IMG/VR virus record: IMGVR_UViG_3300046804_004556
Coordinates: 1 to 56,823 of that record
DNA from: a virus
Length of the DNA stretch: 56,823 nucleotides
Reading direction: 5' to 3' (one strand)
The number at the start of each line of letters is the position of its first letter. Position 1 is the first letter of the stretch. Positions 1 through 56,823 of this stretch are shown piece after piece. Under the pieces are notes generated by a model that was given only the letters and a program-made list of their open reading frames with translations, was not told where the DNA came from and made no database searches. The position numbers and the translations under genes were made by a program.

Positions 1-152
1 AGTTCTATCTCTTGTAAGTGGAATGCCAGTTGTCGTTGCGGTAGTACAGTTAGTGTATATATTACGGTGTACTTGTTTCCCTTCTTTATCCACTTATTTG
101 GAGGTATTTCTTTTGGTCTGTTCTTATCGTTTATGCATGTACACTCTATCAT
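1..152 (-). CDS. Hypothetical phage protein, C-terminus cut by window edge
   Basis: An open frame starts with ATG at 150-152 and runs off the left edge after about 50 codons. The protein starts MIECTCINDKNRPKEIP and continues with a charged, strand-rich stretch (WIKKGNKYTVIYTL). The pattern 'cys-hydrophobic, DKNRPKEIP, WIKKG-Y-V' resembles small SH3-like phage proteins that I recall from Bacteroidota phages; that likeness is from memory. No enzymatic motif is visible. The start follows an A-rich leader. Confidence 0.6.
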   Translation of the reverse strand, partial: MIECTCINDKNRPKEIPPNKWIKKGNKYTVIYTLTVLPQRQLAFHLQEIE

Positions 153-207
153 TGGTCTTGTCTGGATTATTATATTATACTTTTCTTATTCTTTTTATCT
201 CTATTGC

Positions 208-402
208 TTATTGTATTATCCTTCTGTCTTTGTCTATTATTGCTCTGGTTGGTATCTTAGCTTCATCAACTTTAAATTGTGCATATGAATGTTCATAGTA
301 ACCTGCATCATTAGTTTGAATTTTATCTACACCATATATTCTAACTCGCTCTAGTAAACTCAACTCCCTTTCTTCAATCTTCAATCCCCCACCGTCTACC
401 AT
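208..402 (-). CDS. Small hypothetical protein
   Basis: About 64 residues (73 if the ATG at 429 is used), charged, with no family recognised. All ATG starts overlap the end of the preceding gene (stop at 374), so the true start could also be a TTG just after a GGGGGA or AAAGGGAG run. I chose the ATG at 402 as a compromise. The C-terminal half (VRIYGVDKIQTNDAGYYEH) looks like a folded strand-rich domain. Start uncertain. Confidence 0.45.
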   Translation of the reverse strand: MVDGGGLKIEERELSLLERVRIYGVDKIQTNDAGYYEHSYAQFKVDEAKIPTRAIIDKDRRIIQ

Positions 403-562
403 ACTCTTCATCGGTTTTAACCATATCAATAAACTCGTCCTTGGTCATTCTTCTTGTTTCAATATTATATCCTTCATACTGAAATGTCTTCTCTGCATTA
501 TGGTTGCTATTCCAATACAACTCATACGCCTTATCAATCATCTGTTGTTGTTCTTTATTCAT
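374..562 (-). CDS. Small hypothetical protein
   Basis: 62 residues starting MNKEQQQMIDKAYE. The ATG at 562 overlaps the TGA of the upstream gene as ATGA and is preceded by GAAAAGTT, the leader common in this genome. A longer in-frame extension to 676 lies inside the neighbour and is not used. The sequence is a helical, acidic/aromatic mix (FIDMVKTDEEYGRRWG). No known domain recognised; probably a member of the co-transcribed small-gene cassette. Confidence 0.6.
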   Translation of the reverse strand: MNKEQQQMIDKAYELYWNSNHNAEKTFQYEGYNIETRRMTKDEFIDMVKTDEEYGRRWGIED

Positions 563-771
563 AACTTTTCTATTTCTTGTTTTACTAGATCCCAATGGGT
601 TGGTTTGGCCGGTCCCTTTACGGTACACAGCTGTAGATACTGTCTCTTCAACATGCGTGCTGCGGCTGTGGCGCACTGCTTGGTGTTGTGCTTTATGTCT
701 TCTGTTGTGTTGCCTCCTGCGTAGGGAAGAAACGTCTGGAATAGTTCTTCTGCTTCTTCTTTTGGTGTCAT
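559..771 (-). CDS. Small helical phage protein, paralogue of its upstream neighbour
   Basis: 70 residues, helical, starting MTPKEEAEELF. It ends in HWDLVKQEIEKL, nearly the same as the end of the gene at 768-1073 (HWREVKQEIEKL). Both share the plan 'helix, Gly/Asn-rich loop, K-x-C-A helix, W-x-x-VKQEIEKL'. The start overlaps the upstream stop as ATGA. I recall similar proteins with a C-A-x-x-A/V-D-E-I helix in Flavobacterium phages; the function is unknown. Confidence 0.65.
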   Translation of the reverse strand: MTPKEEAEELFQTFLPYAGGNTTEDIKHNTKQCATAAARMLKRQYLQLCTVKGPAKPTHWDLVKQEIEKL

Positions 772-1073
772 AGCTTTTCTATTTCTTGTTTTACTTCTCT
801 CCAATGTTGGATTAGATCTAACAGTACGCTTCCTCTCACGTCCAAATCTCTTATGTCCATGTTTAGCGTATTGATTATCTCGTTTGTTGTCATTATGGCA
901 CACTTCTTTCCTTCGTCCCATCTGTCGTGGATGTTGTTGATGCCCGTAAAACCTCCGTTGTTCGGCAACGAGAGATAGAACTTGTGCAGCAGCTCCCTCG
1001 CCTTTTGCTTGGCAGGGTTTGCTTCCTGTGTTTTATTGTTGGCTGCAAGCCATTCCTCTTCTGTTAGTTTCAT
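768..1073 (-). CDS. Small helical phage protein, tandem paralogue
   Basis: 101 residues. The N-terminal EEWLAANNKTQEANPAKQKARELLHKFY is followed by a glycine/asparagine loop, a CAIMTTNEIINTL helix and a terminal VKQEIEKL. The last 8 residues and the surrounding DNA are shared with the gene at 559-771, so the pair is best explained by tandem duplication and divergence. Start at 1073 overlaps the upstream stop (1070-1072) by the ATGA arrangement. Function unknown. Confidence 0.65.
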   Translation of the reverse strand: MKLTEEEWLAANNKTQEANPAKQKARELLHKFYLSLPNNGGFTGINNIHDRWDEGKKCAIMTTNEIINTLNMDIRDLDVRGSVLLDLIQHWREVKQEIEKL

Positions 1074-1228
1074 TGTTCTGGTTTTAATTTGGCTATTTCT
1101 TCGTTTAGTCTCTTTACTTCCGCAATCACGTCGTCTCCGATCTCGATCTTGGCCATCGCGCTCAAGTCTACCACTTGGCTCATAAGCACGTCTATCAATT
1201 GTTGTTGTAGTTCTTCTGTCTGTGTCAT
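1070..1228 (-). CDS. 52-residue helical protein
   Basis: Read directly: ATG at 1226-1228, TGA at 1070-1072, protein starting MTQTEELQQQLIDVLMSQVV and ending EEIAKLKPEQ. It is glutamine/glutamate-rich, wholly helical in character, and may form a coiled coil. It is placed exactly between two supported genes, overlapping the next start as ATGA and lying 17 bases from the previous stop, which supports it as real despite its length. No family recognised. Confidence 0.6.
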   Translation of the reverse strand: MTQTEELQQQLIDVLMSQVVDLSAMAKIEIGDDVIAEVKRLNEEIAKLKPEQ

Positions 1229-1245
1229 ATTATTCGTTTTCAATT

Positions 1246-2025
1246 TTATATTCTGTTGTAGTCGTCTTCTATCCTCACTATGTCGTCCTCTCCAAAGTAT
1301 GTGCCCGTCTGCACTTCTATGAATACCAATGGTTCCGATTGTAAGTTCTGCACTCTGTGTTTAGCTCTCAACGGCAAGTAACAACTCTCTCCCGCTTCCA
1401 CCACTTTGATGTCCTCTCCGATTGTAACGTGAGCCGTGCCCGCTATCACGATCCAATGTTCCGATCTTTTGTGATGGTACTGCAACGATAACCTGCCACC
1501 CGAATTAACTGTTATTCTTTTTACTTTGCAATTGTCTGCGTCTAAGAGAACTTCGTAGTGCCCCCACGGTCTAGTCTCTATCGTGTTGCTTGTTTTTGCT
1601 GTTCTATCAAAACTTGCATTCTCTGCAGGTTTTGGCACCGTCTTGAAGTGGTATTGGCAAGTATGCTTGCTGTGTGGTATGCGGCACTTGTTCAAATCGC
1701 AGATCAATCCCTGTCCCACTCCGACGGCGTGTAGCAGCATTTGACAGTTGGAACAGGTCGGCTCTTCCGCTTCCAACAGCTTCTCGATCTCTCTGTAGAG
1801 AGCGGCTATCTCCCATTTCTGTGCCTTTACGTGTTGGTTCTTGTACTGTTGGACACGGCGTAACTCGCTGTCGAGTTCGTCGGGGGCCGGGACGTTTTCT
1901 TTCGCGGGCTCGCTTTGAGTTTGCTCTTTGTACCATTCGATAGCGTGTAGGAATGCTTGTCTGTTGGATTCCATTAGGTATTTGCCTGCTTCGTGCTGTA
2001 TTGCTTCTTCTAGTGTTTGATTCAT
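1246..2025 (-). CDS. UVR-like motif protein fused to a ManC-type mannose-6-phosphate isomerase cupin
   Basis: 259 residues in three parts. Residues about 51-86 (LRRVQQYKNQHVKAQKWEIA and following) resemble a UVR motif of the kind repeated in phage proteins. Residues 91-123 hold five Cys (C91, C94, C109, C114, C123), possibly a metal knuckle. Residues 150-259 match the type II mannose-6-phosphate isomerase cupin found at the C-terminus of ManC: RPWGHYEVL, RLSLQYHHKRSEHWIVIAGT and FGEDDIVRIEDDYNR. That domain interconverts fructose-6-P and mannose-6-P. The nucleotidyltransferase half of ManC is absent. Local base composition is much richer in G+C than elsewhere. It may feed the GDP-mannose to GDP-fucose route at 48-50 kb; that link is inferred. 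Confidence 0.85.
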   Translation of the reverse strand: MNQTLEEAIQHEAGKYLMESNRQAFLHAIEWYKEQTQSEPAKENVPAPDELDSELRRVQQYKNQHVKAQKWEIAALYREIEKLLEAEEPTCSNCQMLLHAVGVGQGLICDLNKCRIPHSKHTCQYHFKTVPKPAENASFDRTAKTSNTIETRPWGHYEVLLDADNCKVKRITVNSGGRLSLQYHHKRSEHWIVIAGTAHVTIGEDIKVVEAGESCYLPLRAKHRVQNLQSEPLVFIEVQTGTYFGEDDIVRIEDDYNRI

Positions 2026-2029
2026 AACT

Positions 2030-2242
2030 TTACTTTTTTGGATCGTAGTTTACTGTTGCGAATCCCTCAGATGCTTTGATTTTGTTCTGTATCTCTTCTA
2101 CTGATTCTGTTACCGTTATTGTGAAGTGATTGAATAGGCACACAGCAGTTGTATCTGTTGGTAATGGATCAAGTGCTACTATCATCATAGGATTTACTGC
2201 TATCTCTCCGCCTGAATTTTTTGTTAGTGCTATAAACTTCAT
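2030..2242 (-). CDS. FlbD-like small protein
   Basis: 70 residues. The plan MKFIALT, then a Gly-containing turn, EIAVNPMMIVALDPLP, T-V-L, and finally VTESVEEIQNKI resembles the small beta-rich FlbD family (named for a flagellar gene neighbour) that also occurs in phages. In a phage it is unlikely to concern flagella; its role here is unknown. It follows the cupin gene by four bases. Family call is tentative and from pattern only. Confidence 0.6.
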   Translation of the reverse strand: MKFIALTKNSGGEIAVNPMMIVALDPLPTDTTAVCLFNHFTITVTESVEEIQNKIKASEGFATVNYDPKK

Positions 2243-2257
2243 AACTATTGTTTTTGA

Positions 2258-2638
2258 TTATTCTGTTTCGTATTCGTACATTACACCTGTGTCGTAAAGT
2301 ATGGCGTATAACATATGTGTTGATACTTCTGGTTTAAACTTCTTCATCATGAAGTGACATTTCTCTCCATTACCGTTGACGCACTTCCAAGTAAATGTTA
2401 CGTGGTCATCGTATGTTGTTTTCTCGTAATCGTCGTAAGTCTTAAATTTGTATGTGCCAATTGTGATATCCCAATCTTTCATGATTACAAAAAAATCCGT
2501 TGGGTAACTAGACGATACTGTCTTCCATTCTGTTCCAGTCCATTCTACTTTGGACGCTCTAATTACTTTGTTGAAGTCTTGAGAATAGCTGAATAGAGTT
2601 GTGAGTAGACTAACTACTATGAGAGATAACTTTTTCAT
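2258..2638 (-). CDS. Exported protein with signal peptide
   Basis: 126 residues starting MKKLSLIVVSLLTTLFSYSQ: basic n-region, hydrophobic core, then SYSQ, a cleavage end typical of Bacteroidota signal peptides. The mature part is strand-rich (WTGTEWKTVSSSYPTDFFV, DDHVTFTWKC) with two cysteines that could form a disulphide. There is no lipobox, so a periplasmic protein is likely. In a phage, such proteins may act at the cell envelope, for example in exclusion of other phages; that is speculation. No family recognised. Confidence 0.65.
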   Translation of the reverse strand: MKKLSLIVVSLLTTLFSYSQDFNKVIRASKVEWTGTEWKTVSSSYPTDFFVIMKDWDITIGTYKFKTYDDYEKTTYDDHVTFTWKCVNGNGEKCHFMMKKFKPEVSTHMLYAILYDTGVMYEYETE

Positions 2639-2648
2639 GTTTTAATTA

Positions 2649-2843
2649 TTATTTTTTAATATCGAATGTTGCGTTGTGATGTATCTTTATCTGATCCGAT
2701 CTGTAGTGTCTGACTATTCCGCCTTCGCAGAGCACTACGCACCATATATCGTTTTCAAAAGATCCTCCGTTTGTTACGTATATGGCGTATCCATCTTTAG
2801 TACCTTCTACTGTTACCGGAATAGGATTCTTGAATTCTAACAT
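2649..2843 (-). CDS. Small hypothetical protein
   Basis: 64 residues, beta-rich, with GYAIYVTNGGSFENDIWCVV followed by an RHYRSDQIKIHHNATFDIKK tail. This looks like a single small beta-barrel domain of the kind common among accessory phage proteins. No family or catalytic motif recognised. It sits 10 bases downstream of the next gene's frame in the same co-directional run. Confidence 0.6.
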   Translation of the reverse strand: MLEFKNPIPVTVEGTKDGYAIYVTNGGSFENDIWCVVLCEGGIVRHYRSDQIKIHHNATFDIKK

Positions 2844-2873
2844 GGTTTGTTTTTATCTGGTTCCTGTGTCCCA

Positions 2874-3128
2874 CTATGGCTGATGGATATCGAACCATTT
2901 GGCGTGTTTGGATTGGGTTTCTTTTATCGAATGATTGATACACTTGACTATGAAGTAGTGTCTGTTGGGTTCCTCGTCTCTACTGACAAACGCGTCGAGT
3001 ATTATGTTCGCGTAGTTTGGAAATTTGGTTGTAGCCACTGTTTTGGGATCTGATGTGTCGCCGCTATCGGGATCTATATCTATGTATTGAACGTCCCATT
3101 TGTAGTCCATTTTCTCTTCTCTTTGCAT
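2874..3128 (-). CDS. Small hypothetical protein
   Basis: 84 residues. The start at 3128 is chosen because it carries the genome's ATAAGTTATG leader; an alternative ATG at 3110 has a purine-rich AGAGAAGAG just upstream. The sequence mixes acidic loops (DIDPDSGDTSDPK) with strands (HYFIVKCINHSIKE). No domain recognised. Confidence 0.6.
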   Translation of the reverse strand: MQREEKMDYKWDVQYIDIDPDSGDTSDPKTVATTKFPNYANIILDAFVSRDEEPNRHYFIVKCINHSIKETQSKHAKWFDIHQP

Positions 3129-3143
3129 AACTTATTATTTTGT

Positions 3144-3380
3144 TTACGATGTGAGTGTTACAGATGCACCAGGAAATTGAGTTATAGGTGCAGTAGTCGT
3201 AGTCCATTTATTTAATTCAGATCTCTGTGTTTGATTATCTGATTTTTCGTCCTCTTCGTAAAGATCTATCACTTTGATTATTTTCTTTAATAAAGCGGTA
3301 GTATCTGAATGCATTACTTGAGCTAACGGATCCGACATTACTGTGCTTTCGATTAGTTTCTTTAGCGTTTGTATTTTCAT
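3144..3380 (-). CDS. Small hypothetical protein
   Basis: 78 residues from ATG at 3380 (MKIQTLKKLIESTVMSDPLA). The N-terminal two thirds are helical; the C-terminus is Thr-rich and low in complexity (WTTTTAPITQFPGASVTLTS). A longer frame to 3434 overlaps the DUF5522 gene and lacks a leader, so it is not used. Function unknown. Confidence 0.6.
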   Translation of the reverse strand: MKIQTLKKLIESTVMSDPLAQVMHSDTTALLKKIIKVIDLYEEDEKSDNQTQRSELNKWTTTTAPITQFPGASVTLTS

Positions 3381-3385
3381 AATCT

Positions 3386-3544
3386 TTATTTTGTTTGTGT
3401 ATTTCCTTTTGTGTGTTTGGGTTTGTAAGGACAATTTCTACATTTGTTACCGCAACACTTACCACGCTCTGTCAGATATACAGAGGTGAATACAAACTTA
3501 CCATCTTCTATCGTATAATGAATATTCTCTACTAACTTAGACAC
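3386..3544 (-). CDS. DUF5522-like cysteine protein, GTG start
   Basis: 52 residues: V(M)SKLVENIHYTIEDGKFVF, then LTERGKCCGNKCRNCPYKPK. The CCGNxCRNCPY block is the signature of the DUF5522 family, small proteins thought to bind a metal through clustered cysteines (four here, as CC-x3-C-x2-C). No ATG is available; the frame is closed by an upstream TAA, leaving GTG at 3542-3544 as the only standard start, after an AATATAAAAACT leader. The biochemical role of the family is unknown to me. Confidence 0.75.
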   Translation of the reverse strand: MSKLVENIHYTIEDGKFVFTSVYLTERGKCCGNKCRNCPYKPKHTKGNTQTK

Positions 3545-3549
3545 AGTTT

Positions 3550-3681
3550 TTATATTGCTCCTACAAATTTAAGCGCTTTATAAAAGACGTACAAAGAAAA
3601 TACTGACATACATATTGAGAATACAATTATTCCGTACGACAGTATCAATTTAATTATTCTTATCGATTTTTTGATATTCAT
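3550..3681 (-). CDS. 43-residue membrane protein
   Basis: Read directly: ATG at 3679-3681, TAA at 3550-3552. The protein is MNIKKSIRIIKLILSYGIIV followed by a Phe/Val-rich stretch ending FKLA-type residues (LKFVGAI). It has a basic N-terminus and one long transmembrane segment, so N-in topology is likely. It fits exactly between its neighbours. Small single-span proteins like this are common in phages; no specific role can be given. Confidence 0.55.
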   Translation of the reverse strand: MNIKKSIRIIKLILSYGIIVFSICMSVFSLYVFYKALKFVGAI

Positions 3682-3693
3682 GTTCTTTGTGAC

Positions 3694-3900
3694 TTATTCT
3701 TTTTCTTTTTCGGCAGCTTCGATCTGTGGTTTATATATACCATGCACCATGGACATCCAAAGGGCACTACACGAGAAATAAGACAACACGGTTATAATGT
3801 CGATGTACTTACACATAAACTGAAAGGATAAATTTAGTGTAATCATACCAACAAAAGTGATAACGTTTCTCGTGTGTCTCACTTCGTTCATGAAATGCAA
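3694..3900 (-). CDS. Two-span membrane protein
   Basis: 68 residues with two hydrophobic segments: VITFVGMITLNLSFQFM and IITVLSYFSCSALWMSMVHG. The tail is charged (QIEAAEKEKE). The start is taken at 3900, three bases after the upstream stop; ATG codons at residues 1 and 4 are both possible. A role in lysis or envelope modification is possible but unsupported. Confidence 0.6.
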   Translation of the reverse strand: MHFMNEVRHTRNVITFVGMITLNLSFQFMCKYIDIITVLSYFSCSALWMSMVHGIYKPQIEAAEKEKE

Positions 3901-3902
3901 TT

Positions 3903-4121
3903 TTATAGAGACTTACGAATGTCTTCTACAGTCTTCTTTATACTTGTTGATAAAGCCTTTACATCGAATTTAGCATTCTTAGTGGCCTCAGCAACAGCTT
4001 TATCCATTGCCGCTTCTATGGTTGTAAGACTTTTCTCTATTACTTCCGAATTTGTCTTGATTGATGCATTCAATTCATCAAGACTACTCTTCATTGATTT
4101 TGTTATTTCTGTAAGTTTCAT
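3903..4121 (-). CDS. Helical coiled-coil protein
   Basis: 72 residues, MKLTEITKSMKSSLDELNAS and onward, rich in Lys, Glu, Ala, Ser and Ile with heptad-like spacing and no Cys, Trp or Pro. It probably forms one long amphipathic helix. It resembles phasin-type or small chaperone-like helices only in a general way. It lies immediately downstream of the M15 endolysin and upstream of two membrane proteins, so a part in a lysis cassette is possible. Confidence 0.6.
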   Translation of the reverse strand: MKLTEITKSMKSSLDELNASIKTNSEVIEKSLTTIEAAMDKAVAEATKNAKFDVKALSTSIKKTVEDIRKSL

Positions 4122-4154
4122 GTTTTTTTATTAATACATATGTGAGATATTCGA

Positions 4155-4571
4155 TCAGATCTTGCTCAATTGAAAATGCATGCCGTCTTTTCTAGTCCAT
4201 GTACCACCCCATTCAAAACCAGCATCTGTAAAACATTTGACGAAATCTGTTGAAAGAGTTGGAGTTTTTCCTAATTGATTCCATGCAGCATTAACATCTA
4301 TTGCTATACCCCAAGAATGAAGGGACATAGAAGACAAGCCACGTTTCTTTCTGATATTGAAACATCCGTCCCATGTTTTGAGTTCTGAGATCTTTCCTGT
4401 TTTTATCAGATTCTCTAATGCTTTCGAAAGAGGTTGAATAAGATCTCTATTACAATACAATTTTTTGGGAATTGCTCCCACTTCTAAATAACCTGGTATA
4501 TCCCAAACCGTCATATTGGTTTCTTTTGTGGGATCACCATATTTTTTTAGACACTGTGCTGATGTTACCAT
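4155..4571 (-). CDS. M15-family peptidoglycan endopeptidase (endolysin)
   Basis: 138 residues. The zinc-peptidase M15 (VanY/L-alanyl-D-glutamate endopeptidase) motifs are present: SLHSWGIAIDVN gives His85 and Asp92, and FEWGGTWTRKDGMHFQ gives the last ligand His132. This family cuts the peptide stems of peptidoglycan and is a common single-domain phage endolysin; the length is normal for the family. No signal peptide is visible, so a holin is needed for export. The small membrane proteins just downstream are candidates. Confidence 0.88.
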   Translation of the reverse strand: MVTSAQCLKKYGDPTKETNMTVWDIPGYLEVGAIPKKLYCNRDLIQPLSKALENLIKTGKISELKTWDGCFNIRKKRGLSSMSLHSWGIAIDVNAAWNQLGKTPTLSTDFVKCFTDAGFEWGGTWTRKDGMHFQLSKI

Positions 4572-4707
4572 TTTCTTCTGTTTTTATTTGTTTTTGTTTA
4601 GGTGGTTCGTATCGAGATTTGATCCATTCTTCGAATGGAATTTCTGGCTCAAATGCTTTCACGAATCTTTCTTGTTTCCATTTTTCTATTATGATTTCCC
4701 AGTCCAT
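4534..4707 (-). CDS. Small hypothetical protein
   Basis: 57 residues from ATG at 4707 (MDWEIIIEKWKQERFVKAFE), Trp/Glu-rich with an EWIKSRYEPPKQKQ tail. The frame overlaps the start of the endolysin gene by 38 bases, a sign of translational coupling. The start is one base after the upstream stop (4709). The upstream in-frame extension lies within the neighbour and is discarded. Function unknown. Confidence 0.55.
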   Translation of the reverse strand: MDWEIIIEKWKQERFVKAFEPEIPFEEWIKSRYEPPKQKQIKTEENGNISTVSKKIW

Positions 4708-4708
4708 G

Positions 4709-5002
4709 TTAATCTTGAGCATATTCTTTTGTATCGGGAAAACAACTCTTAAGCACAGCGACGTCTGCGTCCATAACATCCAACTCAGATTCGCCTATTG
4801 CTATAGTCTTTACTTCGTAACACACTTTCATTCCATCTTGTCCAAATATCTTAAGCCACATGTTGTGTTCAGGATGAGTTGTTAATTCTGCATCTCTCAA
4901 AGATATTCTGTATTCGTTATTGTCTTGTGTCTTAGTGTGGATCTGTTGACTGTATCTAACTATCCAACCATTTTCTGTTTTATGTAGTGTTCCGTCTTGC
5001 AT
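4709..5002 (-). CDS. Conserved hypothetical phage protein
   Basis: 97 residues: MQDGTLHKTENGWIVRYSQQ, then DAELTTHPEHNMW, ending LDVMDADVAVLKSCFPD. It is strand-rich. Proteins with a 'GTLxKTxxGWxVxY' start and a C-terminal acidic section recur in Bacteroidota phages as I recall; no function is known. ATG overlaps the last base of the upstream stop. Confidence 0.65.
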   Translation of the reverse strand: MQDGTLHKTENGWIVRYSQQIHTKTQDNNEYRISLRDAELTTHPEHNMWLKIFGQDGMKVCYEVKTIAIGESELDVMDADVAVLKSCFPDTKEYAQD

Positions 5003-5271
5003 TAGTCTTCTGCTTTTTCGTATGTTTGTTCAAAAATTCCCGGTTTACATGGATAATATTCGCCTTTCACTCCTCTGATTATGTAATCTCTTTCTGTTGC
5101 TGACATCGTTCCTTCGAGGGTCGTTATGTATATTCTACCCAAGAATTTACCCGATCCATCCATTTGTTTCCACACATTCTTTTCAGACCAACTGCATATC
5201 ATATCAGCAGATTCGTTGCTACCATCGAACTGTATGGCTTCTATAACCACAGGTTTTTTTCTGTATTTCAT
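5002..5271 (-). CDS. PGDYG-domain phage protein
   Basis: 89 residues with the widespread phage pattern MKYRKKPVVIEAIQFDG, then TLEGTMSATERDYIIRGVKG and EYYPCKPGIFEQTYE. The family is named for a PGDYG-type turn, which here reads ERDYI. It is very common in tailed phages; the function is not known. It starts two bases after the next gene's frame and overlaps its downstream neighbour by one base. Confidence 0.85.
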   Translation of the reverse strand: MKYRKKPVVIEAIQFDGSNESADMICSWSEKNVWKQMDGSGKFLGRIYITTLEGTMSATERDYIIRGVKGEYYPCKPGIFEQTYEKAED

Positions 5272-5272
5272 A

Positions 5273-5473
5273 TTATCCGTTTTGTAATCTTTCTAATAAA
5301 ACTTTTCTTAATGCATCAGGCATATCTAATCTCTGAAGTTGTTGCAAGATGTCAGTCTTCTCTTCTATTGTTAATTTGCCGTTCTGACTAACACTCGGTT
5401 TTTGTTGCTTGTTTGGATCGTCGAATCCTTGAATAGCTATTTTTTCTACTATCATTTCGTTATTGTTTTTCAT
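5273..5473 (-). CDS. Small hypothetical protein
   Basis: 66 residues. The N-terminal half is polar; the C-terminal half (LTIEEKTDILQQLQRLDMPD and ALRKVLLERL) is a two-helix segment. No family recognised. The start overlaps the upstream gene's end by 14 bases. Confidence 0.55.
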   Translation of the reverse strand: MKNNNEMIVEKIAIQGFDDPNKQQKPSVSQNGKLTIEEKTDILQQLQRLDMPDALRKVLLERLQNG

Positions 5474-5732
5474 TTTCTGAATTTGTTTCTTGTGTATCTG
5501 AAATTAATTGCATCTCTTGTAAATCCATGTCTCTTTGTACCCAATCGGCGATGATACCTCCTTCGTCCTCTTCCCATACATCTTCGTCTCCATTCCATAC
5601 TAAAACAGATGTTTCGTTAGGCGACTCTGTTATAATTATACCAATTTCTTTTCCCGACTCATCTTCTATTTTGCACTGTCTGGTTTCTGACCATGTTATA
5701 ATCTCTGGTAAACTCTTTAATATAAAGTTCAT
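5460..5732 (-). CDS. Acidic hypothetical protein
   Basis: 90 residues from ATG at 5732 (MNFILKSLPEIITWSETRQC). It has strands followed by a strongly acidic stretch (WNGDEDVWEEDEGGIIADWV). An upstream in-frame ATG at 5774 would enter the neighbouring gene and is not used. No domain recognised. Confidence 0.6.
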   Translation of the reverse strand: MNFILKSLPEIITWSETRQCKIEDESGKEIGIIITESPNETSVLVWNGDEDVWEEDEGGIIADWVQRDMDLQEMQLISDTQETNSENEKQ

Positions 5733-5733
5733 T

Positions 5734-5952
5734 TTATTTGTTTTTTGATTTTTTATTGTTATCGATAGATTCATTAACGGTCTCTACAACAGGTTCATTC
5801 GCTTGTTTACGAGAGTAGGTTTTCCATTCAGATTTGGATACGTATTGCCAGTATCCGTCTTTAACAGAGATTTCTGCTGAACTATCAGCCACTCTTTTGA
5901 TTTCTCCTACTGCAACGTGCTTGGTTGGTTTGATTGCTTTTATACACTTCAT
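5734..5952 (-). CDS. Small hypothetical protein
   Basis: 72 residues. The first 50 (MKCIKAIKPTKHVAVGEIKR, then VKDGYWQYVSKSEWK) look like a compact SH3-like beta domain of a type frequent in phage accessory proteins. The last 20 are polar and disordered (NNKKSKNK). Role unknown. Confidence 0.6.
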   Translation of the reverse strand: MKCIKAIKPTKHVAVGEIKRVADSSAEISVKDGYWQYVSKSEWKTYSRKQANEPVVETVNESIDNNKKSKNK

Positions 5953-5953
5953 A

Positions 5954-6253
5954 TTATTTCTTTTTAGCTGCTTTTGTTTTAGTTGTCATTGTTGATGTTG
6001 CAGGTTTTCTACCTCTTTTTGGTTTTTCTACAACTATTTTTGTCTCAATTACAGGTTGATTTTCTAAGTGAGACTTAGCATAATTCTGAAATTCTTCGTG
6101 TTGTGCTTCTGCTTCTGCTAATTTGGCCTTCCAATAATCTATTCTGTCTTGAGTCAATTGGGTTGTGGCTCTGCTTTTGGATCTCTGTACTCCAATGATC
6201 AGTGTTGTAATTGTTGCAACTATGATCGTAAGTAAAACTGCTGATAAAATCAT
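5954..6253 (-). CDS. Membrane-anchored helical protein with basic AT-hook-like tail
   Basis: 99 residues. N-terminal transmembrane segment LSAVLLTIIVATITTLIIG, then a helical, probably coiled-coil part (DYWKAKLAEAEAQHEEFQ), then a lysine/proline-rich tail with KPKRGRKPA, close to an AT-hook core, and TKTKAAKKK. The order suggests a membrane anchor with a cytoplasmic basic tail that could touch DNA. A spanin-like role is less likely given the basic tail. No homologue recognised. Confidence 0.6.
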   Translation of the reverse strand: MILSAVLLTIIVATITTLIIGVQRSKSRATTQLTQDRIDYWKAKLAEAEAQHEEFQNYAKSHLENQPVIETKIVVEKPKRGRKPATSTMTTKTKAAKKK

Positions 6254-6305
6254 GAATTTTTGTTTTTTATGTGATGAATTTCTTTATTTCGCTAAAAAAA
6301 AATAA

Positions 6306-6536
6306 TTATTCTTCGTCTTCTTCTGGATACAATCTATTGATTTCTTCGTATAGATTTTTTACAGCTTCTTCGTCCAATTCTGTATTAAACAATCCTGATT
6401 CTTTTGCCTCTGCCCATTCAGATTCTGTTAATGGTTCAATCTCTTCTAAAATCTCTTTGTTCTCTTCATTTGCATTGTCAATGGCAATTTTCATAGCGTC
6501 TTTAAATGCAACTATGTAGTCTTGATAGTTTTCCAT
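6306..6536 (-). CDS. Acidic small protein
   Basis: 76 residues, very acidic (EEILEEIEPLTESEWAEAKE; tail PEEDEE), all-helical in appearance. Highly acidic small phage proteins can act as DNA mimics or bind host proteins; nothing in the sequence proves this. No family recognised. Confidence 0.6.
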   Translation of the reverse strand: MENYQDYIVAFKDAMKIAIDNANEENKEILEEIEPLTESEWAEAKESGLFNTELDEEAVKNLYEEINRLYPEEDEE

Positions 6537-6540
6537 GAGT

Positions 6541-6735
6541 TTATTGTTTATTGTTTGATTGTAATTTTTCTGATATTATCAGGTTCATGTATGATGATAT
6601 CGCCCAAAATATAGTGCTGAGTGGCCACATAAAATCTTTTTTGGTTGCGACTGCTATAACCATGCCTAATAATCCCGTCATCATTCCAGCCCAATGGCAA
6701 ATGTGCATTATCCTATTATTTTTCATGCGTTTCAT
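6541..6735 (-). CDS. Two-span small membrane protein
   Basis: 64 residues with two hydrophobic stretches (WAGMMTGLLGMVIAVA and FMWPLSTIFWAISSYMNLII) separated by a KKD turn. The ATG at 6735 directly follows the TAA of the UV-endonuclease gene. Later ATGs at residues 4 and 10 are alternatives. Function unknown. Confidence 0.55.
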   Translation of the reverse strand: MKRMKNNRIMHICHWAGMMTGLLGMVIAVATKKDFMWPLSTIFWAISSYMNLIISEKLQSNNKQ

Positions 6736-7686
6736 TTATACTAAATTAACTAATTCTTCTTTTTCTGAAAAGATTATTTTATTTGTGATCTTTTTTAAAT
6801 GAGGAAGAAGAGCAATCTCTTTGAGTTTGCACTCTGTCATTACATCAATATTTAATCCATAAGTTTCAGGTATATTATTTATCAAGTCGGAGTGTGCTCT
6901 TGCATTCTCTTTTGGATTATTTTCGTGTAGTCTTTTGCTTTCGCTGTAGTGAACTGCTTGCACAATACCATCAGGCCAAGTTGTTGCTGCAAGTTTGAGT
7001 GCTTCTTCTTCGGTCTGATTGCCTGGGTTCAGAGAGTGATGAAAGTAATCGAACGTGATGGGTATACCTATAAGTTCATGTACGTACATCAGATCTTCTA
7101 CAGTGTATTGTTTTAGTTTGTCATCGTTCTCTACAACCAATCGAGTTCTGACTGATTCTGATAAAAACCAGAATGCGTCGCAAAATCTCTGCATTGAGGC
7201 TTTCTTACCATTTGCGGTTGTGTTGACGTGTATGTTTATCTTGTTGTATGGACTCTTCTCTAATCCCATCCAGTCCATAATTTTGGCGTGCATCTCAAGA
7301 TCTTTTATTGAGTTCTCAACTACTGTATGGTTTGGAGATGCAATCACCGTGAAGGGTCCTGGGTGGAATGATAGTCTAATATCATTTGCTTTAGCATAAT
7401 CTCCAGCTTCTTTTAGAGCTGCGATAAGTTCATCCACTCTTGGTAGATTATCCAAATCGACAGCATTACCCCACGGAATAATACAAGAGGACATGCGAAA
7501 CATCTTGATACCGTTTTCGTTATTCCACCTCAATATCTTTATCATGTCTTGTGCATTCTTTATAGCCAATTCAGACACATAATCCACGCCTTTGGCTTTG
7601 AATGTTTTTAGCGTCATACCACGATTAGTGGTCGCAGATTTGCCCAACGTCATGTTGATGCAAGCATAACCGATTTTATTTATCAT
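6736..7686 (-). CDS. uvsE: UV DNA damage endonuclease (UvdE/UvsE family)
   Basis: 316 residues from ATG at 7686, chosen over an ATG at 7740 because MINKIGYACINMTLG is the family's usual start. UvdE enzymes are TIM-barrel metalloenzymes that nick DNA 5' to UV photoproducts. Diagnostic stretches seen: FRMSSCIIPWG, IRLSFHPGPF, NKINIHVN, TRLVVENDDK, ITFDYFHHSLNPG, VQAVHYSESK and IDVMTECKLKE, which hold the His, Glu and Asp metal ligands in the usual order. Length is normal for the family. The gene would let the phage repair its DNA after sunlight exposure, consistent with a surface-water habitat (inference). It overlaps nothing and is followed directly by a membrane protein gene. Confidence 0.92.
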   Translation of the reverse strand: MINKIGYACINMTLGKSATTNRGMTLKTFKAKGVDYVSELAIKNAQDMIKILRWNNENGIKMFRMSSCIIPWGNAVDLDNLPRVDELIAALKEAGDYAKANDIRLSFHPGPFTVIASPNHTVVENSIKDLEMHAKIMDWMGLEKSPYNKINIHVNTTANGKKASMQRFCDAFWFLSESVRTRLVVENDDKLKQYTVEDLMYVHELIGIPITFDYFHHSLNPGNQTEEEALKLAATTWPDGIVQAVHYSESKRLHENNPKENARAHSDLINNIPETYGLNIDVMTECKLKEIALLPHLKKITNKIIFSEKEELVNLV

Positions 7687-7696
7687 AACTGTTTTA

Positions 7697-8026
7697 TTAT
7701 AGCGTGATGTAATCAATGTTCTCGTATCCCATATAATCATTTAAGTATCCAATCATTATATTACACATAATTCCATCCTCGGTTTCGTATTGCCATATTT
7801 TGCACTTAGATCCTAACTCATCTTCCCAAGTGTCTTCTTGTAAGAATGTAAATTTTCTTGATTGGTTAGTCTTGTTGTTGACTATGTGAAACTCCTGTTT
7901 GCCGTTAGGAAAACACTCAATGGTGTTTGTATTATCTGGATAAAGCCACATAGCTTCTCCATAAAATGTTTTATCTGTAGCATTCCATTTGAATTGTCCG
8001 ATGTCGTATGTTATATATCTACTCAT
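7697..8026 (-). CDS. Hypothetical protein
   Basis: 109 residues, strand-rich and acidic with many aromatics (KWNATDKTFYGEAMWLYPDN, IWQYETEDGIMCNIMIGYL). No family recognised. The start overlaps the upstream gene's stop as ATGA (8023-8026), implying coupled translation. Confidence 0.6.
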   Translation of the reverse strand: MSRYITYDIGQFKWNATDKTFYGEAMWLYPDNTNTIECFPNGKQEFHIVNNKTNQSRKFTFLQEDTWEDELGSKCKIWQYETEDGIMCNIMIGYLNDYMGYENIDYITL

Positions 8027-8286
8027 AGTTCTCTTTGTTTTTGTTCTTCAATAAATTTACTATATTTTACCCATCCGAAATACTTTCTTTCTTCAGGTGA
8101 ATCACTGGGAAAATAGAGTGTAATTTCTCCGTCTGTATCCTTTCCTATTGCTGTGAATCCAAATCCTTCGCATATATAGGATTGATAATAATCTGGATTT
8201 AGTTTTGATGCTATATGTTCGATGTCGAAATCGTGTGGCATTTCTGGATCGTTGAGATCACACCACTGTTTTGAAAAATCTGCCAT
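8023..8286 (-). CDS. Hypothetical protein, first gene after a candidate late promoter
   Basis: 87 residues (MADFSKQWCDLNDPEMPHDF and onward) with no recognised family. It is the first gene downstream of the fibre block and has a CGTATATTTA element about 21 bases before its start, so it may begin a separate transcript. The C-terminus is lysine/glutamate-rich (YSKFIEEQKQREL). Confidence 0.6.
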   Translation of the reverse strand: MADFSKQWCDLNDPEMPHDFDIEHIASKLNPDYYQSYICEGFGFTAIGKDTDGEITLYFPSDSPEERKYFGWVKYSKFIEEQKQREL

Positions 8287-8307
8287 ACATAAATTTTTGA
8301 TTTATAC

Positions 8308-8317
8308 TAAATATACG
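8308..8317 (-). promoter_or_regulatory. Candidate promoter element CGTATATTTA
   Basis: The minus strand reads CGTATATTTA, followed by GTATAAATC and the start codon at 8286. The same 10 bases occur in front of the genes starting at 54493 and 56300. The core TATATTTA fits TAnnTTTA, close to the Bacteroidota -7 element. Inferred, not tested. Confidence 0.4.
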
Positions 8318-8356
8318 ACTATCATTTAATTAAAAAAAGATTATGTCTTACGTGAA

Positions 8357-9082
8357 TTACAATCCAACTTTGGATTTACTTGAAATATAATTTTGTAATA
8401 CTTCAGAAGCAGAAAGTGCTTTATTATACATTCTCATGTAATAAAGATCTCCTGTTACGTATCCTCCTGATGATAACATAAAAGTCATTGCGTATGTGTT
8501 ATCTACTGAATTTGTGCCTATGAAGGTTTTTGTCTGACTTTGTTGAAGAACTCCATTTATGTATCTTTTTCCTGTCGTAACTGCTCCATTCTTTTCAATA
8601 ACATATGTCATGTTTAAAAAAGATCCTATGAAAGAATACGTAAGAGATATTATATTGTCTCGATTTCCAGTTGGTGTTGTACCATTGTCGTCTTGAACAT
8701 AGAATTCGCTAGCGGATACTCTATCGCAAATACCTGGATGCCCTCCCTGGCCGATGTTGCTCGATTGATCTCTTTTCATTAATATGGAAGAATATGCTGC
8801 AGCAGCAACTACATTTACTGTATAATCTATAGTAAAACCCTTGGTTCCAAAATTACCTAATGTGTTGTTTACACATTGAGCATACTGATTTGTTCCATTG
8901 AAGCTTAGACGTTTTCCGTTATGGGTTGGAGAATTAAACAACGTGAAGTGATTGGCATTTTTAGTGAGATCATACCACCTATTTCCAGTTCCTGGATAAC
9001 TATTCGAATTATTCGCGTCTAAATACAACACTAAAGAATCTCTAACAATTCCATTTGGTCCTTCTACTGTACTTCTTGCCAT
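8357..9082 (-). CDS. LamG-like (concanavalin fold) fibre-associated protein
   Basis: 241 residues. The start (VRDSLVLYLDANNSNSYPGT, then GNRWYDLTKNANHFTLFNSP) and the C-terminus (GDLYYMRMYNKALSASEVLQ) are the two conserved ends of a LamG/laminin-G-like jelly-roll domain seen in phage tail and surface proteins. Such domains often bind glycans. It is a paralogue of the protein at 10192-10974, which shares 'LxLYLDAxNxxSYPGxGNxW'. It lies last in the fibre block, so it probably forms part of the adhesion apparatus. Confidence 0.8.
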   Translation of the reverse strand: MARSTVEGPNGIVRDSLVLYLDANNSNSYPGTGNRWYDLTKNANHFTLFNSPTHNGKRLSFNGTNQYAQCVNNTLGNFGTKGFTIDYTVNVVAAAAYSSILMKRDQSSNIGQGGHPGICDRVSASEFYVQDDNGTTPTGNRDNIISLTYSFIGSFLNMTYVIEKNGAVTTGKRYINGVLQQSQTKTFIGTNSVDNTYAMTFMLSSGGYVTGDLYYMRMYNKALSASEVLQNYISSKSKVGL

Positions 9083-9105
9083 GTTTTTAATTTTTTAATA
9101 TCCCA

Positions 9106-10188
9106 TTAAACTTCGTGCACTGTTACTGTATTATTCAATTGCAAAGTTTCTATATCTCCATCTGGTATGCCTGCGCCTTGAGCATTCATTAATGCGGTTG
9201 GTACGGTTAAAGAAATTGTTTGTAAGTTTATGTTGTTGAAAACTGCATCATCGTATATGTCTCCTCCAAGATCCGTACAAGCCGGTAACGATATTGTTGA
9301 GAGACTCGAACACGTATCGAAACATTCGTATCCTATTGTAGTGGCACTAGGAAGAGATATGGTCGATAGATTAATGCATCCGTAAAAAGCATAAATATCA
9401 ACAAGTATTGCGGCTGGTAAAGATACATTTATTAGAGAACCACAATTATAAAACGCGTTAACACCTACTGTAGTTATTATAGGTAAAGATATAGTTTCAA
9501 GATAATATGACGATTCGAAAGCATTGACGCCCATTGAAGTTAGAGAAGGCAACGATATAGTTGTCGCTTGACAGTAATTAAAACAATAATCTCCAATAGA
9601 AGAAAGTACTGGGAAGTTTGGATTGTCGATTGCAGAACCTGCGAAACAGTTTGCGCCCGCTGTAAGTAGATTTGGAAAATCAACGTATCCAAATACGTAT
9701 GTGCTATCAAAACAAGAGGTACCTGCATGCTGTAGCGAAGGCAAAATTATAGACGTTATATTTATACAATTACTGAATGCTCCTTGATTCGCTATAATAA
9801 GAGCAGGCATGTTTACTGTAATTATGGCAGAACTATCAAACGCAAAATTTCCAGCTACTTCTACTTTTTCCATGTATATATCTGTTATTCCTGACTGAGA
9901 AAAACAACCAGTGCCCAAAGACGTTACACAACCCGTATCGTTCACTTGATACAAGTCTATATTATATGCAAACAAATTGTCTGCGATTACGATATCACTA
10001 CCTCCTTTAAGATAAACCGCGTTTCCCATCACTTCAACCGAAGTGAATGGCGTTCCATTAGTGGGTAAATCAAAATAGGTATTCCAATCTGATAAGCTGT
10101 TTGGATTTGCTACTGGAATAGATGATATACTATACCAGTAAAGTGTCAACGTTGGTATTGGTGGTAATGGTCCTATTCTGCCTGCCAT
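9106..10188 (-). CDS. BspA-like leucine-rich-repeat surface protein
   Basis: 360 residues. From about residue 110 to 330 there are some nine repeats of roughly 22-25 residues with the pattern 'A-F-x-x-C-x-x-L-x-x-I-S-L-P' (for example FYGCINLSTISLPSATTIGY, CFDTCSSLSTISLPA), typical of the BspA-like LRR_5 family. These form curved beta solenoids used for protein or glycan binding, often on Bacteroidota cell surfaces. The N-terminus (LTLYWYSISSIPVANPNSLS) differs and may attach to the fibre. It sits between two LamG paralogues, so it is likely a receptor-binding component. Confidence 0.82.
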   Translation of the reverse strand: MAGRIGPLPPIPTLTLYWYSISSIPVANPNSLSDWNTYFDLPTNGTPFTSVEVMGNAVYLKGGSDIVIADNLFAYNIDLYQVNDTGCVTSLGTGCFSQSGITDIYMEKVEVAGNFAFDSSAIITVNMPALIIANQGAFSNCINITSIILPSLQHAGTSCFDSTYVFGYVDFPNLLTAGANCFAGSAIDNPNFPVLSSIGDYCFNYCQATTISLPSLTSMGVNAFESSYYLETISLPIITTVGVNAFYNCGSLINVSLPAAILVDIYAFYGCINLSTISLPSATTIGYECFDTCSSLSTISLPACTDLGGDIYDDAVFNNINLQTISLTVPTALMNAQGAGIPDGDIETLQLNNTVTVHEV

Positions 10189-10191
10189 ATA

Positions 10192-10974
10192 TTAAAAATT
10201 AAAACGTGCTTTTTGTGCGTTATAGTTTCGCGATATTTCCGTTGATGATAACACTCTGTTATATACTCTAATAAGGTATAAGCTACCGCTTGCATAATAT
10301 GAATTTCCGGCTGCTTTCATAATATTTAATGGGTATACTGTATTAGATATATTACTATCTCCAAGTAACTGTCCGCTAGTCAAGAATCTAGTAGGTCCCA
10401 TATCATATGTTATAGTTGTAGTCAAAGATCCAGTTTTATAAAGTTTACCAGTTACTGTATCTACGTTAGATGGTCCTCTTTGAATAGTATAAGCTTGATA
10501 TGTTATTTGATCTTTTAGCGGCATATTCTTGGTATCAGCTCCAAACTGTTCTAAATTGCTATTTGCTCTATAACCATTATCTTGAAAATATGTTTGGTTG
10601 ACTATTCCCAAACTATATCCAGCTGCATTGTTTGAACCAACAGAGTGATATGCTCCAACATTATTACTCATTACGGCAGAAAATGATCCGTTTGCTGATG
10701 GAAAGTTTGCAACGTATTCTATTGTAAAATCGCTCTTATTAAAATCTCCAAAAGTACTACTATTACTAGCGCCGTATTGATTTACTACTCCATCGAGATT
10801 GAACCTCAACGATGAGTTTCTATAAGTAGGAGAGTTATATAAAGTGAAGCTATTACCATACATTGACAGATCTCTCCAAGTATTTCCGCTGCCTGGATAT
10901 GAGATTGGGTTTCCAGCATCAAGATATAGAATTAAACCATCTGTTACTATTGAATTTCCAAAACTAAATGCCAT
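10192..10974 (-). CDS. LamG-like fibre-associated protein
   Basis: 260 residues with the same architecture as the 8357-9082 protein: VTDGLILYLDAGNPISYPGS, GNTWRDLSMYGNSFTLYNSP and the end GSLYLIRVYNRVLSSTEISR. The two are divergent paralogues. It begins directly after the stop of the giant fibre gene, so they are probably made together. Glycan binding is typical of the fold but unproven here. Confidence 0.8.
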   Translation of the reverse strand: MAFSFGNSIVTDGLILYLDAGNPISYPGSGNTWRDLSMYGNSFTLYNSPTYRNSSLRFNLDGVVNQYGASNSSTFGDFNKSDFTIEYVANFPSANGSFSAVMSNNVGAYHSVGSNNAAGYSLGIVNQTYFQDNGYRANSNLEQFGADTKNMPLKDQITYQAYTIQRGPSNVDTVTGKLYKTGSLTTTITYDMGPTRFLTSGQLLGDSNISNTVYPLNIMKAAGNSYYASGSLYLIRVYNRVLSSTEISRNYNAQKARFNF

Positions 10975-10975
10975 G

Positions 10976-13900
10976 TTATATTGCTCTTATTATTGTTTTA
11001 AATGTCCAACCTGATGATACTGCTGATCCGGATATTGCAAAGTTGCCACCAATTATTCCTCCCACTACAGTAATATTTGCTGCAGCTAAGAAATCTCCTC
11101 CATTGTTCACTGAAACATCAACTAAACTTCCACTCCAAACCGCTGTTCCAGTAACTGAACCTCTTTTTGTTCCTGACGAAGCAAATAATTCGTAAGCCAT
11201 CATATCATAGGATGCTGTTGGCAAACTATATAAAACAGTCTGTGTTGTTCCTACCGTTACTTTAGATGTGGCATTTAAAACTGGTGCTAGATAGTTACCC
11301 ATCTTTACAGTCTGATCGGAATTAACTTCTAGTATTGGTAAACCTGAAATATCATTCACGGAAAATAGAGAACCAGTTAAACTATCAGTAACACTAAACA
11401 ACTCTCCTTGAGATCCTTGTACCGTAAACAACGGATTCAAAGATCCAGAACCCACCACTCTCATTACTCTGTCTCCAGAACCACTCACATCCAAATTATG
11501 GGTAGGAGAAAAAGTATTGATTCCTATCAAACCGTTTCCTACAGGAGTGGATATAACCGAATTTATATCGTCCGAAAAATACGATCCTGATCCAAACAAT
11601 ATACCACCTATGTTTATACAATTTTTTGCAAGCGGAGGAAGAGCTATTGCATTTCCTATTATTATATTATTTTTTCCGTATGCTAAACCTCTTCCAGATA
11701 AATTTCCTATGATTATACTGTAAGGACTATTATTACTATTGCCTACATTATTTCCTATATAAATAGATTGAGAAGCGTTGAGTGAGCCAAATCCTGAATT
11801 AGTTCCAATGAATATAGATCCTGAATTATTTTGAGGATACTCTTGTAGTATTGTACTTCCTGCGCCACGACCAATCATGATTGAATCATTAGCATTATAT
11901 GAATCGGCACCAGCTGAACTACCTATTTTTATAGAATTTACCGATGTGGCGTTGAATCCGTTTGCAGGTATGAAATAAGACATGTATCCTGCACTTGTTC
12001 CAATTGCTATAGAATTGGAAGAGGTAACCACATTAGTACTTGTATCGGCTCCTATTGCGATGGCGCTAGAGGCAGTAGCGTTGTTTAAACCCGCACTATT
12101 GCCAATCATAATTGAATATTGTCCCTCTCCTGTACCGTAAGCAGCTGTATTACCTATAGCGATTGAATTATATGCATTATTTGAATTTTTGCCCGCGTCT
12201 TGTCCAATTACTACAGCTTTGTATATTTTTTTCGAGTTGGCTCCAGCACTATTTCCTATGAAAATAGAATTTCCTCTTATCGCCGTTGAATTCTGATTGG
12301 TGTCTGTTAAATACCCTGCATCTGGTCCTATAAAAATGTTTTCTAAAGATGCAGTAGATTTATATCCCGCTCTGTTTCCTATGAATACAGAGAAGCTTCC
12401 TGTTTTTGACTGCTCAGCGGCTCTATCGCCTATAACGATTGATCCAGTCATCAATTCAGATGCATATCCTGAATTTGTTCCAATGAATATAGAACTTGTT
12501 ACGCTTTTGGCAAGATAGCCTGAAAAATCTCCTATAAAACTGGAACTGTTTGCATTTATTGCATACGACGCAGCTTGATAACCCAATCCGATAATGTTTG
12601 CTGAACCTGTTGTTCTATAAAGCGATCTATAACCTACAGCTATACTGTTTCGAAGATTATCAACTTCATATACTGCTTGATAACCTAGAATAATATTATT
12701 AGAATTAGTTCGTGACCTATATAACGATTGGTATCCAATAGATATGTTAGATCCATTTACCCAATCAGTTGTTGTATATCCAACTTCTCGACCTATCAAT
12801 ATAGATCCAGTTGGTCCAAATCCAGTAGGTGAACCGAGATAACCTTGACCAGCACTAATACCTATCATTATTGACGATTCTAAATTATAAGAATCACGTC
12901 CCGCACCCGTTCCGATCAAGGTTGAATATTTTGCACTCGATCCCGAACCTGCTGCATATCCTATTGCAACTGTATTTGTACCCCCATCGTCAGCTAACAT
13001 TTGTGCTCCAGCAGAATAACCTATGAAGACCGATGCGGGAGCATTTCCTGTTTTGTATCCAGCTCTTTTTCCTATATGCGTAGTTGCAGTGCCTAAAGTC
13101 TGACCAAGTCTTAATGAACTGGCTTCTGTACCTATCGCTATATTTCCGTCCGTGTCCACGTTAGGGCCGCTTCCAGTCATTGCGTTATTTCCTATTGATA
13201 TATAATCTCTAACGTAATTATTGGTTTGTATAGGATAAAATTTAGGATTGTTTCCTATTACTATATTATCTATGAAGCCTTCCACTTCTATACCATAAGT
13301 AGATTCAAAATCTCCTCCATGTATGGATACAAGATTATTACTTCCGGTTACTTTAAACGGATAATTAGATTTGTCTGCCCAACTTGATGTGCCAAATAAA
13401 CTTGCAGTTACTCCGTTTGTCACTATCAAAGATCCACTTATACTTGTAGAACCTGATATTTTTAGGCTTCCTGATATTATTAAAGATCCTGTTATAGATT
13501 GTCTAGTTGTTGCACTACCAGTAATTATCACAGAGGAAGTGTCTAGGTTAGAAGTTCCTCCTCCATTGAGAGCGTACGATGCTGTGACTGCGAATGAAGA
13601 GGACAACGCTAGATTTCCTGCAGAAAATATAGAACCTGTTACGTAAGAAGCAGACGTTGCTGTTCCTAAAATAGATCCTGTGAAACTACTTGCACTAACT
13701 CTAGTCAATACATTTAGAGATCCACTAATAGTTAGAGATGCACTGAGTGCAGCTTGTGGTGTCAGCATTAAATACCTAGCATCAGCAGCTGCTACGTCTA
13801 AAGGACTTATCGGATACCATTGACCAACCGATGATGATACGTAAATGTATACGTCTCCGTTGTTATTAGCATTCGCATCTCCTGATATTACCCAAACGGT

Positions 13901-16819
13901 TCCATCCGCTATTGATGCAGTAACAGCCCCACTGGAAACGTTCACCAGTGATTGAGAGTTTCCTGTTCTTGTGGCTGTCAAACTAGTTGCTATATTTCCA
14001 TCGACTGGAGATATATTATTTACCGTTCTTACATTTGCTGATACTTGATACTGGTTTGAAAATGTATTCGTCACAGTTACACCAGGTCCTGCGGTTACTA
14101 CAGTTGCTGCAGTTCCTCCATTCAATGCGTAAGATGCGGTTATCGCATACGATCCACTAAAAGAATACGAACTACTTATGGAATTAGACGAACTAATTGC
14201 GTAGCTGCTCGATACAGAATAAGAAGATGCTGATGCGTAAGACGCACTAAGCGCGGGATTATTTACTGTGAATATGGATCCCGTCACATAAGAAGCTGTT
14301 ACAGAGTTACTAGACCAACTTGAAGTGCCTGATAATCTACCACTAAAAGAACCTGTAAAAGATCCTGTAGCTGCTACCACTGTTCCGTTAGTCGTAATTC
14401 CGCTTGTACCATTTATAGTACCGTTACTATTGTATTGTAGTTGTTGATCGCTTCCTCCAGCGGCCACTGATGTGGTGGAACCTGATATTTGTATTTGATT
14501 TCCGAAATATGTAATTGTTATACTTCCACTTCCTGTTATATTTACATAGCTAGAAGATAATGCTAACGAAGACGTTGAGGAGAAAGAACTACTTACCGTC
14601 AATGAAGAGCTCAATGAGTAACTAGAAGATACGCTGAACGAACTGCTCATTGCGTAAGAGGCAGTTATTGCGTAAGATGCTGTTGTCGCATAAGACGATG
14701 TAGTTGAATATGATGAGGTTCCGTATAATCCTCCTGAAACGTAAGCTTGACCTTTCGTCAATCCTGTAAAAGATCCAGTAAAAGATCCTGTGGCTATTAG
14801 ATTATCTCCATCAAAAATGGCGATACTGGTTCCAGCTAAAACACCATTGTTATTATATTGCAGCATCTGATTTGTTCCTCCTGGCGAGGTTATCGTTGCC
14901 GATGATGTGTAGAATAATTGACCGCTCGCTGTATTATACAATACAACGTGAGGAACAATAGAACTTGTTTGTAAATTTCTAAAAGCAACAGAGCCAGAAA
15001 CATCAAGAGATGAACTTGGTTTGGTAACATTTATCCCTATTTTACCGTTCGACGGTGATGAGGATGGAGATAGATCAAGTTCATTTGAGAAATAAGATCC
15101 ACTTCCAAATATTATACCTCCTATATTAATTGCGTTCGATGCGTTATCAGGAAGTGTTACATTATTTCCTATTACTATATTGTTTGATCCTATTCCATAT
15201 CCCAATCCGACATTATTCCTACCAGCGTGTAATCCTATCAATATAGAATATGATGCGCTGTGAGCGGCTTGTCCTGCTCGCCATCCCATAAAATTTGAAT
15301 ACGATGCACTTACTGCTGCATAGCCTGATATGCCACCTATGAAGTTTGAGTGATGAGCATAATATGCTAATGGACCTGCTAAATATCCTAAAAATACAGA
15401 ATAAGACGATGTATATGTGGTATCTCCAGCGCTGTTACCAATAAACACCGCTCTATCGGAATTATATGCTTGGAATCCCGCTTGGTATCCTATAAAAACT
15501 GTATTATTAGACGTTGTATCTACCGATGTGGATCTTCCTGCATATCTACCTATTACAACCGAACTATCGATATTATCGTTGCCTGATGCTGCTTCGAATC
15601 CAATTGCTATGGCGTAAGAAGCCGATCCTGCATTTTTACCTGCATCTGTTCCAAAAAATAATGATTGTACTGAAGATGATGCATCTGTTTGATAATCTGG
15701 TCCCGATCTAGGAGATGTAGAGTATAACGTGCTTCCTGTTACTGATATTGGATAAGAGGACGTGATTGAATTTCTTGCCCAACTAGACGTACCGAATAAC
15801 GATGCGGTAACTCCAGTCGATACATTAACAGATCCTGTAATTTTCCACGAACCAGTAGCATTTACTGATCCAGTGATATAGTGTTTATTAGCAATGTCAG
15901 ATCCTAAAGAAACTCCGTCTAATGATAAGAAACTTCCTGTTACCGTCAATACGTGGTTTCTACCGTTTTTAGTGTAAATACCAGCATTAACAGTATTCAT
16001 ACTAACACTCGTATTGTCTGATATTATAGTTAGGTATTTAGGTCTATCTATTGCGCTGAATTGATCTCTAGAAAAATATATTACTGGAGAAAGCAGGTTG
16101 TATCCGTCGTCCAAACCGGGGTATCCTATACCGATGTCGGTGTAAACATACTTAACTCCTCCAACTGTACTATATCCACCTCTGTCTGAATTATCAAACA
16201 TGAATGGAAACGCGGGAACTTTTCCTGCAGTTAACGCATATATATCACTTATCGAACTGTATCCGCCATCAAGAGCTGGTCCTATTCCAGCGTAAGGTCC
16301 TGTTCCGACATAGGTATCAGAGAACATCGATCCTGTAACTGATACTTTTCCTTTGACAATTAAGCTGCTAGAAATAGCTAAGCTTCCCGTAATTGATTGG
16401 TAAGCTATTGCCGATCCTGTTGTAATTACTGATCCAGACAAATTTCCTGTTGATACAGATAAATTTGATAGACTAGCAGAGATGGATGATGATAAGCTAG
16501 TTATCGACGTAGATACAGAAGAAGATAGACTTGATATGCTACTAGAAACTGAGGATGAGAGAGACGTTATTGATGTAGATACCGAAGAAGATAGACTTGA
16601 TATACTACTCGAAACAGAAGAAGATAGATTTGTTATCGTTGTCGCTGTTGATGACGATATACTATTTATCCTGGTATTTATCGAAGAAGACGTCGACGTT
16701 AGTGTTGTGACTATCGACGATGATACCGATGTTATTCTTCCATCTAAGTAAACAAAATTGTTATCTAATTCTGTATAGAGAAGAGCAGAACCCTTATCAT
16801 TTCTCAATATTAATGCCAT
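10976..16819 (-). CDS. Giant tail-fibre protein with coiled-coil and YadA-like head repeats
   Basis: 1947 residues. The start MALILRNDKGSALLYTELDN then NFVYLDGRI is the usual virion-attachment start of many large phage fibres. Residues about 34-125 are Ser/Ile/Leu heptads (SSSVSTSITSLSSSVSSSIS), a likely trimeric coiled coil. Then come many 'ITGSL-x-ISGSL' and 'ASYALTASYA'-type strands. Two regions (about residues 380-570 and 1170-1740) carry 'NSIAIGTSAGY'-type repeats every 18-30 residues, like the beta-roll head of trimeric autotransporter adhesins. NIGGIIFGSGSYFS recurs near 570 and 1740, showing an internal duplication. The C-terminus (ISGSAVSSGWTFKTIIRAI) is strand-rich. Very rich in Ser, Thr, Gly and Asn, which are possible O-glycosylation sites. 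Confidence 0.9.
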   Translation of the reverse strand: MALILRNDKGSALLYTELDNNFVYLDGRITSVSSSIVTTLTSTSSSINTRINSISSSTATTITNLSSSVSSSISSLSSSVSTSITSLSSSVSSSISSLSSSVSTSITSLSSSISASLSNLSVSTGNLSGSVITTGSAIAYQSITGSLAISSSLIVKGKVSVTGSMFSDTYVGTGPYAGIGPALDGGYSSISDIYALTAGKVPAFPFMFDNSDRGGYSTVGGVKYVYTDIGIGYPGLDDGYNLLSPVIYFSRDQFSAIDRPKYLTIISDNTSVSMNTVNAGIYTKNGRNHVLTVTGSFLSLDGVSLGSDIANKHYITGSVNATGSWKITGSVNVSTGVTASLFGTSSWARNSITSSYPISVTGSTLYSTSPRSGPDYQTDASSSVQSLFFGTDAGKNAGSASYAIAIGFEAASGNDNIDSSVVIGRYAGRSTSVDTTSNNTVFIGYQAGFQAYNSDRAVFIGNSAGDTTYTSSYSVFLGYLAGPLAYYAHHSNFIGGISGYAAVSASYSNFMGWRAGQAAHSASYSILIGLHAGRNNVGLGYGIGSNNIVIGNNVTLPDNASNAINIGGIIFGSGSYFSNELDLSPSSSPSNGKIGINVTKPSSSLDVSGSVAFRNLQTSSIVPHVVLYNTASGQLFYTSSATITSPGGTNQMLQYNNNGVLAGTSIAIFDGDNLIATGSFTGSFTGLTKGQAYVSGGLYGTSSYSTTSSYATTASYAITASYAMSSSFSVSSSYSLSSSLTVSSSFSSTSSLALSSSYVNITGSGSITITYFGNQIQISGSTTSVAAGGSDQQLQYNSNGTINGTSGITTNGTVVAATGSFTGSFSGRLSGTSSWSSNSVTASYVTGSIFTVNNPALSASYASASSYSVSSSYAISSSNSISSSYSFSGSYAITASYALNGGTAATVVTAGPGVTVTNTFSNQYQVSANVRTVNNISPVDGNIATSLTATRTGNSQSLVNVSSGAVTASIADGTVWVISGDANANNNGDVYIYVSSSVGQWYPISPLDVAAADARYLMLTPQAALSASLTISGSLNVLTRVSASSFTGSILGTATSASYVTGSIFSAGNLALSSSFAVTASYALNGGGTSNLDTSSVIITGSATTRQSITGSLIISGSLKISGSTSISGSLIVTNGVTASLFGTSSWADKSNYPFKVTGSNNLVSIHGGDFESTYGIEVEGFIDNIVIGNNPKFYPIQTNNYVRDYISIGNNAMTGSGPNVDTDGNIAIGTEASSLRLGQTLGTATTHIGKRAGYKTGNAPASVFIGYSAGAQMLADDGGTNTVAIGYAAGSGSSAKYSTLIGTGAGRDSYNLESSIMIGISAGQGYLGSPTGFGPTGSILIGREVGYTTTDWVNGSNISIGYQSLYRSRTNSNNIILGYQAVYEVDNLRNSIAVGYRSLYRTTGSANIIGLGYQAASYAINANSSSFIGDFSGYLAKSVTSSIFIGTNSGYASELMTGSIVIGDRAAEQSKTGSFSVFIGNRAGYKSTASLENIFIGPDAGYLTDTNQNSTAIRGNSIFIGNSAGANSKKIYKAVVIGQDAGKNSNNAYNSIAIGNTAAYGTGEGQYSIMIGNSAGLNNATASSAIAIGADTSTNVVTSSNSIAIGTSAGYMSYFIPANGFNATSVNSIKIGSSAGADSYNANDSIMIGRGAGSTILQEYPQNNSGSIFIGTNSGFGSLNASQSIYIGNNVGNSNNSPYSIIIGNLSGRGLAYGKNNIIIGNAIALPPLAKNCINIGGILFGSGSYFSDDINSVISTPVGNGLIGINTFSPTHNLDVSGSGDRVMRVVGSGSLNPLFTVQGSQGELFSVTDSLTGSLFSVNDISGLPILEVNSDQTVKMGNYLAPVLNATSKVTVGTTQTVLYSLPTASYDMMAYELFASSGTKRGSVTGTAVWSGSLVDVSVNNGGDFLAAANITVVGGIIGGNFAISGSAVSSGWTFKTIIRAI
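16500..16631. repeat. Two 66-bp tandem repeats inside the fibre gene
   Basis: Units begin at 16500 and 16566, and a third partial unit begins at 16632 (each starts GTTATCG or GTTATTG on the plus strand). Each encodes 22 residues of the coiled coil. Identity is high but not perfect, so the repeat can change copy number and thus shaft length. Confidence 0.7.
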
Positions 16820-16860
16820 CTGTAGTCTTTACAAATAAATATTGAGATTATGACATTATA

Positions 16861-17199
16861 CTAGAATGAATTATTGTTTTTCAAATACTCTTTACCATCT
16901 TCAGTTATTGAGTAAACAATATCACCGTCTTTATTTATGCCAGTTTGTACCAAATCTAAATCAACAAGTTTATTAATCATGTCTTGTGTTTGTTGATGAG
17001 AGGCTTTTTGCCAAGCCATTTCTAATTCGTCATCGTATAACGTATAATTCTCCCTATCGCCTGTCAAATAATCTGTCCATGCATCTTCTGCAATTAATAA
17101 TAAGCTGTCGGTCAAATATTTTTTAAATTGATCGTCTACTTCTGGAGGAACTAGATCAACTATATCGGTTACGTATTCTTTATAAGATGAATATACCAT
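16861..17199 (-). CDS. Winged-helix-like conserved phage protein
   Basis: 112 residues. The C-terminal part (DMINKLVDLDLVQTGINKDG, DIVYSITEDGKEYLK) has the 'helix, turn, wing with Y-x-I-T-x-x-G' pattern of winged-helix proteins. The N-terminal half is acidic and helical. I recall similar proteins in marine T4-like phages. It could bind DNA or be a small virion or regulatory protein. The start is one base after the next stop. Confidence 0.65.
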   Translation of the reverse strand: MVYSSYKEYVTDIVDLVPPEVDDQFKKYLTDSLLLIAEDAWTDYLTGDRENYTLYDDELEMAWQKASHQQTQDMINKLVDLDLVQTGINKDGDIVYSITEDGKEYLKNNNSF

Positions 17200-17200
17200 A

Positions 17201-17455
17201 TTAACTGTTTGTGAATAGGTTTTTTAACTGTTGTTTACTTGTCATGCCTGTGTGTCTAAATTTAATAGTGCCAAGAGAGTCCACACCAATGAGGGTGGGA
17301 ACACTACTCACTTGCATAGAAGTAGCCTGTGCCCTCGATTGATCTACGTCAATAAAGTCGATAGGTACGCCTGTCTCTGCTGAGACTTGTTGAGCGATGG
17401 GCTTCAATGCTTTGCAAGGAGCGCACCACGTAGCTGTGAAATACATTACTTTCAT
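17201..17455 (-). CDS. Thioredoxin-like protein
   Basis: 84 residues with active site WCAPCK (Cys11 and Cys14) and cis-proline SSVPT (Pro53), in the order of the thioredoxin fold. It is shorter than cellular thioredoxins (about 105), lacking the first helix and strand, which is usual in phage versions. The Ala in CAPC differs from the classic CGPC and may shift redox potential. Likely roles are reduction of ribonucleotide reductase or of other phage enzymes; no partner gene is visible in this window. Confidence 0.88.
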   Translation of the reverse strand: MKVMYFTATWCAPCKALKPIAQQVSAETGVPIDFIDVDQSRAQATSMQVSSVPTLIGVDSLGTIKFRHTGMTSKQQLKNLFTNS

Positions 17456-17513
17456 ATTGTTTTTTTTATATTATAAAAAACTTCTCGATAATATGAAAGA
17501 TTATCTTACCAGT

Positions 17514-17651
17514 TTATTTTTTCTTCTTCTCTTCGTTCTTAACGTTCTTTTCTTTCTGTTTGCTCTTATCGTCTGATTCTTTTTTGTAAAGTTCAGCGAG
17601 TTGAGAGAAAGAGTTGAGAACGTAAAAGCCTTTCTTGTCTTTTTTCAACAT
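17514..17651 (-). CDS. 45-residue lysine-rich protein
   Basis: Read directly: ATG at 17649-17651, TAA at 17514-17516. Protein MLKKDKKGFYVLNSFSQLAE, then LYKKESDDKSKQ and a KN/EK-rich tail ending EEKKKK. The first 25 residues look folded and the rest disordered and charged. It starts three bases after the stop of the preceding small frame. The tail is reminiscent of small nucleic-acid-binding proteins. No family recognised. Confidence 0.5.
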   Translation of the reverse strand: MLKKDKKGFYVLNSFSQLAELYKKESDDKSKQKEKNVKNEEKKKK

Positions 17652-17654
17652 TCG

Positions 17655-17795
17655 TCATTTTTTGGTTAAAGATAATCCCATATTGAGGGAAGTTATAATG
17701 TGTAATTTATTGATTATCAATCTAGTGTAAGTCATTGAAAACCAACGATTTGCCTGATTGCATTGCATGATATTGGAGCTTATTGGATTAGCCAT
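17655..17795 (-). CDS. Possible 46-residue protein
   Basis: An ATG at 17793-17795 opens a frame to TGA at 17655-17657: MANPISSNIMQCNQANRWFS followed by MTYTRLIINKLHIITSLNMG and LSLTKK. Tight spacing to the next ATG (three bases) suggests an operon, but the composition is not distinctive. It could be chance. Low confidence. Confidence 0.3.
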   Translation of the reverse strand: MANPISSNIMQCNQANRWFSMTYTRLIINKLHIITSLNMGLSLTKK

Positions 17796-17813
17796 TTTTG
17801 TTCGCCTTTGTTT

Positions 17814-17863
17814 GCCTATTGGGTAGGCCAGTTTTGTTGAGACTGGCAGCGTGGGGACTGCTG
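17814..17863. other. Cluster of short hairpins in a G+C-richer intergenic island
   Basis: Three inverted repeats in a row: GCCTA/TAGGC (17814-17828), GCCAGT/ACTGGC (17827-17847) and CAGC/GCTG (17847-17863). They lie between the gene ending at 17913 and the possible start at 17795. There is no T-run, so this is not a simple terminator. It could be a structured leader or a small RNA. Confidence 0.35.
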
Positions 17864-17912
17864 GTATTTTTGTTTTTGATTATATCCATATGAGATTGCT
17901 TACTAATTACTA

Positions 17913-18500
17913 TTAATCCCACCAACATTCTATTTTTGTCTTTAAAATTTCGAAGATCAGATTTTTACACCGATCGTGATTGTATTTTCCCACATGAAAC
18001 GCGAGAGTTTCTTTATCTGATAGATTTGTTTTTTTATTCAATCTTTTTACCGCTCTAACTGCTGAAGGATATTTCTTAAGATAGTTGTCTAAATCCTCTC
18101 TTTTCGTTTCTTTCACCATTTCGTATTGATCTTTTCCGTGATGAGTTGGTACAAACTTTATTTCTGAATCTAGGTAATCGTACATTTCGGTTTCGTAGTA
18201 GCACTCTTTCTGCCTCTCTATTAAATTTAAAACAACTGTCATCCAATAATTGTCTTCATCAATTCTAGTGTGTCTATTCGCGTTTACTAAATAAGCTCTT
18301 TGCATCTCTATCTTTTTTTGCAACACTTTAAATATATAGTAATCGTCCCAGTTTTTATCTTTATAAATAGTAGGAATCCACGATAATAAGTTTTTTATAC
18401 CTTCTACGAAATATACAATTCTCCAATGAAAAAACCTACGCCATGTTTTTCTACCAAATGCAGAATCATGTGGCAGCTTTAATTTAGTATAAACCTTCAT
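17913..18500 (-). CDS. Conserved hypothetical phage protein
   Basis: 195 residues, basic and aromatic. Segments FHWRIVYFVEGIKNLLSWIP and TIYKDKNWDDYYIFKVLQKK, then a middle 'RHTRIDEDNYWMTVVLNLIE', recall a protein widespread in phages of aquatic bacteria, in which a hydrophobic 'I-K-N-L-x-x-W-x-P-x-I-x-x-D-x-x-W-D' block is conserved. Its function is unknown to me. It is mostly helical, with no signal peptide and no catalytic motif. The next small gene ends one base before its ATG. Confidence 0.7.
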   Translation of the reverse strand: MKVYTKLKLPHDSAFGRKTWRRFFHWRIVYFVEGIKNLLSWIPTIYKDKNWDDYYIFKVLQKKIEMQRAYLVNANRHTRIDEDNYWMTVVLNLIERQKECYYETEMYDYLDSEIKFVPTHHGKDQYEMVKETKREDLDNYLKKYPSAVRAVKRLNKKTNLSDKETLAFHVGKYNHDRCKNLIFEILKTKIECWWD

Positions 18501-18501
18501 T

Positions 18502-18594
18502 TTATTTTATTTTATTTCCATTAGTAAAAAACCATCCAAATTCCTTATTGAACCATGATTCGAATGATTTTATTAAATTTATAATCTTATTCAT
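18502..18594 (-). CDS. 30-residue aromatic small protein
   Basis: Read directly: ATG at 18592-18594, TAA at 18502-18504, MNKIINLIKSFESWFNKEFG then WFFTNGNKIK. It ends one base before the ATG of the next gene. The amphipathic helix plus 'FGWFFTNG' end is one I recall in other phages of this type, always next to a gene like the following one. It may lie on a membrane surface. Function unknown. Confidence 0.5.
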   Translation of the reverse strand: MNKIINLIKSFESWFNKEFGWFFTNGNKIK

Positions 18595-18606
18595 GAATGC
18601 AATATA

Positions 18607-18954
18607 TTAATTTTTCCAAAAGAGTTGGATTAATACTATTGATAATCCTAAAATTAAACAAGTTATTGTTTTAAGTGTGAGAGGTTCCTTGAATAGAAGT
18701 TCAGACATGATGGTAAATATTATAACACCGATGCCGAATCCTATCAATCTTGATGGCCATATCTCGCCGTTAAACGCGAATACGAAATTTTTTACAGATA
18801 ACATGAATAGATACGAGATGGGTATTCCCATCAGTAATGTAAACCACGTATTTGTTTTTAGAAAATCGTATTTGAGTTGACCTTGTAGTTGTAAGAATGT
18901 TATTATTTGGGCTAATACACCAAAAAGTATTCCGTATAATATTCGTATTGACAT
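18607..18954 (-). CDS. Four-span membrane protein, SMR/DMT-like
   Basis: 115 residues with four hydrophobic segments (LYGILFGVLAQIITFL, WFTLLMGIPISYLFMLSV, LIGFGIGVIIFTIMSELLF, ITCLILGLSIVLIQLFW). The topology, length and 'MSELLFKEPLT' joint resemble half of a drug/metabolite transporter or the SMR family. The transporter Glu in the first helix is not evident (Gln16 instead), so transport is doubtful. Conserved in phages as I recall. Leader ends AAGTTATG. Confidence 0.65.
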   Translation of the reverse strand: MSIRILYGILFGVLAQIITFLQLQGQLKYDFLKTNTWFTLLMGIPISYLFMLSVKNFVFAFNGEIWPSRLIGFGIGVIIFTIMSELLFKEPLTLKTITCLILGLSIVLIQLFWKN

Positions 18955-18999
18955 AACTTTTTTTTAAAGTGTGAATTCCTCTTTTCGAGGGACTCATAA

Positions 19000-19581
19000 T
19001 TAATTGTCGCTAAGCGTTAATCCAGTAGATTTGTTACCACCTTCTTCGTTCATTCCGCCTTTTGCTTTACTTAAAAGAGATTTGATTTCTTTCTGAATTT
19101 CTTTAACGCTTGCGATGTACTCTTCCAGTTTTTGTTTTTCGTCTGGAGATAGGTTTTCAAAATTAAATTTCATATTTTTGTTTTCTTTTATTCCTGCTAC
19201 GGTGCGACCTTGATATTTTTGTTTTAGATAATCAACCATTTTAGCGTTCATATTAAAATCCTGCTCCAATTCTTTATCGTCTGGTTGGGATTCTATCGAC
19301 TTAGCCATTGCTTGCATGAATCCGTTCTCTACGCTATCGTCTACTATCGCTGACATCTGATCATCAACGTCCAATCTATCCAACCATGTTTTGGTTTTTT
19401 TAGAATCGGGTTTTGATATAGCGGCTTTGATGAAATCGAAAGTGTTCTTCGCTGCGTCTGCACCCGGTATCAAACCAGTTACCACATTAAGTGCTACGTT
19501 TCCTATCTTCTCGCCTTTCTGTTTCGTAGAAATGGCTTTGATAACTTTCTTTAGATCTCCGTATGTTTGTAATTCTGCCAT
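19000..19581 (-). CDS. Conserved phage protein with central hydrophobic segment
   Basis: 193 residues: MAELQTYGDLKKVIKAISTK, then QKGEKIGNVALNVVTGLIPG and ADAAKNTFDFIKAAISKPDS, then WLDRLDVDDQMSAIVDDSVE. I recognise this pattern from large marine phages, where it is sometimes described as a possible pore-forming or structural protein. The amphipathic, glycine-rich section at residues 22-55 fits membrane interaction; the rest is acidic and helical. Actual role unknown. Confidence 0.7.
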   Translation of the reverse strand: MAELQTYGDLKKVIKAISTKQKGEKIGNVALNVVTGLIPGADAAKNTFDFIKAAISKPDSKKTKTWLDRLDVDDQMSAIVDDSVENGFMQAMAKSIESQPDDKELEQDFNMNAKMVDYLKQKYQGRTVAGIKENKNMKFNFENLSPDEKQKLEEYIASVKEIQKEIKSLLSKAKGGMNEEGGNKSTGLTLSDN

Positions 19582-19598
19582 CAGATAATAAATATCAA

Positions 19599-19805
19599 TT
19601 AGTGTCCATAAACATTACTTAGTTCTACGAGTTTTCTACCTACTTCTGGATCTCTGATAACTTGTATTGAGTCAGCTGTTTTGTTATCTGCAACCACAAA
19701 TCCTGTGTATCTCTCAGAAGTTGAGTGTTTAACGCATGTTGTTTTGTATCCCATTTTTACTCGAAGCGGGTGTATTTCTTCTTGACATACTTTACATTTG
19801 TGCAT
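19599..19805 (-). CDS. Zinc-binding small protein (paralogue of 25917-26165)
   Basis: 68 residues. MHKCKVCQEEIHPLRVKMGY, then KTTCVKHSTSERYTGFVVAD and IQVIRDPEVGRKL. The cysteine pattern C-x2-C then C-x2-H resembles DksA/TraR-type or other small zinc fingers. The gene at 25917-26165 shares 'PLR-x-K-x-GYK-x-CV-x-x-ST' and a later 'IQV/IQI' block. Host-transcription modulation is possible but unproven. Leader ends AAGTTATG. Confidence 0.7.
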   Translation of the reverse strand: MHKCKVCQEEIHPLRVKMGYKTTCVKHSTSERYTGFVVADNKTADSIQVIRDPEVGRKLVELSNVYGH

Positions 19806-19845
19806 AACTTTTATTTTTTTAGTTTACAATTTTTGAATGATTTGC

Positions 19846-20070
19846 TTAGCAATTATTGAATCTATTCTGTAAGTCTTCCCAATAGCCTCGCTCTCTGTTG
19901 TATCTATTAACCACCTCAACAAGATCGGGAAAACCTTGAGCCAGCTTTTTACGGTTGTCGTCGTCAGCTGAGAATATTGTTTCAATTAAATTTGATTTGA
20001 ATGAACCCGCTGTACCTCGTTTGTAGAAGCAAAAGTCGAATTCAGCTTTTGTAACATTTTCTTTTACCAT
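19846..20070 (-). CDS. Small hypothetical protein
   Basis: 74 residues, helical: TKAEFDFCFYKRGTAGSFKS, LIETIFSADDDNRKKLAQGF and PDLVEVVNRY. The 'F-x-x-A-D-x-x-N-x-x-K-L-x-x-G-F-P-x-L-V' section is a pattern I recall in many small phage proteins, without a known function. It has no Cys cluster. Leader is A-rich. Confidence 0.6.
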   Translation of the reverse strand: MVKENVTKAEFDFCFYKRGTAGSFKSNLIETIFSADDDNRKKLAQGFPDLVEVVNRYNRERGYWEDLQNRFNNC

Positions 20071-20093
20071 ATATTTTGTTTTATTTTTTAGAA

Positions 20094-20315
20094 TTAACGA
20101 TATAGTGTTACGTATTCTCCGAAGTACTTATCAAAGACTTTAATGAGATTCTCGTAATCTCCTGACATCATTTCAGATTGAATCTTCTTTTTGTCAAGAT
20201 CAAGCTGCTTTGCCAAGTTTCCGGCCGTTGCGATCATGCTAAAGGCATTTCCATCTGGACCAGTGAGATCTATTTCAACAGGACCTGTTTTCATTTTTTT
20301 ATATTTTATTGACAT
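20094..20315 (-). CDS. Conserved small phage protein
   Basis: 73 residues. 'VEIDLTGPDGNAFSMIATAG NLAKQL' (residues about 13-38) and 'EMMSGDYENLIKVFDKYFGE' are a conserved pair in phages of several hosts, as I recall. It is mixed alpha/beta and lacks catalytic motifs. It may be a small regulatory or chaperone protein. Confidence 0.65.
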   Translation of the reverse strand: MSIKYKKMKTGPVEIDLTGPDGNAFSMIATAGNLAKQLDLDKKKIQSEMMSGDYENLIKVFDKYFGEYVTLYR

Positions 20316-20329
20316 AACTATTTTTTTTA

Positions 20330-20764
20330 TTATAGACTATTAATGTAATTGTTAACGGCTCTTGCATTGTTTGTGGCATCATTATCGTATCCGCCTACAC
20401 AAAAGATAGAGTGCTCGTCTTCTTCATCTTGATCTCGACTTCTTGCGTTTTCAACTCGAGACTTAAGGGCTTCTATAGTAGTCTCTTCCAATTTGAATTG
20501 TCCTTCGAATCCATAGCAAGAACAGTGTGATCCGTGCATCTCGTACAATGTTCCATTTTCTTTGTTTCTAAACACAAAGAAAGAAGTAGAGTCGCAGCCC
20601 CAACTGCCAACTGATTCGTACGCAATGAGTACATCTAACTTATCGAGTTGATCGTATACGACTTTTGCAGATTCTGCATCGTAAGGTTGTTCTGCGTATT
20701 GATCCGCGATGTGCTGTTTTACTTCAGCTTCAGTTTTTCCTAGTAAGTCTTCGATTGCTAACAT
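20330..20764 (-). CDS. Conserved phage protein with Gly/Cys/Ser motif
   Basis: 144 residues. The core 'VLIAYESVGSWGCDSTSFFV' and 'MHGSHCSCYGFEGQFKLEET' recur in phages of diverse hosts, as I recall. Cys residues in WGCDS and SHCSCYGFEG could bind metal or a redox partner. The N-terminus is helical and acidic. Unknown function. Confidence 0.7.
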   Translation of the reverse strand: MLAIEDLLGKTEAEVKQHIADQYAEQPYDAESAKVVYDQLDKLDVLIAYESVGSWGCDSTSFFVFRNKENGTLYEMHGSHCSCYGFEGQFKLEETTIEALKSRVENARSRDQDEEDEHSIFCVGGYDNDATNNARAVNNYINSL

Positions 20765-20774
20765 AGTTTTTATT

Positions 20775-21134
20775 TTAGTTGAATTGATAAGATTGTTTTA
20801 AAGACCAGTTGTATGCGTCGTCTAAATTCATGAATGTAATTCTACTCGATAATTCTTCTAGACTTATACTAGCATCTACGCTTTCTCCTTCATCATCGCA
20901 TCCCAAAATTAAACCATTTCCTGCGATTGGTTGCGGATAACTATCGAGTAAGAAGAAATGTTGAGGATTTTTCAGTAAGCCTTCGTCGTCACAATACAAC
21001 GTATCATTATCTTGCATAATGTGAGGAGCTGAGAATGTTTCACAATCTATTGCCTTTGAAATTTCAGTGAAGTGTTCACCGATTTCTATTTGTTTTACTA
21101 CTTTGTTTTTTGAGTCGATCAATAATGCTTTCAT
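20775..21134 (-). CDS. DUF3846-like protein
   Basis: 119 residues from ATG at 21134, chosen because it has the ATAAAAGTTATG leader; an upstream frame to 21176 is not used. IEIGEHFTEISKAIDCETFS, 'DTLYCDDEGLLKNPQHFFLL' and 'PIAGNGLILGCDDEGESVDA' follow the DUF3846 plan (strand, DEE-Gly loop, proline, NG, 'G-x-D-E-x-G'). Its biological role is unknown. Relatives are common in phages and mobile elements. Confidence 0.7.
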   Translation of the reverse strand: MKALLIDSKNKVVKQIEIGEHFTEISKAIDCETFSAPHIMQDNDTLYCDDEGLLKNPQHFFLLDSYPQPIAGNGLILGCDDEGESVDASISLEELSSRITFMNLDDAYNWSLKQSYQFN

Positions 21135-21169
21135 AACTTTTATTTTTAGTTTGTTTAATTTGTTTTTGT

Positions 21170-21460
21170 TTACCATTTATTGTAGCCGATGTAGTCCTTA
21201 GGACCACCAGCGATTGTCTTCTTAGCAGTCATTTCACCACCAATAGAACTACCACAAAATTCTACATAATCAGGCAACTTATCGCCGTATGCATCGAATG
21301 CTTTATCGACCTCTGATAGTAATTCTTCTGGCCAGTTGAAGCCGAATTCGATTGAGTAAGTTATTTCGTCGTCGTATCCGAAACGTTTAACTTCGCATGG
21401 GATCTTAGCTTCTTCTAAGCGAGCTACTACTTGTTGAAAAGTTAATTTTTTTTGTTTCAT
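21170..21460 (-). CDS. Hypothetical protein
   Basis: 96 residues. LTFQQVVARLEEAKIPCEVK starts a helix-strand unit; later 'FGFNWPEELLSEVDKAFDAY' and 'YVEFCGSSIGGEM'. It looks like a compact alpha/beta fold. No family recognised. Leader is A-rich with AGTTATG. Confidence 0.6.
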   Translation of the reverse strand: MKQKKLTFQQVVARLEEAKIPCEVKRFGYDDEITYSIEFGFNWPEELLSEVDKAFDAYGDKLPDYVEFCGSSIGGEMTAKKTIAGGPKDYIGYNKW

Positions 21461-21476
21461 AACTATTTTTTTATTA

Positions 21477-21614
21477 CTAATGTTTTTTTCTAGCCCAATT
21501 TTTTGCGGCGTGTTTCTTCTTGTCTCTCACTACTTTCTCTTTGAATCTGCCATCGTATGCACCAGCTGCAACCATATCTGATCGCTTAGCTTTGAGTTTG
21601 TTTATCTTTTTCAT
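21477..21614 (-). CDS. 45-residue basic protein
   Basis: Read directly: ATG at 21612-21614, TAG at 21477-21479. MKKINKLKAKRSDMVAAGAY then DGRFKEKVVRDKKKHAAKNW and ARKKH. The 'KRSDMVAAGAYDGRFKEKVV' block is one I remember as conserved in many phages. It is strongly basic, likely nucleic-acid- or ribosome-binding. It overlaps the end of its upstream neighbour by 29 bases. Confidence 0.6.
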   Translation of the reverse strand: MKKINKLKAKRSDMVAAGAYDGRFKEKVVRDKKKHAAKNWARKKH

Positions 21615-21969
21615 AAAAACGTTTTGAATTATCGTATTCGTCTTCTACATATTCTGTTCTCACTCTCTTAACCAACCATTTCTCAGTAACTGTACCACAC
21701 TCTCTATCTTCGATAAAAACTTGGCCGACTCCATAATCAAAGCTCAAATCTATTCCGTTATAATATCTTAAAGCCGCTTCATAACTTGTGAAAGGCCCTT
21801 CTGTAAAAGTGTCTTTGTCAGAATCGTAACCTTCGATCAATTCAAAATCATACGACATATCTCCATCGTGAACAGCTACATAAGGACCAGCAGTAACGAA
21901 CCACATATTTGGTGTTCGTCCGTCTCCAACTATTTCTCTTGCCATTGCTTTAATTTCTTTTTGCGTCAT
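21586..21969 (-). CDS. Hypothetical protein
   Basis: 127 residues from ATG at 21969, which has the AAGTTATG leader; an in-frame ATG at 22020 gives 17 more residues but no leader. MTQKEIKAMAREIVGDGRTP is followed by 'NMWFVTAGPYVAVHDGDMSY' and 'GPFTSYEAALRYYNGIDLS'. Strand-rich, acidic, unknown. Possibly a modified SH3-like fold. Confidence 0.6.
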   Translation of the reverse strand: MTQKEIKAMAREIVGDGRTPNMWFVTAGPYVAVHDGDMSYDFELIEGYDSDKDTFTEGPFTSYEAALRYYNGIDLSFDYGVGQVFIEDRECGTVTEKWLVKRVRTEYVEDEYDNSKRFYEKDKQTQS

Positions 21970-22035
21970 AACTTTATTTTTTTGTGCTTTGATAAAAGCG
22001 GTGATTTGATAGTGATTCATTTCGATTGTTTTTAA

Positions 22036-22233
22036 TTATTCATCATCATCGTCTTCGTCATCGTATTCGATAATCTCTTCTTCCCATTCATCGATGTCTT
22101 CAGTAGTTTCTTCTTGAATTACCTTATCGATGTCTTTCTTTGCCTCTTTAGCGGCTTTGGTATTGCTTTCAAATACTGGAATTATCTCATCGTCCAGTTC
22201 GAAGTCGTCAAATTCGTCGTACATAAAATTCAT
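22036..22233 (-). CDS. Highly acidic small protein
   Basis: 65 residues, ending EYDDEDDDDE and with many Asp/Glu throughout (EEETTEDIDEW-type segments). It is probably disordered. Such proteins can bind basic partners or imitate DNA; nothing more can be said from sequence. ATG at residue 4 is an alternative start. Confidence 0.55.
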   Translation of the reverse strand: MNFMYDEFDDFELDDEIIPVFESNTKAAKEAKKDIDKVIQEETTEDIDEWEEEIIEYDDEDDDDE

Positions 22234-22256
22234 AGTTGTTATTGTTTTTTTATTTA

Positions 22257-22475
22257 TTATTCAGATATTGTTTCAAGTTCAAATGCTTCGGCTCTTTTAC
22301 CTTTAACTGCTGTTGGGTAATAGTATATGCCGTCTACTCTTATCGATTGTTGTAGCAGACCAGTTTCTACGCTACGTACACGAATAGACTTTTCAGCTTT
22401 CGTTTCCCAAACGATGTCTTCGAGAACAATCTTTGATTGTGATACTCTTTTGAATGTTTTAAGTGTTGTTTCCAT
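22257..22475 (-). CDS. Small hypothetical protein
   Basis: 72 residues, strand-rich (KIVLEDIVWETKAEKSIRVR, RVDGIYYYPTAVKGKRAEAF), Lys/Glu-rich. No family recognised. Member of the co-directional early-type cassette; leader AT-rich. Confidence 0.6.
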   Translation of the reverse strand: METTLKTFKRVSQSKIVLEDIVWETKAEKSIRVRSVETGLLQQSIRVDGIYYYPTAVKGKRAEAFELETISE

Positions 22476-22498
22476 GTTGATATTTTTTATTTGATTAA

Positions 22499-22717
22499 TT
22501 ATTTTATAGGATTTCCGATTAGCATATTGCGTTTAGCCATAACCATCAGCTCAGTCTCTCTTGTGTTGTGCACCCAATGGTACATAAGATCGTTAACCAG
22601 TTCGGCGTAAAATTCTGGATCGTTCTTGATGTCTTCTAAAGTTGGCGTGAATGCAGCTTCTACTTCGTGTGATCTGTCAATGTAGTTGATGTCGATGTAA
22701 GGATTGATTGTACTCAT
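22499..22717 (-). CDS. Small hypothetical protein
   Basis: 72 residues. A polar start (MSTINPYIDINYIDRSHEVE) precedes a helical part (FYAELVNDLMYHWVHNTRET, ELMVMAKRNMLIG). No known domain. Leader ends AAGTTATG. Confidence 0.6.
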   Translation of the reverse strand: MSTINPYIDINYIDRSHEVEAAFTPTLEDIKNDPEFYAELVNDLMYHWVHNTRETELMVMAKRNMLIGNPIK

Positions 22718-22758
22718 AACTTTAATTTTGTTTTTTATATAATAAATTTTGTGAATGA

Positions 22759-23187
22759 TTATTTAGATTTGTTCGCAACGAATGCTTTATCAGCCCATGT
22801 TTTTGCGTTACACAATGCGTAATTGGTTTGGCTATATAAATTAGTATTCGACCAATTCTGATTGATGTCACCAACCTCCATGTCTTTGAACAGTTGATAG
22901 TCCATCAATTTAATTTTGTTACCAGCTTTAGCGAATACAGTCAACCACGTATTTGATCCCTCAGCTTTGAACTCGATCGTTTGTAAGGCGCCTTTCTTAA
23001 AGCCACGAAATACGTCGATAGCAGAATTCCATCTTTGCTTACCCCAATTGTTTTCAATACCGATATCGTTAACTACCGTCATGAAGCCAGCTTGCACTTT
23101 TACGATTGCTCTGTATTCACCTTTACGGTCGTTAATGAATTCTACTTGACTGATTCTTTCTGAATTGATAATTTGTAACTTGTTCAT
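22759..23187 (-). CDS. Hypothetical protein
   Basis: 142 residues, beta-rich: YRAIVKVQAGFMTVVNDIGI, then WNSAIDVFRGFKKGALQTIE, TWLTVFAKAGNKIKL and a C-terminal Asn/Gln-rich stretch with Ala-Lys (NYALCNAKTWADKAFVANKS). No family or motif recognised. Leader ends AAAAGTTATG. Confidence 0.6.
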   Translation of the reverse strand: MNKLQIINSERISQVEFINDRKGEYRAIVKVQAGFMTVVNDIGIENNWGKQRWNSAIDVFRGFKKGALQTIEFKAEGSNTWLTVFAKAGNKIKLMDYQLFKDMEVGDINQNWSNTNLYSQTNYALCNAKTWADKAFVANKSK

Positions 23188-23246
23188 AACTTTTATTGTT
23201 TTATATTTTTTAAATGATTTGATTAGAATTGAAGTGAGTGCTGATA

Positions 23247-23603
23247 TTACTTGATAACAGCCAAACGATTAACCGCACCTGCGGTAAGTCCTAACGCTCT
23301 AAGCTCTTGCTTAAGCTTGTTAACGTTTTGGAATTTACCCATCTTAACGTTATACTGAGCACAGATCTGATTGATAGTGGCTGATTCGCGCTTCAGCATT
23401 GCTAAGAACTGCATTGCTTCTTTCAACTGCTTGTTAGTCTTACAAGCAATGATTTGCTTCTTACCGAAGAAGTCAACATACTCTACACGTGTACCACTAG
23501 ATGCTTTTTCAGTAAGCTTTGTAGCAGCTTTAGGAATGTAAACAGTCTGCTCTTGAGATGAAGTGTTCCAGATTGCGTCGTTGTAAGTTGTTACTTTGTT
23601 CAT
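23247..23603 (-). CDS. Hypothetical protein behind a conserved phage promoter module
   Basis: 118 residues from ATG at 23603 (MNKVTTYNDAIWNTSSQEQT). An in-frame extension to 23693 runs into the promoter module and is rejected. The second half is helical: TNKQLKEAMQFLAMLKRESA, 'TINQICAQYNVKMGKFQNVN' and 'LKQELRALGLTAGAVNRLAV', with a helix-turn-helix look but no firm match. It is the first gene behind module A, so it is likely strongly expressed. Confidence 0.65.
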   Translation of the reverse strand: MNKVTTYNDAIWNTSSQEQTVYIPKAATKLTEKASSGTRVEYVDFFGKKQIIACKTNKQLKEAMQFLAMLKRESATINQICAQYNVKMGKFQNVNKLKQELRALGLTAGAVNRLAVIK

Positions 23604-23649
23604 ATTATATATTTTTTTAATGATTAGGCTGTCTGTTGCCGTTAATAGG

Positions 23650-23724
23650 GTAAATCTACGATGGCTTTTTGACATAAAAAAATTTTTAAGCAACTATTTT
23701 CAAAAAAATATCAGGGAGAACCAA
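23650..23724 (-). promoter_or_regulatory. Conserved upstream module, copy A (candidate phage promoter)
   Basis: Minus-strand order: TTGGTTCTCCCTGA, T-run, TTGAAAATAGTTGC, TTAAAAA, then about 24 bases, then TAGATTTAC (23650-23658), 46 bases before the start at 23603. Copies B (27306-27379) and C (30453-30527) match in sequence and spacing. TAnnTTTAC is close to the Bacteroidota -7 element TAnnTTTG. Confidence 0.65.
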
Positions 23725-23966
23725 CGCTTTATGGATATATTTCCAATGAATATATAACTTATTGGTGGACAATCAGTTGCCGCAGGCCCAGGCAGGTGCG
23801 TACGAGGGATAGGGGCGATGTATGTATAAGGCAAGACCCAAAGCTTTGTCCATGAGCTTCCTGACTGATCTGGCAGCTGTTATTTCCGTAACAATTATAT
23901 GCTAAAATTTGTTACGATCAATGAGTTATGTATTATATTTTATGTATATGTGTAAGTGATTGGACA
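23725..23966. other. Gene-free stretch with an AT-rich dyad and G+C-rich patch
   Basis: No open frame over 30 codons fits here. It holds an AT-rich dyad at 23735-23755 just upstream of module A, a G+C-rich patch around 23770-23820, and plain AT-rich DNA. I found no tRNA or other RNA gene. It separates the transcript ending at the terminator near 23970 from the next one. Confidence 0.5.
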
Positions 23967-23998
23967 TAAAAAAAGATCGGCCGATTAAGACCGATCTT
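23967..23998 (-). terminator. Rho-independent terminator after the HTH gene
   Basis: On the minus strand AAGATCGG pairs with CCGATCTT (plus-strand arms 23973-23980 and 23991-23998) and is followed at once by a run of T. It ends the transcript of the gene at 24041-24316. Confidence 0.8.
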
Positions 23999-24000
23999 GT

Positions 24001-24038
24001 GTTAGCGCCGCGAGGTGCTAGCGTTTAAGGATAGACGC
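24001..24038 (-). other. Two extra hairpins in the 3' region of the HTH gene
   Basis: Plus-strand GTTAGCGCC-GCGA-GGTGCTAGC (24001-24022) forms a 9-bp stem with two G-U pairs, and GCGT/ACGC (24021-24038) forms a second stem. With the terminator they make a chain of three hairpins directly after the stop codon. A stable 3' UTR or a processed small RNA is possible. Confidence 0.5.
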
Positions 24039-24040
24039 TC

Positions 24041-24316
24041 TTAGGCATTTTCCATCTTAGACAACTTAACTGCGTTTGATACGCGGTTACGAGTCAAATC
24101 GTAGATACGATTAACGATAGATTCGTTGAAGTACTTACCGCTTACAACGTCAGATACGTGAGTAGTAGAATAGCCAGTTTCGTCTGCAATTCTAGTGATG
24201 TCACCATTACGAAGTTTACGATTGATACGACTTACTTTCTGGATGTAAGATAGTTTTTTGTAGCTAGATGGACGACTACTTTCGCTCTTAGAGCTTGATT
24301 TTGTGTTCTTGTTCAT
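24041..24316 (-). CDS. Small DNA-binding protein with helix-turn-helix
   Basis: 91 residues. A basic, Ser-rich start (SSSKSESSRPSSYKKLSYI) is followed by 'RNGDITRIADETGYSTTHVS' and 'DVVSGKYFNESIVNRIYDLT', which fit the helix-turn-helix of the Cro/C1 superfamily (A-x-x-x-G-x-S, then a recognition helix, then a third helix). It stands alone between a candidate promoter region and its own terminator, so it is a likely phage regulator. No oligomerisation domain is visible. Confidence 0.75.
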   Translation of the reverse strand: MNKNTKSSSKSESSRPSSYKKLSYIQKVSRINRKLRNGDITRIADETGYSTTHVSDVVSGKYFNESIVNRIYDLTRNRVSNAVKLSKMENA

Positions 24317-24413
24317 AACGCTTATTTGTTTTTGATTATAAGACTAATATATAGAGCTTTTTTCTATTTGAGAAATTTACTTTTTAAGTAGTAAAAGTTT
24401 TTTCTTCTAAGTC

Positions 24414-24518
24414 TTATAGATGATCTTGGCATCTTGTACACTTCAAATTAACATAACCTCCGAAGGTGTAAGCCGTCATCCATGTGTGACCGATAAGGGT
24501 GCATATTAATTTTTTCAT
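24414..24518 (-). CDS. DUF1660-like small cysteine protein
   Basis: Read directly: ATG at 24516-24518, TAA at 24414-24416, 34 residues MKKLICTLIGHTWMTAYTFG then GYVNLKCTRCQDHL. The 'MKKLIC-x-L-x-GHxW ... CxRC' pattern is that of DUF1660, tiny phage/prophage proteins with C and H residues that could bind zinc. Family function is unknown. It is too short for usual gene calling. Confidence 0.6.
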   Translation of the reverse strand: MKKLICTLIGHTWMTAYTFGGYVNLKCTRCQDHL

Positions 24519-24582
24519 AGTGTTTAGAATTTGATTAATATAATGCAAACTGTGTGCCAAACTTTAGACTTAGAAATATTTT

Positions 24583-25326
24583 TTATATTTTATTTATATT
24601 TATTTGATCGTCCTCAATTACCATGTATTGGCCTGATGTTCCGAGACAATCTATAAACCAATACCTATTGTCTTTTTCTGCGGCGATATCGTCAGTTATC
24701 TTACTGACTTGTGTGTGTCCTACTATCTGAATCACTTTATTTTTAAGTGTATCCATATTTGCACTCATTAAAGATCTTGGCCTGATCCAGATGGGTGACT
24801 GTTCTGTGTTGTCTCCGTAAGGATCTAACCAACGTGACTTACTGATTGAGACTGCAGCTCCAAACATGAACGTACGAGGTTTGTACTTATACAGTTCATT
24901 TATATCTTCCACAATATTTTCTACATTCCATTCGCCTTTACCGAAAACACTATTCAAAAACTTACCGCTTACCCCAGCGTGAGTGAACAAAAAGTCTTTG
25001 AATTGATATGCCATTTGTAAGTGATGTTTGTTCTGCTCTAAGACTTCTGATATTGATGGAGCAAGAGTGTTTTGATAACCCGAATATTGCTCATCGATAC
25101 CCGTCATATAATGATAATCGTGGTTGCCTACTAACATCACCACTTCAATGCCGCTAGTTTCTTTGTAGTGCACTATGTCTTTGAAGTTTTGTATCTGATC
25201 GAATCCACTAATTTCGAAAGAATCAAAATAATCACCGATGAAAACAACCCTGTCTGGTTTCTCAGTATGCGTGATTAATTTCCATAGCGACCTTCCGTGA
25301 GTGTCACCTAGTACTACTGTTTTCAT
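24583..25326 (-). CDS. Calcineurin-like metallophosphoesterase
   Basis: 247 residues with all five motifs of the superfamily: GDTHG at the start, GDYFD, GNHDYHY, FTHAGVSG and VGHTQ. These hold the two-metal site used in phosphoester hydrolysis. The order and length suit the PPP-type Ser/Thr phosphatase or diadenosine tetraphosphatase-like branch. A possible substrate is a phosphoprotein, RNA end or nucleotide; the sequence does not decide. No transmembrane segment. It ends in an Ile/Asn/Lys-rich tail. Confidence 0.88.
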   Translation of the reverse strand: MKTVVLGDTHGRSLWKLITHTEKPDRVVFIGDYFDSFEISGFDQIQNFKDIVHYKETSGIEVVMLVGNHDYHYMTGIDEQYSGYQNTLAPSISEVLEQNKHHLQMAYQFKDFLFTHAGVSGKFLNSVFGKGEWNVENIVEDINELYKYKPRTFMFGAAVSISKSRWLDPYGDNTEQSPIWIRPRSLMSANMDTLKNKVIQIVGHTQVSKITDDIAAEKDNRYWFIDCLGTSGQYMVIEDDQININKI

Positions 25327-25438
25327 GTGATTTATTTTTGAATAATTTAAAAATTTCTATGATTGTTTTACAAATTATCTTTACGGCCTCAAGAAAAAAT
25401 GCTGCGCATAAAAACATGGCTAATGCGATCCAAAACAT
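25304..25438 (-). CDS. 44-residue membrane protein
   Basis: Read directly: ATG at 25436-25438, TGA at 25304-25306. MFWIALAMFLCAAFFLEAVK then IICKTIIEIFKLFKNKSHEN. It has one N-terminal transmembrane segment followed by a basic amphipathic helix. The last 23 bases overlap the start of the phosphoesterase gene, which suggests coupling. Function unknown. Confidence 0.5.
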   Translation of the reverse strand: MFWIALAMFLCAAFFLEAVKIICKTIIEIFKLFKNKSHENSSTR

Positions 25439-25454
25439 GATGATGTTGTTTTAA

Positions 25455-25703
25455 TTATTTATTGTGTTTTGCGTATGAGATCTCTCTCGAATCGTATGAA
25501 CAAACGATAGAGTCGTAAAATGCTGAACTGATGCCCTCAAATTTACCGTCTCGACCTTCGTTGATGTACATTATATTGTTTTCTTTCTCGATGATTGAAG
25601 AAGTTTTTGGCGGCCATAGAGAAAGTGCAGTGTATTTCTTGTCTCTCTTCATTCTTTTTAACGTTACTAAAGCTTCTAGTTCTTTTTGGTTGTAGTCTAT
25701 CAT
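25455..25703 (-). CDS. Small hypothetical protein
   Basis: 82 residues. The first 25 (KELEALVTLKRMKRDKKYTA) are helical and basic. Then comes a proline turn (LWPPKTSS) and a polar C-terminus (FYDSIVCSYDSREISYA). No known family. Confidence 0.55.
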   Translation of the reverse strand: MIDYNQKELEALVTLKRMKRDKKYTALSLWPPKTSSIIEKENNIMYINEGRDGKFEGISSAFYDSIVCSYDSREISYAKHNK

Positions 25704-25736
25704 ATGTGATTTTTTTAATTAATTATTTTGATTGAT

Positions 25737-25898
25737 TTAGAATTCTTCTATGATACCAATTACTTCAGCAAGCATAAATGCTGCTCCTGCTCCGAAGAAA
25801 TCCTGGTACACTAGAAAAAAGCCTGCGAATAATCTAACTATAGATTTTGCGATACTCAATCTAAAGTGCCAATTTGTTTTTGATTCTTTCTGTTGCAT
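25737..25898 (-). CDS. 53-residue membrane protein
   Basis: Read directly: ATG at 25896-25898, TAA at 25737-25739. MQQKESKTNWHFRLSIAKSI then VRLFAGFFLVYQDFFGAGAA and FMLAEVIGIIEEF. A basic start, one or two hydrophobic segments and an acidic end suggest a small inner-membrane protein. It lies between supported genes on the same strand. Function unknown. Confidence 0.5.
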   Translation of the reverse strand: MQQKESKTNWHFRLSIAKSIVRLFAGFFLVYQDFFGAGAAFMLAEVIGIIEEF

Positions 25899-25916
25899 GA
25901 TTTATATTTTTATTTA

Positions 25917-26165
25917 CTAATTGTGTTTCATCCCAGAACAAACACCATATCCTTGTCTTGAGGCAAGCATGTTCATTCTGTTCGCCAATTCCATTGGCAT
26001 GATCTGTATCTCGTTTCCCGTTTTGTGATTAGCGATCTGCACTCCACCAACCGGTTGAACGGTGGAACAGCTAACGCAACTCTTATAACCATATTTTATC
26101 TTGCGAAGAAGCGGCATATCGTTACCGCATTTGGTGCATGCACACATTTCTAATTTTATTTTCAT
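25917..26165 (-). CDS. Zinc-ribbon small protein (paralogue of 19599-19805)
   Basis: 82 residues. CACTKCGNDMPLLRKIKYGY then KSCVSCSTVQPVGGVQIANH. Four cysteines pair as CxxC and CxxC, the standard zinc ribbon, with 'PLLRKIKYGYKSCV' shared in spirit with the protein at 19599-19805 (PLRVKMGYKTTCV). They are probably old paralogues with two slightly different ligand sets. Role unknown; binding to nucleic acid or RNA polymerase is possible. Leader ends AAGTTATG. Confidence 0.7.
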   Translation of the reverse strand: MKIKLEMCACTKCGNDMPLLRKIKYGYKSCVSCSTVQPVGGVQIANHKTGNEIQIMPMELANRMNMLASRQGYGVCSGMKHN

Positions 26166-26184
26166 AACTTTTATTTTTTATTGA

Positions 26185-26439
26185 TTAGTAATTTTCGTCT
26201 TCGTATAGATCTTCTTCAGACCAAGGATTTTCATTTGAAATGCCGTGATCGATATTGTAGATTCTAACTTTGTGTTTATAGTCTTCTAATTCTTCCCAAT
26301 CCATTTGTCTAAGAAGATCGAATAGCTGACACTCTTTAGAATACAGATCATGAAATTCTGGATGATCGGCTGACATCGATTCCATAGGAACGGTGTCTAC
26401 ATACAATCGAAATGCTGTGCTGATGATTTCGTCTCTCAT
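26185..26439 (-). CDS. Small hypothetical protein
   Basis: 84 residues, acidic and helical (SKECQLFDLLRQMDWEELED), ending NENPWSEEDLYEDENY. No family recognised. It lies between the zinc-ribbon and Gp88-like genes and is presumably transcribed from the same promoter module B. Confidence 0.6.
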   Translation of the reverse strand: MRDEIISTAFRLYVDTVPMESMSADHPEFHDLYSKECQLFDLLRQMDWEELEDYKHKVRIYNIDHGISNENPWSEEDLYEDENY

Positions 26440-26470
26440 AATTAATATAGTTTTATTTTTTATTGATTGA

Positions 26471-27256
26471 TTATTTATTTCTATTAATATCGTCTATCGC
26501 TACGATAAATGCGTTGTTAGTCTTTTCTACTTTGTTCTTAACGCGTTTGAATTTAAGACCAACGATTACGTTCTTATCATCTACGTATCGCATATCGTAT
26601 GCATCGCCGTCTATTACTTTATAGCCTTTGTACGTTTCAGGTAAACTCTTTTCGAATACAACAGCTACACGACCATAATCATTATTTAGTATGTACTCGC
26701 ATTCGTCCCAATTGTGTCCAGAGTAACTGAACGTAAGATCATAGTTTTGATATTGATCTGGCAAACGGAAACGATTGGCTACTTTCGTATAGTCGTAGAA
26801 CTGTACGTCTGGAAATATATCGAATAACACTTTGCCTTCGTGCTTAAATAAAGTTGGTTGCAAATCTGAGGTACCGTTGATACGCACTGAGAATTTCATG
26901 CCTTTCTTTTCAGCCTTCGCTTTAGCCTTTGCAATTTCGGCAACAGTCCACGACATGAAGTAGTCACGATTAGTGAAAAACAATTGAGTCTTCTTGATAC
27001 GCGATTCGACTATACGGTTAGTCTTGTCCATAATAACTTGGCCACTGCCAAATAAACATGCGTTAGTACATTCAGCTGTACGCTTAGGACACACCTCGTA
27101 TCCGCTCAGATCCGCAGGTGCAAGATAGATAATGTAAGTAAGCTCGTTATACTTTTCGTTCTTTAAGATCTTAGCGCTTGAATTGATAGCGCCGATGTAA
27201 GATAATCCAGTTTCGCGTTTGGCTTGAGTAGCATTTTTGTAAGTCAACTTTGTCAT
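26471..27256 (-). CDS. Gp88-like phage protein
   Basis: 261 residues. It shares the pattern I know as 'gene product 88' from mycobacteriophages and relatives: 'LTYIIYLAPADLSGYEVCPK' followed by 'CTNACLFGSGQ', 'ESRIKKTQLFFTNRDYFMSW' and 'FSVRINGTSDLQP'. The cysteines of VCPKRTAECTNACL could bind a metal or iron-sulphur cluster, recalling radical-SAM-like proteins, but this is unproven. It is the first gene behind promoter module B and so likely expressed early. Confidence 0.8.
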   Translation of the reverse strand: MTKLTYKNATQAKRETGLSYIGAINSSAKILKNEKYNELTYIIYLAPADLSGYEVCPKRTAECTNACLFGSGQVIMDKTNRIVESRIKKTQLFFTNRDYFMSWTVAEIAKAKAKAEKKGMKFSVRINGTSDLQPTLFKHEGKVLFDIFPDVQFYDYTKVANRFRLPDQYQNYDLTFSYSGHNWDECEYILNNDYGRVAVVFEKSLPETYKGYKVIDGDAYDMRYVDDKNVIVGLKFKRVKNKVEKTNNAFIVAIDDINRNK

Positions 27257-27305
27257 AACTTATTATGTTTTTTTATTATTTAATGGCCTGATTGTCGGCA
27301 ACAGT

Positions 27306-27379
27306 GTAAAAGTACTACTATTTGGATTACGAAAAAACTTTTTAACAACTATTTTCAAAAATACTTCAGGGAGAACCAA
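27306..27379 (-). promoter_or_regulatory. Conserved upstream module, copy B
   Basis: Minus strand: TTGGTTCTCCCTGAAG, TATTTTTGAAAATAGTTG, TTAAAAAGTT, then TACTTTTAC (27306-27314), 49 bases before the start at 27256. TATTTTTGAAAATA is itself an inverted repeat. Same order and spacing as copies A and C. Confidence 0.7.
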
Positions 27380-27516
27380 GCAATTACACATATATATTTT
27401 TTACATATGTGCTCCCATTGGTAATCAATAAGTTGCATGGAGAGGGGGGGCCTTTATCGACGCTTAGCATATATATTTAGCTAAGAGGATGAGATCGGGT
27501 GCAGCTGTAGTATAGC
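27380..27516. other. Intergenic stretch upstream of module B
   Basis: No gene. It contains an AT dyad (27388-27410) just beyond the module, a run of seven G (27444-27450) followed by CC, and an inverted repeat CTTAGC/GCTAAG (27463-27485) without a T-run. The G run is unusual in this AT-rich DNA. Confidence 0.5.
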
Positions 27517-27798
27517 TTATTTGACGTTGTATTTAAAGAATAGCTTTTCCAATTGTGTCTCTTGGGACCAAGTTAGTGTGAGTGTTTTTTGCACAAGTTT
27601 TAAGAACGCCGCATCTACTTCTGTGTCAGCGACGCTCTCGTGCCTTGTGATTCTGAACTTGTAACGCTGGGATATTGCGTCATGCAGACGCTTTAATTTT
27701 TCTGATCTTTGTCGACTTTTTTCAAAAGCTTCTGCCTTGTCCGTAGACTGCAGCAGTTTGTCCGCCATCTTGGTGAGTAATGATCTTCTTTTATCCAT
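27517..27798 (-). CDS. Helical hypothetical protein
   Basis: 93 residues, basic and helical (MDKRRSLLTKMADKLLQSTD, RQRSEKLKRLHDAISQRYKF). C-terminus FLKLVQKTLTLTWSQETQLE then KLFFKYN. No match recognised. It precedes the holin-like gene on the transcript's downstream side. Confidence 0.55.
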   Translation of the reverse strand: MDKRRSLLTKMADKLLQSTDKAEAFEKSRQRSEKLKRLHDAISQRYKFRITRHESVADTEVDAAFLKLVQKTLTLTWSQETQLEKLFFKYNVK

Positions 27799-27834
27799 TG
27801 TCTCATAAAACGGGGTTTAAGTGAACAATATCGA

Positions 27835-28149
27835 CTATTGCTTTAGCAAATAATCGATGATAGTTTTTCTGAGTTCGACAATGGCTTCTGTGTTGGCTTT
27901 CACCAAAGTCGCCATTCTATCTCTCTCTTCGACAATCAGTTCCATCATTTCCTCTCTTAGCTTTTCAACCTCTTCTTCTAGCTTTTCGTTTCTGTCTAAA
28001 AGACGCTTGTACTCTTCTTCGTTCTTTTTAGCTATAGAAGTGTACGTGCTGTAGGCGAAGTAACCAAGTAAAACGGCTATGATTCCTAATATGCCGTACT
28101 GAAGGACATACGTGTTAACCTCTTTGAACGAGATCTGTAGCAGTTCCAT
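27835..28149 (-). CDS. Holin-like membrane protein with coiled-coil tail
   Basis: 104 residues. One transmembrane segment near the N-terminus (YGILGIIAVLLGYFAYSTY) is followed by a long charged coiled coil (LDRNEKLEEEVEKLREEMME) and ends ELRKTIIDYLLKQ. This order matches BhlA/UviB-type small holin-like proteins (N-out span, cytoplasmic coiled coil). A lysis role fits, but no lysin gene is adjacent: the M15 and GH19 genes lie far away. Confidence in function is moderate. Confidence 0.65.
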   Translation of the reverse strand: MELLQISFKEVNTYVLQYGILGIIAVLLGYFAYSTYTSIAKKNEEEYKRLLDRNEKLEEEVEKLREEMMELIVEERDRMATLVKANTEAIVELRKTIIDYLLKQ

Positions 28150-28155
28150 GTTAGG

Positions 28156-28368
28156 TTAGTTTTGGGTGCTGTAATAATTTATCAACAACGTTTCCCAATT
28201 TTTCGCGAGTACTGTTAGACTTTGAATGTTGGGTCTTACCTGTTTTTTCTTTATTAAAGCGGCAACCCTAGTTGTCCATGCTTGCTGGCAATTAACGTGT
28301 AAGAGCGGATGTATTCGATTTGGTATTGCTATCTCCGCTATTGTTTCTAGTTTATCTTGAAGCAGCAT
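28156..28368 (-). CDS. Small hypothetical protein
   Basis: 70 residues, helical. MLLQDKLETIAEIAIPNRIH, 'PLLHVNCQQAWTTRVAALIK' and 'LTVLAKNWETLLINYYSTQ'. No family recognised. It lies 6 bases upstream of the holin-like gene's frame, so expression is probably linked. Confidence 0.55.
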   Translation of the reverse strand: MLLQDKLETIAEIAIPNRIHPLLHVNCQQAWTTRVAALIKKKQVRPNIQSLTVLAKNWETLLINYYSTQN

Positions 28369-28411
28369 ATTTAATAAATATTGTTTTTGGTGAATTAATT
28401 TATTTGATCTA

Positions 28412-28822
28412 TTATTTTTTTTTACCTTTGCGCAAATTTATTTTTGATAAGTATGTCATGCATTTTTTATAGTCTCTCTCTTCTATATAAGTCGCCTCTT
28501 TCTCCATAGGATTATCGTCGTGATTTAGGTACTTAGACAATACGTAGTAATCTTCCATCGGGTGTTTAACGTAATGAGTGTATTCGTGTATGATCGTCTT
28601 AGTTAATTCTTCTATGGTTGGATTTAACTCTTTGTTCACATATATCAATTCATCTACTTCATCGTAATAACCTGAGCAACCCTCTTCCGTATAATCTGGT
28701 TTTCTGTATTCTACACATGGAAAGTCGCCATTATAGCGACTCTTTCCATACGTATTCATGCACCATTCCAAGATCTTATGAGCGTCGTGGTATGATGGCT
28801 TTTTATTTATGTTGTTTTCCAT
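28412..28822 (-). CDS. Zincin-type metallopeptidase-like protein
   Basis: 136 residues. TIIHEYTHYVKHP contains the HExxH zinc motif (His79, Glu80, His83), followed some 25 residues later by 'NPMEKEATYIEERDY', where Glu109 is a fair candidate for the third ligand, as in ImmA/IrrE-like or other small zincins. The N-terminal part (KYLDVDELIYVN-like turn) is acidic. If active it might cleave a host protein or repressor; no target is visible. No signal peptide, so cytoplasmic. Confidence 0.8.
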   Translation of the reverse strand: MENNINKKPSYHDAHKILEWCMNTYGKSRYNGDFPCVEYRKPDYTEEGCSGYYDEVDELIYVNKELNPTIEELTKTIIHEYTHYVKHPMEDYYVLSKYLNHDDNPMEKEATYIEERDYKKCMTYLSKINLRKGKKK

Positions 28823-28986
28823 TGTTTTGACTCTATTAATTTTTTAAATTTACTTGAATCGAATTCATTTATCGAAGACTGGCGGAGTTCTCCTTGTTTT
28901 TTGTACATGCATCCAACTCTGTACTTTTGACACCAAGTGTTAAATTCCTTAATGGCTTGAAGCATCGCAACCTTTTCTTTTTTCAT
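28807..28986 (-). CDS. Small hypothetical protein
   Basis: 59 residues from ATG at 28986 (MKKEKVAMLQAIKEFNTWCQ). An ATG at 29031 gives 15 more residues, but the shorter start looks more natural. It is basic and helical with C and Trp (CQKYRVGCMYKKQGELRQ). It overlaps the zincin start by 16 bases. Function unknown. Confidence 0.5.
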   Translation of the reverse strand: MKKEKVAMLQAIKEFNTWCQKYRVGCMYKKQGELRQSSINEFDSSKFKKLIESKQWKTT

Positions 28987-29034
28987 TTTAATGGGTTTAA
29001 GTGTAAGTGATATGGTTAGATTCAGTAGCAAATA

Positions 29035-30114
29035 CTATGCTATAGTTATAGTTGTGGTGACTTTCTTTTCTATATTCGCCATCTTCGCGATCTCAACTAC
29101 GTAGTAGTCTTTAATAGATCTTGATTCGAAAAAGTCTTTTACTTTCTGCTCTGAGAATATTCCTTCTACAATATCTTTTTCACCTCCTGTTTTCCAGACT
29201 ATCATATACTTTTTCTCTTGAGACTTGTTTTCAGCAATCATCTCATCAGCAATTCTGTCTAATTCTTTATAGAGATCTTTTACCGTATCAGATATTTTAT
29301 TTTGAGGCAAAAGATCAGCGTATGCCCAATGGTAACAAGACGTTACATCTCCATCTCCTTTGTACCAGTATTTTGTTGCAAGATTATCGAGCTGATTAGA
29401 CGTTATACCGTGCGCAGCTAAAATATTGCACATACGATTGTATTGATCTTCAGGAAGAAAACGATCTATATTAATTTTTGTGTCTTCTTTCTTTTTACCT
29501 CCAGGACGGCAAACAGCCCAAAGACCATTAGGCAATTTGAACAAATAACCTTTAGGATTGTTTTTTACAAAGTGACCGTCTGGGATTCGATGGCCATTGC
29601 GATACGTAGCGTTCTTACGAAACGCGCCTGAATAATAACCTCGATTCTCTGTAGGATCAAATGAGCCGATACCATTATTCATTTCATATACGAACTTAAT
29701 AATGTCAATGTAACGCATTTCATTGTTATGCGCTTCGATGTGTTGTAGAGTTTTTTCTTTTTTTGTCATATATTCGTTTCGTTTGGTTGATATGTTTGCT
29801 ATAGGAAGTACGTCGTTATACAAATAGTTTCTAATAACAGATTTGTTTACATAATACCAATATTTGTTCTGATTGTATTCTTGTCTGAGAAAGCCTCTGC
29901 TTATCATGAAGTAACGAATCGGATCGTACTGTTGACTTGTATAGATAGTCTGGTTTTTTGGATTGCGTTCGTGACTAGATTTGAGCCAAGGAAATTTTAT
30001 AATTTCGATCTTAATATCTAGTGTAGCGCGTGTAACGATAACATCCACGTTAGAATCCAAAATTTCTTTCAATACTTGTTTTGCTTGTAATAAACTGCGA
30101 TTAGATAGTGCCAT
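29035..30114 (-). CDS. Large hypothetical protein
   Basis: 359 residues. An N-terminal helix-strand unit of about 110 residues, basic and Tyr-rich (YWYYVNKSVIRNYLYNDVLP), is followed by 'KKEKTLQHIEAHNNEMRYID' (a possible winged-helix). Then come a Gly/Tyr/Asn stretch, 'PNGLWAVCRPGGKKKEDT' and an all-helical C-terminus ending in a Thr/Ile tail. I do not recognise a family. It might bind nucleic acid. Leader AATAAGTTATG. Confidence 0.6.
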   Translation of the reverse strand: MALSNRSLLQAKQVLKEILDSNVDVIVTRATLDIKIEIIKFPWLKSSHERNPKNQTIYTSQQYDPIRYFMISRGFLRQEYNQNKYWYYVNKSVIRNYLYNDVLPIANISTKRNEYMTKKEKTLQHIEAHNNEMRYIDIIKFVYEMNNGIGSFDPTENRGYYSGAFRKNATYRNGHRIPDGHFVKNNPKGYLFKLPNGLWAVCRPGGKKKEDTKINIDRFLPEDQYNRMCNILAAHGITSNQLDNLATKYWYKGDGDVTSCYHWAYADLLPQNKISDTVKDLYKELDRIADEMIAENKSQEKKYMIVWKTGGEKDIVEGIFSEQKVKDFFESRSIKDYYVVEIAKMANIEKKVTTTITIA

Positions 30115-30175
30115 AACTTATTTGTTTTTTTTATGATAATGAAATTAATTTAGTAATAAAAAAGTTGCTTTAGTA

Positions 30176-30409
30176 TTAGCAACTTCCACAGAATTGTTCT
30201 TCTAACTTTGCATCTATAATCATTTGATGCTTAGCAAAGTCAGCGTATCTATAATTCATTTCGATATGTTTTGCTTCCCAACCCGCGGGGAACATATCAG
30301 CAAGATCTTTTTCTGTCAGATCTGGATTGAGTTCTTTTACTTTAGTAATGTACTCTTGTTTAGGTAATTCGATCAGTGTTTTCAACTGTTGTAAAATTTG
30401 TTTAGTCAT
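30176..30409 (-). CDS. Hypothetical protein behind promoter module C
   Basis: 77 residues (MTKQILQQLKTLIELPKQEY, then 'PAGWEAKHIEMNYRYADFAK'), helical, ending EEQFCGSC, where the terminal CGSC might bind a metal or redox partner. It lies 43 bases from promoter module C and shares with the 23603 gene the identical leader AAAAAAATATATAAT before ATG. Function unknown. Confidence 0.6.
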   Translation of the reverse strand: MTKQILQQLKTLIELPKQEYITKVKELNPDLTEKDLADMFPAGWEAKHIEMNYRYADFAKHQMIIDAKLEEQFCGSC

Positions 30410-30452
30410 ATTATATATTTTTTTAATGTTGATAATCTCGATTTGTATTTAT

Positions 30453-30527
30453 GTAAAATTACCCCATCATATTGACATGGTAAAACTTTTTAGCAACTAT
30501 TTTCAAAAATACTTCAGGGAGAACCAA
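30453..30527 (-). promoter_or_regulatory. Conserved upstream module, copy C
   Basis: Minus strand: TTGGTTCTCCCTGAAG, TATTTTTGAAAATAGTTG, CTAAAAAGTTT, then TAATTTTAC (30453-30461), 43 bases before the start at 30409. About 43 of the upstream bases match copy B almost exactly. Best-conserved pair of the three. Confidence 0.7.
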
Positions 30528-30633
30528 ACACTTACATATATAATTTATTATAATGTGTAATTGATTTAATACCAACAAGATGTACGGTATTGATTTTTAA
30601 CTAATTATGTATTTGGGAAATTGTAATGTATAA

Positions 30634-31335
30634 CTATTTGATAATGTCTATGAAATCGTCTGCGTCATCATGCGATTCATTTTGTGGCTGTTTTTTATCT
30701 ATCACATCGCCTTTATCGTCTAATCCTAAGCTTTCTAAGTGTTGCATGTAAAAATCGTCGAGCTGATAAAAGCTCTGTATCTCTTGATGAGTTTCGTCAG
30801 TGTGTGAAGTGAACGATTCAATATCACGAACCATTCTATTTGAGAAGTAGTCGAGACCGAGAAGAAATGAGCAGTTGTAGCATACCCATCTCAAATTGTC
30901 TAATCTCCAATCGGATCTAATACCATTCTTAAACGATATCATTAAAGGCATCTTCATGTCAGTTAGGCGTCTTTCAGAGAAACTACACACATCGCAGCAA
31001 TAACCTAACCTGCCATCTTTCATTAGCAGACCCTTGAGCACTGCAATTCTTCTGGGACTATTGTGTTGGTTTTCGGTTAGCATTTTGTCGAGATCACCTT
31101 TCAATTCTCCAGTGTTCCACTTTTTAGGTATGCCTCGTGAAGGTATGTTCGTGTGTAATTCCCATAGGGTTTTACCAGTAAGAACGTCGATATATCTTTT
31201 CGCGTACTTCTTATAAGTCTCTATGTCCATGTTGAGATGTCTTGCAGCTTCAGCGTTGCTACGAGTGGCAGCCATAGCTTGTCTTACATCTTCCTCTGTT
31301 AAATTGTAACCGTAATACCTAAATTCTTTTGGCAT
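30634..31335 (-). CDS. HNH-like zinc protein with a degenerate catalytic motif
   Basis: 233 residues. The N-terminus (YGYNLTEEDVRQAMAATRSN, AEAARHLNMDIETYKKYAKR) is a helix-turn-helix-like homeodomain-type unit. The middle has GRLGYCCDVCSFSE and 'RLDNLRWVCYNCSFL', the two CxxC knuckles and Leu-Asn-Leu frame of phage HNH proteins. The usual HHIDG block is replaced by ISFKNG, so the nuclease is probably inactive, leaving DNA binding or a structural role. The C-terminus is acidic and disordered (SHDDADDFIDIIK). Confidence 0.75.
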   Translation of the reverse strand: MPKEFRYYGYNLTEEDVRQAMAATRSNAEAARHLNMDIETYKKYAKRYIDVLTGKTLWELHTNIPSRGIPKKWNTGELKGDLDKMLTENQHNSPRRIAVLKGLLMKDGRLGYCCDVCSFSERRLTDMKMPLMISFKNGIRSDWRLDNLRWVCYNCSFLLGLDYFSNRMVRDIESFTSHTDETHQEIQSFYQLDDFYMQHLESLGLDDKGDVIDKKQPQNESHDDADDFIDIIK

Positions 31336-31336
31336 A

Positions 31337-31738
31337 TCATATTTTTGGATTTAACTTGGAAACCAAGTCCCATAATTGATGTATGTCTTTTAATTCTATT
31401 TCGTTATCGTCTTCATCAAAGACTGGGTTTATAGTTCCGTCTGGATTCACTCGATCCCATAGGTAGAAGGATATTAGTTCGGCTGCATCTTTACCAAATG
31501 CCATTATTAGCAGAGCATCTATTGCTGTATGATAAACTTCGTCATAACTTGAGTAATCAACTCCAAGATCTGTGAATGCTATGTTTGATCTAATTATTCC
31601 TGTCTCAATATTATTGATGGCAAGTGTGAAGAGCTCTTTCTTTTTATTTTGTTCGTTCTTTCTCTTTCTTCTTACCGATGATTTAATTTTTAACAAATCA
31701 TCTATTGCGGATTGAACGTTCTTGAAATCATTCGCCAT
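31337..31738 (-). CDS. Conserved hypothetical phage protein
   Basis: 133 residues, helical with a basic N-terminus (VRRKRKNEQNKKKELFTLA) and acidic C-terminus (FDEDDNEIELKDIHQLWDLV). 'YHTAIDALLIMAFGKDAAEL' and 'ISFYLWDRVNPDGTIN' are a block I recall from large marine phages. Role not known. Its stop lies two bases before the HNH-like start. Confidence 0.6.
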   Translation of the reverse strand: MANDFKNVQSAIDDLLKIKSSVRRKRKNEQNKKKELFTLAINNIETGIIRSNIAFTDLGVDYSSYDEVYHTAIDALLIMAFGKDAAELISFYLWDRVNPDGTINPVFDEDDNEIELKDIHQLWDLVSKLNPKI

Positions 31739-32081
31739 CGTTTTCTTTTTTAATGTTTAACTTTTTTGTTGGCTTCTTCTGAATGTCTTCGATCATGTTT
31801 CTGAGTTTGGTACATTTTTCGTACTCTTCTGTTTCTAAATACCAGATTATGCACGTTTCTAAAGCTTGCGGCCAATCTCTTTTGTGAATTTCTATGTAAT
31901 GATCTGAGTCATTTATCTCAAATACAGATGCGATCTGTCGATTTGCTGTGTGTGCTTCAAGTATACAAATAGGCACTTGAATTTTAAGTAGATCTTTTAG
32001 AGCTTGCGATTTAGCGATCTCATCAGACGATAATTTATCTACATCTTGAAATATTGCTCTTACGTGTTTTTTCTTTGCCAT
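31728..32081 (-). CDS. Conserved phage protein with EEYE-C motif
   Basis: 117 residues from ATG at 32081 (MAKKKHVRAI), chosen over ATG at 32087 because the GTTATG leader is there. It contains 'WPQALETCIIWYLETEEYEK' and 'CTKLRNMIEDIQKKP', shared in layout with the protein at 55980-56300 (LEEYEICADIKKIVE). The two may be distant paralogues. All-helical C-terminus. Function unknown; overlaps next gene by 11 bases. Confidence 0.6.
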   Translation of the reverse strand: MAKKKHVRAIFQDVDKLSSDEIAKSQALKDLLKIQVPICILEAHTANRQIASVFEINDSDHYIEIHKRDWPQALETCIIWYLETEEYEKCTKLRNMIEDIQKKPTKKLNIKKENDGE

Positions 32082-32101
32082 AACCACTTTTTATTTTCTT
32101 A

Positions 32102-32407
32102 TTACCCTTTTAAAGCTTTCAAAAGCATTTCTGATATAGATTGAAGTGGTACTATGTAAGATATAGCATTATCGTATGGAGATCTTTCGTCGTAGTCAAT
32201 AACAATACCAGCTTCACCGAATTTTTTTTGTAAAGCAGTAGATATTTTAGAAGCTAGTGCCTGCTTTTGTCTTACGTCGTCAAATTGTTCGTCTAAAATA
32301 AAATGTAATTTTATACCTTTTTTAGTTTCGTGATTATTAACATCAAATAATAATCCAAGGTTTCTACCCTCTATTCGTACTGTTGCTTTTGGTTTTGCTG
32401 CTTGCAT
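32102..32407 (-). CDS. Conserved phage protein
   Basis: 101 residues. 'KATVRIEGRNLGLLFDVNNH' and 'GIKLHFILDEQFDDVRQKQA' then 'GIVIDYDERSPYDNAISYIV' give a compact alpha/beta fold that I recall from marine T4-like phages. Unlike most genes here it has a clear AGAGGAAC purine-rich leader. It lies at the boundary between conserved phage genes and the sugar island. Function unknown. Confidence 0.65.
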   Translation of the reverse strand: MQAAKPKATVRIEGRNLGLLFDVNNHETKKGIKLHFILDEQFDDVRQKQALASKISTALQKKFGEAGIVIDYDERSPYDNAISYIVPLQSISEMLLKALKG

Positions 32408-32427
32408 GTTCCTCTTTTATATAAATA

Positions 32428-33705
32428 TTATTCGATAGATAATAAACTCATATCGAATTTAGGATTGTTAACTTTTGAAGAAGGGGTAATGTCGACAAAT
32501 TCTTTAATATATAATTTGCAATTTCCTGATTCATATTCACCGGGTTCTGCCATATTTTTTAGATGTCTAAGATTTAATAGTGTTTCTTGTCCCAAGAAAT
32601 TAAAAGCGGAGCTATCAACGTCTAATTCTATTTTAACATTATATTTTTCAGGTTCTCCTATTAAAAATATGTCTTCATAATTTATTTGATTATAGAATTT
32701 TTTAGAATTCTGCCAATCATCTTCACTGAATTTTAATAGTTGATTTGCTGGATCATTTATATTTTTTACCATGTCTAACAACTCTAATTTCATATCATCT
32801 GTTTCGATCCAAACTCTACTAAAAAAAGGCTCTGTTTGAAATGCTGCTTGTATTGATTTGTTTCGATCTCCTTTTATTACTAGATCTATATCGTATTTTT
32901 TAAGTTTCATTTCTCCATGAGAGAAATTTCCCCACTTTTTAACAAACTTTCTCAGTTCTATCTGATCAGCTATAGATTGCAATACAGTACGATCTTGTGC
33001 AAGTTTGTCTTGAGTATCAAACCAATTCTTACCTCTTGAAGAAACACAACTGAAATGGTATACGTTTGCTTTAAACGTTTGTTTTATTTTTATTCCACTA
33101 TTTATAAACCTCAGTAATAAATCTGAATCTTCTCTAGATCTTCTAAATAGAGTATCGTACCCTCCAACTTGAAGCCAAACTTTTTTATAAAATGTAAAAG
33201 GCGCAAAAAAGTATGATAATGTTTTATCTTCTTTTACTGTTTCAGAAAATACCATAAAATTTTCCCAATCGAATAAATTAGGATCAATACCAAAATCTCT
33301 AGTTATTGTTTTATCAGATTCTCCGTGGAGTGGTGGTTCTATTCTCGTAGCGCTTAATATACAATCATCTTCTAATTCAGATAACACATCTAAATCGTAA
33401 TTTTTGCTAATCACCATATCTGATTGCAAATAACTAACTATGTCGTGCTTTGCTAATTCTACTAATAAATTGTTATTTCTAGAATATCCTACACAGGGAT
33501 GTAACTTGTGTGTAATGATTTTTAAATCAGCAAAGTATTGTTTTTGATCTTTTAAATATTGTACTGTTCCTTCGTTATCTGAATCAACAAATATTAGTAT
33601 CTCGTGTTCCTTACCATATAAATTTTCTTTTAGAGATTTCAAAAGAAGTTTAACGTGATCAAGAGTGTTAACTGATGTGTTAATTATAAAACTTATATTT
33701 TTCAT
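32428..33705 (-). CDS. Glycosyltransferase family 2 protein
   Basis: 425 residues. N-terminal GT-A domain: SFIINTSVNTLDHVKLLLKS, 'EILIFVDSDNEGT' and 'YLQSDMVISKNYDLD', where the DSDN/QSDM acidic clusters are the usual nucleotide-sugar and metal sites; then 'FRRSREDSDLLLRFINSGIK' as in GT2. The C-terminal 170 residues (from about 250) have no clear match and may bind an acceptor. It is the last gene of the sugar island on this transcript and overlaps its neighbour by 4 bases. Confidence 0.8.
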   Translation of the reverse strand: MKNISFIINTSVNTLDHVKLLLKSLKENLYGKEHEILIFVDSDNEGTVQYLKDQKQYFADLKIITHKLHPCVGYSRNNNLLVELAKHDIVSYLQSDMVISKNYDLDVLSELEDDCILSATRIEPPLHGESDKTITRDFGIDPNLFDWENFMVFSETVKEDKTLSYFFAPFTFYKKVWLQVGGYDTLFRRSREDSDLLLRFINSGIKIKQTFKANVYHFSCVSSRGKNWFDTQDKLAQDRTVLQSIADQIELRKFVKKWGNFSHGEMKLKKYDIDLVIKGDRNKSIQAAFQTEPFFSRVWIETDDMKLELLDMVKNINDPANQLLKFSEDDWQNSKKFYNQINYEDIFLIGEPEKYNVKIELDVDSSAFNFLGQETLLNLRHLKNMAEPGEYESGNCKLYIKEFVDITPSSKVNNPKFDMSLLSIE

Positions 33706-34472
33706 TTTAATTTATTATGTACTTCTTTAATACCGTATTCTATTCCTAACCATTCGATATTAGGTGACCAAATATTAGTGCCGTAGTAGTGATCTCCCAT
33801 TGAATCTTTTTGTATGATTACTTCAACTTTATATTCATCCAAACAGTTTATCATATTAGCGACCCTTTCTAATGTGTAAATAAAAGGATAGCAGCATTCT
33901 ATTTCTTTTTGAGGATTTTTATCTACTATATAGTATTCTACTAATTTAATTAGATCTTTCATATAAAAAAAACTCATGTATTTATCTTGATGTATTTCTA
34001 TAGGTTTTCTTTGTATGTAATTTTTTATATTAGCTTTTATAAATCTAGTATCTAATTCATTTTCATCGAACACCGAATATATTCTTAAATTATAAAAACC
34101 TTCTTGATTGTTTATTGATTTCGCTATTATTGATTTACTGCATCCGTATGGAGTATCTACCATTGTTTTTTCGGCGCCTGATCCAAAGTGTATTAATCTA
34201 TCAAAATGATTTTTATTTTGCAATAAATTATAATACATTTGTAGATTATCGTCCATAACAGATGTTTCGTCTGTTTTTAATCTACTACCACCTCTTACCG
34301 CACAATGTATAACAACATCAAATAATCGATGTCTAAAAAAATTATTTGTAGCTTCTGAATTTGTGAGATCAAAATCTTTTCTACTTATAATCATCACCGA
34401 ATGCTTAGCTTTCAAAGCTTGATATAGACTTTTAGCTATGTATCCATTTCCACCTGTTATTAATATATTCAC
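33702..34472 (-). CDS. NAD(P)-dependent sugar epimerase/reductase (extended SDR)
   Basis: 256 residues with MNILITGGNGYIAKS (Rossmann GxxGxxx) and YGCSKSIIAKS (Tyr-x3-Lys), typical of sugar-nucleotide SDR enzymes. The substrate-binding C-terminal part is short. It directly follows the ThDP/dehydrogenase/aldolase genes. By analogy to YerF in yersiniose synthesis it could reduce a branched keto group, but it could also be an epimerase. ATGA overlaps on both sides. Confidence 0.8.
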   Translation of the reverse strand: MNILITGGNGYIAKSLYQALKAKHSVMIISRKDFDLTNSEATNNFFRHRLFDVVIHCAVRGGSRLKTDETSVMDDNLQMYYNLLQNKNHFDRLIHFGSGAEKTMVDTPYGCSKSIIAKSINNQEGFYNLRIYSVFDENELDTRFIKANIKNYIQRKPIEIHQDKYMSFFYMKDLIKLVEYYIVDKNPQKEIECCYPFIYTLERVANMINCLDEYKVEVIIQKDSMGDHYYGTNIWSPNIEWLGIEYGIKEVHNKLK

Positions 34473-35467
34473 TTTTTTAATTTTTGTGCTATTTCTAATA
34501 TTAGATCTTCTTGTCCAGCAACTAATTTTCTATTTCCTAATTCAAATATCAATGATGAATATTCGATACCATATAATTTTGAAGCTTTTATTATTGGTTT
34601 TTCAAATCCTGAGAAAAGCCTATGCAGTCCTGTTAGTATATTTACTGGGGTGGATATAGGAGCTGATGGTATTAAATAGTCCATAACCTTATCTGCTTCT
34701 ATTATCACCTTCTGAAAATCTATTCCTAATTCGTATCCGCTCTTTTCTAATACGGGTATCAGCATTTCTAAATGGGCATTTCCTGCGCCTGCTCCAAACC
34801 CTCTAATACATGCATCTATGTATTTAGCACCGTAATTTACAGCTGTCAATGAATTTGCTATTGCCAACCCAAGATTATCATGAGCGTGAAAACCTATATC
34901 GATCGTCAAACTATCTTTTAATGCAGACACTCTTTCATAAACATCTTTTGGAAGATAAGTTCCTGTGGAATCCATAATTACTACAGCTTCTGCACCATAA
35001 TCTTGCATATATTTTGCATTCTCAACAAGAGTTTTTACGTCTGCTAGTGCTGACATCATTAATACACCTATGACTGTCTTTCCTTTATTTTTTAAATATT
35101 CTATATGGGATTTAGATAATGTTCCTTCTGTACAATGCGTAGCAACTCTAAACACATCTACGCCTATATCTATTGCTCTGTTTACATCTTTTTGTATCGT
35201 CGCCAATCCAGGTATTATATGAATACCTAATTTAGATTTATTTAGATTTTCTTTAGCAACTGACAACATATCTGTATCAGAATGTGGAGATAGACCTATA
35301 AGTAAAGAAGACGCGCCTATTCCATTGCCATGTCCAACTTCAACAATTGGTATGCCAGCACTTTCTGCAAATTGACAGTATCTTTTAATCTGATCTAAAT
35401 TTAATGTGTGTTTCACTGCATGATTACCGTCTCTTAGAGAAGAATCTGTTATTACAATATTATTCAT
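34469..35467 (-). CDS. mhpE: 4-hydroxy-2-oxovalerate aldolase (MhpE/DmpG-like)
   Basis: 332 residues of a DRE-TIM metallolyase: TDSSLRDGNHAVKHT (Arg12, Asp13), 'GHGNGIGASSLL', 'MDSTGTYLP' and the FHAHDNLGLAIAN metal motif near residues 192-202. In catabolism these enzymes split 4-hydroxy-2-oxovalerate to pyruvate and acetaldehyde together with an acylating acetaldehyde dehydrogenase, which here is the next gene upstream. Length is normal (about 345). In a sugar island the reverse, aldol-forming direction is more plausible, making a 2-oxo acid for the ThDP enzyme; this is inference. Confidence 0.88.
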   Translation of the reverse strand: MNNIVITDSSLRDGNHAVKHTLNLDQIKRYCQFAESAGIPIVEVGHGNGIGASSLLIGLSPHSDTDMLSVAKENLNKSKLGIHIIPGLATIQKDVNRAIDIGVDVFRVATHCTEGTLSKSHIEYLKNKGKTVIGVLMMSALADVKTLVENAKYMQDYGAEAVVIMDSTGTYLPKDVYERVSALKDSLTIDIGFHAHDNLGLAIANSLTAVNYGAKYIDACIRGFGAGAGNAHLEMLIPVLEKSGYELGIDFQKVIIEADKVMDYLIPSAPISTPVNILTGLHRLFSGFEKPIIKASKLYGIEYSSLIFELGNRKLVAGQEDLILEIAQKLKK

Positions 35468-36315
35468 GATATTAATTTTTTAGTTATTTCAATAGCAGCG
35501 CAATTAATAATATCAAGATTGCCTGCATATTCTGGTAAATAATCTCCCGTACCTTTTACTTTTATACTCAATACCAATACATCATCATTTATGACTGGAG
35601 GTAAAACTAATTCGTAATAAGGTATATAATTTTTTAATTCTTTAATTTTTCTGTATATGTCTTCTACTAATGGACCGAAGTCAATACTTTTAAACTTTAA
35701 GAACATTGTAGTTTGCATGTCTACACATGGTTCCGCTGGATTAAGATTGAGTATCACTTTGCAATTTTCACATTTTGTGAATTTTCTTATAGCCATTTCT
35801 GTTGTATGAACATAACTATCGATGTTTATCCTTGTAGCCATTCCTGCGCTCTTAGATGCGATTTGAGAAACTACCTCAATATATTCTAAACTATCGCAAT
35901 ATTTTGATATAAGATTTAACATGGGCATTGATGCTTGTCCTCCGCATGTAATCATATTCACATTATCGTTTTCAACAATCATTTCTGGATTTATGCTTGG
36001 TACACATAGTGGACCAACTTTTGCGGGAGTAAGATCAATTACTTTTATTCCTTGTTCTTTAAAAATAATTGCATGCTGCTTTGCGTCTTCTGCACTAGTA
36101 CAATCATATACTACATCACAGCATTTTGGATTGTCTAAGAAATATTTTATGCCTTGATCTGTTACGTTGACTCCTTTGGATTGAGCGATTCTAATTCCAT
36201 CTGAATCTAATCTTCTACCTGCAAAAATAACAGGCTTTATAAAATCTGTTTTTAGAATCTTAAGTAATAGATCTGTTCCAATATTACCAGTTCCTATAAT
36301 TCCTGCTTTTATCAT
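35464..36315 (-). CDS. mhpF: Acylating acetaldehyde dehydrogenase (MhpF/DmpF-like)
   Basis: 283 residues. KAGIIGTGNIGTDLL is the NAD site, and MITCGGQASMP carries the catalytic Cys124, matching the family's 'MVTCGGQAT'. It interconverts acetyl-CoA and acetaldehyde and channels acetaldehyde to its aldolase partner, the next gene. It is about 30 residues shorter than bacterial versions. It overlaps both neighbours by 4 bases, so the partner pair is kept as one unit. Confidence 0.88.
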   Translation of the reverse strand: MIKAGIIGTGNIGTDLLLKILKTDFIKPVIFAGRRLDSDGIRIAQSKGVNVTDQGIKYFLDNPKCCDVVYDCTSAEDAKQHAIIFKEQGIKVIDLTPAKVGPLCVPSINPEMIVENDNVNMITCGGQASMPMLNLISKYCDSLEYIEVVSQIASKSAGMATRINIDSYVHTTEMAIRKFTKCENCKVILNLNPAEPCVDMQTTMFLKFKSIDFGPLVEDIYRKIKELKNYIPYYELVLPPVINDDVLVLSIKVKGTGDYLPEYAGNLDIINCAAIEITKKLIS

Positions 36316-38087
36316 CTTTTTATTTTTTTAGATTTGTGACTTATTCCTATAATCATATTATTTTCAACTTCATCTAATGAAAGTAGTGGCGACATTTCCT
36401 CTATTGGAGGAGATAGTATAGAAAAGTCTTCGTTTAATACTCCTTTAACTTTTGGAATGAAATCTTGTTCAGGATCCATAAAAACTTCTAAGCAAGCTGC
36501 TCCTTCGCAATTAATAAAATCCAACATTGTTTCTTCAAAACTTTCCCAATTGTTTAAAGAATAATATTCATATCCAAAAGCCGTCATTAATTTGTTGTAG
36601 TTCGGTAAACCTATTCCAGTTTTTTTATCTACGCTTACATAATGTTTATCAAATAACATTTTTTGTGTATGCTTAATCATCAAATAACCATCATTATTAA
36701 AAATGATTATTTTTATCGGTAAATTATTTTCTATAACAGTATGACACTCTTGTAAATTCATCATCATTCCTCCATCGCAATTTAAACACAAGACAGGTTT
36801 CGTTGGACAAGCTAATTGAGCGCCGATTGCTCCAGCTATTCCATAGCCCATTTCCCCCAATCCTAGAGAAGTAAACATTATTTGATCTTTTTTCAAACGT
36901 ATCGCTTGATGACCACTTAATAATGCTGTTCCCATATCTGTAACAATGATATGGTCATCTTTTAAGTATTCTGACATCTTATCAATAAACTTATAAGAAT
37001 TTATATATCCGTTATCTACGTGTTCATCATTTACTATAGGAAACTTTATTTTTGTATTATCACAATATTTTATCCAATCTTTTTTATAAGAATTGATTTC
37101 AACCTTATTTAGTGATTGAATAATTTTTTTGCAGTCTTGTTTTATGTAATGAACAGGATATTTTTGACCTTCATTTTCGTCTATGTCTACCACAATAATT
37201 TTTGCATCTCTTGCAAATTGGCTGAAGTCATAACCTACTTGAGGAAGAGCTAGTCTACTTCCTAATACTACAACTAAGTCAGCATTCTGAACTATGAAGT
37301 TAGCACATCTTTGTCCATATATGCCAAATCTTCCATAGAAATTTGGATTATCTGACTCTAATAAATCTATTCCTGACCATGTTAATAATGTTGGTATTTT
37401 CAATGTCTTAACAAGCTGATTAAATTCTTTTTTTGAATTAGATAATCTAACTCCATTGCCACCTAGTATTACTGGTCTTTGAGAATTATTTATCATTTCC
37501 ACTATATAAGTAACATCAACATCATTATTGAACTTATGATCAGGATTTCTCCAAACTCTTTTAGTTACGAGTTTCGATTGTAAATTAAATGGCACATCTA
37601 ACCAACAAGGTCCTGGTCTATCACTAACAGATTTTTCAAATATGTGTTCTAAGACATCTTGAATATTCATATCATCATCAAATGCTATGGACTCTTTAGT
37701 AACGTCTTCTAACATTTTTGTTATATTTAAGCCTTGAGTACCGTACATACGTAATCTACTATGATCTTTAACATAATTGATTGATTCTTGCCCAGAGATT
37801 ATAATTCCCGGTATTGAATCTGCCCAATTACTAACTACTCCAGTAACAGCATTGGTTGCGCCTCCTCCAGCTGTAACAATTGCGGCTGATAATTTTCCTG
37901 ATGCTCTGTAATATGCACCCATCGCCATCACAGCGGCTTGTTCATGATGAGTGTTTATTATTTTCGTGTATCCTAATTTATCTATAGAATCAAATATGTG
38001 TGAATTAGCTGATCCTATGATACCAAATACAGTATCGATCTCTTTCTCTTTTAAAAACTCCGCTATTAAATCACTAACTTTTACCAT
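36312..38087 (-). CDS. ThDP-dependent enzyme, acetolactate-synthase/YerE-like
   Basis: 591 residues with three domains in the order of acetolactate synthase: the N-terminal pyrimidine-binding domain with catalytic Glu49 in HHEQAAVMAMGAYYRASG, a central Rossmann-type domain (PVILGGNGVRL), and the C-terminal diphosphate domain with NCDGGMMMNLQE and IIFNNDGYLMIKHTQ. The classical GDG is CDG here. Relatives of this size decarboxylate a 2-oxo acid and transfer the acyl anion; YerE does so to a 4-keto-sugar. Placed between a 4,6-dehydratase and the aldolase pair, it is likely to act on a keto-sugar. Its start overlaps the upstream stop by 7 bases. Confidence 0.85.
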   Translation of the reverse strand: MVKVSDLIAEFLKEKEIDTVFGIIGSANSHIFDSIDKLGYTKIINTHHEQAAVMAMGAYYRASGKLSAAIVTAGGGATNAVTGVVSNWADSIPGIIISGQESINYVKDHSRLRMYGTQGLNITKMLEDVTKESIAFDDDMNIQDVLEHIFEKSVSDRPGPCWLDVPFNLQSKLVTKRVWRNPDHKFNNDVDVTYIVEMINNSQRPVILGGNGVRLSNSKKEFNQLVKTLKIPTLLTWSGIDLLESDNPNFYGRFGIYGQRCANFIVQNADLVVVLGSRLALPQVGYDFSQFARDAKIIVVDIDENEGQKYPVHYIKQDCKKIIQSLNKVEINSYKKDWIKYCDNTKIKFPIVNDEHVDNGYINSYKFIDKMSEYLKDDHIIVTDMGTALLSGHQAIRLKKDQIMFTSLGLGEMGYGIAGAIGAQLACPTKPVLCLNCDGGMMMNLQECHTVIENNLPIKIIIFNNDGYLMIKHTQKMLFDKHYVSVDKKTGIGLPNYNKLMTAFGYEYYSLNNWESFEETMLDFINCEGAACLEVFMDPEQDFIPKVKGVLNEDFSILSPPIEEMSPLLSLDEVENNMIIGISHKSKKIKR

Positions 38088-39076
38088 ATAAACTTATCTT
38101 TGTAATAATCTACAATATTTTGTATTTCTTCATTAAAAGAAATCTGTGGTGACCAACCTAATGCTCTTAATTTAGAATCATCTAATGCGTATCTTACGTC
38201 TTGTCCTGGACGATTACATGAAAAATCAATATAATCATCTTTATGTTTAAAATCTTCCCAATTTTCTACACCGATATATTTTGATATTACACTTTTAACA
38301 GTGTCAATATTTTGTTGCTCGAATCCTCCAGCTATATTATATATTTCTCCTATTTGTCCCTTTTCTATAAGTGTAATAACAGCTCTTGCAGTATCTGATG
38401 CGTGTAACCAATTTCTATACGGTTCTCCATTATTGTGAATTGGAATTTTTCTACCTAAATTTAAACACTTGACTGCTTTTGGTATTAATTTCTCTACATA
38501 CTGACCAATTCCGTAATTGTTAGTTGGTCTTATTATCATGTAAGGAACGTTATGTGTTCTTCCCCAAGCCATTATAAGCATATCTGCTGCTGCTTTTGTT
38601 GCTGAATAAGGATTGCTTGGTTTTAGTATATCTAATTCTGTATGTGCTCCTGATTCTATATCCCCGTATACTTCATCAGTGCTTAAATGTATGAGTACTG
38701 GTTTTGATGAATTTTCGCCTCTATGATTTTTTATTAGTTCAAGTATATTATGAACTCCATCAATGTTTGATCTAACAAATTCGAAGCTACTAGCAATACT
38801 ATTTCCTACGTGAGTCTCTGCGGCTGTATTGATGATATAATCGCAATCATACAAAAATTTTAGATCATTTATATCGCAATGAACAAATGAAAAATTTGGG
38901 TGTTTTTCAAACCTGTTTAAAAGACTCTTATTGGCTGCATAAGTCATTTTATCTACGCCTTTTACATACCAACCTTTTTCTAAACACTGTGTTGTTATAT
39001 AAGATCCTATGAATCCTAAACAACCAGTTACATACACTATTTTTTTACCATCATTTTTTTTATGTATCTCTCCCAT
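38081..39076 (-). CDS. dTDP-glucose 4,6-dehydratase-like (RmlB family)
   Basis: 331 residues. VYVTGCLGFIGSY binds NAD, VDKMTYAANKS is the RmlB family signature, LSTDEVYGD has the catalytic Asp134-Glu135 pair, and PYSATKAA holds Tyr157 and Lys161. It should form a 4-keto-6-deoxyhexose, the usual start of deoxysugar synthesis. The nucleotide (dTDP or CDP) is not fixed by eye, though the sequence is RmlB-like. The start at 39076 overlaps the previous gene by 40 bases; a start further in is possible. Confidence 0.88.
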   Translation of the reverse strand: MGEIHKKNDGKKIVYVTGCLGFIGSYITTQCLEKGWYVKGVDKMTYAANKSLLNRFEKHPNFSFVHCDINDLKFLYDCDYIINTAAETHVGNSIASSFEFVRSNIDGVHNILELIKNHRGENSSKPVLIHLSTDEVYGDIESGAHTELDILKPSNPYSATKAAADMLIMAWGRTHNVPYMIIRPTNNYGIGQYVEKLIPKAVKCLNLGRKIPIHNNGEPYRNWLHASDTARAVITLIEKGQIGEIYNIAGGFEQQNIDTVKSVISKYIGVENWEDFKHKDDYIDFSCNRPGQDVRYALDDSKLRALGWSPQISFNEEIQNIVDYYKDKFIW

Positions 39077-39849
39077 AATATGTCTTCTATTATATTGTAT
39101 TTTAAAGTTCTATTAAAATTATCGATAATTGCCTCTTCTTTAGACAAATATAATTCAGGTGTTAATAAATTTGGATCGAAAGAATCATCGAGTTTTATTA
39201 TTCCATCTATATTAAAATAATCTCCTATATTTGGATCTCCATGATAAATCGGTATAGTTCCACAAGCAAAACAATCAAGTATTTTTTCGCTCCAATATCC
39301 ATCATAAGATGCATTTTCCATTGTGACAGAGAACATGTAATCCGCTAATGCGTCTTCTTTTTTATTAAATTCTCTAATTCCTCTACCGAATAAATCAACT
39401 TTATCTTTTAATTTATCAGCCCAATGTAACCTATATAAGTGACCCTCGCATTGAGTTTTATTTGAAGTTATCATCGAACACAATCTTGTTTTAGGGTAGC
39501 ACTCAGGATTTTCTATCCAATATCCAGATGGAGGAAGATAATAGAAATTATCAGCTAAACAAGATATAGATTTGTCGTGAGTTATTAAAAACTCATATGC
39601 ATTTGATATTTCTTTACTTTGTTCTTTTATCTTCTTTATTACTTCTGGGATTATTGCGGATGATTCTACTATCCATGCTATTTTCTTCGTGTTATATGTA
39701 GAATTTATATTTTTTACTATATCTTCATCTACAAAAAAAGTTATGTCTTTTATTTGATTTTTAGACCATGTAAAATATGTTGGAATTTTCCAAAGTGTAG
39801 ACGAATACGCGTGTTGAAATCCTCCTCCTATTAATCCTACTTCTATCAT
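39037..39849 (-). CDS. GT10-like (alpha-1,3/4-fucosyltransferase type) glycosyltransferase
   Basis: About 270 residues from ATG at 39849, which overlaps the upstream stop as ATGA. The signature block 'FSVTMENASYDGYWSEKILD' then 'CFACGTIPIYHGDPNIGDYF' matches the GT10 motif (F-x-x-x-x-E-N-x-x-x-x-G-Y-x-T-E-K-I, then G-x-I-P-I-Y-x-G). GT10 enzymes move fucose from GDP-fucose, often in Lewis-type structures. The N-terminal half is divergent. Here Trp-Ser replaces the usual Val/Tyr-Thr before Glu-Lys. The donor is assumed from the family and from the gmd/fcl genes nearby. Confidence 0.8.
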   Translation of the reverse strand: MIEVGLIGGGFQHAYSSTLWKIPTYFTWSKNQIKDITFFVDEDIVKNINSTYNTKKIAWIVESSAIIPEVIKKIKEQSKEISNAYEFLITHDKSISCLADNFYYLPPSGYWIENPECYPKTRLCSMITSNKTQCEGHLYRLHWADKLKDKVDLFGRGIREFNKKEDALADYMFSVTMENASYDGYWSEKILDCFACGTIPIYHGDPNIGDYFNIDGIIKLDDSFDPNLLTPELYLSKEEAIIDNFNRTLKYNIIEDILWERYIKKMMVKK

Positions 39850-42011
39850 ATAACAATCCAATTTTGTGGAATTAAATCTCGTGTATCATTATTTTTTAAA
39901 GCTTCTCCAAACCATTTTTTGGGAGCAATAACTTTTTTATTTTCATTCGTATTTAACCATGCTCCCCACCAACTAAAGCTACTGTTAGCTATTATATTAT
40001 GCTTACACATTGACATTATATATAGATCAATATAATCATTTTCTCCATCAATTATGTTATATTTCTTATCAGTGAAATTATTTCTAATAAAATCTTTATC
40101 ATCACCAAACACTAAAAAAGTCTCAGACTCTGGGAAATGGGATATAGCTTCTTTATAGTAATCTATATTGCATATGGGATGATGATCTTGACTTACCATG
40201 TAATCTCCTCTTCTTATATGAATACTTGTTGGATTATTTTGCAATACATGTCCATATTTTTTATTTATGTAATCTACTACTTCTTCATTCGGAGAAAATA
40301 AATCAATTATTTTTTTCTTATTATGTGCAAAATACTTTTCGCTTTGAAAATGGCCTTCTATATATAAATTTTTATCAAACTTATAGGATATGGGTTTGTA
40401 AGAAAAGCTCTGTTCTTTCCATACATCAAAGTTAGAAGGATTATCAATAAAATCTATTTTAGAGTATATGTTATTTTTATATAGCGTTGGGCTACCATTT
40501 TCACCTAATAAAGATGTATACACTCCATTAGCTTCGCTTATTTTAATATCGCATTTATTGTCTATCGCAAAAGAATATGCTGTAGCTATTTGAAACATTT
40601 GATTACCCAATCTGCCTAAAATTCTTGGGATAACATATTTGTCTGAGTTATCTTTTATGACTGAATATGGTCTTATGCTTTTTATGTAATTCTCTCCATC
40701 TCTTCCGTTTATATAATCTTGATGATTTCTATCAGAGTTTGGTTTAGATTCATTATATACATAAGTAACAAAATTCATTACACCTATTTTATTTTTAGGA
40801 GATTGTTCCATAGCGGCGCACATAATTGCAACATCATCTCCGAATCTGATCCATTCTCCATTGTGTTGTAGATCTATTTCTGATATATTCTTGAACAGAA
40901 ATCCTTTCATTGTTTTTAAATGACTCGCAGTATATGGATATTGTCGATATAGGTTAAATTTATGTATGTCTTCAGGGTGATCTTTACCGTGTGATGGAGA
41001 TTCTAATAAACTCGGGTAACATACCATTTTTGAATATGCAACCCATACACTATTTTCTATATAGTATTCTACAACTTTTTGAAATACATCATTATATGCT
41101 ATCCAATCATCTCCATCTATAAAAACGACTATATCATTATCATCTATAAAATCTTTTCTATACTCCATAAAAGAATAAGATTTGCTCTTATTTTCTTTAT
41201 GACAAATAAGTTTGAATTTTGAATTATTTGATATTAGATAGTCTGCTATTCTTGCTGTATCATCAGAAGAATTATCATCTATATATAAAACTTCGTAGTT
41301 TTTATATTTTTGATCTAGTATACTCTCTATATTAGTTTGAACCCAGTCTTCATTATTATATGTAGTAACAATAACTTTTATTTTTGGAGCTTTTACATAT
41401 AACGCATCTCCCCAATTTGCATGAGTCCATGCAGTTTCTATTCTAATAAATCCGTATTCTGATAGATAATCATCTATATTATCTACGATATCACATCCTT
41501 CATACAGCTCTTCTTTGTTTATTTCTGTATAAATGTAATCTATTTTTTCTAAATACTTTCCTAAACTTTTTATAGCTCTAAGTTCTATTCCTTGTAAATC
41601 TAAATTAATGAAATTGTACTTATCAATATCTAAGTTATTTTCGTTTATTATTGAATCTAATCGCTTGGTTATTACTTCTATTTTTTGTACAACGTCTATC
41701 TGAGGATAGAAATTTTTATGATTTTTTAGTTTTAATATAGACGAACTCTCTCCGTTATTAGTAATATTAAATTCTATTTTTTCTCCATCTATATCGTTTA
41801 TCGCATCATTAATAACGATACTTCCTACTTCATTTTCTAAATATTTTTTACAAAAATCGCTTTTTGCTGGATTGGCTTCTATCCATACGATGTCGCTTAT
41901 GTTCAATTTTTTATATAAAGAAAACTCTTCTGCTTCATGAGCTCCGCAGTGAATTATACCTTTTATGTTTAATTTATATTTCTGAATTAGGTGGTTAAGA
42001 TCTATTAACAT
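39846..42011 (-). CDS. Three-domain fusion: FkbM methyltransferase, GT2, GT11 fucosyltransferase
   Basis: 721 residues. Residues 1-210: FkbM-type methyltransferase (CGAHEAEEFSLYKKL, 'IEANPAKSDFCKKYL', 'NLDLQGIELRAIKSLGKYL', 'DYIYTEIN'). Residues about 211-440: GT2 (VIVTTYNNEDWVQTNIESIL, 'YIDDNSSDDT', 'VFIDGDDW'). Residues about 465-721: GT11 alpha-1,2-fucosyltransferase-like (GRLGNQMFQIATAYSFA, 'SIHIRRGDYM' near 600, 'ANSSFSWWGAWL' near 680). Each domain has its family's key sites, so all may be active. Such a single chain could transfer a sugar, add fucose and O-methylate. ATGA overlap downstream. Confidence 0.88.
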   Translation of the reverse strand: MLIDLNHLIQKYKLNIKGIIHCGAHEAEEFSLYKKLNISDIVWIEANPAKSDFCKKYLENEVGSIVINDAINDIDGEKIEFNITNNGESSSILKLKNHKNFYPQIDVVQKIEVITKRLDSIINENNLDIDKYNFINLDLQGIELRAIKSLGKYLEKIDYIYTEINKEELYEGCDIVDNIDDYLSEYGFIRIETAWTHANWGDALYVKAPKIKVIVTTYNNEDWVQTNIESILDQKYKNYEVLYIDDNSSDDTARIADYLISNNSKFKLICHKENKSKSYSFMEYRKDFIDDNDIVVFIDGDDWIAYNDVFQKVVEYYIENSVWVAYSKMVCYPSLLESPSHGKDHPEDIHKFNLYRQYPYTASHLKTMKGFLFKNISEIDLQHNGEWIRFGDDVAIMCAAMEQSPKNKIGVMNFVTYVYNESKPNSDRNHQDYINGRDGENYIKSIRPYSVIKDNSDKYVIPRILGRLGNQMFQIATAYSFAIDNKCDIKISEANGVYTSLLGENGSPTLYKNNIYSKIDFIDNPSNFDVWKEQSFSYKPISYKFDKNLYIEGHFQSEKYFAHNKKKIIDLFSPNEEVVDYINKKYGHVLQNNPTSIHIRRGDYMVSQDHHPICNIDYYKEAISHFPESETFLVFGDDKDFIRNNFTDKKYNIIDGENDYIDLYIMSMCKHNIIANSSFSWWGAWLNTNENKKVIAPKKWFGEALKNNDTRDLIPQNWIVI

Positions 42012-42860
42012 TTATGAATTATTTTTATAGAAATCTACTAATTTATGCACAATTTCATCAATATTATATTTGCAGTCGTATCCATAATTTTGAAGTTTTG
42101 TTGTATCTAAATATGAATTTTTTACTTGCACGATATTGTGAAAATGGGTTGGATCTATGTTTATTATTTTCGATTTCGATTTTGAATATTTTATTGCTTT
42201 TTTTACTATATTTAAAAATAGATAAGGTTTCCCGCTTCCTATGTTTATTATTTCATTAAGAGGAGCTTGATTTATGCAATGATATATGGCTTCGCAAACA
42301 TCATCAACATATATGTAGTCTCTTAAAACATTACCTCCATAATATAATTCTACGTCTTTATTTTCAACTATCTCTTTTATTAAGAATTGTAAAGCATTTT
42401 TTTTCTTTGATATTTTATAATCCCCTTCTCCTAATACATTCGCTAATCTGAATATTCTATACTTTATATCGAAGGTATTACAAAAACTAATTATTAGCTG
42501 TTCTGCACATCTTTTAGTTATAGAATAAAAACCTGTTGGATTACACTCAAGATCATCTTCTTTAAATGGTGTTTTATTATTCTGTCCATATACAAACCAT
42601 GAACTAACGAAGTTAAACACTGTATCTTTATTATGCTTAAAATTGTCTAACACATTCATTAGTACTTTTAAATTAGTATCTATATCAACGTGAAGATCAT
42701 TATGAATATTATAGTTATCTATGGTACTTATCAAATAGAGTATATTATTTGATTTTGGTGAATAATCACTTCTATCATTTATGATAACTTCTTGATCATA
42801 CATTTGACAAAATCTTTTGCCTATAAAACCAGTTCCTCCGAATATATTTAATTTTTCCAT
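42012..42860 (-). CDS. NAD-dependent sugar epimerase/dehydratase (extended SDR)
   Basis: 282 residues. LNIFGGTGFIGKRF is the Rossmann motif, 'VSSWFVYGQ' the central Ser region and 'YSITKRCAEQ' the Tyr-x3-Lys, with 'RDYIYVDDVCEA' and 'NIGSGKPY' later, as in GalE-type enzymes. The substrate is not clear. It could modify the branched or dideoxy sugar at C-3, C-4 or C-5. Its stop directly precedes the three-domain fusion. Confidence 0.82.
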   Translation of the reverse strand: MEKLNIFGGTGFIGKRFCQMYDQEVIINDRSDYSPKSNNILYLISTIDNYNIHNDLHVDIDTNLKVLMNVLDNFKHNKDTVFNFVSSWFVYGQNNKTPFKEDDLECNPTGFYSITKRCAEQLIISFCNTFDIKYRIFRLANVLGEGDYKISKKKNALQFLIKEIVENKDVELYYGGNVLRDYIYVDDVCEAIYHCINQAPLNEIINIGSGKPYLFLNIVKKAIKYSKSKSKIINIDPTHFHNIVQVKNSYLDTTKLQNYGYDCKYNIDEIVHKLVDFYKNNS

Positions 42861-42863
42861 ATT

Positions 42864-43508
42864 TTAAATTTCATTTAATAACGATATTTTATTTATCGAT
42901 TCGTTTGTTAATTTTCCATGGAATCCAAAAGTCTTTTCTAAATTATATTCGCACTCTGGAATATTATGCTCTAAGGAGAATTTTGAAGCTATCTCGATTG
43001 GTGCATATTTCATTCCATTTCTTACGAAAATATCATAGTAATAATTTGTGACTAATACATCATTATGCATGCCTTCAATATAATCTACTTTTTTCTCTAA
43101 ATCAAGAAATTTTTTGCTTTTTAAAACGAATCCTCCATTTCCAACTCTATTTTTCTTACACCAATCTAAATCTGGCCATGGCGCTCCTATATAATCGTAT
43201 TCATAAAATTCATTTATCCACATGTGCGGATTTATTATGAATCCATCATCTTGTATAGATAACATATAATCAGTTTCTACATAGTCTGATAAATTCTCCA
43301 TTGCGAATCTATTTATCGACGAGTGTGATTGCTTTTCTATTTCTATGAAATCTATATCTTGAGTTATATTATCTGGTCTTTCGTTGGATATCAGTATGAT
43401 TTTTCCAAATTGTATGTGCTTAGAACTGTATAGTAATGCTTTAACAGAATTAGATGGATTTACGCAATCTATTGCAAGTAACGTTATATTTTTTAAATTT
43501 ATTTTCAA
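42864..43508 (-). CDS. DUF5672-like putative glycosyltransferase
   Basis: 214 residues. 'YMLSIQDDGFIINPHMWINE' then 'FYEYDYIGAPWPD' and 'VGNGGFVLKSKKFLD' are the DUF5672 signature, a GT-A-like family found in phages and bacteria, with an Asp-Asp site. N-terminal LLAIDCVNPSNSVKALLYSS is typical. Donor unknown. ATGA overlap with the upstream oxygenase gene. Confidence 0.85.
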   Translation of the reverse strand: MKINLKNITLLAIDCVNPSNSVKALLYSSKHIQFGKIILISNERPDNITQDIDFIEIEKQSHSSINRFAMENLSDYVETDYMLSIQDDGFIINPHMWINEFYEYDYIGAPWPDLDWCKKNRVGNGGFVLKSKKFLDLEKKVDYIEGMHNDVLVTNYYYDIFVRNGMKYAPIEIASKFSLEHNIPECEYNLEKTFGFHGKLTNESINKISLLNEI

Positions 43509-44272
43509 TTTATGTATACTGATTTTGAAGTGTTATAATCTGATCTTTTCTTTATTAAATCTAGTACAGATTCATCGTTCTTTTGATCTTCTGTAGGAGC
43601 AAAGAGTGCTCGACTTCTTTTGTCCACATCTTTAGGAGGTTCGCATAAATAATAAATCGCCAAACTTTTTCTATACTTATTTTCTGGGCAATTCACTTGT
43701 CTACTTAGTCCGTGCCATGAATTTTGAGTGGTATCGAAAAGAACTGCTTTATTGAAACCTACAGAAATTTCTTTTTCTAAAACAGAAGAATCACTATTCC
43801 AAAGACCAAAATGTCCTCCATAAGAATCGTTCCAATCTTCACACAAATATATAATTAAATTTAACTTTCTTTGCAATTCTAAATGTGGGTGCATAGAATA
43901 ATCCAAATGAGGATTTAGTTTACCACCATTAGCGTGTATGTGCCAGCCTCCTCCATGAAGTCCATGATCTGGATATAATTTTGTTCCAAATATATTAGAT
44001 AATAACTCTAAGACTACTGGGGAATTTAAAAAACTAAATAGTTGGTAAGTGTTTGTTGGAAATTTTCTCCAATCACTTAACAATTTTTTATCTTCTATTT
44101 TATTTTTATAATTAAACCAAATATCATCGTTAAAATCGGGGAATTCGTTTGATAGACTCTTGGCAAAATCTTCACTTAAAAAATTATCTATAATAGCATG
44201 ATCGTACGGAGAAGTTTCTATTTGTAGATTAGCTAGAGATTTTATTATTTTATTTCCAATAAAATTATTCAT
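43505..44272 (-). CDS. 2-oxoglutarate/Fe(II)-dependent oxygenase
   Basis: 255 residues. The iron facial triad is His122 and Asp124 (NPHLDYSMHPHLELQRK) and His187 (QNSWHGL), with Arg201 (YRKSLAIYYL) for 2-oxoglutarate, in the order of prolyl-hydroxylase-like enzymes. 'GGGWHIHANGGK' precedes the HxD. Substrate could be a sugar, a methylated sugar, or a proline or lysine of a fibre; it sits inside the sugar island, so a sugar or acceptor is favoured. Overlaps its neighbour by 4 bases. Confidence 0.85.
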   Translation of the reverse strand: MNNFIGNKIIKSLANLQIETSPYDHAIIDNFLSEDFAKSLSNEFPDFNDDIWFNYKNKIEDKKLLSDWRKFPTNTYQLFSFLNSPVVLELLSNIFGTKLYPDHGLHGGGWHIHANGGKLNPHLDYSMHPHLELQRKLNLIIYLCEDWNDSYGGHFGLWNSDSSVLEKEISVGFNKAVLFDTTQNSWHGLSRQVNCPENKYRKSLAIYYLCEPPKDVDKRSRALFAPTEDQKNDESVLDLIKKRSDYNTSKSVYIN

Positions 44273-44282
44273 TATATCATTT

Positions 44283-45275
44283 TTATTTTTCGAAATACGG
44301 TTTACATAAATTATTTATATATGTCTCTTCTATTTCTTTCTGTCTCTCTGTACATCCATAAGCCATATGTATTCCACAACAGTTTCTAACATATGCAGGT
44401 TTTTTCTTTTGCGCTAAAGAGTATACATTCATCTGTCCTTCATCCCATCCATCTCTAAATGTAGATTGACTTTCTTTCCAAAAAGAGGTTTTTATAAAAG
44501 TTAAATTATTACAAAAATATACACTATTATGATCCATAATATGATATTCTCTCTTATCAAAAATTAAATTCTTATTTTCTATTAATTTTTGTGTTATGTA
44601 CGAATTGTATGTATAAGAGAATCTAGCTGGATGGAATCCTTTTGCTAACGACATATAATTTGGAAGATTTATATTTTCTATAGGATTAAACTTATCAATA
44701 AAATTCCAATATTCGTTGTAATCCCATTCAGATTTTGAATCTATATATTGTTGAACTTTTCTATAGTCGCAACCCCATATATGTAAATTGTTTTTTACAC
44801 CTTCTGATAGGAATATTTTATAAGCCTCTAACTTCTCTTCTTCACTTAAAAAATCTTCAATAAAAAAATCCACTGTAGGTATACCATTTTGAATTATCGG
44901 TATGAGTACGGATATATCTTCTTTATCTAGAACAGATACATTTTCTATCATATAGTCCCATACGTATGAATTAATAAATGTATCATCATCCCATTTACAC
45001 GAATATTCGCAATCTGATTCGTGCGCTAATTGTACTTTCTTAATATATTCATCATCAGTCATACACTGAATAGTGATATCTATATTTTGGTACTTTTTGT
45101 CTGTTAGCTCTTCTACCCATTTACTCTCATCTAATGCATTAATGTATACATGCAAAGATATTTTTTCTAAATTGTCTTTTTTTATTTTAGAGAATTGATC
45201 TAAACACATTCTAGTAAACCAAAATCTATCTTTGTAATGTGCACCGTTAGCCGTAAATAAGTTTATTTGTATCAT
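44283..45275 (-). CDS. Putative GT-A glycosyltransferase
   Basis: 330 residues. 'CEYSCKWDDDTFINSYVWDY' is a DxD-type metal and nucleotide-sugar site inside a GT-A-like N-terminus (MIQINLFTANGAHYKDRFWF). The C-terminal half is Trp/Tyr-rich with several Cys and His (RNCCGIHMAYGC). I recall relatives in large aquatic phages. Specificity unknown. Confidence 0.65.
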   Translation of the reverse strand: MIQINLFTANGAHYKDRFWFTRMCLDQFSKIKKDNLEKISLHVYINALDESKWVEELTDKKYQNIDITIQCMTDDEYIKKVQLAHESDCEYSCKWDDDTFINSYVWDYMIENVSVLDKEDISVLIPIIQNGIPTVDFFIEDFLSEEEKLEAYKIFLSEGVKNNLHIWGCDYRKVQQYIDSKSEWDYNEYWNFIDKFNPIENINLPNYMSLAKGFHPARFSYTYNSYITQKLIENKNLIFDKREYHIMDHNSVYFCNNLTFIKTSFWKESQSTFRDGWDEGQMNVYSLAQKKKPAYVRNCCGIHMAYGCTERQKEIEETYINNLCKPYFEK

Positions 45276-46063
45276 TGTGTATCTATTATTTTATATTCTA
45301 AATTAGGATTTAAGCATCTTATGAAGAAATTCACATTGGATCCTGTGCAACATAATAAAAAATTTGTTTTTGATAGCAGATATGCCTCTATTAAAACTTC
45401 TTCTCCGATAAAATATTTGTTATGAAAATATGCATTGTGATAATGTAGTGGACCTTCATTTATACTTCTAAATGTTGGATACAATATGACTTTATCTCCA
45501 AATATATTTTTTATATAATCAACTCGACTTTGTTCATCAGATGTTACGAATATTGCATCATAGTCTTTTAATTTTTCAGCAATTTCATTCACATACATGT
45601 GCATAGGTTTCTTATCCGGATGATCTGTTCCTCTGCAATGCAGACCTAACACTTTCTTATTAGAAAAATTTTCATTATAAAACGAATCTAATTTTTCTTG
45701 TACGTGAGGTAATAGCTTTACATGTTTTTCTACTATTTGTGCATATTCTAGTCTTCTCTTTTTATATATTTCTGGATCTAGAAACACATCTCTAAATTCA
45801 CTAAAATCATCATGCAACAATCCCACTTCAGATAATATCTGATCTTTATCTGGTATAGTATTAGTGTGAGGTTGTTCAAAATAATAATCCCAAACATTGT
45901 ATATCCCTTGTTGACCGTGAATGTCATAATCGTAATAACAACATTCTTCTCCAAATAATACGTAATACTTTTCATTTGGATAATGGTACATTCCTCTTAA
46001 AGTCTGCCAAATAAATGCAAACAGTCCTGAATTTGGTTGTGTTGGATGGAGTAGTCTATACAT
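45272..46063 (-). CDS. GT23/NodZ-like fucosyltransferase-type protein
   Basis: 263 residues. 'LGLHCRGTDHPDKKPM' matches the HxRxTD motif of NodZ/FUT8-type alpha-1,6-fucosyltransferases, followed by 'DAIFVTSDEQSRVDYIKNIF' and 'EAYLLSKTNFLLCCTGSNVN' (late motifs of the family). It is shorter than FUT8. The donor in this family is GDP-fucose. N-terminus is less conserved (GLFAFIWQTLRGMYHYP). It is the third fucosyltransferase-type protein of the island. Confidence 0.75.
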   Translation of the reverse strand: MYRLLHPTQPNSGLFAFIWQTLRGMYHYPNEKYYVLFGEECCYYDYDIHGQQGIYNVWDYYFEQPHTNTIPDKDQILSEVGLLHDDFSEFRDVFLDPEIYKKRRLEYAQIVEKHVKLLPHVQEKLDSFYNENFSNKKVLGLHCRGTDHPDKKPMHMYVNEIAEKLKDYDAIFVTSDEQSRVDYIKNIFGDKVILYPTFRSINEGPLHYHNAYFHNKYFIGEEVLIEAYLLSKTNFLLCCTGSNVNFFIRCLNPNLEYKIIDTQ

Positions 46064-46072
46064 ATAAACTTT

Positions 46073-47056
46073 TTAATTTAATACTTTATTCATATAGTTT
46101 AACCATATGTCTTTATGGTAATAAGATTTATATGAATCTTTAGCCATTTTACTACAATGCTCGTAAAAATCTTTATTTTCTTTTAAGTTCTTAGCTAAGT
46201 TTCTTGCAGAGTAAATATCTTCCACATCTACTGATAATAGTGGATGACATGCTGATTGCGTATCTACTTCTTTGTTTCCTATACACGGTATTCCAAAATA
46301 CGCGCAGTTTAGACTAAAAGTTCCTGCTGCAACCGTTGGCATTAAATGCACAGCGTATTTGAATTTAGATAATTCTTGCATCCATTGATTCCATAGCATT
46401 CTTGGAAAGTGATTTATATTTTCAAGTTGATCTTCGTATTGTCTTTTTGAGTGAGAATCTTGAGCCCAAATAGGCACACCGAATTCTTGAGCTACGGTAT
46501 AGCTTTCGAATCCTCCATACCATCTAGAGAAGTTACCACCAATGATCGCCAGATCTGTTTTAATAGGCTCTATATCTTTTATTAGAGTTTCTATCATAAG
46601 CGTTTGCATTACGTGAACAGGCTTATCAGGAAACATTCCTATATAATATCTTCTGTCTTGTTGATTATGCGCAAATATGCTATCGCATTCACTTATAAGA
46701 TTATAGAAGTTTATCTGATCTACTATCTCGTAATCATTAAATAACCAGTGAGGACCTTCTTGAACAAAGTGTACTTTTTTATTATTTATTTTAAGTACTC
46801 TTAAAAAATTAGAATATAATAAATTGCTTACTGGATTTATTTTATCAACGAGTTTTGATCCAATTGCATTTAGATAGACTTCTCCTTTTGGGAATATTAA
46901 AAAAACGTGGTCGTAATCTATAACATTTTCGTACGTAGAAATATGATAATGGTCAGCATTAAGTGCATTCATCCAAGCGAACTCCGTTCTCATATTTGGA
47001 TGATCCTCTTGAATCTTCCCTTGAAATGCCATTTCTGTTAAAAAAGCTATTCTCAT
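46073..47056 (-). CDS. GT-B glycosyltransferase
   Basis: 327 residues. Two Rossmann-like halves: MRIAFLTEMAFQGKIQEDHP at the start, and 'LAIIGGNFSRWYGGFESYTV' to 'CAYFGIPCIGNKEVDTQSAC' in the second half, typical of GT4-like enzymes (a 'GGNFSRW' strand and a glycine/proline loop near the donor). The ATG overlaps the stop of the RfbH-type gene by 4 bases. Donor and acceptor unknown. Confidence 0.75.
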   Translation of the reverse strand: MRIAFLTEMAFQGKIQEDHPNMRTEFAWMNALNADHYHISTYENVIDYDHVFLIFPKGEVYLNAIGSKLVDKINPVSNLLYSNFLRVLKINNKKVHFVQEGPHWLFNDYEIVDQINFYNLISECDSIFAHNQQDRRYYIGMFPDKPVHVMQTLMIETLIKDIEPIKTDLAIIGGNFSRWYGGFESYTVAQEFGVPIWAQDSHSKRQYEDQLENINHFPRMLWNQWMQELSKFKYAVHLMPTVAAGTFSLNCAYFGIPCIGNKEVDTQSACHPLLSVDVEDIYSARNLAKNLKENKDFYEHCSKMAKDSYKSYYHKDIWLNYMNKVLN

Positions 47057-48366
47057 AAATAAGATATAAACTTGTCTAGTATTGTTTCTATGTAATCTGT
47101 TTTTTCTTTGTTGATAACAGGACTGGTTCCCAAAAAGAATGTGTCTGTTGTAACTTTTCTTGCTATAGGATATTTCTCTATAACCTCTTTTGGATCCATT
47201 AGACCAGTATATGCTGGTTGTAACATTATATTTCCTGCAAAATATGGTCTTGTTTGTATTTTATTCGCTTCAAAGAATTGACAAATATCTGATCTTTTAA
47301 ATGGAGCATCATCTCTTAAAGTTACAGGAAAAGCAAACCAGTCTGGATCGGATAGTGGTTGCGCTTCATGTAAATGAAAATATTGTTCATATTTAGAGAA
47401 TGCTTTGAAGAGGTTTGTGTAATTCTCTCTTCTCTTTTGACCAATCTCTTCTAACTTCTTCATTTGTACTAATCCAATCGAAGCTTGTAATTCTATTGGT
47501 TTTAAATTGTAGCCTATTTCTTCGTAAACGTATTTGTGATCGAACAAGTCTTCTGGTAATGATGGAAGCCAATTACTAAATCTACAATCACAAGATCCAT
47601 TAGCTAGCAAATTCTGTTTTCCTACGCAATAACAACCTCTTCCCCACTCTCTAAAACTTCTTACAATTCTTTCTGTATCTAAATCTTTCATCGCAACAAA
47701 TCCCCCTTCTCCTATTGTCATGTGATGTGCTGGATAGAATGAGCAGCTAGCCATTTCGCCAAAAGATCCTAATTTTTTTCCGTCATATGTAGAACCCAAA
47801 GCATCACAACAATCTTCTAATAGAATTAAATTGTATTTCTCTATAATTTCCATCAATCTATTCATATTTGGAGGATTTCCCAATACGTGAGCGAAAGTAA
47901 TTATTTTTGCATCTGGGTTATCTATGCATGCTTGCTCAACTTGATCTAAATCTAAATTGAGGGTTTGTAATTCAATATCAACAAAAATTGGAGTAAAACC
48001 TACTTGAAGTATTGGATTAATTGTAGTTGGAAATCCTGCAATGGGTGTTATAACTTTAGTGCCTTTTGCAAAATTTCTACCTCTTTTAGAAGTCATGGCA
48101 AGCATCATTAAAAGATTTGCGCTTGATCCGCTATTAGCTAGTAATCCAAATCTCTTACCAAATTTTTCAGGAAAAGTCTTTTCAAATTTTATTGCGTCTG
48201 CTCCTAAAACTAGCCATTCTCCTAATAAACTTTTTACAGCCGCTATATACTCTTTAGAATCGAAATATGGTCCTGCGTATTGCACCCAATCTTTACCAGC
48301 TTCCCATTTTTTTTCTGAGTGTTTCTTTTCAATAAATTCTTCAACTAATTTTAAAATCTCTTGCAT
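47053..48366 (-). CDS. rfbH: RfbH/DdhC-type 4-keto-6-deoxyhexose 3-dehydrase
   Basis: 437 residues, the exact size range of E1/RfbH. It is a DegT/DnrJ-fold PLP enzyme in which the internal-aldimine Lys is replaced by His (SFYPAHHMTIGEGG, His214), the mark of the C3-deoxygenating branch that makes 3,6-dideoxysugars. Cys187, Cys245 and Cys247 keep the C-x57-C-x-C spacing of the E1 [2Fe-2S] site; the fourth ligand would be Cys259 or Cys261 after a short insertion. The reaction needs a reductase partner, not seen in the window. ColD-type GDP-substrates are possible, but the iron-sulphur cysteines favour the RfbH branch. Confidence 0.87.
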   Translation of the reverse strand: MQEILKLVEEFIEKKHSEKKWEAGKDWVQYAGPYFDSKEYIAAVKSLLGEWLVLGADAIKFEKTFPEKFGKRFGLLANSGSSANLLMMLAMTSKRGRNFAKGTKVITPIAGFPTTINPILQVGFTPIFVDIELQTLNLDLDQVEQACIDNPDAKIITFAHVLGNPPNMNRLMEIIEKYNLILLEDCCDALGSTYDGKKLGSFGEMASCSFYPAHHMTIGEGGFVAMKDLDTERIVRSFREWGRGCYCVGKQNLLANGSCDCRFSNWLPSLPEDLFDHKYVYEEIGYNLKPIELQASIGLVQMKKLEEIGQKRRENYTNLFKAFSKYEQYFHLHEAQPLSDPDWFAFPVTLRDDAPFKRSDICQFFEANKIQTRPYFAGNIMLQPAYTGLMDPKEVIEKYPIARKVTTDTFFLGTSPVINKEKTDYIETILDKFISYL

Positions 48367-48371
48367 AACAT

Positions 48372-49283
48372 TTATTTTCTTATATTGTGATAATTCAATT
48401 TAAACCATTCTACTGTCTTTTGTAAACCTATTTCTAAAGTAGTAAAATTATATTCACCAATTACACTTAATAATTTTTTATTAGATGATGGTTTTCTGTG
48501 TTGTCCATTTGGTTTGTCTTTTAACCATACTACTTCTCCTTCAAATTCCATGTATTTTACTATTAAGTCGACTACTTGTTTTATACTATACTCTTTAGGA
48601 TTCGATATGATGATTGGACTCGTTTCTTTGTAATTATCAATCAATAGTCCTACAATATTTGCAACGTCCTCAGAAAAAATAAATTCTCGTAATGCAGAGC
48701 CATCTCCCCAAACCTCAAATGGAGTATTATTTATTTTCGATAAATAACACTTGTGTATTAACATTGGTATAACATGACCATTCTGTAAATCAAAATTATC
48801 ATTAATGCCGTACACATTACATGGTATTACAGAAAAATACTGGGTACCATATTGTTTATTATAAGCTTGGATCTGGACATCTGCCATTCTTTTCGCATAA
48901 GCATACGCCGCATTAGTAAAATGAGGTTCTCCTTTATGTATTTTTGATTCGTCAAGAGGATAATCTATATTATCAGGAAATACGCATGTTGATAAAAAAC
49001 AAACCAATTTTTTTACATTGTTCAAATAAGCATGGTGAATAATATTTGTATTCATCATTATATTATCATAGTAAAAATTAGCAGGATAATTCATATTAGC
49101 TCCAACTCCTCCTACTCTCGCTGCTGTATGAATTACCACATTGGGTTTTGTATCTTTAAATAATTTTTCAACTTCACTTTGAGAAGTTAAATTATAATCT
49201 TTAGATCCTATTTTTAATCCTTCACGGAATGCGGATCCAATTAGACCGGTTCCACCGGTGATAATAGTGTTATTTTTTTCCAT
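48372..49283 (-). CDS. fcl: GDP-L-fucose synthase (Fcl/WcaG)
   Basis: 303 residues. 'TIITGGTGLIGSAF', 'STCVFPDNIDYPLDES' and 'YAYAKRMADVQIQAYNKQYG' (Tyr-x3-Lys), then 'CNVYGINDNFD' and 'GHVIPMLIHK', are the GDP-4-keto-6-deoxymannose 3,5-epimerase-4-reductase signatures (catalytic Cys in CNVYG and His in GHVIP). It takes the Gmd product and forms GDP-L-fucose. Length is normal. Its start overlaps gmd by 14 bases, so both are expressed together. Confidence 0.92.
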   Translation of the reverse strand: MEKNNTIITGGTGLIGSAFREGLKIGSKDYNLTSQSEVEKLFKDTKPNVVIHTAARVGGVGANMNYPANFYYDNIMMNTNIIHHAYLNNVKKLVCFLSTCVFPDNIDYPLDESKIHKGEPHFTNAAYAYAKRMADVQIQAYNKQYGTQYFSVIPCNVYGINDNFDLQNGHVIPMLIHKCYLSKINNTPFEVWGDGSALREFIFSEDVANIVGLLIDNYKETSPIIISNPKEYSIKQVVDLIVKYMEFEGEVVWLKDKPNGQHRKPSSNKKLLSVIGEYNFTTLEIGLQKTVEWFKLNYHNIRK

Positions 49284-50247
49284 AATAAGTTATCCAATAT
49301 TCTATCATTTCATCCAACATAGTTTCAAATGTATAACTAGGTTGCCAACCGGTCAATTGTCTTAATTTAGTAGAATCGCCTTTTAAATTGTGCAATTCTT
49401 CTGGTCTTAGAAACTTTTCATCTTGCTTTACGTAATCTTTCCAATCAAGTTGTAATTTAGAAAATGTGTATTCACATAAGTCTTTGACTGAGTGAGATAT
49501 TCCTGTCGCGCAAACAAAATCCCCAGGTTGATCTTGTTGAAGTATCATATGCATTGCTCTAACATAATCCTTAGCATGTCCCCAATCTCTTGTAGCATCG
49601 AGATTTCCTAACTTTAATTCATTCGATAATCCAAATTTTATTTTAACAGCTTCTTTACAAACTTTATTTGTAACAAAATTTGTACCTCTTCTTGGAGACT
49701 CGTGATTAAACAGTATTCCATTAGACACAAACATATTATACGAATGTCGATAATTCCTACTTATATTATAAGCAAAAACTTTTGCGCAACCATAAGGAGA
49801 AACTGGGTTCAGTGGAGTTGATTCTCTTTGAAATCCATCTGAATCTATAGAATTTCCAAACATTTCTGATGAGGATGCTTGATATATTTTTATAGATGGA
49901 TCTATTTCTTTTACTACTTCCAATAAATTCAATACACTAATTCCTGTTGCGTTTGCTGTATATATAGGTTGGTCAAAAGATATTCTAACGTGACTTTGAG
50001 CAGCTAAGTTATAAATCTCATGAGGTCTAACTGTATTAACAATCCTTAAAAGAGATGCGATATCAGTAACATCAGCATAATGTAGTTTTATATTGCTATA
50101 TATAGCGTCTAATCTAGCAGTTTGATTTTCTGCGACTGAGTTTCTTTTTAGAATGCCGTGTACTTCATATCCTATCTCTATTAAATACTCTGCCAAATAA
50201 GATCCATCTTGTCCATTTATTCCACTAATTAAGGCTTTTTTTATCAT
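49270..50247 (-). CDS. gmd: GDP-mannose 4,6-dehydratase
   Basis: 325 residues. ALISGINGQDGSYLAEYLI (NADP site), 'LHYADVTD', 'QASSSEMFG', 'SPYGCAKVFAYN' (Tyr-x3-Lys) and 'NGILFNHESPRRGTNFVTNKV' are the Gmd hallmarks. It makes GDP-4-keto-6-deoxymannose from GDP-mannose. It is slightly shorter than cellular Gmd (about 345-370). GDP-mannose must come from the host, unless it is helped by the ManC-like cupin at 1246-2025. Confidence 0.93.
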   Translation of the reverse strand: MIKKALISGINGQDGSYLAEYLIEIGYEVHGILKRNSVAENQTARLDAIYSNIKLHYADVTDIASLLRIVNTVRPHEIYNLAAQSHVRISFDQPIYTANATGISVLNLLEVVKEIDPSIKIYQASSSEMFGNSIDSDGFQRESTPLNPVSPYGCAKVFAYNISRNYRHSYNMFVSNGILFNHESPRRGTNFVTNKVCKEAVKIKFGLSNELKLGNLDATRDWGHAKDYVRAMHMILQQDQPGDFVCATGISHSVKDLCEYTFSKLQLDWKDYVKQDEKFLRPEELHNLKGDSTKLRQLTGWQPSYTFETMLDEMIEYWITYYGKK

Positions 50248-50861
50248 ATTTTTGAATATAGTGTGTTTTGTTCTTCTTGTCTTTTTATGTGTTTGTGATG
50301 CAGAATGCAGTATTCTTCATCAATTGGAAGAAGCGCATGATTTTGATAGCCATATATTATTTCATGGACTTTTCCTACCCATTTTATCTTTGGACTATTC
50401 TGAATTATTCGTGTTTGATAATCTGGAAAATTTACCCAGCCATTATGATTAACATGCCATTTCCACATGTCTATATGATCTTGAGTTAAACCATCGACTG
50501 TATTTATTCTTGGCACACAAAATAAATGTATAGTAGGATTATCTTGAAGTATTGTGTGAATGTTTTGCATTAACCATGTACTTAACATTTCGTCAGCATC
50601 TATTTGAAATATCCACTCGCCTGTACAATGGGATTTTAAAGTATTTTTAAAAAATGCGAAATCTCTATTGAGAGGTATTTGACAAACTTTTATTTTATCT
50701 CCAAAATTTGATAGCACTTCATAGACTTCTTTAGTAGTATTCCCTTGATCGCATTGAACGACTATTTCGTCTTGAGACTGTTTGTATTCTAATAAAAAAT
50801 TTATTAATCTATTGACTTCTATGTGCTCATTACACACAGGTATAGCATAACTTATTCTCAT
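50244..50861 (-). CDS. GT2-type glycosyltransferase (short)
   Basis: 205 residues: MRISYAIPVCNEHIEVNRLI, 'EIVVQCDQGNTT' and 'GEWIFQIDADEMLSTWLMQN' with the DxDE site, then 'PKIKWVGKVHEIIYGYQNHA'. This is the 'WaaE/KdtX-like' family of small GT2 enzymes that I recall from phages. A 4-base overlap with gmd suggests that its acceptor is part of the fucose-related chain; this is inference. Confidence 0.8.
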   Translation of the reverse strand: MRISYAIPVCNEHIEVNRLINFLLEYKQSQDEIVVQCDQGNTTKEVYEVLSNFGDKIKVCQIPLNRDFAFFKNTLKSHCTGEWIFQIDADEMLSTWLMQNIHTILQDNPTIHLFCVPRINTVDGLTQDHIDMWKWHVNHNGWVNFPDYQTRIIQNSPKIKWVGKVHEIIYGYQNHALLPIDEEYCILHHKHIKRQEEQNTLYSKI

Positions 50862-50870
50862 TTGTAGTTT

Positions 50871-51314
50871 TTAAATAGAAAAAAATCCAATATAATCTAA
50901 AGCTTCGACGAAATCTTTTTCAAATGACTTAAGACTTGATGAATCTGATTTATGTGTTTGATTTTTGAATCTAGGATTTTGTCTGTCTTCTTCGCTCAAT
51001 TCTACGCTTTTTATTGCGGACCATGTCCATGTTTCTTTTGATTTTCCGTTAGCAAATACTGTTCCTTTCCCCATTATATTTATTGACTGAGGATACCAAT
51101 ATCTACCGTTATCATCTAATCTCTTAATGTCTTTATACAATTCAGGTAGAGTTTCTTCATATTGCTCTATATCGAACTCTCCTATTTTCATTAAATCGTT
51201 TGACGAATATCCGCATCCGAAACAAGAGTACGAATTATGTTTTTCGTTTAGAGGAACAACATAACAAGCCGCTTTTTCTTTACAGAGAGGACATTCAACT
51301 AATTTATCAATCAT
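50871..51314 (-). CDS. Zinc-ribbon conserved phage protein
   Basis: 147 residues. The N-terminal 'ECPLCKEKAACYVVPLNEKH' and 'SYSCFGCGYSSNDLM' hold two CxxC knuckles, a zinc ribbon. The C-terminal part has 'ETWTWSAIKSVELSEEDRQN'. I recall this protein near tail or glycosyltransferase genes in many marine T4-like phages. Function unknown. Confidence 0.7.
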   Translation of the reverse strand: MIDKLVECPLCKEKAACYVVPLNEKHNSYSCFGCGYSSNDLMKIGEFDIEQYEETLPELYKDIKRLDDNGRYWYPQSINIMGKGTVFANGKSKETWTWSAIKSVELSEEDRQNPRFKNQTHKSDSSSLKSFEKDFVEALDYIGFFSI

Positions 51315-51516
51315 GTAATGTAATTTTATCGTTAGTTGTATTTATTGAGTAATTTGATCTTTCTATGTTGTAATTATGCAATTTAATTTCATCTTGTTTA
51401 AGATCTACACTATTCAATTTATCGCATATATCTTCCCATTGTTTAGGTGTAATGTTGTATGGATTAGATGCTTGTACAAAACCTCTAAACCATATTATAA
51501 ATTCTCTTGGACTCAT
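51307..51516 (-). CDS. Small conserved phage protein
   Basis: 69 residues. 'SPREFIIWFRGFVQASNPYN' and 'ITPKQWEDICDKLNSVDL' form a helical pattern (W-x-x-G-F-x-x-A ... T-P-x-Q-W-x-x-I-x-x-x-L) that recurs in marine phages, as I recall. It overlaps the zinc-ribbon gene by 8 bases and the upstream transferase by 4. Role unknown. Confidence 0.7.
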   Translation of the reverse strand: MSPREFIIWFRGFVQASNPYNITPKQWEDICDKLNSVDLKQDEIKLHNYNIERSNYSINTTNDKITLHD

Positions 51517-52829
51517 AGTGCTTCTTCTTTTTTCAATGATGGTAATTGTATTTTCTTCAATGTCGGTAATTTTAGCTCCATTTTTTTAGGTACCAATTCT
51601 AAAAATTCATTCAATTTATCTTTCATTTTTTCAAATGAAAAATCAGTTTTGCATCTATATGCCTGTCTTTTAGCTCCGTCTACATACTTATCATAATTTT
51701 CAAAAACATCTCTCACATAGTATTTAACTTCTCCTATATTTGGACTAAACCACGCTGATTCTTGAAGAATTATATTTTGAACCACAGCTGAAGGATGTAC
51801 TTGTTTTACTTCTCCTCCAACTAAACAAGAATAATCTTTATTTAAAAAATCAATGTGACCAGACCAATTTGTGGTTATTATTGGTTTTTTAGAAGTTGTG
51901 AATTCTAATAATGGTCTACCGAATCCTTCTCCTTTAGTTAGATTAAGCATCGCTTTAACTTTTGGATGATTATATAAATTATTCATGTCCTCATCTTCGA
52001 GTTCTCCGTGCAATAGATATATATTTGGTAAATCTTTATCAGGAAACATACTTCTAATCGACTCAATTTTTTCTAATATTGCATGTCTATCCATCACGCT
52101 AGCTCCTGCACCAGATGTTTTTAGGATCAATCCTGGCTTTTGTTTTTTTCCTTTAAACATATCTAAAAATGTATACAGTAATAGTCCCACATTTTTTCTG
52201 TCTTCTCCTAAATCGCCCTGTAGCCAGTGTCCTACGAATAAGTAACAAAATGATTCTTTTATCTCATTTAGTGATTGTACTAATTTTGTTTTTTCTAATT
52301 TATTCTCTTCTATATAAAAATACTTTTCTAAATTAACACCTTCGAAAAGAACCTCTACTGGTTTTTCAATTTTAATGTGTCTAATTACTTGATTTGTTTG
52401 TTGATTTCTCTCTTCGAATGATGTGTTTTCGAAAACATTTTTGGCATGATTAGAAGAAACTAATGTGATGTTCATTCTATTTACTCCATCTATCCATGAA
52501 GGATCACAAATAGTTGTCTCTATTCCTGCTGTCATACCAATATTATATTTGCCTATTGGTTGGAATTCATTTGGCACAGTTATTTGTATCCAAATATCAG
52601 GTTGTTGAGGTATTTGATTATTTTGACTTATGAGTGGTAGTAACCATCCCCATTCAGATTCATTTTCTTTTATATAATTCCATGGAGTATTACCCCATCT
52701 TTGAGCCAGAATTTCTATTTTCCATTCATCTTTTTTTAGATCGTATAATGCTTTTACGAGATCTCTTGCTCTTGCTCCGTATCCTGAATGTGTATCAATA
52801 GGACAAGATATTACACAGTATTGTTTCAT
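51513..52829 (-). CDS. GT4-type glycosyltransferase (GT-B)
   Basis: 438 residues. 'YCVISCPIDTHSGYGARARD' is a GT-B N-terminal start. The C-terminal half has 'LFVGHWLQGDLGEDRKN' and 'NLTKGEGFGRPLLEFTTSKK', where EGFGRP-x-x-E is the GT4 donor-binding E-x7-E motif. Pairs of such transferases occur in large aquatic phages near structural genes. The C-terminus (KLPTLKKIQLPSLKKEEAL) is a basic tail. Donor unknown. Confidence 0.85.
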   Translation of the reverse strand: MKQYCVISCPIDTHSGYGARARDLVKALYDLKKDEWKIEILAQRWGNTPWNYIKENESEWGWLLPLISQNNQIPQQPDIWIQITVPNEFQPIGKYNIGMTAGIETTICDPSWIDGVNRMNITLVSSNHAKNVFENTSFEERNQQTNQVIRHIKIEKPVEVLFEGVNLEKYFYIEENKLEKTKLVQSLNEIKESFCYLFVGHWLQGDLGEDRKNVGLLLYTFLDMFKGKKQKPGLILKTSGAGASVMDRHAILEKIESIRSMFPDKDLPNIYLLHGELEDEDMNNLYNHPKVKAMLNLTKGEGFGRPLLEFTTSKKPIITTNWSGHIDFLNKDYSCLVGGEVKQVHPSAVVQNIILQESAWFSPNIGEVKYYVRDVFENYDKYVDGAKRQAYRCKTDFSFEKMKDKLNEFLELVPKKMELKLPTLKKIQLPSLKKEEAL

Positions 52830-52830
52830 A

Positions 52831-54273
52831 TTAGTATGTTAGTGGGTGAAGAAGTTTTTTTCTTGGTAATTTATCTATTTTTATTAATTCAAAATTATCT
52901 CTTTTCTGGAATGTATCGATAGTTTTATCTACGGTAGTAATAAATTTCTCACACATTTTTCTTGCACTCATTTCAGATTCATTAGATTGTACCCATTTTC
53001 TTCCTTCCATTCCTCGTCTCTCTCTTTCTTGTAGAGGTAATTCATATACTTGTTGAATAGCTTTTGTAATATCTCTAAAATCTGCTCTATCGTCAAATAT
53101 ATACGGAGTCGGTATTGATCCAACAATACTCATATTAGTGGGAAAAACAGGAATTGCCCATTCTCCACACTTCTTATATTTTCCAAAATGATTAGAACAG
53201 AAATTTTCATCAAAATCTATCCAATTTCCATTCTCATCTTCGAATCTTAATTGATCTTGCATTCCACCAGTAACATTCGCTATAATCATTTTTCCACACA
53301 TCATAGATTCTGTCAAAGATAATCCCCAACCTTCGTTAGAAGAAATCAAACACGTTACATCTGCCATATTGTAATATAAGTTTATATCAAATGTAGATGT
53401 TCGGCCTTTTGTAAAAGTGACTTTTTGATATTCTGGATCACAAAAAAGATCTATAACGGCTGGTAAATCTGTTCCATTATCGTCCGCTCTGTCAGTGTGT
53501 AATAACAATCTGCATTTTTTTGCTTTCTCTTTTCCGATTGATTCACAAAATTGAGCATACGCAGCAATTAAATCAGATGTAGATTTTCTCCTAATATTTC
53601 TTGCATTATAGAATACAACGAATTCAGGTTGATCTTCGCCGAATAATTCTTTCTTTTTATCAGTCAATTTCTGATAATCGTCCTTCATATATTCATTTAT
53701 GGGATAAAACATTTTTTCGTTTATACCGTGAGGAAGATATTCAATAATCTTGTCTTTTGCTTTATCTCCTAGAACCAATCTATTTATATTCCTAGTTTGT
53801 TTAGAGATAGCGAGAAGAGTATCACAAGATTCATAATATGGTTTATTGTAAATAGGAGCAGGTAAATCGTCCCAAATGTTCAAATAGATCATTGGAATTT
53901 TCTTTCTGATCTCATTCTCTATTTGAAATAACCAAATCCAATATCTTGGATCAGTGAACATCATCAACGCATCTGGCTTTTCGATGTTAATAATTTGCCT
54001 AACTGCTTCTGGAGATCCGTATCCAGATATAGGATAAATGTAAACGGAAGAATCTTCTATGCCTGATACTTGATTTGTATCTTGGCAAAGATCTAATCTT
54101 TTACCTTGATCTGGGTGGTTAATTGCACCTCCCATATTTACCCAATTAAATCTATGAGCTGTACCTACAACAAGCTCTCTTGCCACTGTTGAAATACCGG
54201 ACGTCATTCTTATATCGTCCGAAAGTAATAGGATTTTTTTTCTTTTGTCTTTTGGAATGTAACCTTCTTTCAT
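52831..54273 (-). CDS. GT4-type glycosyltransferase
   Basis: 480 residues. 'KKILLLSDDIRMTSGISTVA' (GT-B glycine-rich start), 'DALMMFTDPRYWIW', 'YLPHGINEKMFYPI', 'VVFYNARNIRRKSTSDLIAA' and 'SSNEGWGLSLTESMMCGKMI' (E-G-W-G-L-x-x-x-E donor motif). It is neighbour and probable partner of the 51513-52829 gene; they share the fold but are clearly different. The start at 54273 follows the RHH gene by 4 bases. Confidence 0.85.
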   Translation of the reverse strand: MKEGYIPKDKRKKILLLSDDIRMTSGISTVARELVVGTAHRFNWVNMGGAINHPDQGKRLDLCQDTNQVSGIEDSSVYIYPISGYGSPEAVRQIINIEKPDALMMFTDPRYWIWLFQIENEIRKKIPMIYLNIWDDLPAPIYNKPYYESCDTLLAISKQTRNINRLVLGDKAKDKIIEYLPHGINEKMFYPINEYMKDDYQKLTDKKKELFGEDQPEFVVFYNARNIRRKSTSDLIAAYAQFCESIGKEKAKKCRLLLHTDRADDNGTDLPAVIDLFCDPEYQKVTFTKGRTSTFDINLYYNMADVTCLISSNEGWGLSLTESMMCGKMIIANVTGGMQDQLRFEDENGNWIDFDENFCSNHFGKYKKCGEWAIPVFPTNMSIVGSIPTPYIFDDRADFRDITKAIQQVYELPLQERERRGMEGRKWVQSNESEMSARKMCEKFITTVDKTIDTFQKRDNFELIKIDKLPRKKLLHPLTY

Positions 54274-54277
54274 TTGT

Positions 54278-54493
54278 TTATTTTATTGCGTTTAATACAT
54301 CACTTCCCGTGTAATAGGTGTTGAATTGGTTATGTACCATCTGTCTAAAGTTTGCCTCTGTCAGATACAAGTATATTGATCTTTCAACTAGATCTTGTAA
54401 ATTCATTTTTGTTCTTACATTCATAATTTTAAAATCTTGATATAGATTATCAGGAATTTTAACAGATGTAATTAATCTTTTGTCATTTTTCAT
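54278..54493 (-). CDS. Ribbon-helix-helix protein
   Basis: 71 residues. 'RLITSVKIPDNLYQDFKIMN' then 'VRTKMNLQDLVERSIYLYLT' is the beta-strand plus two helices of RHH/CopG-type DNA-binding proteins. Such proteins dimerise and repress promoters. It is first in the sugar-island transcript with a CGTATATTTA element 15 bases ahead, so it may control the island or itself. No toxin partner is seen. Confidence 0.75.
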   Translation of the reverse strand: MKNDKRLITSVKIPDNLYQDFKIMNVRTKMNLQDLVERSIYLYLTEANFRQMVHNQFNTYYTGSDVLNAIK

Positions 54494-54508
54494 TTTTATT
54501 ATTTATAA

Positions 54509-54518
54509 TAAATATACG
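54509..54518 (-). promoter_or_regulatory. Candidate promoter element CGTATATTTA
   Basis: Minus strand TTTACGTATATTTATTATAAAT in part, 15 bases ahead of the RHH gene at the head of the glycosylation island. Same 10 bases as at 8308 and 56315. Confidence 0.45.
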
Positions 54519-54558
54519 TAAATATAAATTATAAATACATAAATAAAAAAAAATATCT

Positions 54559-55461
54559 CTACTGTCTATTACAAAGATCTGGTTTATTATTGAATGGGCA
54601 ATATGTGCATGATTTTAAATCTTTAGGATAATCTCTATTAATTAGACTACCACTATTATCGTAACAACTACTGACGAACTGTTCAAATTCGTTAACAGCA
54701 TTATCTACTTTCTTCTTACCGTTAGCTGGAGAAAATTCTTGCACTCTGTGAATAGGAAAGTCTGGATTCTCAAATGGTTTTCTTTTAACTATAAAAAACT
54801 TAACGTCTATTTTTTCTGTTGGTACTTTTAGAATTTTAGCGTAATAGTTTTTATATAAAAGAATCTGATTGAGCTTGATCTTATCTCGTTTATCGTTATC
54901 ATTCCAACCTCTTGTTGAGGTTTTTATGTCATATATAGTATATGATTCTGTATTTTTTTCGTAAAGAACCATATCTATTGAACCTATCATGAAAACATTT
55001 GGAGAAGATTCAGATATTCTCGCTTTCATTGGTATTTCTATGCCTACTAATTTTGTGTTTCTGATGTTGAAATACTGTGCTCTTCTTTTTTTAATCCACT
55101 CCAATATAGTTGTTCCATCAGAAATGAATCCCTTAAATTCGTCTGGCTTTATGAAATGAACATTGTTATTGCTTTCATAGACTTCTTTATAGTTAGATAC
55201 CATTCGCTCTTTGAGATATGTTTCTACATCAAATTCAGTTGCCGCTTTAGCAGATTTTTCGTACATTATTTTTATGTACTCTTGAAAAGTCTCATGAAAA
55301 GAGGTACCAAAAACTAAATGAATTGACGGTTCTGCTGGTTTGAGTTTCTTCACGTATTGAAGATACCAGCGAAATTGACACTGATTGTAGATCGAGTACT
55401 GCGAATAGCTTATACCCTTCTCAGTTGCCCAATTTATATTATAATCTTGTTTTGGAGCCAC
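54559..55461 (-). CDS. PD-(D/E)XK nuclease, Cas4/AddB-like with iron-sulphur cysteines
   Basis: 300 residues. 'SYSQYSIYNQCQFRWYLQY' (Cys28), 'FGTSFHETFQEY' (His56), 'GSIDMVLYEK' (Asp163), 'YTIYDIKTSTRG' (Asp178, Lys180) and 'KLNQILLYKNYY' give the full catalytic set of RecB/Cas4-type nucleases. Four Cys (Cys28, Cys285, Cys288, Cys297) could bind a [4Fe-4S] cluster as in Cas4 and AddB. No helicase domain and no CRISPR array is present, so it is a stand-alone phage exonuclease, perhaps for recombination or host DNA degradation. Confidence 0.87.
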   Translation of the reverse strand: MAPKQDYNINWATEKGISYSQYSIYNQCQFRWYLQYVKKLKPAEPSIHLVFGTSFHETFQEYIKIMYEKSAKAATEFDVETYLKERMVSNYKEVYESNNNVHFIKPDEFKGFISDGTTILEWIKKRRAQYFNIRNTKLVGIEIPMKARISESSPNVFMIGSIDMVLYEKNTESYTIYDIKTSTRGWNDNDKRDKIKLNQILLYKNYYAKILKVPTEKIDVKFFIVKRKPFENPDFPIHRVQEFSPANGKKKVDNAVNEFEQFVSSCYDNSGSLINRDYPKDLKSCTYCPFNNKPDLCNRQ

Positions 55462-55696
55462 CTATAACTTGTTTTATTTTTTGAAGATATAGTATCGCAT
55501 CCATATGTTCTTCTAATGCGTGATTGATCCACTCTTCTAAACTTAAATCTTTTCTATCGAGATCTTTTCCATATTTCTTTTTTCCAAAAGTTGCCCTATC
55601 AATGAATTTATCTACAATAGTATCAACTACTGTGTCAGTTTTTAACACGGTTCTTGAATTGCTTGTATCATAAGCAATTACATTAACGTCTTTCAT
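55439..55696 (-). CDS. MazG-like / all-alpha NTP pyrophosphatase-like small protein
   Basis: 85 residues. 'VVDTIVDKFIDRATFGKKKY' and 'DLSLEEWINHALEEHMDAIL' then 'YLQKIKQ'. The Glu-Glu-His-Met-Asp (EExxD) helix pair with preceding 'G-K-x-K-Y-G-x-x-L-D-R' is a known small family in phages related to MazG/dUTPase-like all-alpha NTP pyrophosphatases. It may clean up nucleotides. It overlaps the nuclease gene by 23 bases. Confidence 0.72.
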   Translation of the reverse strand: MKDVNVIAYDTSNSRTVLKTDTVVDTIVDKFIDRATFGKKKYGKDLDRKDLSLEEWINHALEEHMDAILYLQKIKQVIGGSKTRL

Positions 55697-55700
55697 AGAC

Positions 55701-55931
55701 TTAGTTTTGGTTTTGTAATTCTTTTGGATAAAATTCTTCGTTAACTCCTCCGCATTTGGTACAACAAAATGTTGGAATTGGAAGAATTGCGTCTTGAGTA
55801 GTACCAGTTAAAAATTTTGAAGCTTTTCTAATCATTACAGCTTCTTGAAAAGTCTGTCCTCCGCAATGTTCACAAACTACTGGTGTTGTTTTGTCTAGGG
55901 AGAAATTTAATTTCATTTGTTGTTGTTCCAT
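55701..55931 (-). CDS. Zinc-ribbon conserved phage protein
   Basis: 76 residues. 'VVCEHCGGQTF' and 'TFCCTKCGGVNEEF' form a four-cysteine zinc ribbon; between them 'FQEAVMIRKASKFLTGTTQD' is typical of a family found in T4-like cyanophages and other marine phages. Virion or DNA-binding role unknown. Start follows an AT-rich leader. Confidence 0.75.
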   Translation of the reverse strand: MEQQQMKLNFSLDKTTPVVCEHCGGQTFQEAVMIRKASKFLTGTTQDAILPIPTFCCTKCGGVNEEFYPKELQNQN

Positions 55932-55979
55932 TTACCTATTTTTTATAAACTTAAATTATTTTATCGAATATATAAAGCA

Positions 55980-56300
55980 TTAATCTTGAGTCTCAGCTTT
56001 CTTTTTTCTTGTTCTTGTTTCAACTATCTTTTTTATGTCAGCACATATTTCGTACTCTTCTAAATTTATCATGTCTTGCAAACAATTATTTAAGAAGTTT
56101 TTGTATTCTGATTTTTCCATAGCAAAAACCATTGAGCTCGTATCTTTAAATGATATATCGAATATGTTTATCTGAGGTTTCTTTCTCTTGTATGCACTCA
56201 TTACACACTTGACCATTTTAAATATGATCTCAGGATCTCTCTGTTTCATTTTTTCGAAAAACTCCTGTTCATTCTTCATTAATATGTTATGACAAGCCAT
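55980..56300 (-). CDS. Conserved phage protein with EEYE-C motif
   Basis: 106 residues (the ATG at residue 8, MKNEQEFFEK, is an alternative). C-terminal 'NCLQDMINLEEYEICADIKK' parallels 'TCIIWYLETEEYEKCTKLRN' of the protein at 31728-32081, so they may be related. Basic C-terminus (TRTRKKKAETQD). The CGTATATTTA element lies 14 bases ahead. Function unknown. Confidence 0.6.
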   Translation of the reverse strand: MACHNILMKNEQEFFEKMKQRDPEIIFKMVKCVMSAYKRKKPQINIFDISFKDTSSMVFAMEKSEYKNFLNNCLQDMINLEEYEICADIKKIVETRTRKKKAETQD

Positions 56301-56314
56301 TTGTTTTTTTATTT

Positions 56315-56324
56315 TAAATATACG
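56315..56324 (-). promoter_or_regulatory. Candidate promoter element CGTATATTTA
   Basis: Minus strand ATTACGTATATTTAAAATAAAA in part, 14 bases ahead of the gene starting at 56300. Third copy of the element seen at 8308 and 54509. Confidence 0.4.
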
Positions 56325-56359
56325 TAATTAATCTATCAATAGAAACTATATTTTTTATG

Positions 56360-56823
56360 TTATTTCAATAATGAATGAAACTTTTTAAATAAGGTAATTC
56401 TTTCTTCGAGTCCGTTTGTTCCTCCATTTATTTTCTGTGTTAATAGTTTCACCACAGATATATCTGCTCCATTATCGGCCAATTTGTGCAACTCATTCTT
56501 ATAAAAAAACCAAGCAGCAGACACTAGAGGATATTTCGTTGCCACAAAATCTGGATTCATAGTCATATCTTCAAGTATGGCTTTTGAAAACTCCACATAA
56601 TTGTTTCTCCCGGTCAATTGTATATATCCTCTGCCTCTAAACTTCCAACCATCACCAGTTGATTTGTTACCGTTACCCATTCTGTCAGCATATACAATAT
56701 TCGCTATCTTTTCAGGCTTTCTCTCATAAAGAAGAGAAGTGGTTTCGTTGAAGTACTTTGGAAAAACTTGAAGAAGTCTCTTAGCTCCGTAGTTTAAATT
56801 TTCTGTTACTACTCTAAATCCTC
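56360..56823 (-). CDS. GH19 chitinase-like lysin, N-terminus cut by window edge
   Basis: The frame is open to the right edge, giving about 153 residues of the C-terminal part. 'FRVVTENLNYGAKRLLQVFP', 'PEKIANIVYADRMGNGNKST', 'GDGWKFRGRGYIQLTGRNNY' and 'VSAAWFFYKNELHKLADNGA' are the core of GH19 (chitinase/lysozyme-like) enzymes of phages. It cuts glycan strands of peptidoglycan. The internal ATG at 56680 is not the true start. It is distant from the M15 lysin, so the phage has two lytic enzymes; one may be virion-borne. Confidence 0.88.
   Translation of the reverse strand, partial: GFRVVTENLNYGAKRLLQVFPKYFNETTSLLYERKPEKIANIVYADRMGNGNKSTGDGWKFRGRGYIQLTGRNNYVEFSKAILEDMTMNPDFVATKYPLVSAAWFFYKNELHKLADNGADISVVKLLTQKINGGTNGLEERITLFKKFHSLLK

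Follow-up and report, generated by a model that had tools for sequence, protein, structure and literature searches.

A viral gene block predicted to encode the synthesis of a long-branched deoxysugar

Related sugar-branching pathways have been described in bacteria. ErwE of Pectobacterium atrosepticum favors hydroxy-functionalised donors (e.g., 4-hydroxy-2-oxopentanoate), does not use pyruvate, and forms erwiniose with CDP-4-keto-3,6-dideoxyglucose (PMC12247030). JanthE, from Janthinobacterium sp. HH01, accepts 4-hydroxy-2-oxovalerate, with benzaldehyde, and also accepts pyruvate; its physiological substrates had not been identified as of that study (PMC12188165). The viral locus described here would share its reaction type and kind of acceptor with the YerE/yersiniose A system, but yersiniose A has a two-carbon branch, and YerE is limited to the donors pyruvate and 2-oxobutyrate (PMC12247030). 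In erwiniose formation, as proposed for the virus, a 4-hydroxy-2-oxo acid and a 4-keto-3,6-dideoxy sugar nucleotide give a four-carbon branch; that system, however, is bacterial and uses a CDP carrier with RfbF and RfbG, and ErwE is likened to the viral enzyme by its described reaction (PMC12247030).

The sequence studied is the whole of a 56,823-nt stretch of the viral record IMGVR_UViG_3300046804_004556 (positions 1 to 56,823), referred to below as the window. Five overlapping genes had been predicted at 33702-39076, and all five open reading frames were found there on the minus strand, with the families originally assigned to them. In order of transcription, they encode an RmlB-like nucleotide-sugar 4,6-dehydratase (38081..39076; TIGR01181 and GDP_Man_Dehyd/Epimerase), a ThDP-dependent carboligase of the JanthE/YerE-like class (36312..38087), an acylating acetaldehyde dehydrogenase (ACDH) of the DmpF/MhpF type (35464..36315), a 4-hydroxy-2-oxovalerate aldolase of the DmpG type (34469..35467), and an SDR-family reductase (33702..34472; Epimerase, PF01370) with an RmlD-like N-terminus and a YxxxK motif. 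The last gene of the overlapping block, on the same strand, encodes a GT2-family glycosyltransferase (32428..33705; PF00535), and the successive overlaps from the RmlB-like gene to GT2 are 7, 4, 4, 4, and 4 bases.

In our view, this block most likely enables the phage to make a long-branched deoxysugar of the erwiniose type. The ACDH, run backwards, would convert acetyl-CoA to acetaldehyde, which would pass through a DmpF-DmpG-type channel to the aldolase and be joined there to pyruvate, giving 4-hydroxy-2-oxovalerate. From a nucleotide sugar of the host, the RmlB-like enzyme and an RfbH-type enzyme (discussed later) would generate a 3,6-dideoxy-4-keto sugar nucleotide. On C4 of this acceptor, the JanthE-like enzyme would place the four-carbon acyl anion left by decarboxylation of 4-hydroxy-2-oxovalerate; reduction of the new side-chain ketone by the SDR would then leave a 1,3-dihydroxybutyl branch, and the neighboring transferases would put the resulting ten-carbon sugar into a glycan. 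The acetyl-CoA, aldol, ThDP, and SDR scheme of the original prediction is thus supported by conserved linkage, phylogeny, conserved residues, and the relatives JanthE and ErwE. Its view of the product as novel stands only in part: the proposed branch does have four carbons, and is longer than that of yersiniose, but the sugar type is not new, because erwiniose, made by ErwE in Pectobacterium, has such a branch (PMC12247030). The phage pathway therefore reads as a variant of a known bacterial kind, with a chemistry that its genes make probable.

The ThDP enzyme has the TPP N, M, and C domains in Pfam/NCBIfam profiles, and acetolactate synthase models name it, although every one listed falls below its cut-off. 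Compared with solved structures, it matches JanthE (8rph) at 548 bits, the best score by far, relative to 234 bits for acetolactate synthase I and 231 bits for 5ahk, which we take to be PpYerE. The catalytic residue E49 is conserved, the CDG motif is common to both enzymes, and the JanthE pocket residues E53, Y268, P293, Y297, H494, F564, and K567 are kept, while V121 is changed to Thr and S498 to Met. Its sequence closeness and its deoxysugar neighbors assign the enzyme to the JanthE subgroup of YerE-like carboligases, and on this basis it probably adds an acyl anion to the ketone of a 4-keto sugar. An acetolactate synthase reading of the enzyme was rejected in view of sequence, tree, residues, and context. 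JanthE itself differs from the phage enzyme in being bacterial, its close relatives having RfbFGH and a separate SDR. In one such bacterial locus, L121 of Duganella lactea, the ThDP protein is 92% identical to JanthE and is encoded beside ACDH and aldolase genes, so 4-hydroxy-2-oxovalerate is the likely physiological donor of JanthE.

The ThDP gene was found in 55 viral loci. Linkage was counted in loci where each flank of that gene extends for 3.5 kb or more (44 viral and 60 bacterial): ACDH and aldolase genes lie near it in 36/44 viral and 32/60 bacterial loci, HpcH/HpaI aldolases in three and 12, respectively, and an RmlB-like gene is found within 6 kb in 39 of the 44 viral loci. These counts bear on the idea that pyruvate is the donor and only its two-carbon unit is transferred by the ThDP enzyme, as in yersiniose formation, while the aldolase and ACDH serve something else. 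JanthE accepts pyruvate (PMC12188165), so the phage enzyme might also, and three viral loci (L014, L018, and L022) keep the ThDP and SDR genes without this aldolase, two of them (L018 and L022) without any aldolase. We nevertheless judge a two-carbon transfer improbable, given that the ACDH and aldolase genes adjoin the ThDP gene in most viral loci and that JanthE is a far nearer match to the enzyme than 5ahk is. Moreover, where the pair is missing, three viral contigs (L032, L038, and L039) carry HpcH/HpaI aldolases, a pyruvate aldolase family, in its place and retain the RmlB-like gene, which suggests an aldol product as the donor. The original prediction had also raised a restriction of the ThDP enzyme to pyruvate; its closest characterised relative, JanthE, takes 4-hydroxy-2-oxovalerate.

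The donor modules are paired with the ThDP motif: CDG occurs with DmpFG in 68/68 cases and GDG with HpcH in 14/15, a pairing that common descent may explain for the most part. L032, L038, and L039 encode a 4Fe-4S protein and HpcH/HpaI beside a GDG-type ThDP gene, and L032 has two tandem HpcH/HpaI-family proteins (11764-14375). At another locus, L015, a dehydrogenase-E1-like gene (11068-12243) adjoins the ThDP block.

The search for this gene order in bacterial O-antigen loci, proposed with the original prediction, was successful. The bacterial loci in which ACDH and aldolase genes accompany the ThDP gene are of O-antigen type and lie beside the CDP-3,6-dideoxyhexose pathway. In L109 (Pseudomonas viridiflava), for instance, the order is E3-like, RfbF, RfbG, RfbH, ThDP, SDR, ACDH, and aldolase, followed by transferases and a flippase, the names E3, RfbF, RfbG, and flippase having been read from the sequences themselves. 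Even sampling of 369 Gammaproteobacteria yielded six ThDP matches, of which three were JanthE-like, including one already known; both new ones have the aldolase and ACDH genes adjacent.

The aldolase scores 333 bits against TIGR03217 (cut-off 286) and has the DmpG communication domain, and the ACDH scores 315 bits against TIGR03215, the acetylating acetaldehyde dehydrogenase model (cut-off 282). Conserved in the aldolase are the catalytic residues R12, D13, and H16 and the metal His pair H194 and H196; the catalytic Cys of the ACDH, C124, is invariant. In their families, catalytic residues, and communication domain, the two enzymes resemble DmpFG, MhpEF, and BphIJ, and this likeness is what favors reading them as a catabolic module from an aromatic-degradation operon, one that converts 4-hydroxy-2-oxovalerate to pyruvate and acetyl-CoA. 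In a 91-row tree, however, the catabolic reference aldolases cluster apart on a long branch (support 100/100), and they differ from the sugar-locus aldolases at two positions. The reference for numbering is L182, a catabolic DmpG carried on a plasmid, with catalytic residues at 16, 17, 20, 199, and 201, in line with BphI; H83 and F285 of the window aldolase align with its Leu87 and Tyr290. At BphI positions 87 and 290, His and Phe are found in all 80 aldolases from sugar loci, whereas all seven catabolic references have Leu and Tyr. In addition, no FAA_hydrolase-type (2-oxopent-4-enoate) hydratase was matched in 20 viral records, and the context is one of sugar genes throughout. We therefore give a catabolic module very little credence; sequence, tree, residues, and context together argue against a degradative role for the window's own pair, and the catabolic surroundings that the original prediction had thought possible in relatives appear in no sugar-locus relative seen.

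One locus counts against our preferred explanation, that of sugar branching. On a Paraburkholderia symbiotic plasmid, L180 (11108-16321) has genes for an ACDH, an aldolase, an SDR, a carboxymuconolactone-decarboxylase-family protein, and a ThDP enzyme, so that the ACDH-aldolase pair accompanies a ThDP gene here in a setting other than a sugar locus. The L180 aldolase also has His and Phe at the two positions. The viral aldolases form one group in the tree, with the row of a marine Flavobacteriaceae MAG locus (L093:8688-13615) nested inside it, a placement suggesting that a phage and a bacterium have exchanged genes.

The residue pair also bears on stereochemistry. Erwiniose is 3,6,8-trideoxy-4-C-[(R)-1-hydroxyethyl]-D-gulo-octose; its C7 would be R, in agreement with a 4R donor. 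The BphI variants L87N/Y290F and L87W/Y290F cleave the 4R enantiomer instead of the 4S (PMC3962088; PMC4012138). As His is absent from the position-87 replacements reported for BphI (PMC3962088; PMC4012138), it is by analogy that we infer the product of the phage aldolase, which is probably the 4R form of 4-hydroxy-2-oxovalerate.

With respect to the acceptor, the RmlB-like enzyme scores 305 bits against the dTDP-glucose 4,6-dehydratase model TIGR01181, below the cut-off of 365 and far above any other nucleotide-sugar dehydratase model. Its product is probably a 4-keto-6-deoxy sugar nucleotide, and because the carrier is read from a model score below the cut-off, the dTDP linkage is a prediction. 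The CDP-glucose route (RfbF and RfbG) is absent from the phage block, which has the RmlB-like dehydratase in its place. The original prediction of a 4-keto deoxysugar acceptor is supported, but it overlooked an RfbH/E1-type 3-dehydratase (47053..48366, minus strand; NF011936, 463 bits, cut-off 423) 9 kb upstream of the block. This protein has His in place of the PLP Lys (SFYPAHH) and a Cys-rich Fe-S region, and it probably supplies the 3-deoxy function; its presence in the window makes a 3,6-dideoxy-4-keto sugar the probable acceptor. By gene content, then, the phage locus combines a route to a four-carbon acyl donor with a route to such an acceptor.

An RfbH-type or related match was present in all 20 viral records searched whole, 15 of them over the cut-off; control genomes also match, none over the cut-off, because the family is broad. 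The shorter RfbH relatives that were checked (the DegT_L014 group) likewise have His for Lys. No E3-type (FAD_binding_6) reductase to serve RfbH was matched in the 20 viral records, which are possibly fragments, and nucleotidyltransferase-domain matches occur in only four of them; both functions would therefore have to come from the host.

The block lies in a variable glycan island of about 32.4-50.9 kb, all of whose genes named here are on the minus strand. A GDP-mannose 4,6-dehydratase and a GDP-fucose-synthase-like protein (48372..50247; TIGR01472, 404 bits, and NF047922, 239 bits) and the fucosyltransferase-family genes GT10, GT11 (39037-42011), and NodZ-like (45272-46063) are predicted to constitute a separate GDP-L-fucose branch. 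The rest of the island (39037..46063) comprises GT10, an FkbM-GT2-GT11 fusion (a 721-aa protein at 39846-42011 with FkbM methyltransferase, GT2, and GT11 domains), an SDR, DUF5672, a 2OG-Fe(II) oxygenase (43505-44272), and the NodZ-like gene.

On either side of the island, the backbone gene order is that of Immutovirus-like phages. Collinearity of the window with the cultured Flavobacterium phage vB_FspM_immuto extends through a flank at 50244..55461 (minus strand: GT2, a 147-aa protein, two GT1, a 71-aa protein, and a PD-(D/E)XK nuclease), in which the nuclease, two glycosyltransferases, 147-aa protein, and GT2 correspond, and, past the island, through GT2, a 133-aa protein, and an HNH endonuclease (the latter two at 30634..31738, minus strand). 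Immuto has a homolog (32.5%) of the GT2 at 32428..33705 on the corresponding edge of its glycan slot. The slot of immuto itself, in contrast, holds a transaminase, a methyltransferase, and transferases, with no ThDP gene or aldolase.

This collinearity weighs against a further explanation, that the window holds an acetolactate synthase gene and unrelated host genes acquired at random, or comes from a bacterium and was wrongly filed as viral. The sub-threshold acetolactate synthase matches would fit such an origin, as would the lack of capsid and terminase matches in the window itself. Among 20 related viral contigs, though, a T4-type gp23 capsid (seven) and a terminase (six) occur on the same records as the block; even contigs that have diverged keep the block, and since it recurs in dozens of viral contigs it is not a chance assembly. 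We regard this explanation as highly unlikely. The capsid protein of one relative is 80.5% identical to that of immuto, and this identity and the shared gene order make a Flavobacterium-type host likely for these large phages. A cyanophage origin found no support: there is no psbA in the 20 viral records, and capsid and glycosyltransferase best match a Flavobacterium phage. No PF01943 flippase was found in these 20 records, which makes the virion or another cytoplasmic target for the glycan somewhat likelier than new LPS export.

The original prediction knew of no described phage with this gene set, and it was likewise absent from the 50,697 GenBank phage records that we searched; at the DNA level, too, the block had no match among GenBank phages. 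What is new is the occurrence of the pathway in phages, the aldolase residue signature, the swapping of donor modules, and the likely physiological donor of JanthE. Higher-branched-sugar biosynthesis is thereby extended to viruses, and the distinct aldolase clade offers a testable stereochemical prediction. The Immutovirus-like group, with its cultured relative on Flavobacterium sp. LMO8, provides a system for the roles of phage-made glycans, and the carboligases are of biocatalytic interest for tertiary alcohols. More tentatively, we postulate that (i) phage-made long-branched sugars may differ from erwiniose in being dTDP-linked with a 4R-derived branch, (ii) donor modules (DmpFG, HpcH/HpaI, or none) may be swapped within the variable island, diversifying a virion or host-surface glycan, and (iii) sugar-locus aldolases may have evolved naturally the stereochemical reversal engineered in BphI.

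A glycan cluster with RmlB, RfbH-like, and GT11 genes is also found in Synechococcus phage S-H68 (Kyanoviridae; L186), but no ThDP gene or 4-hydroxy-2-oxovalerate aldolase is annotated there; its annotations include a dTDP-glucose dehydratase, an RfbH-like protein, and a transaldolase. Elsewhere in the window, positions 1246-2025 give a weak PHROG match to cysteine dioxygenase.
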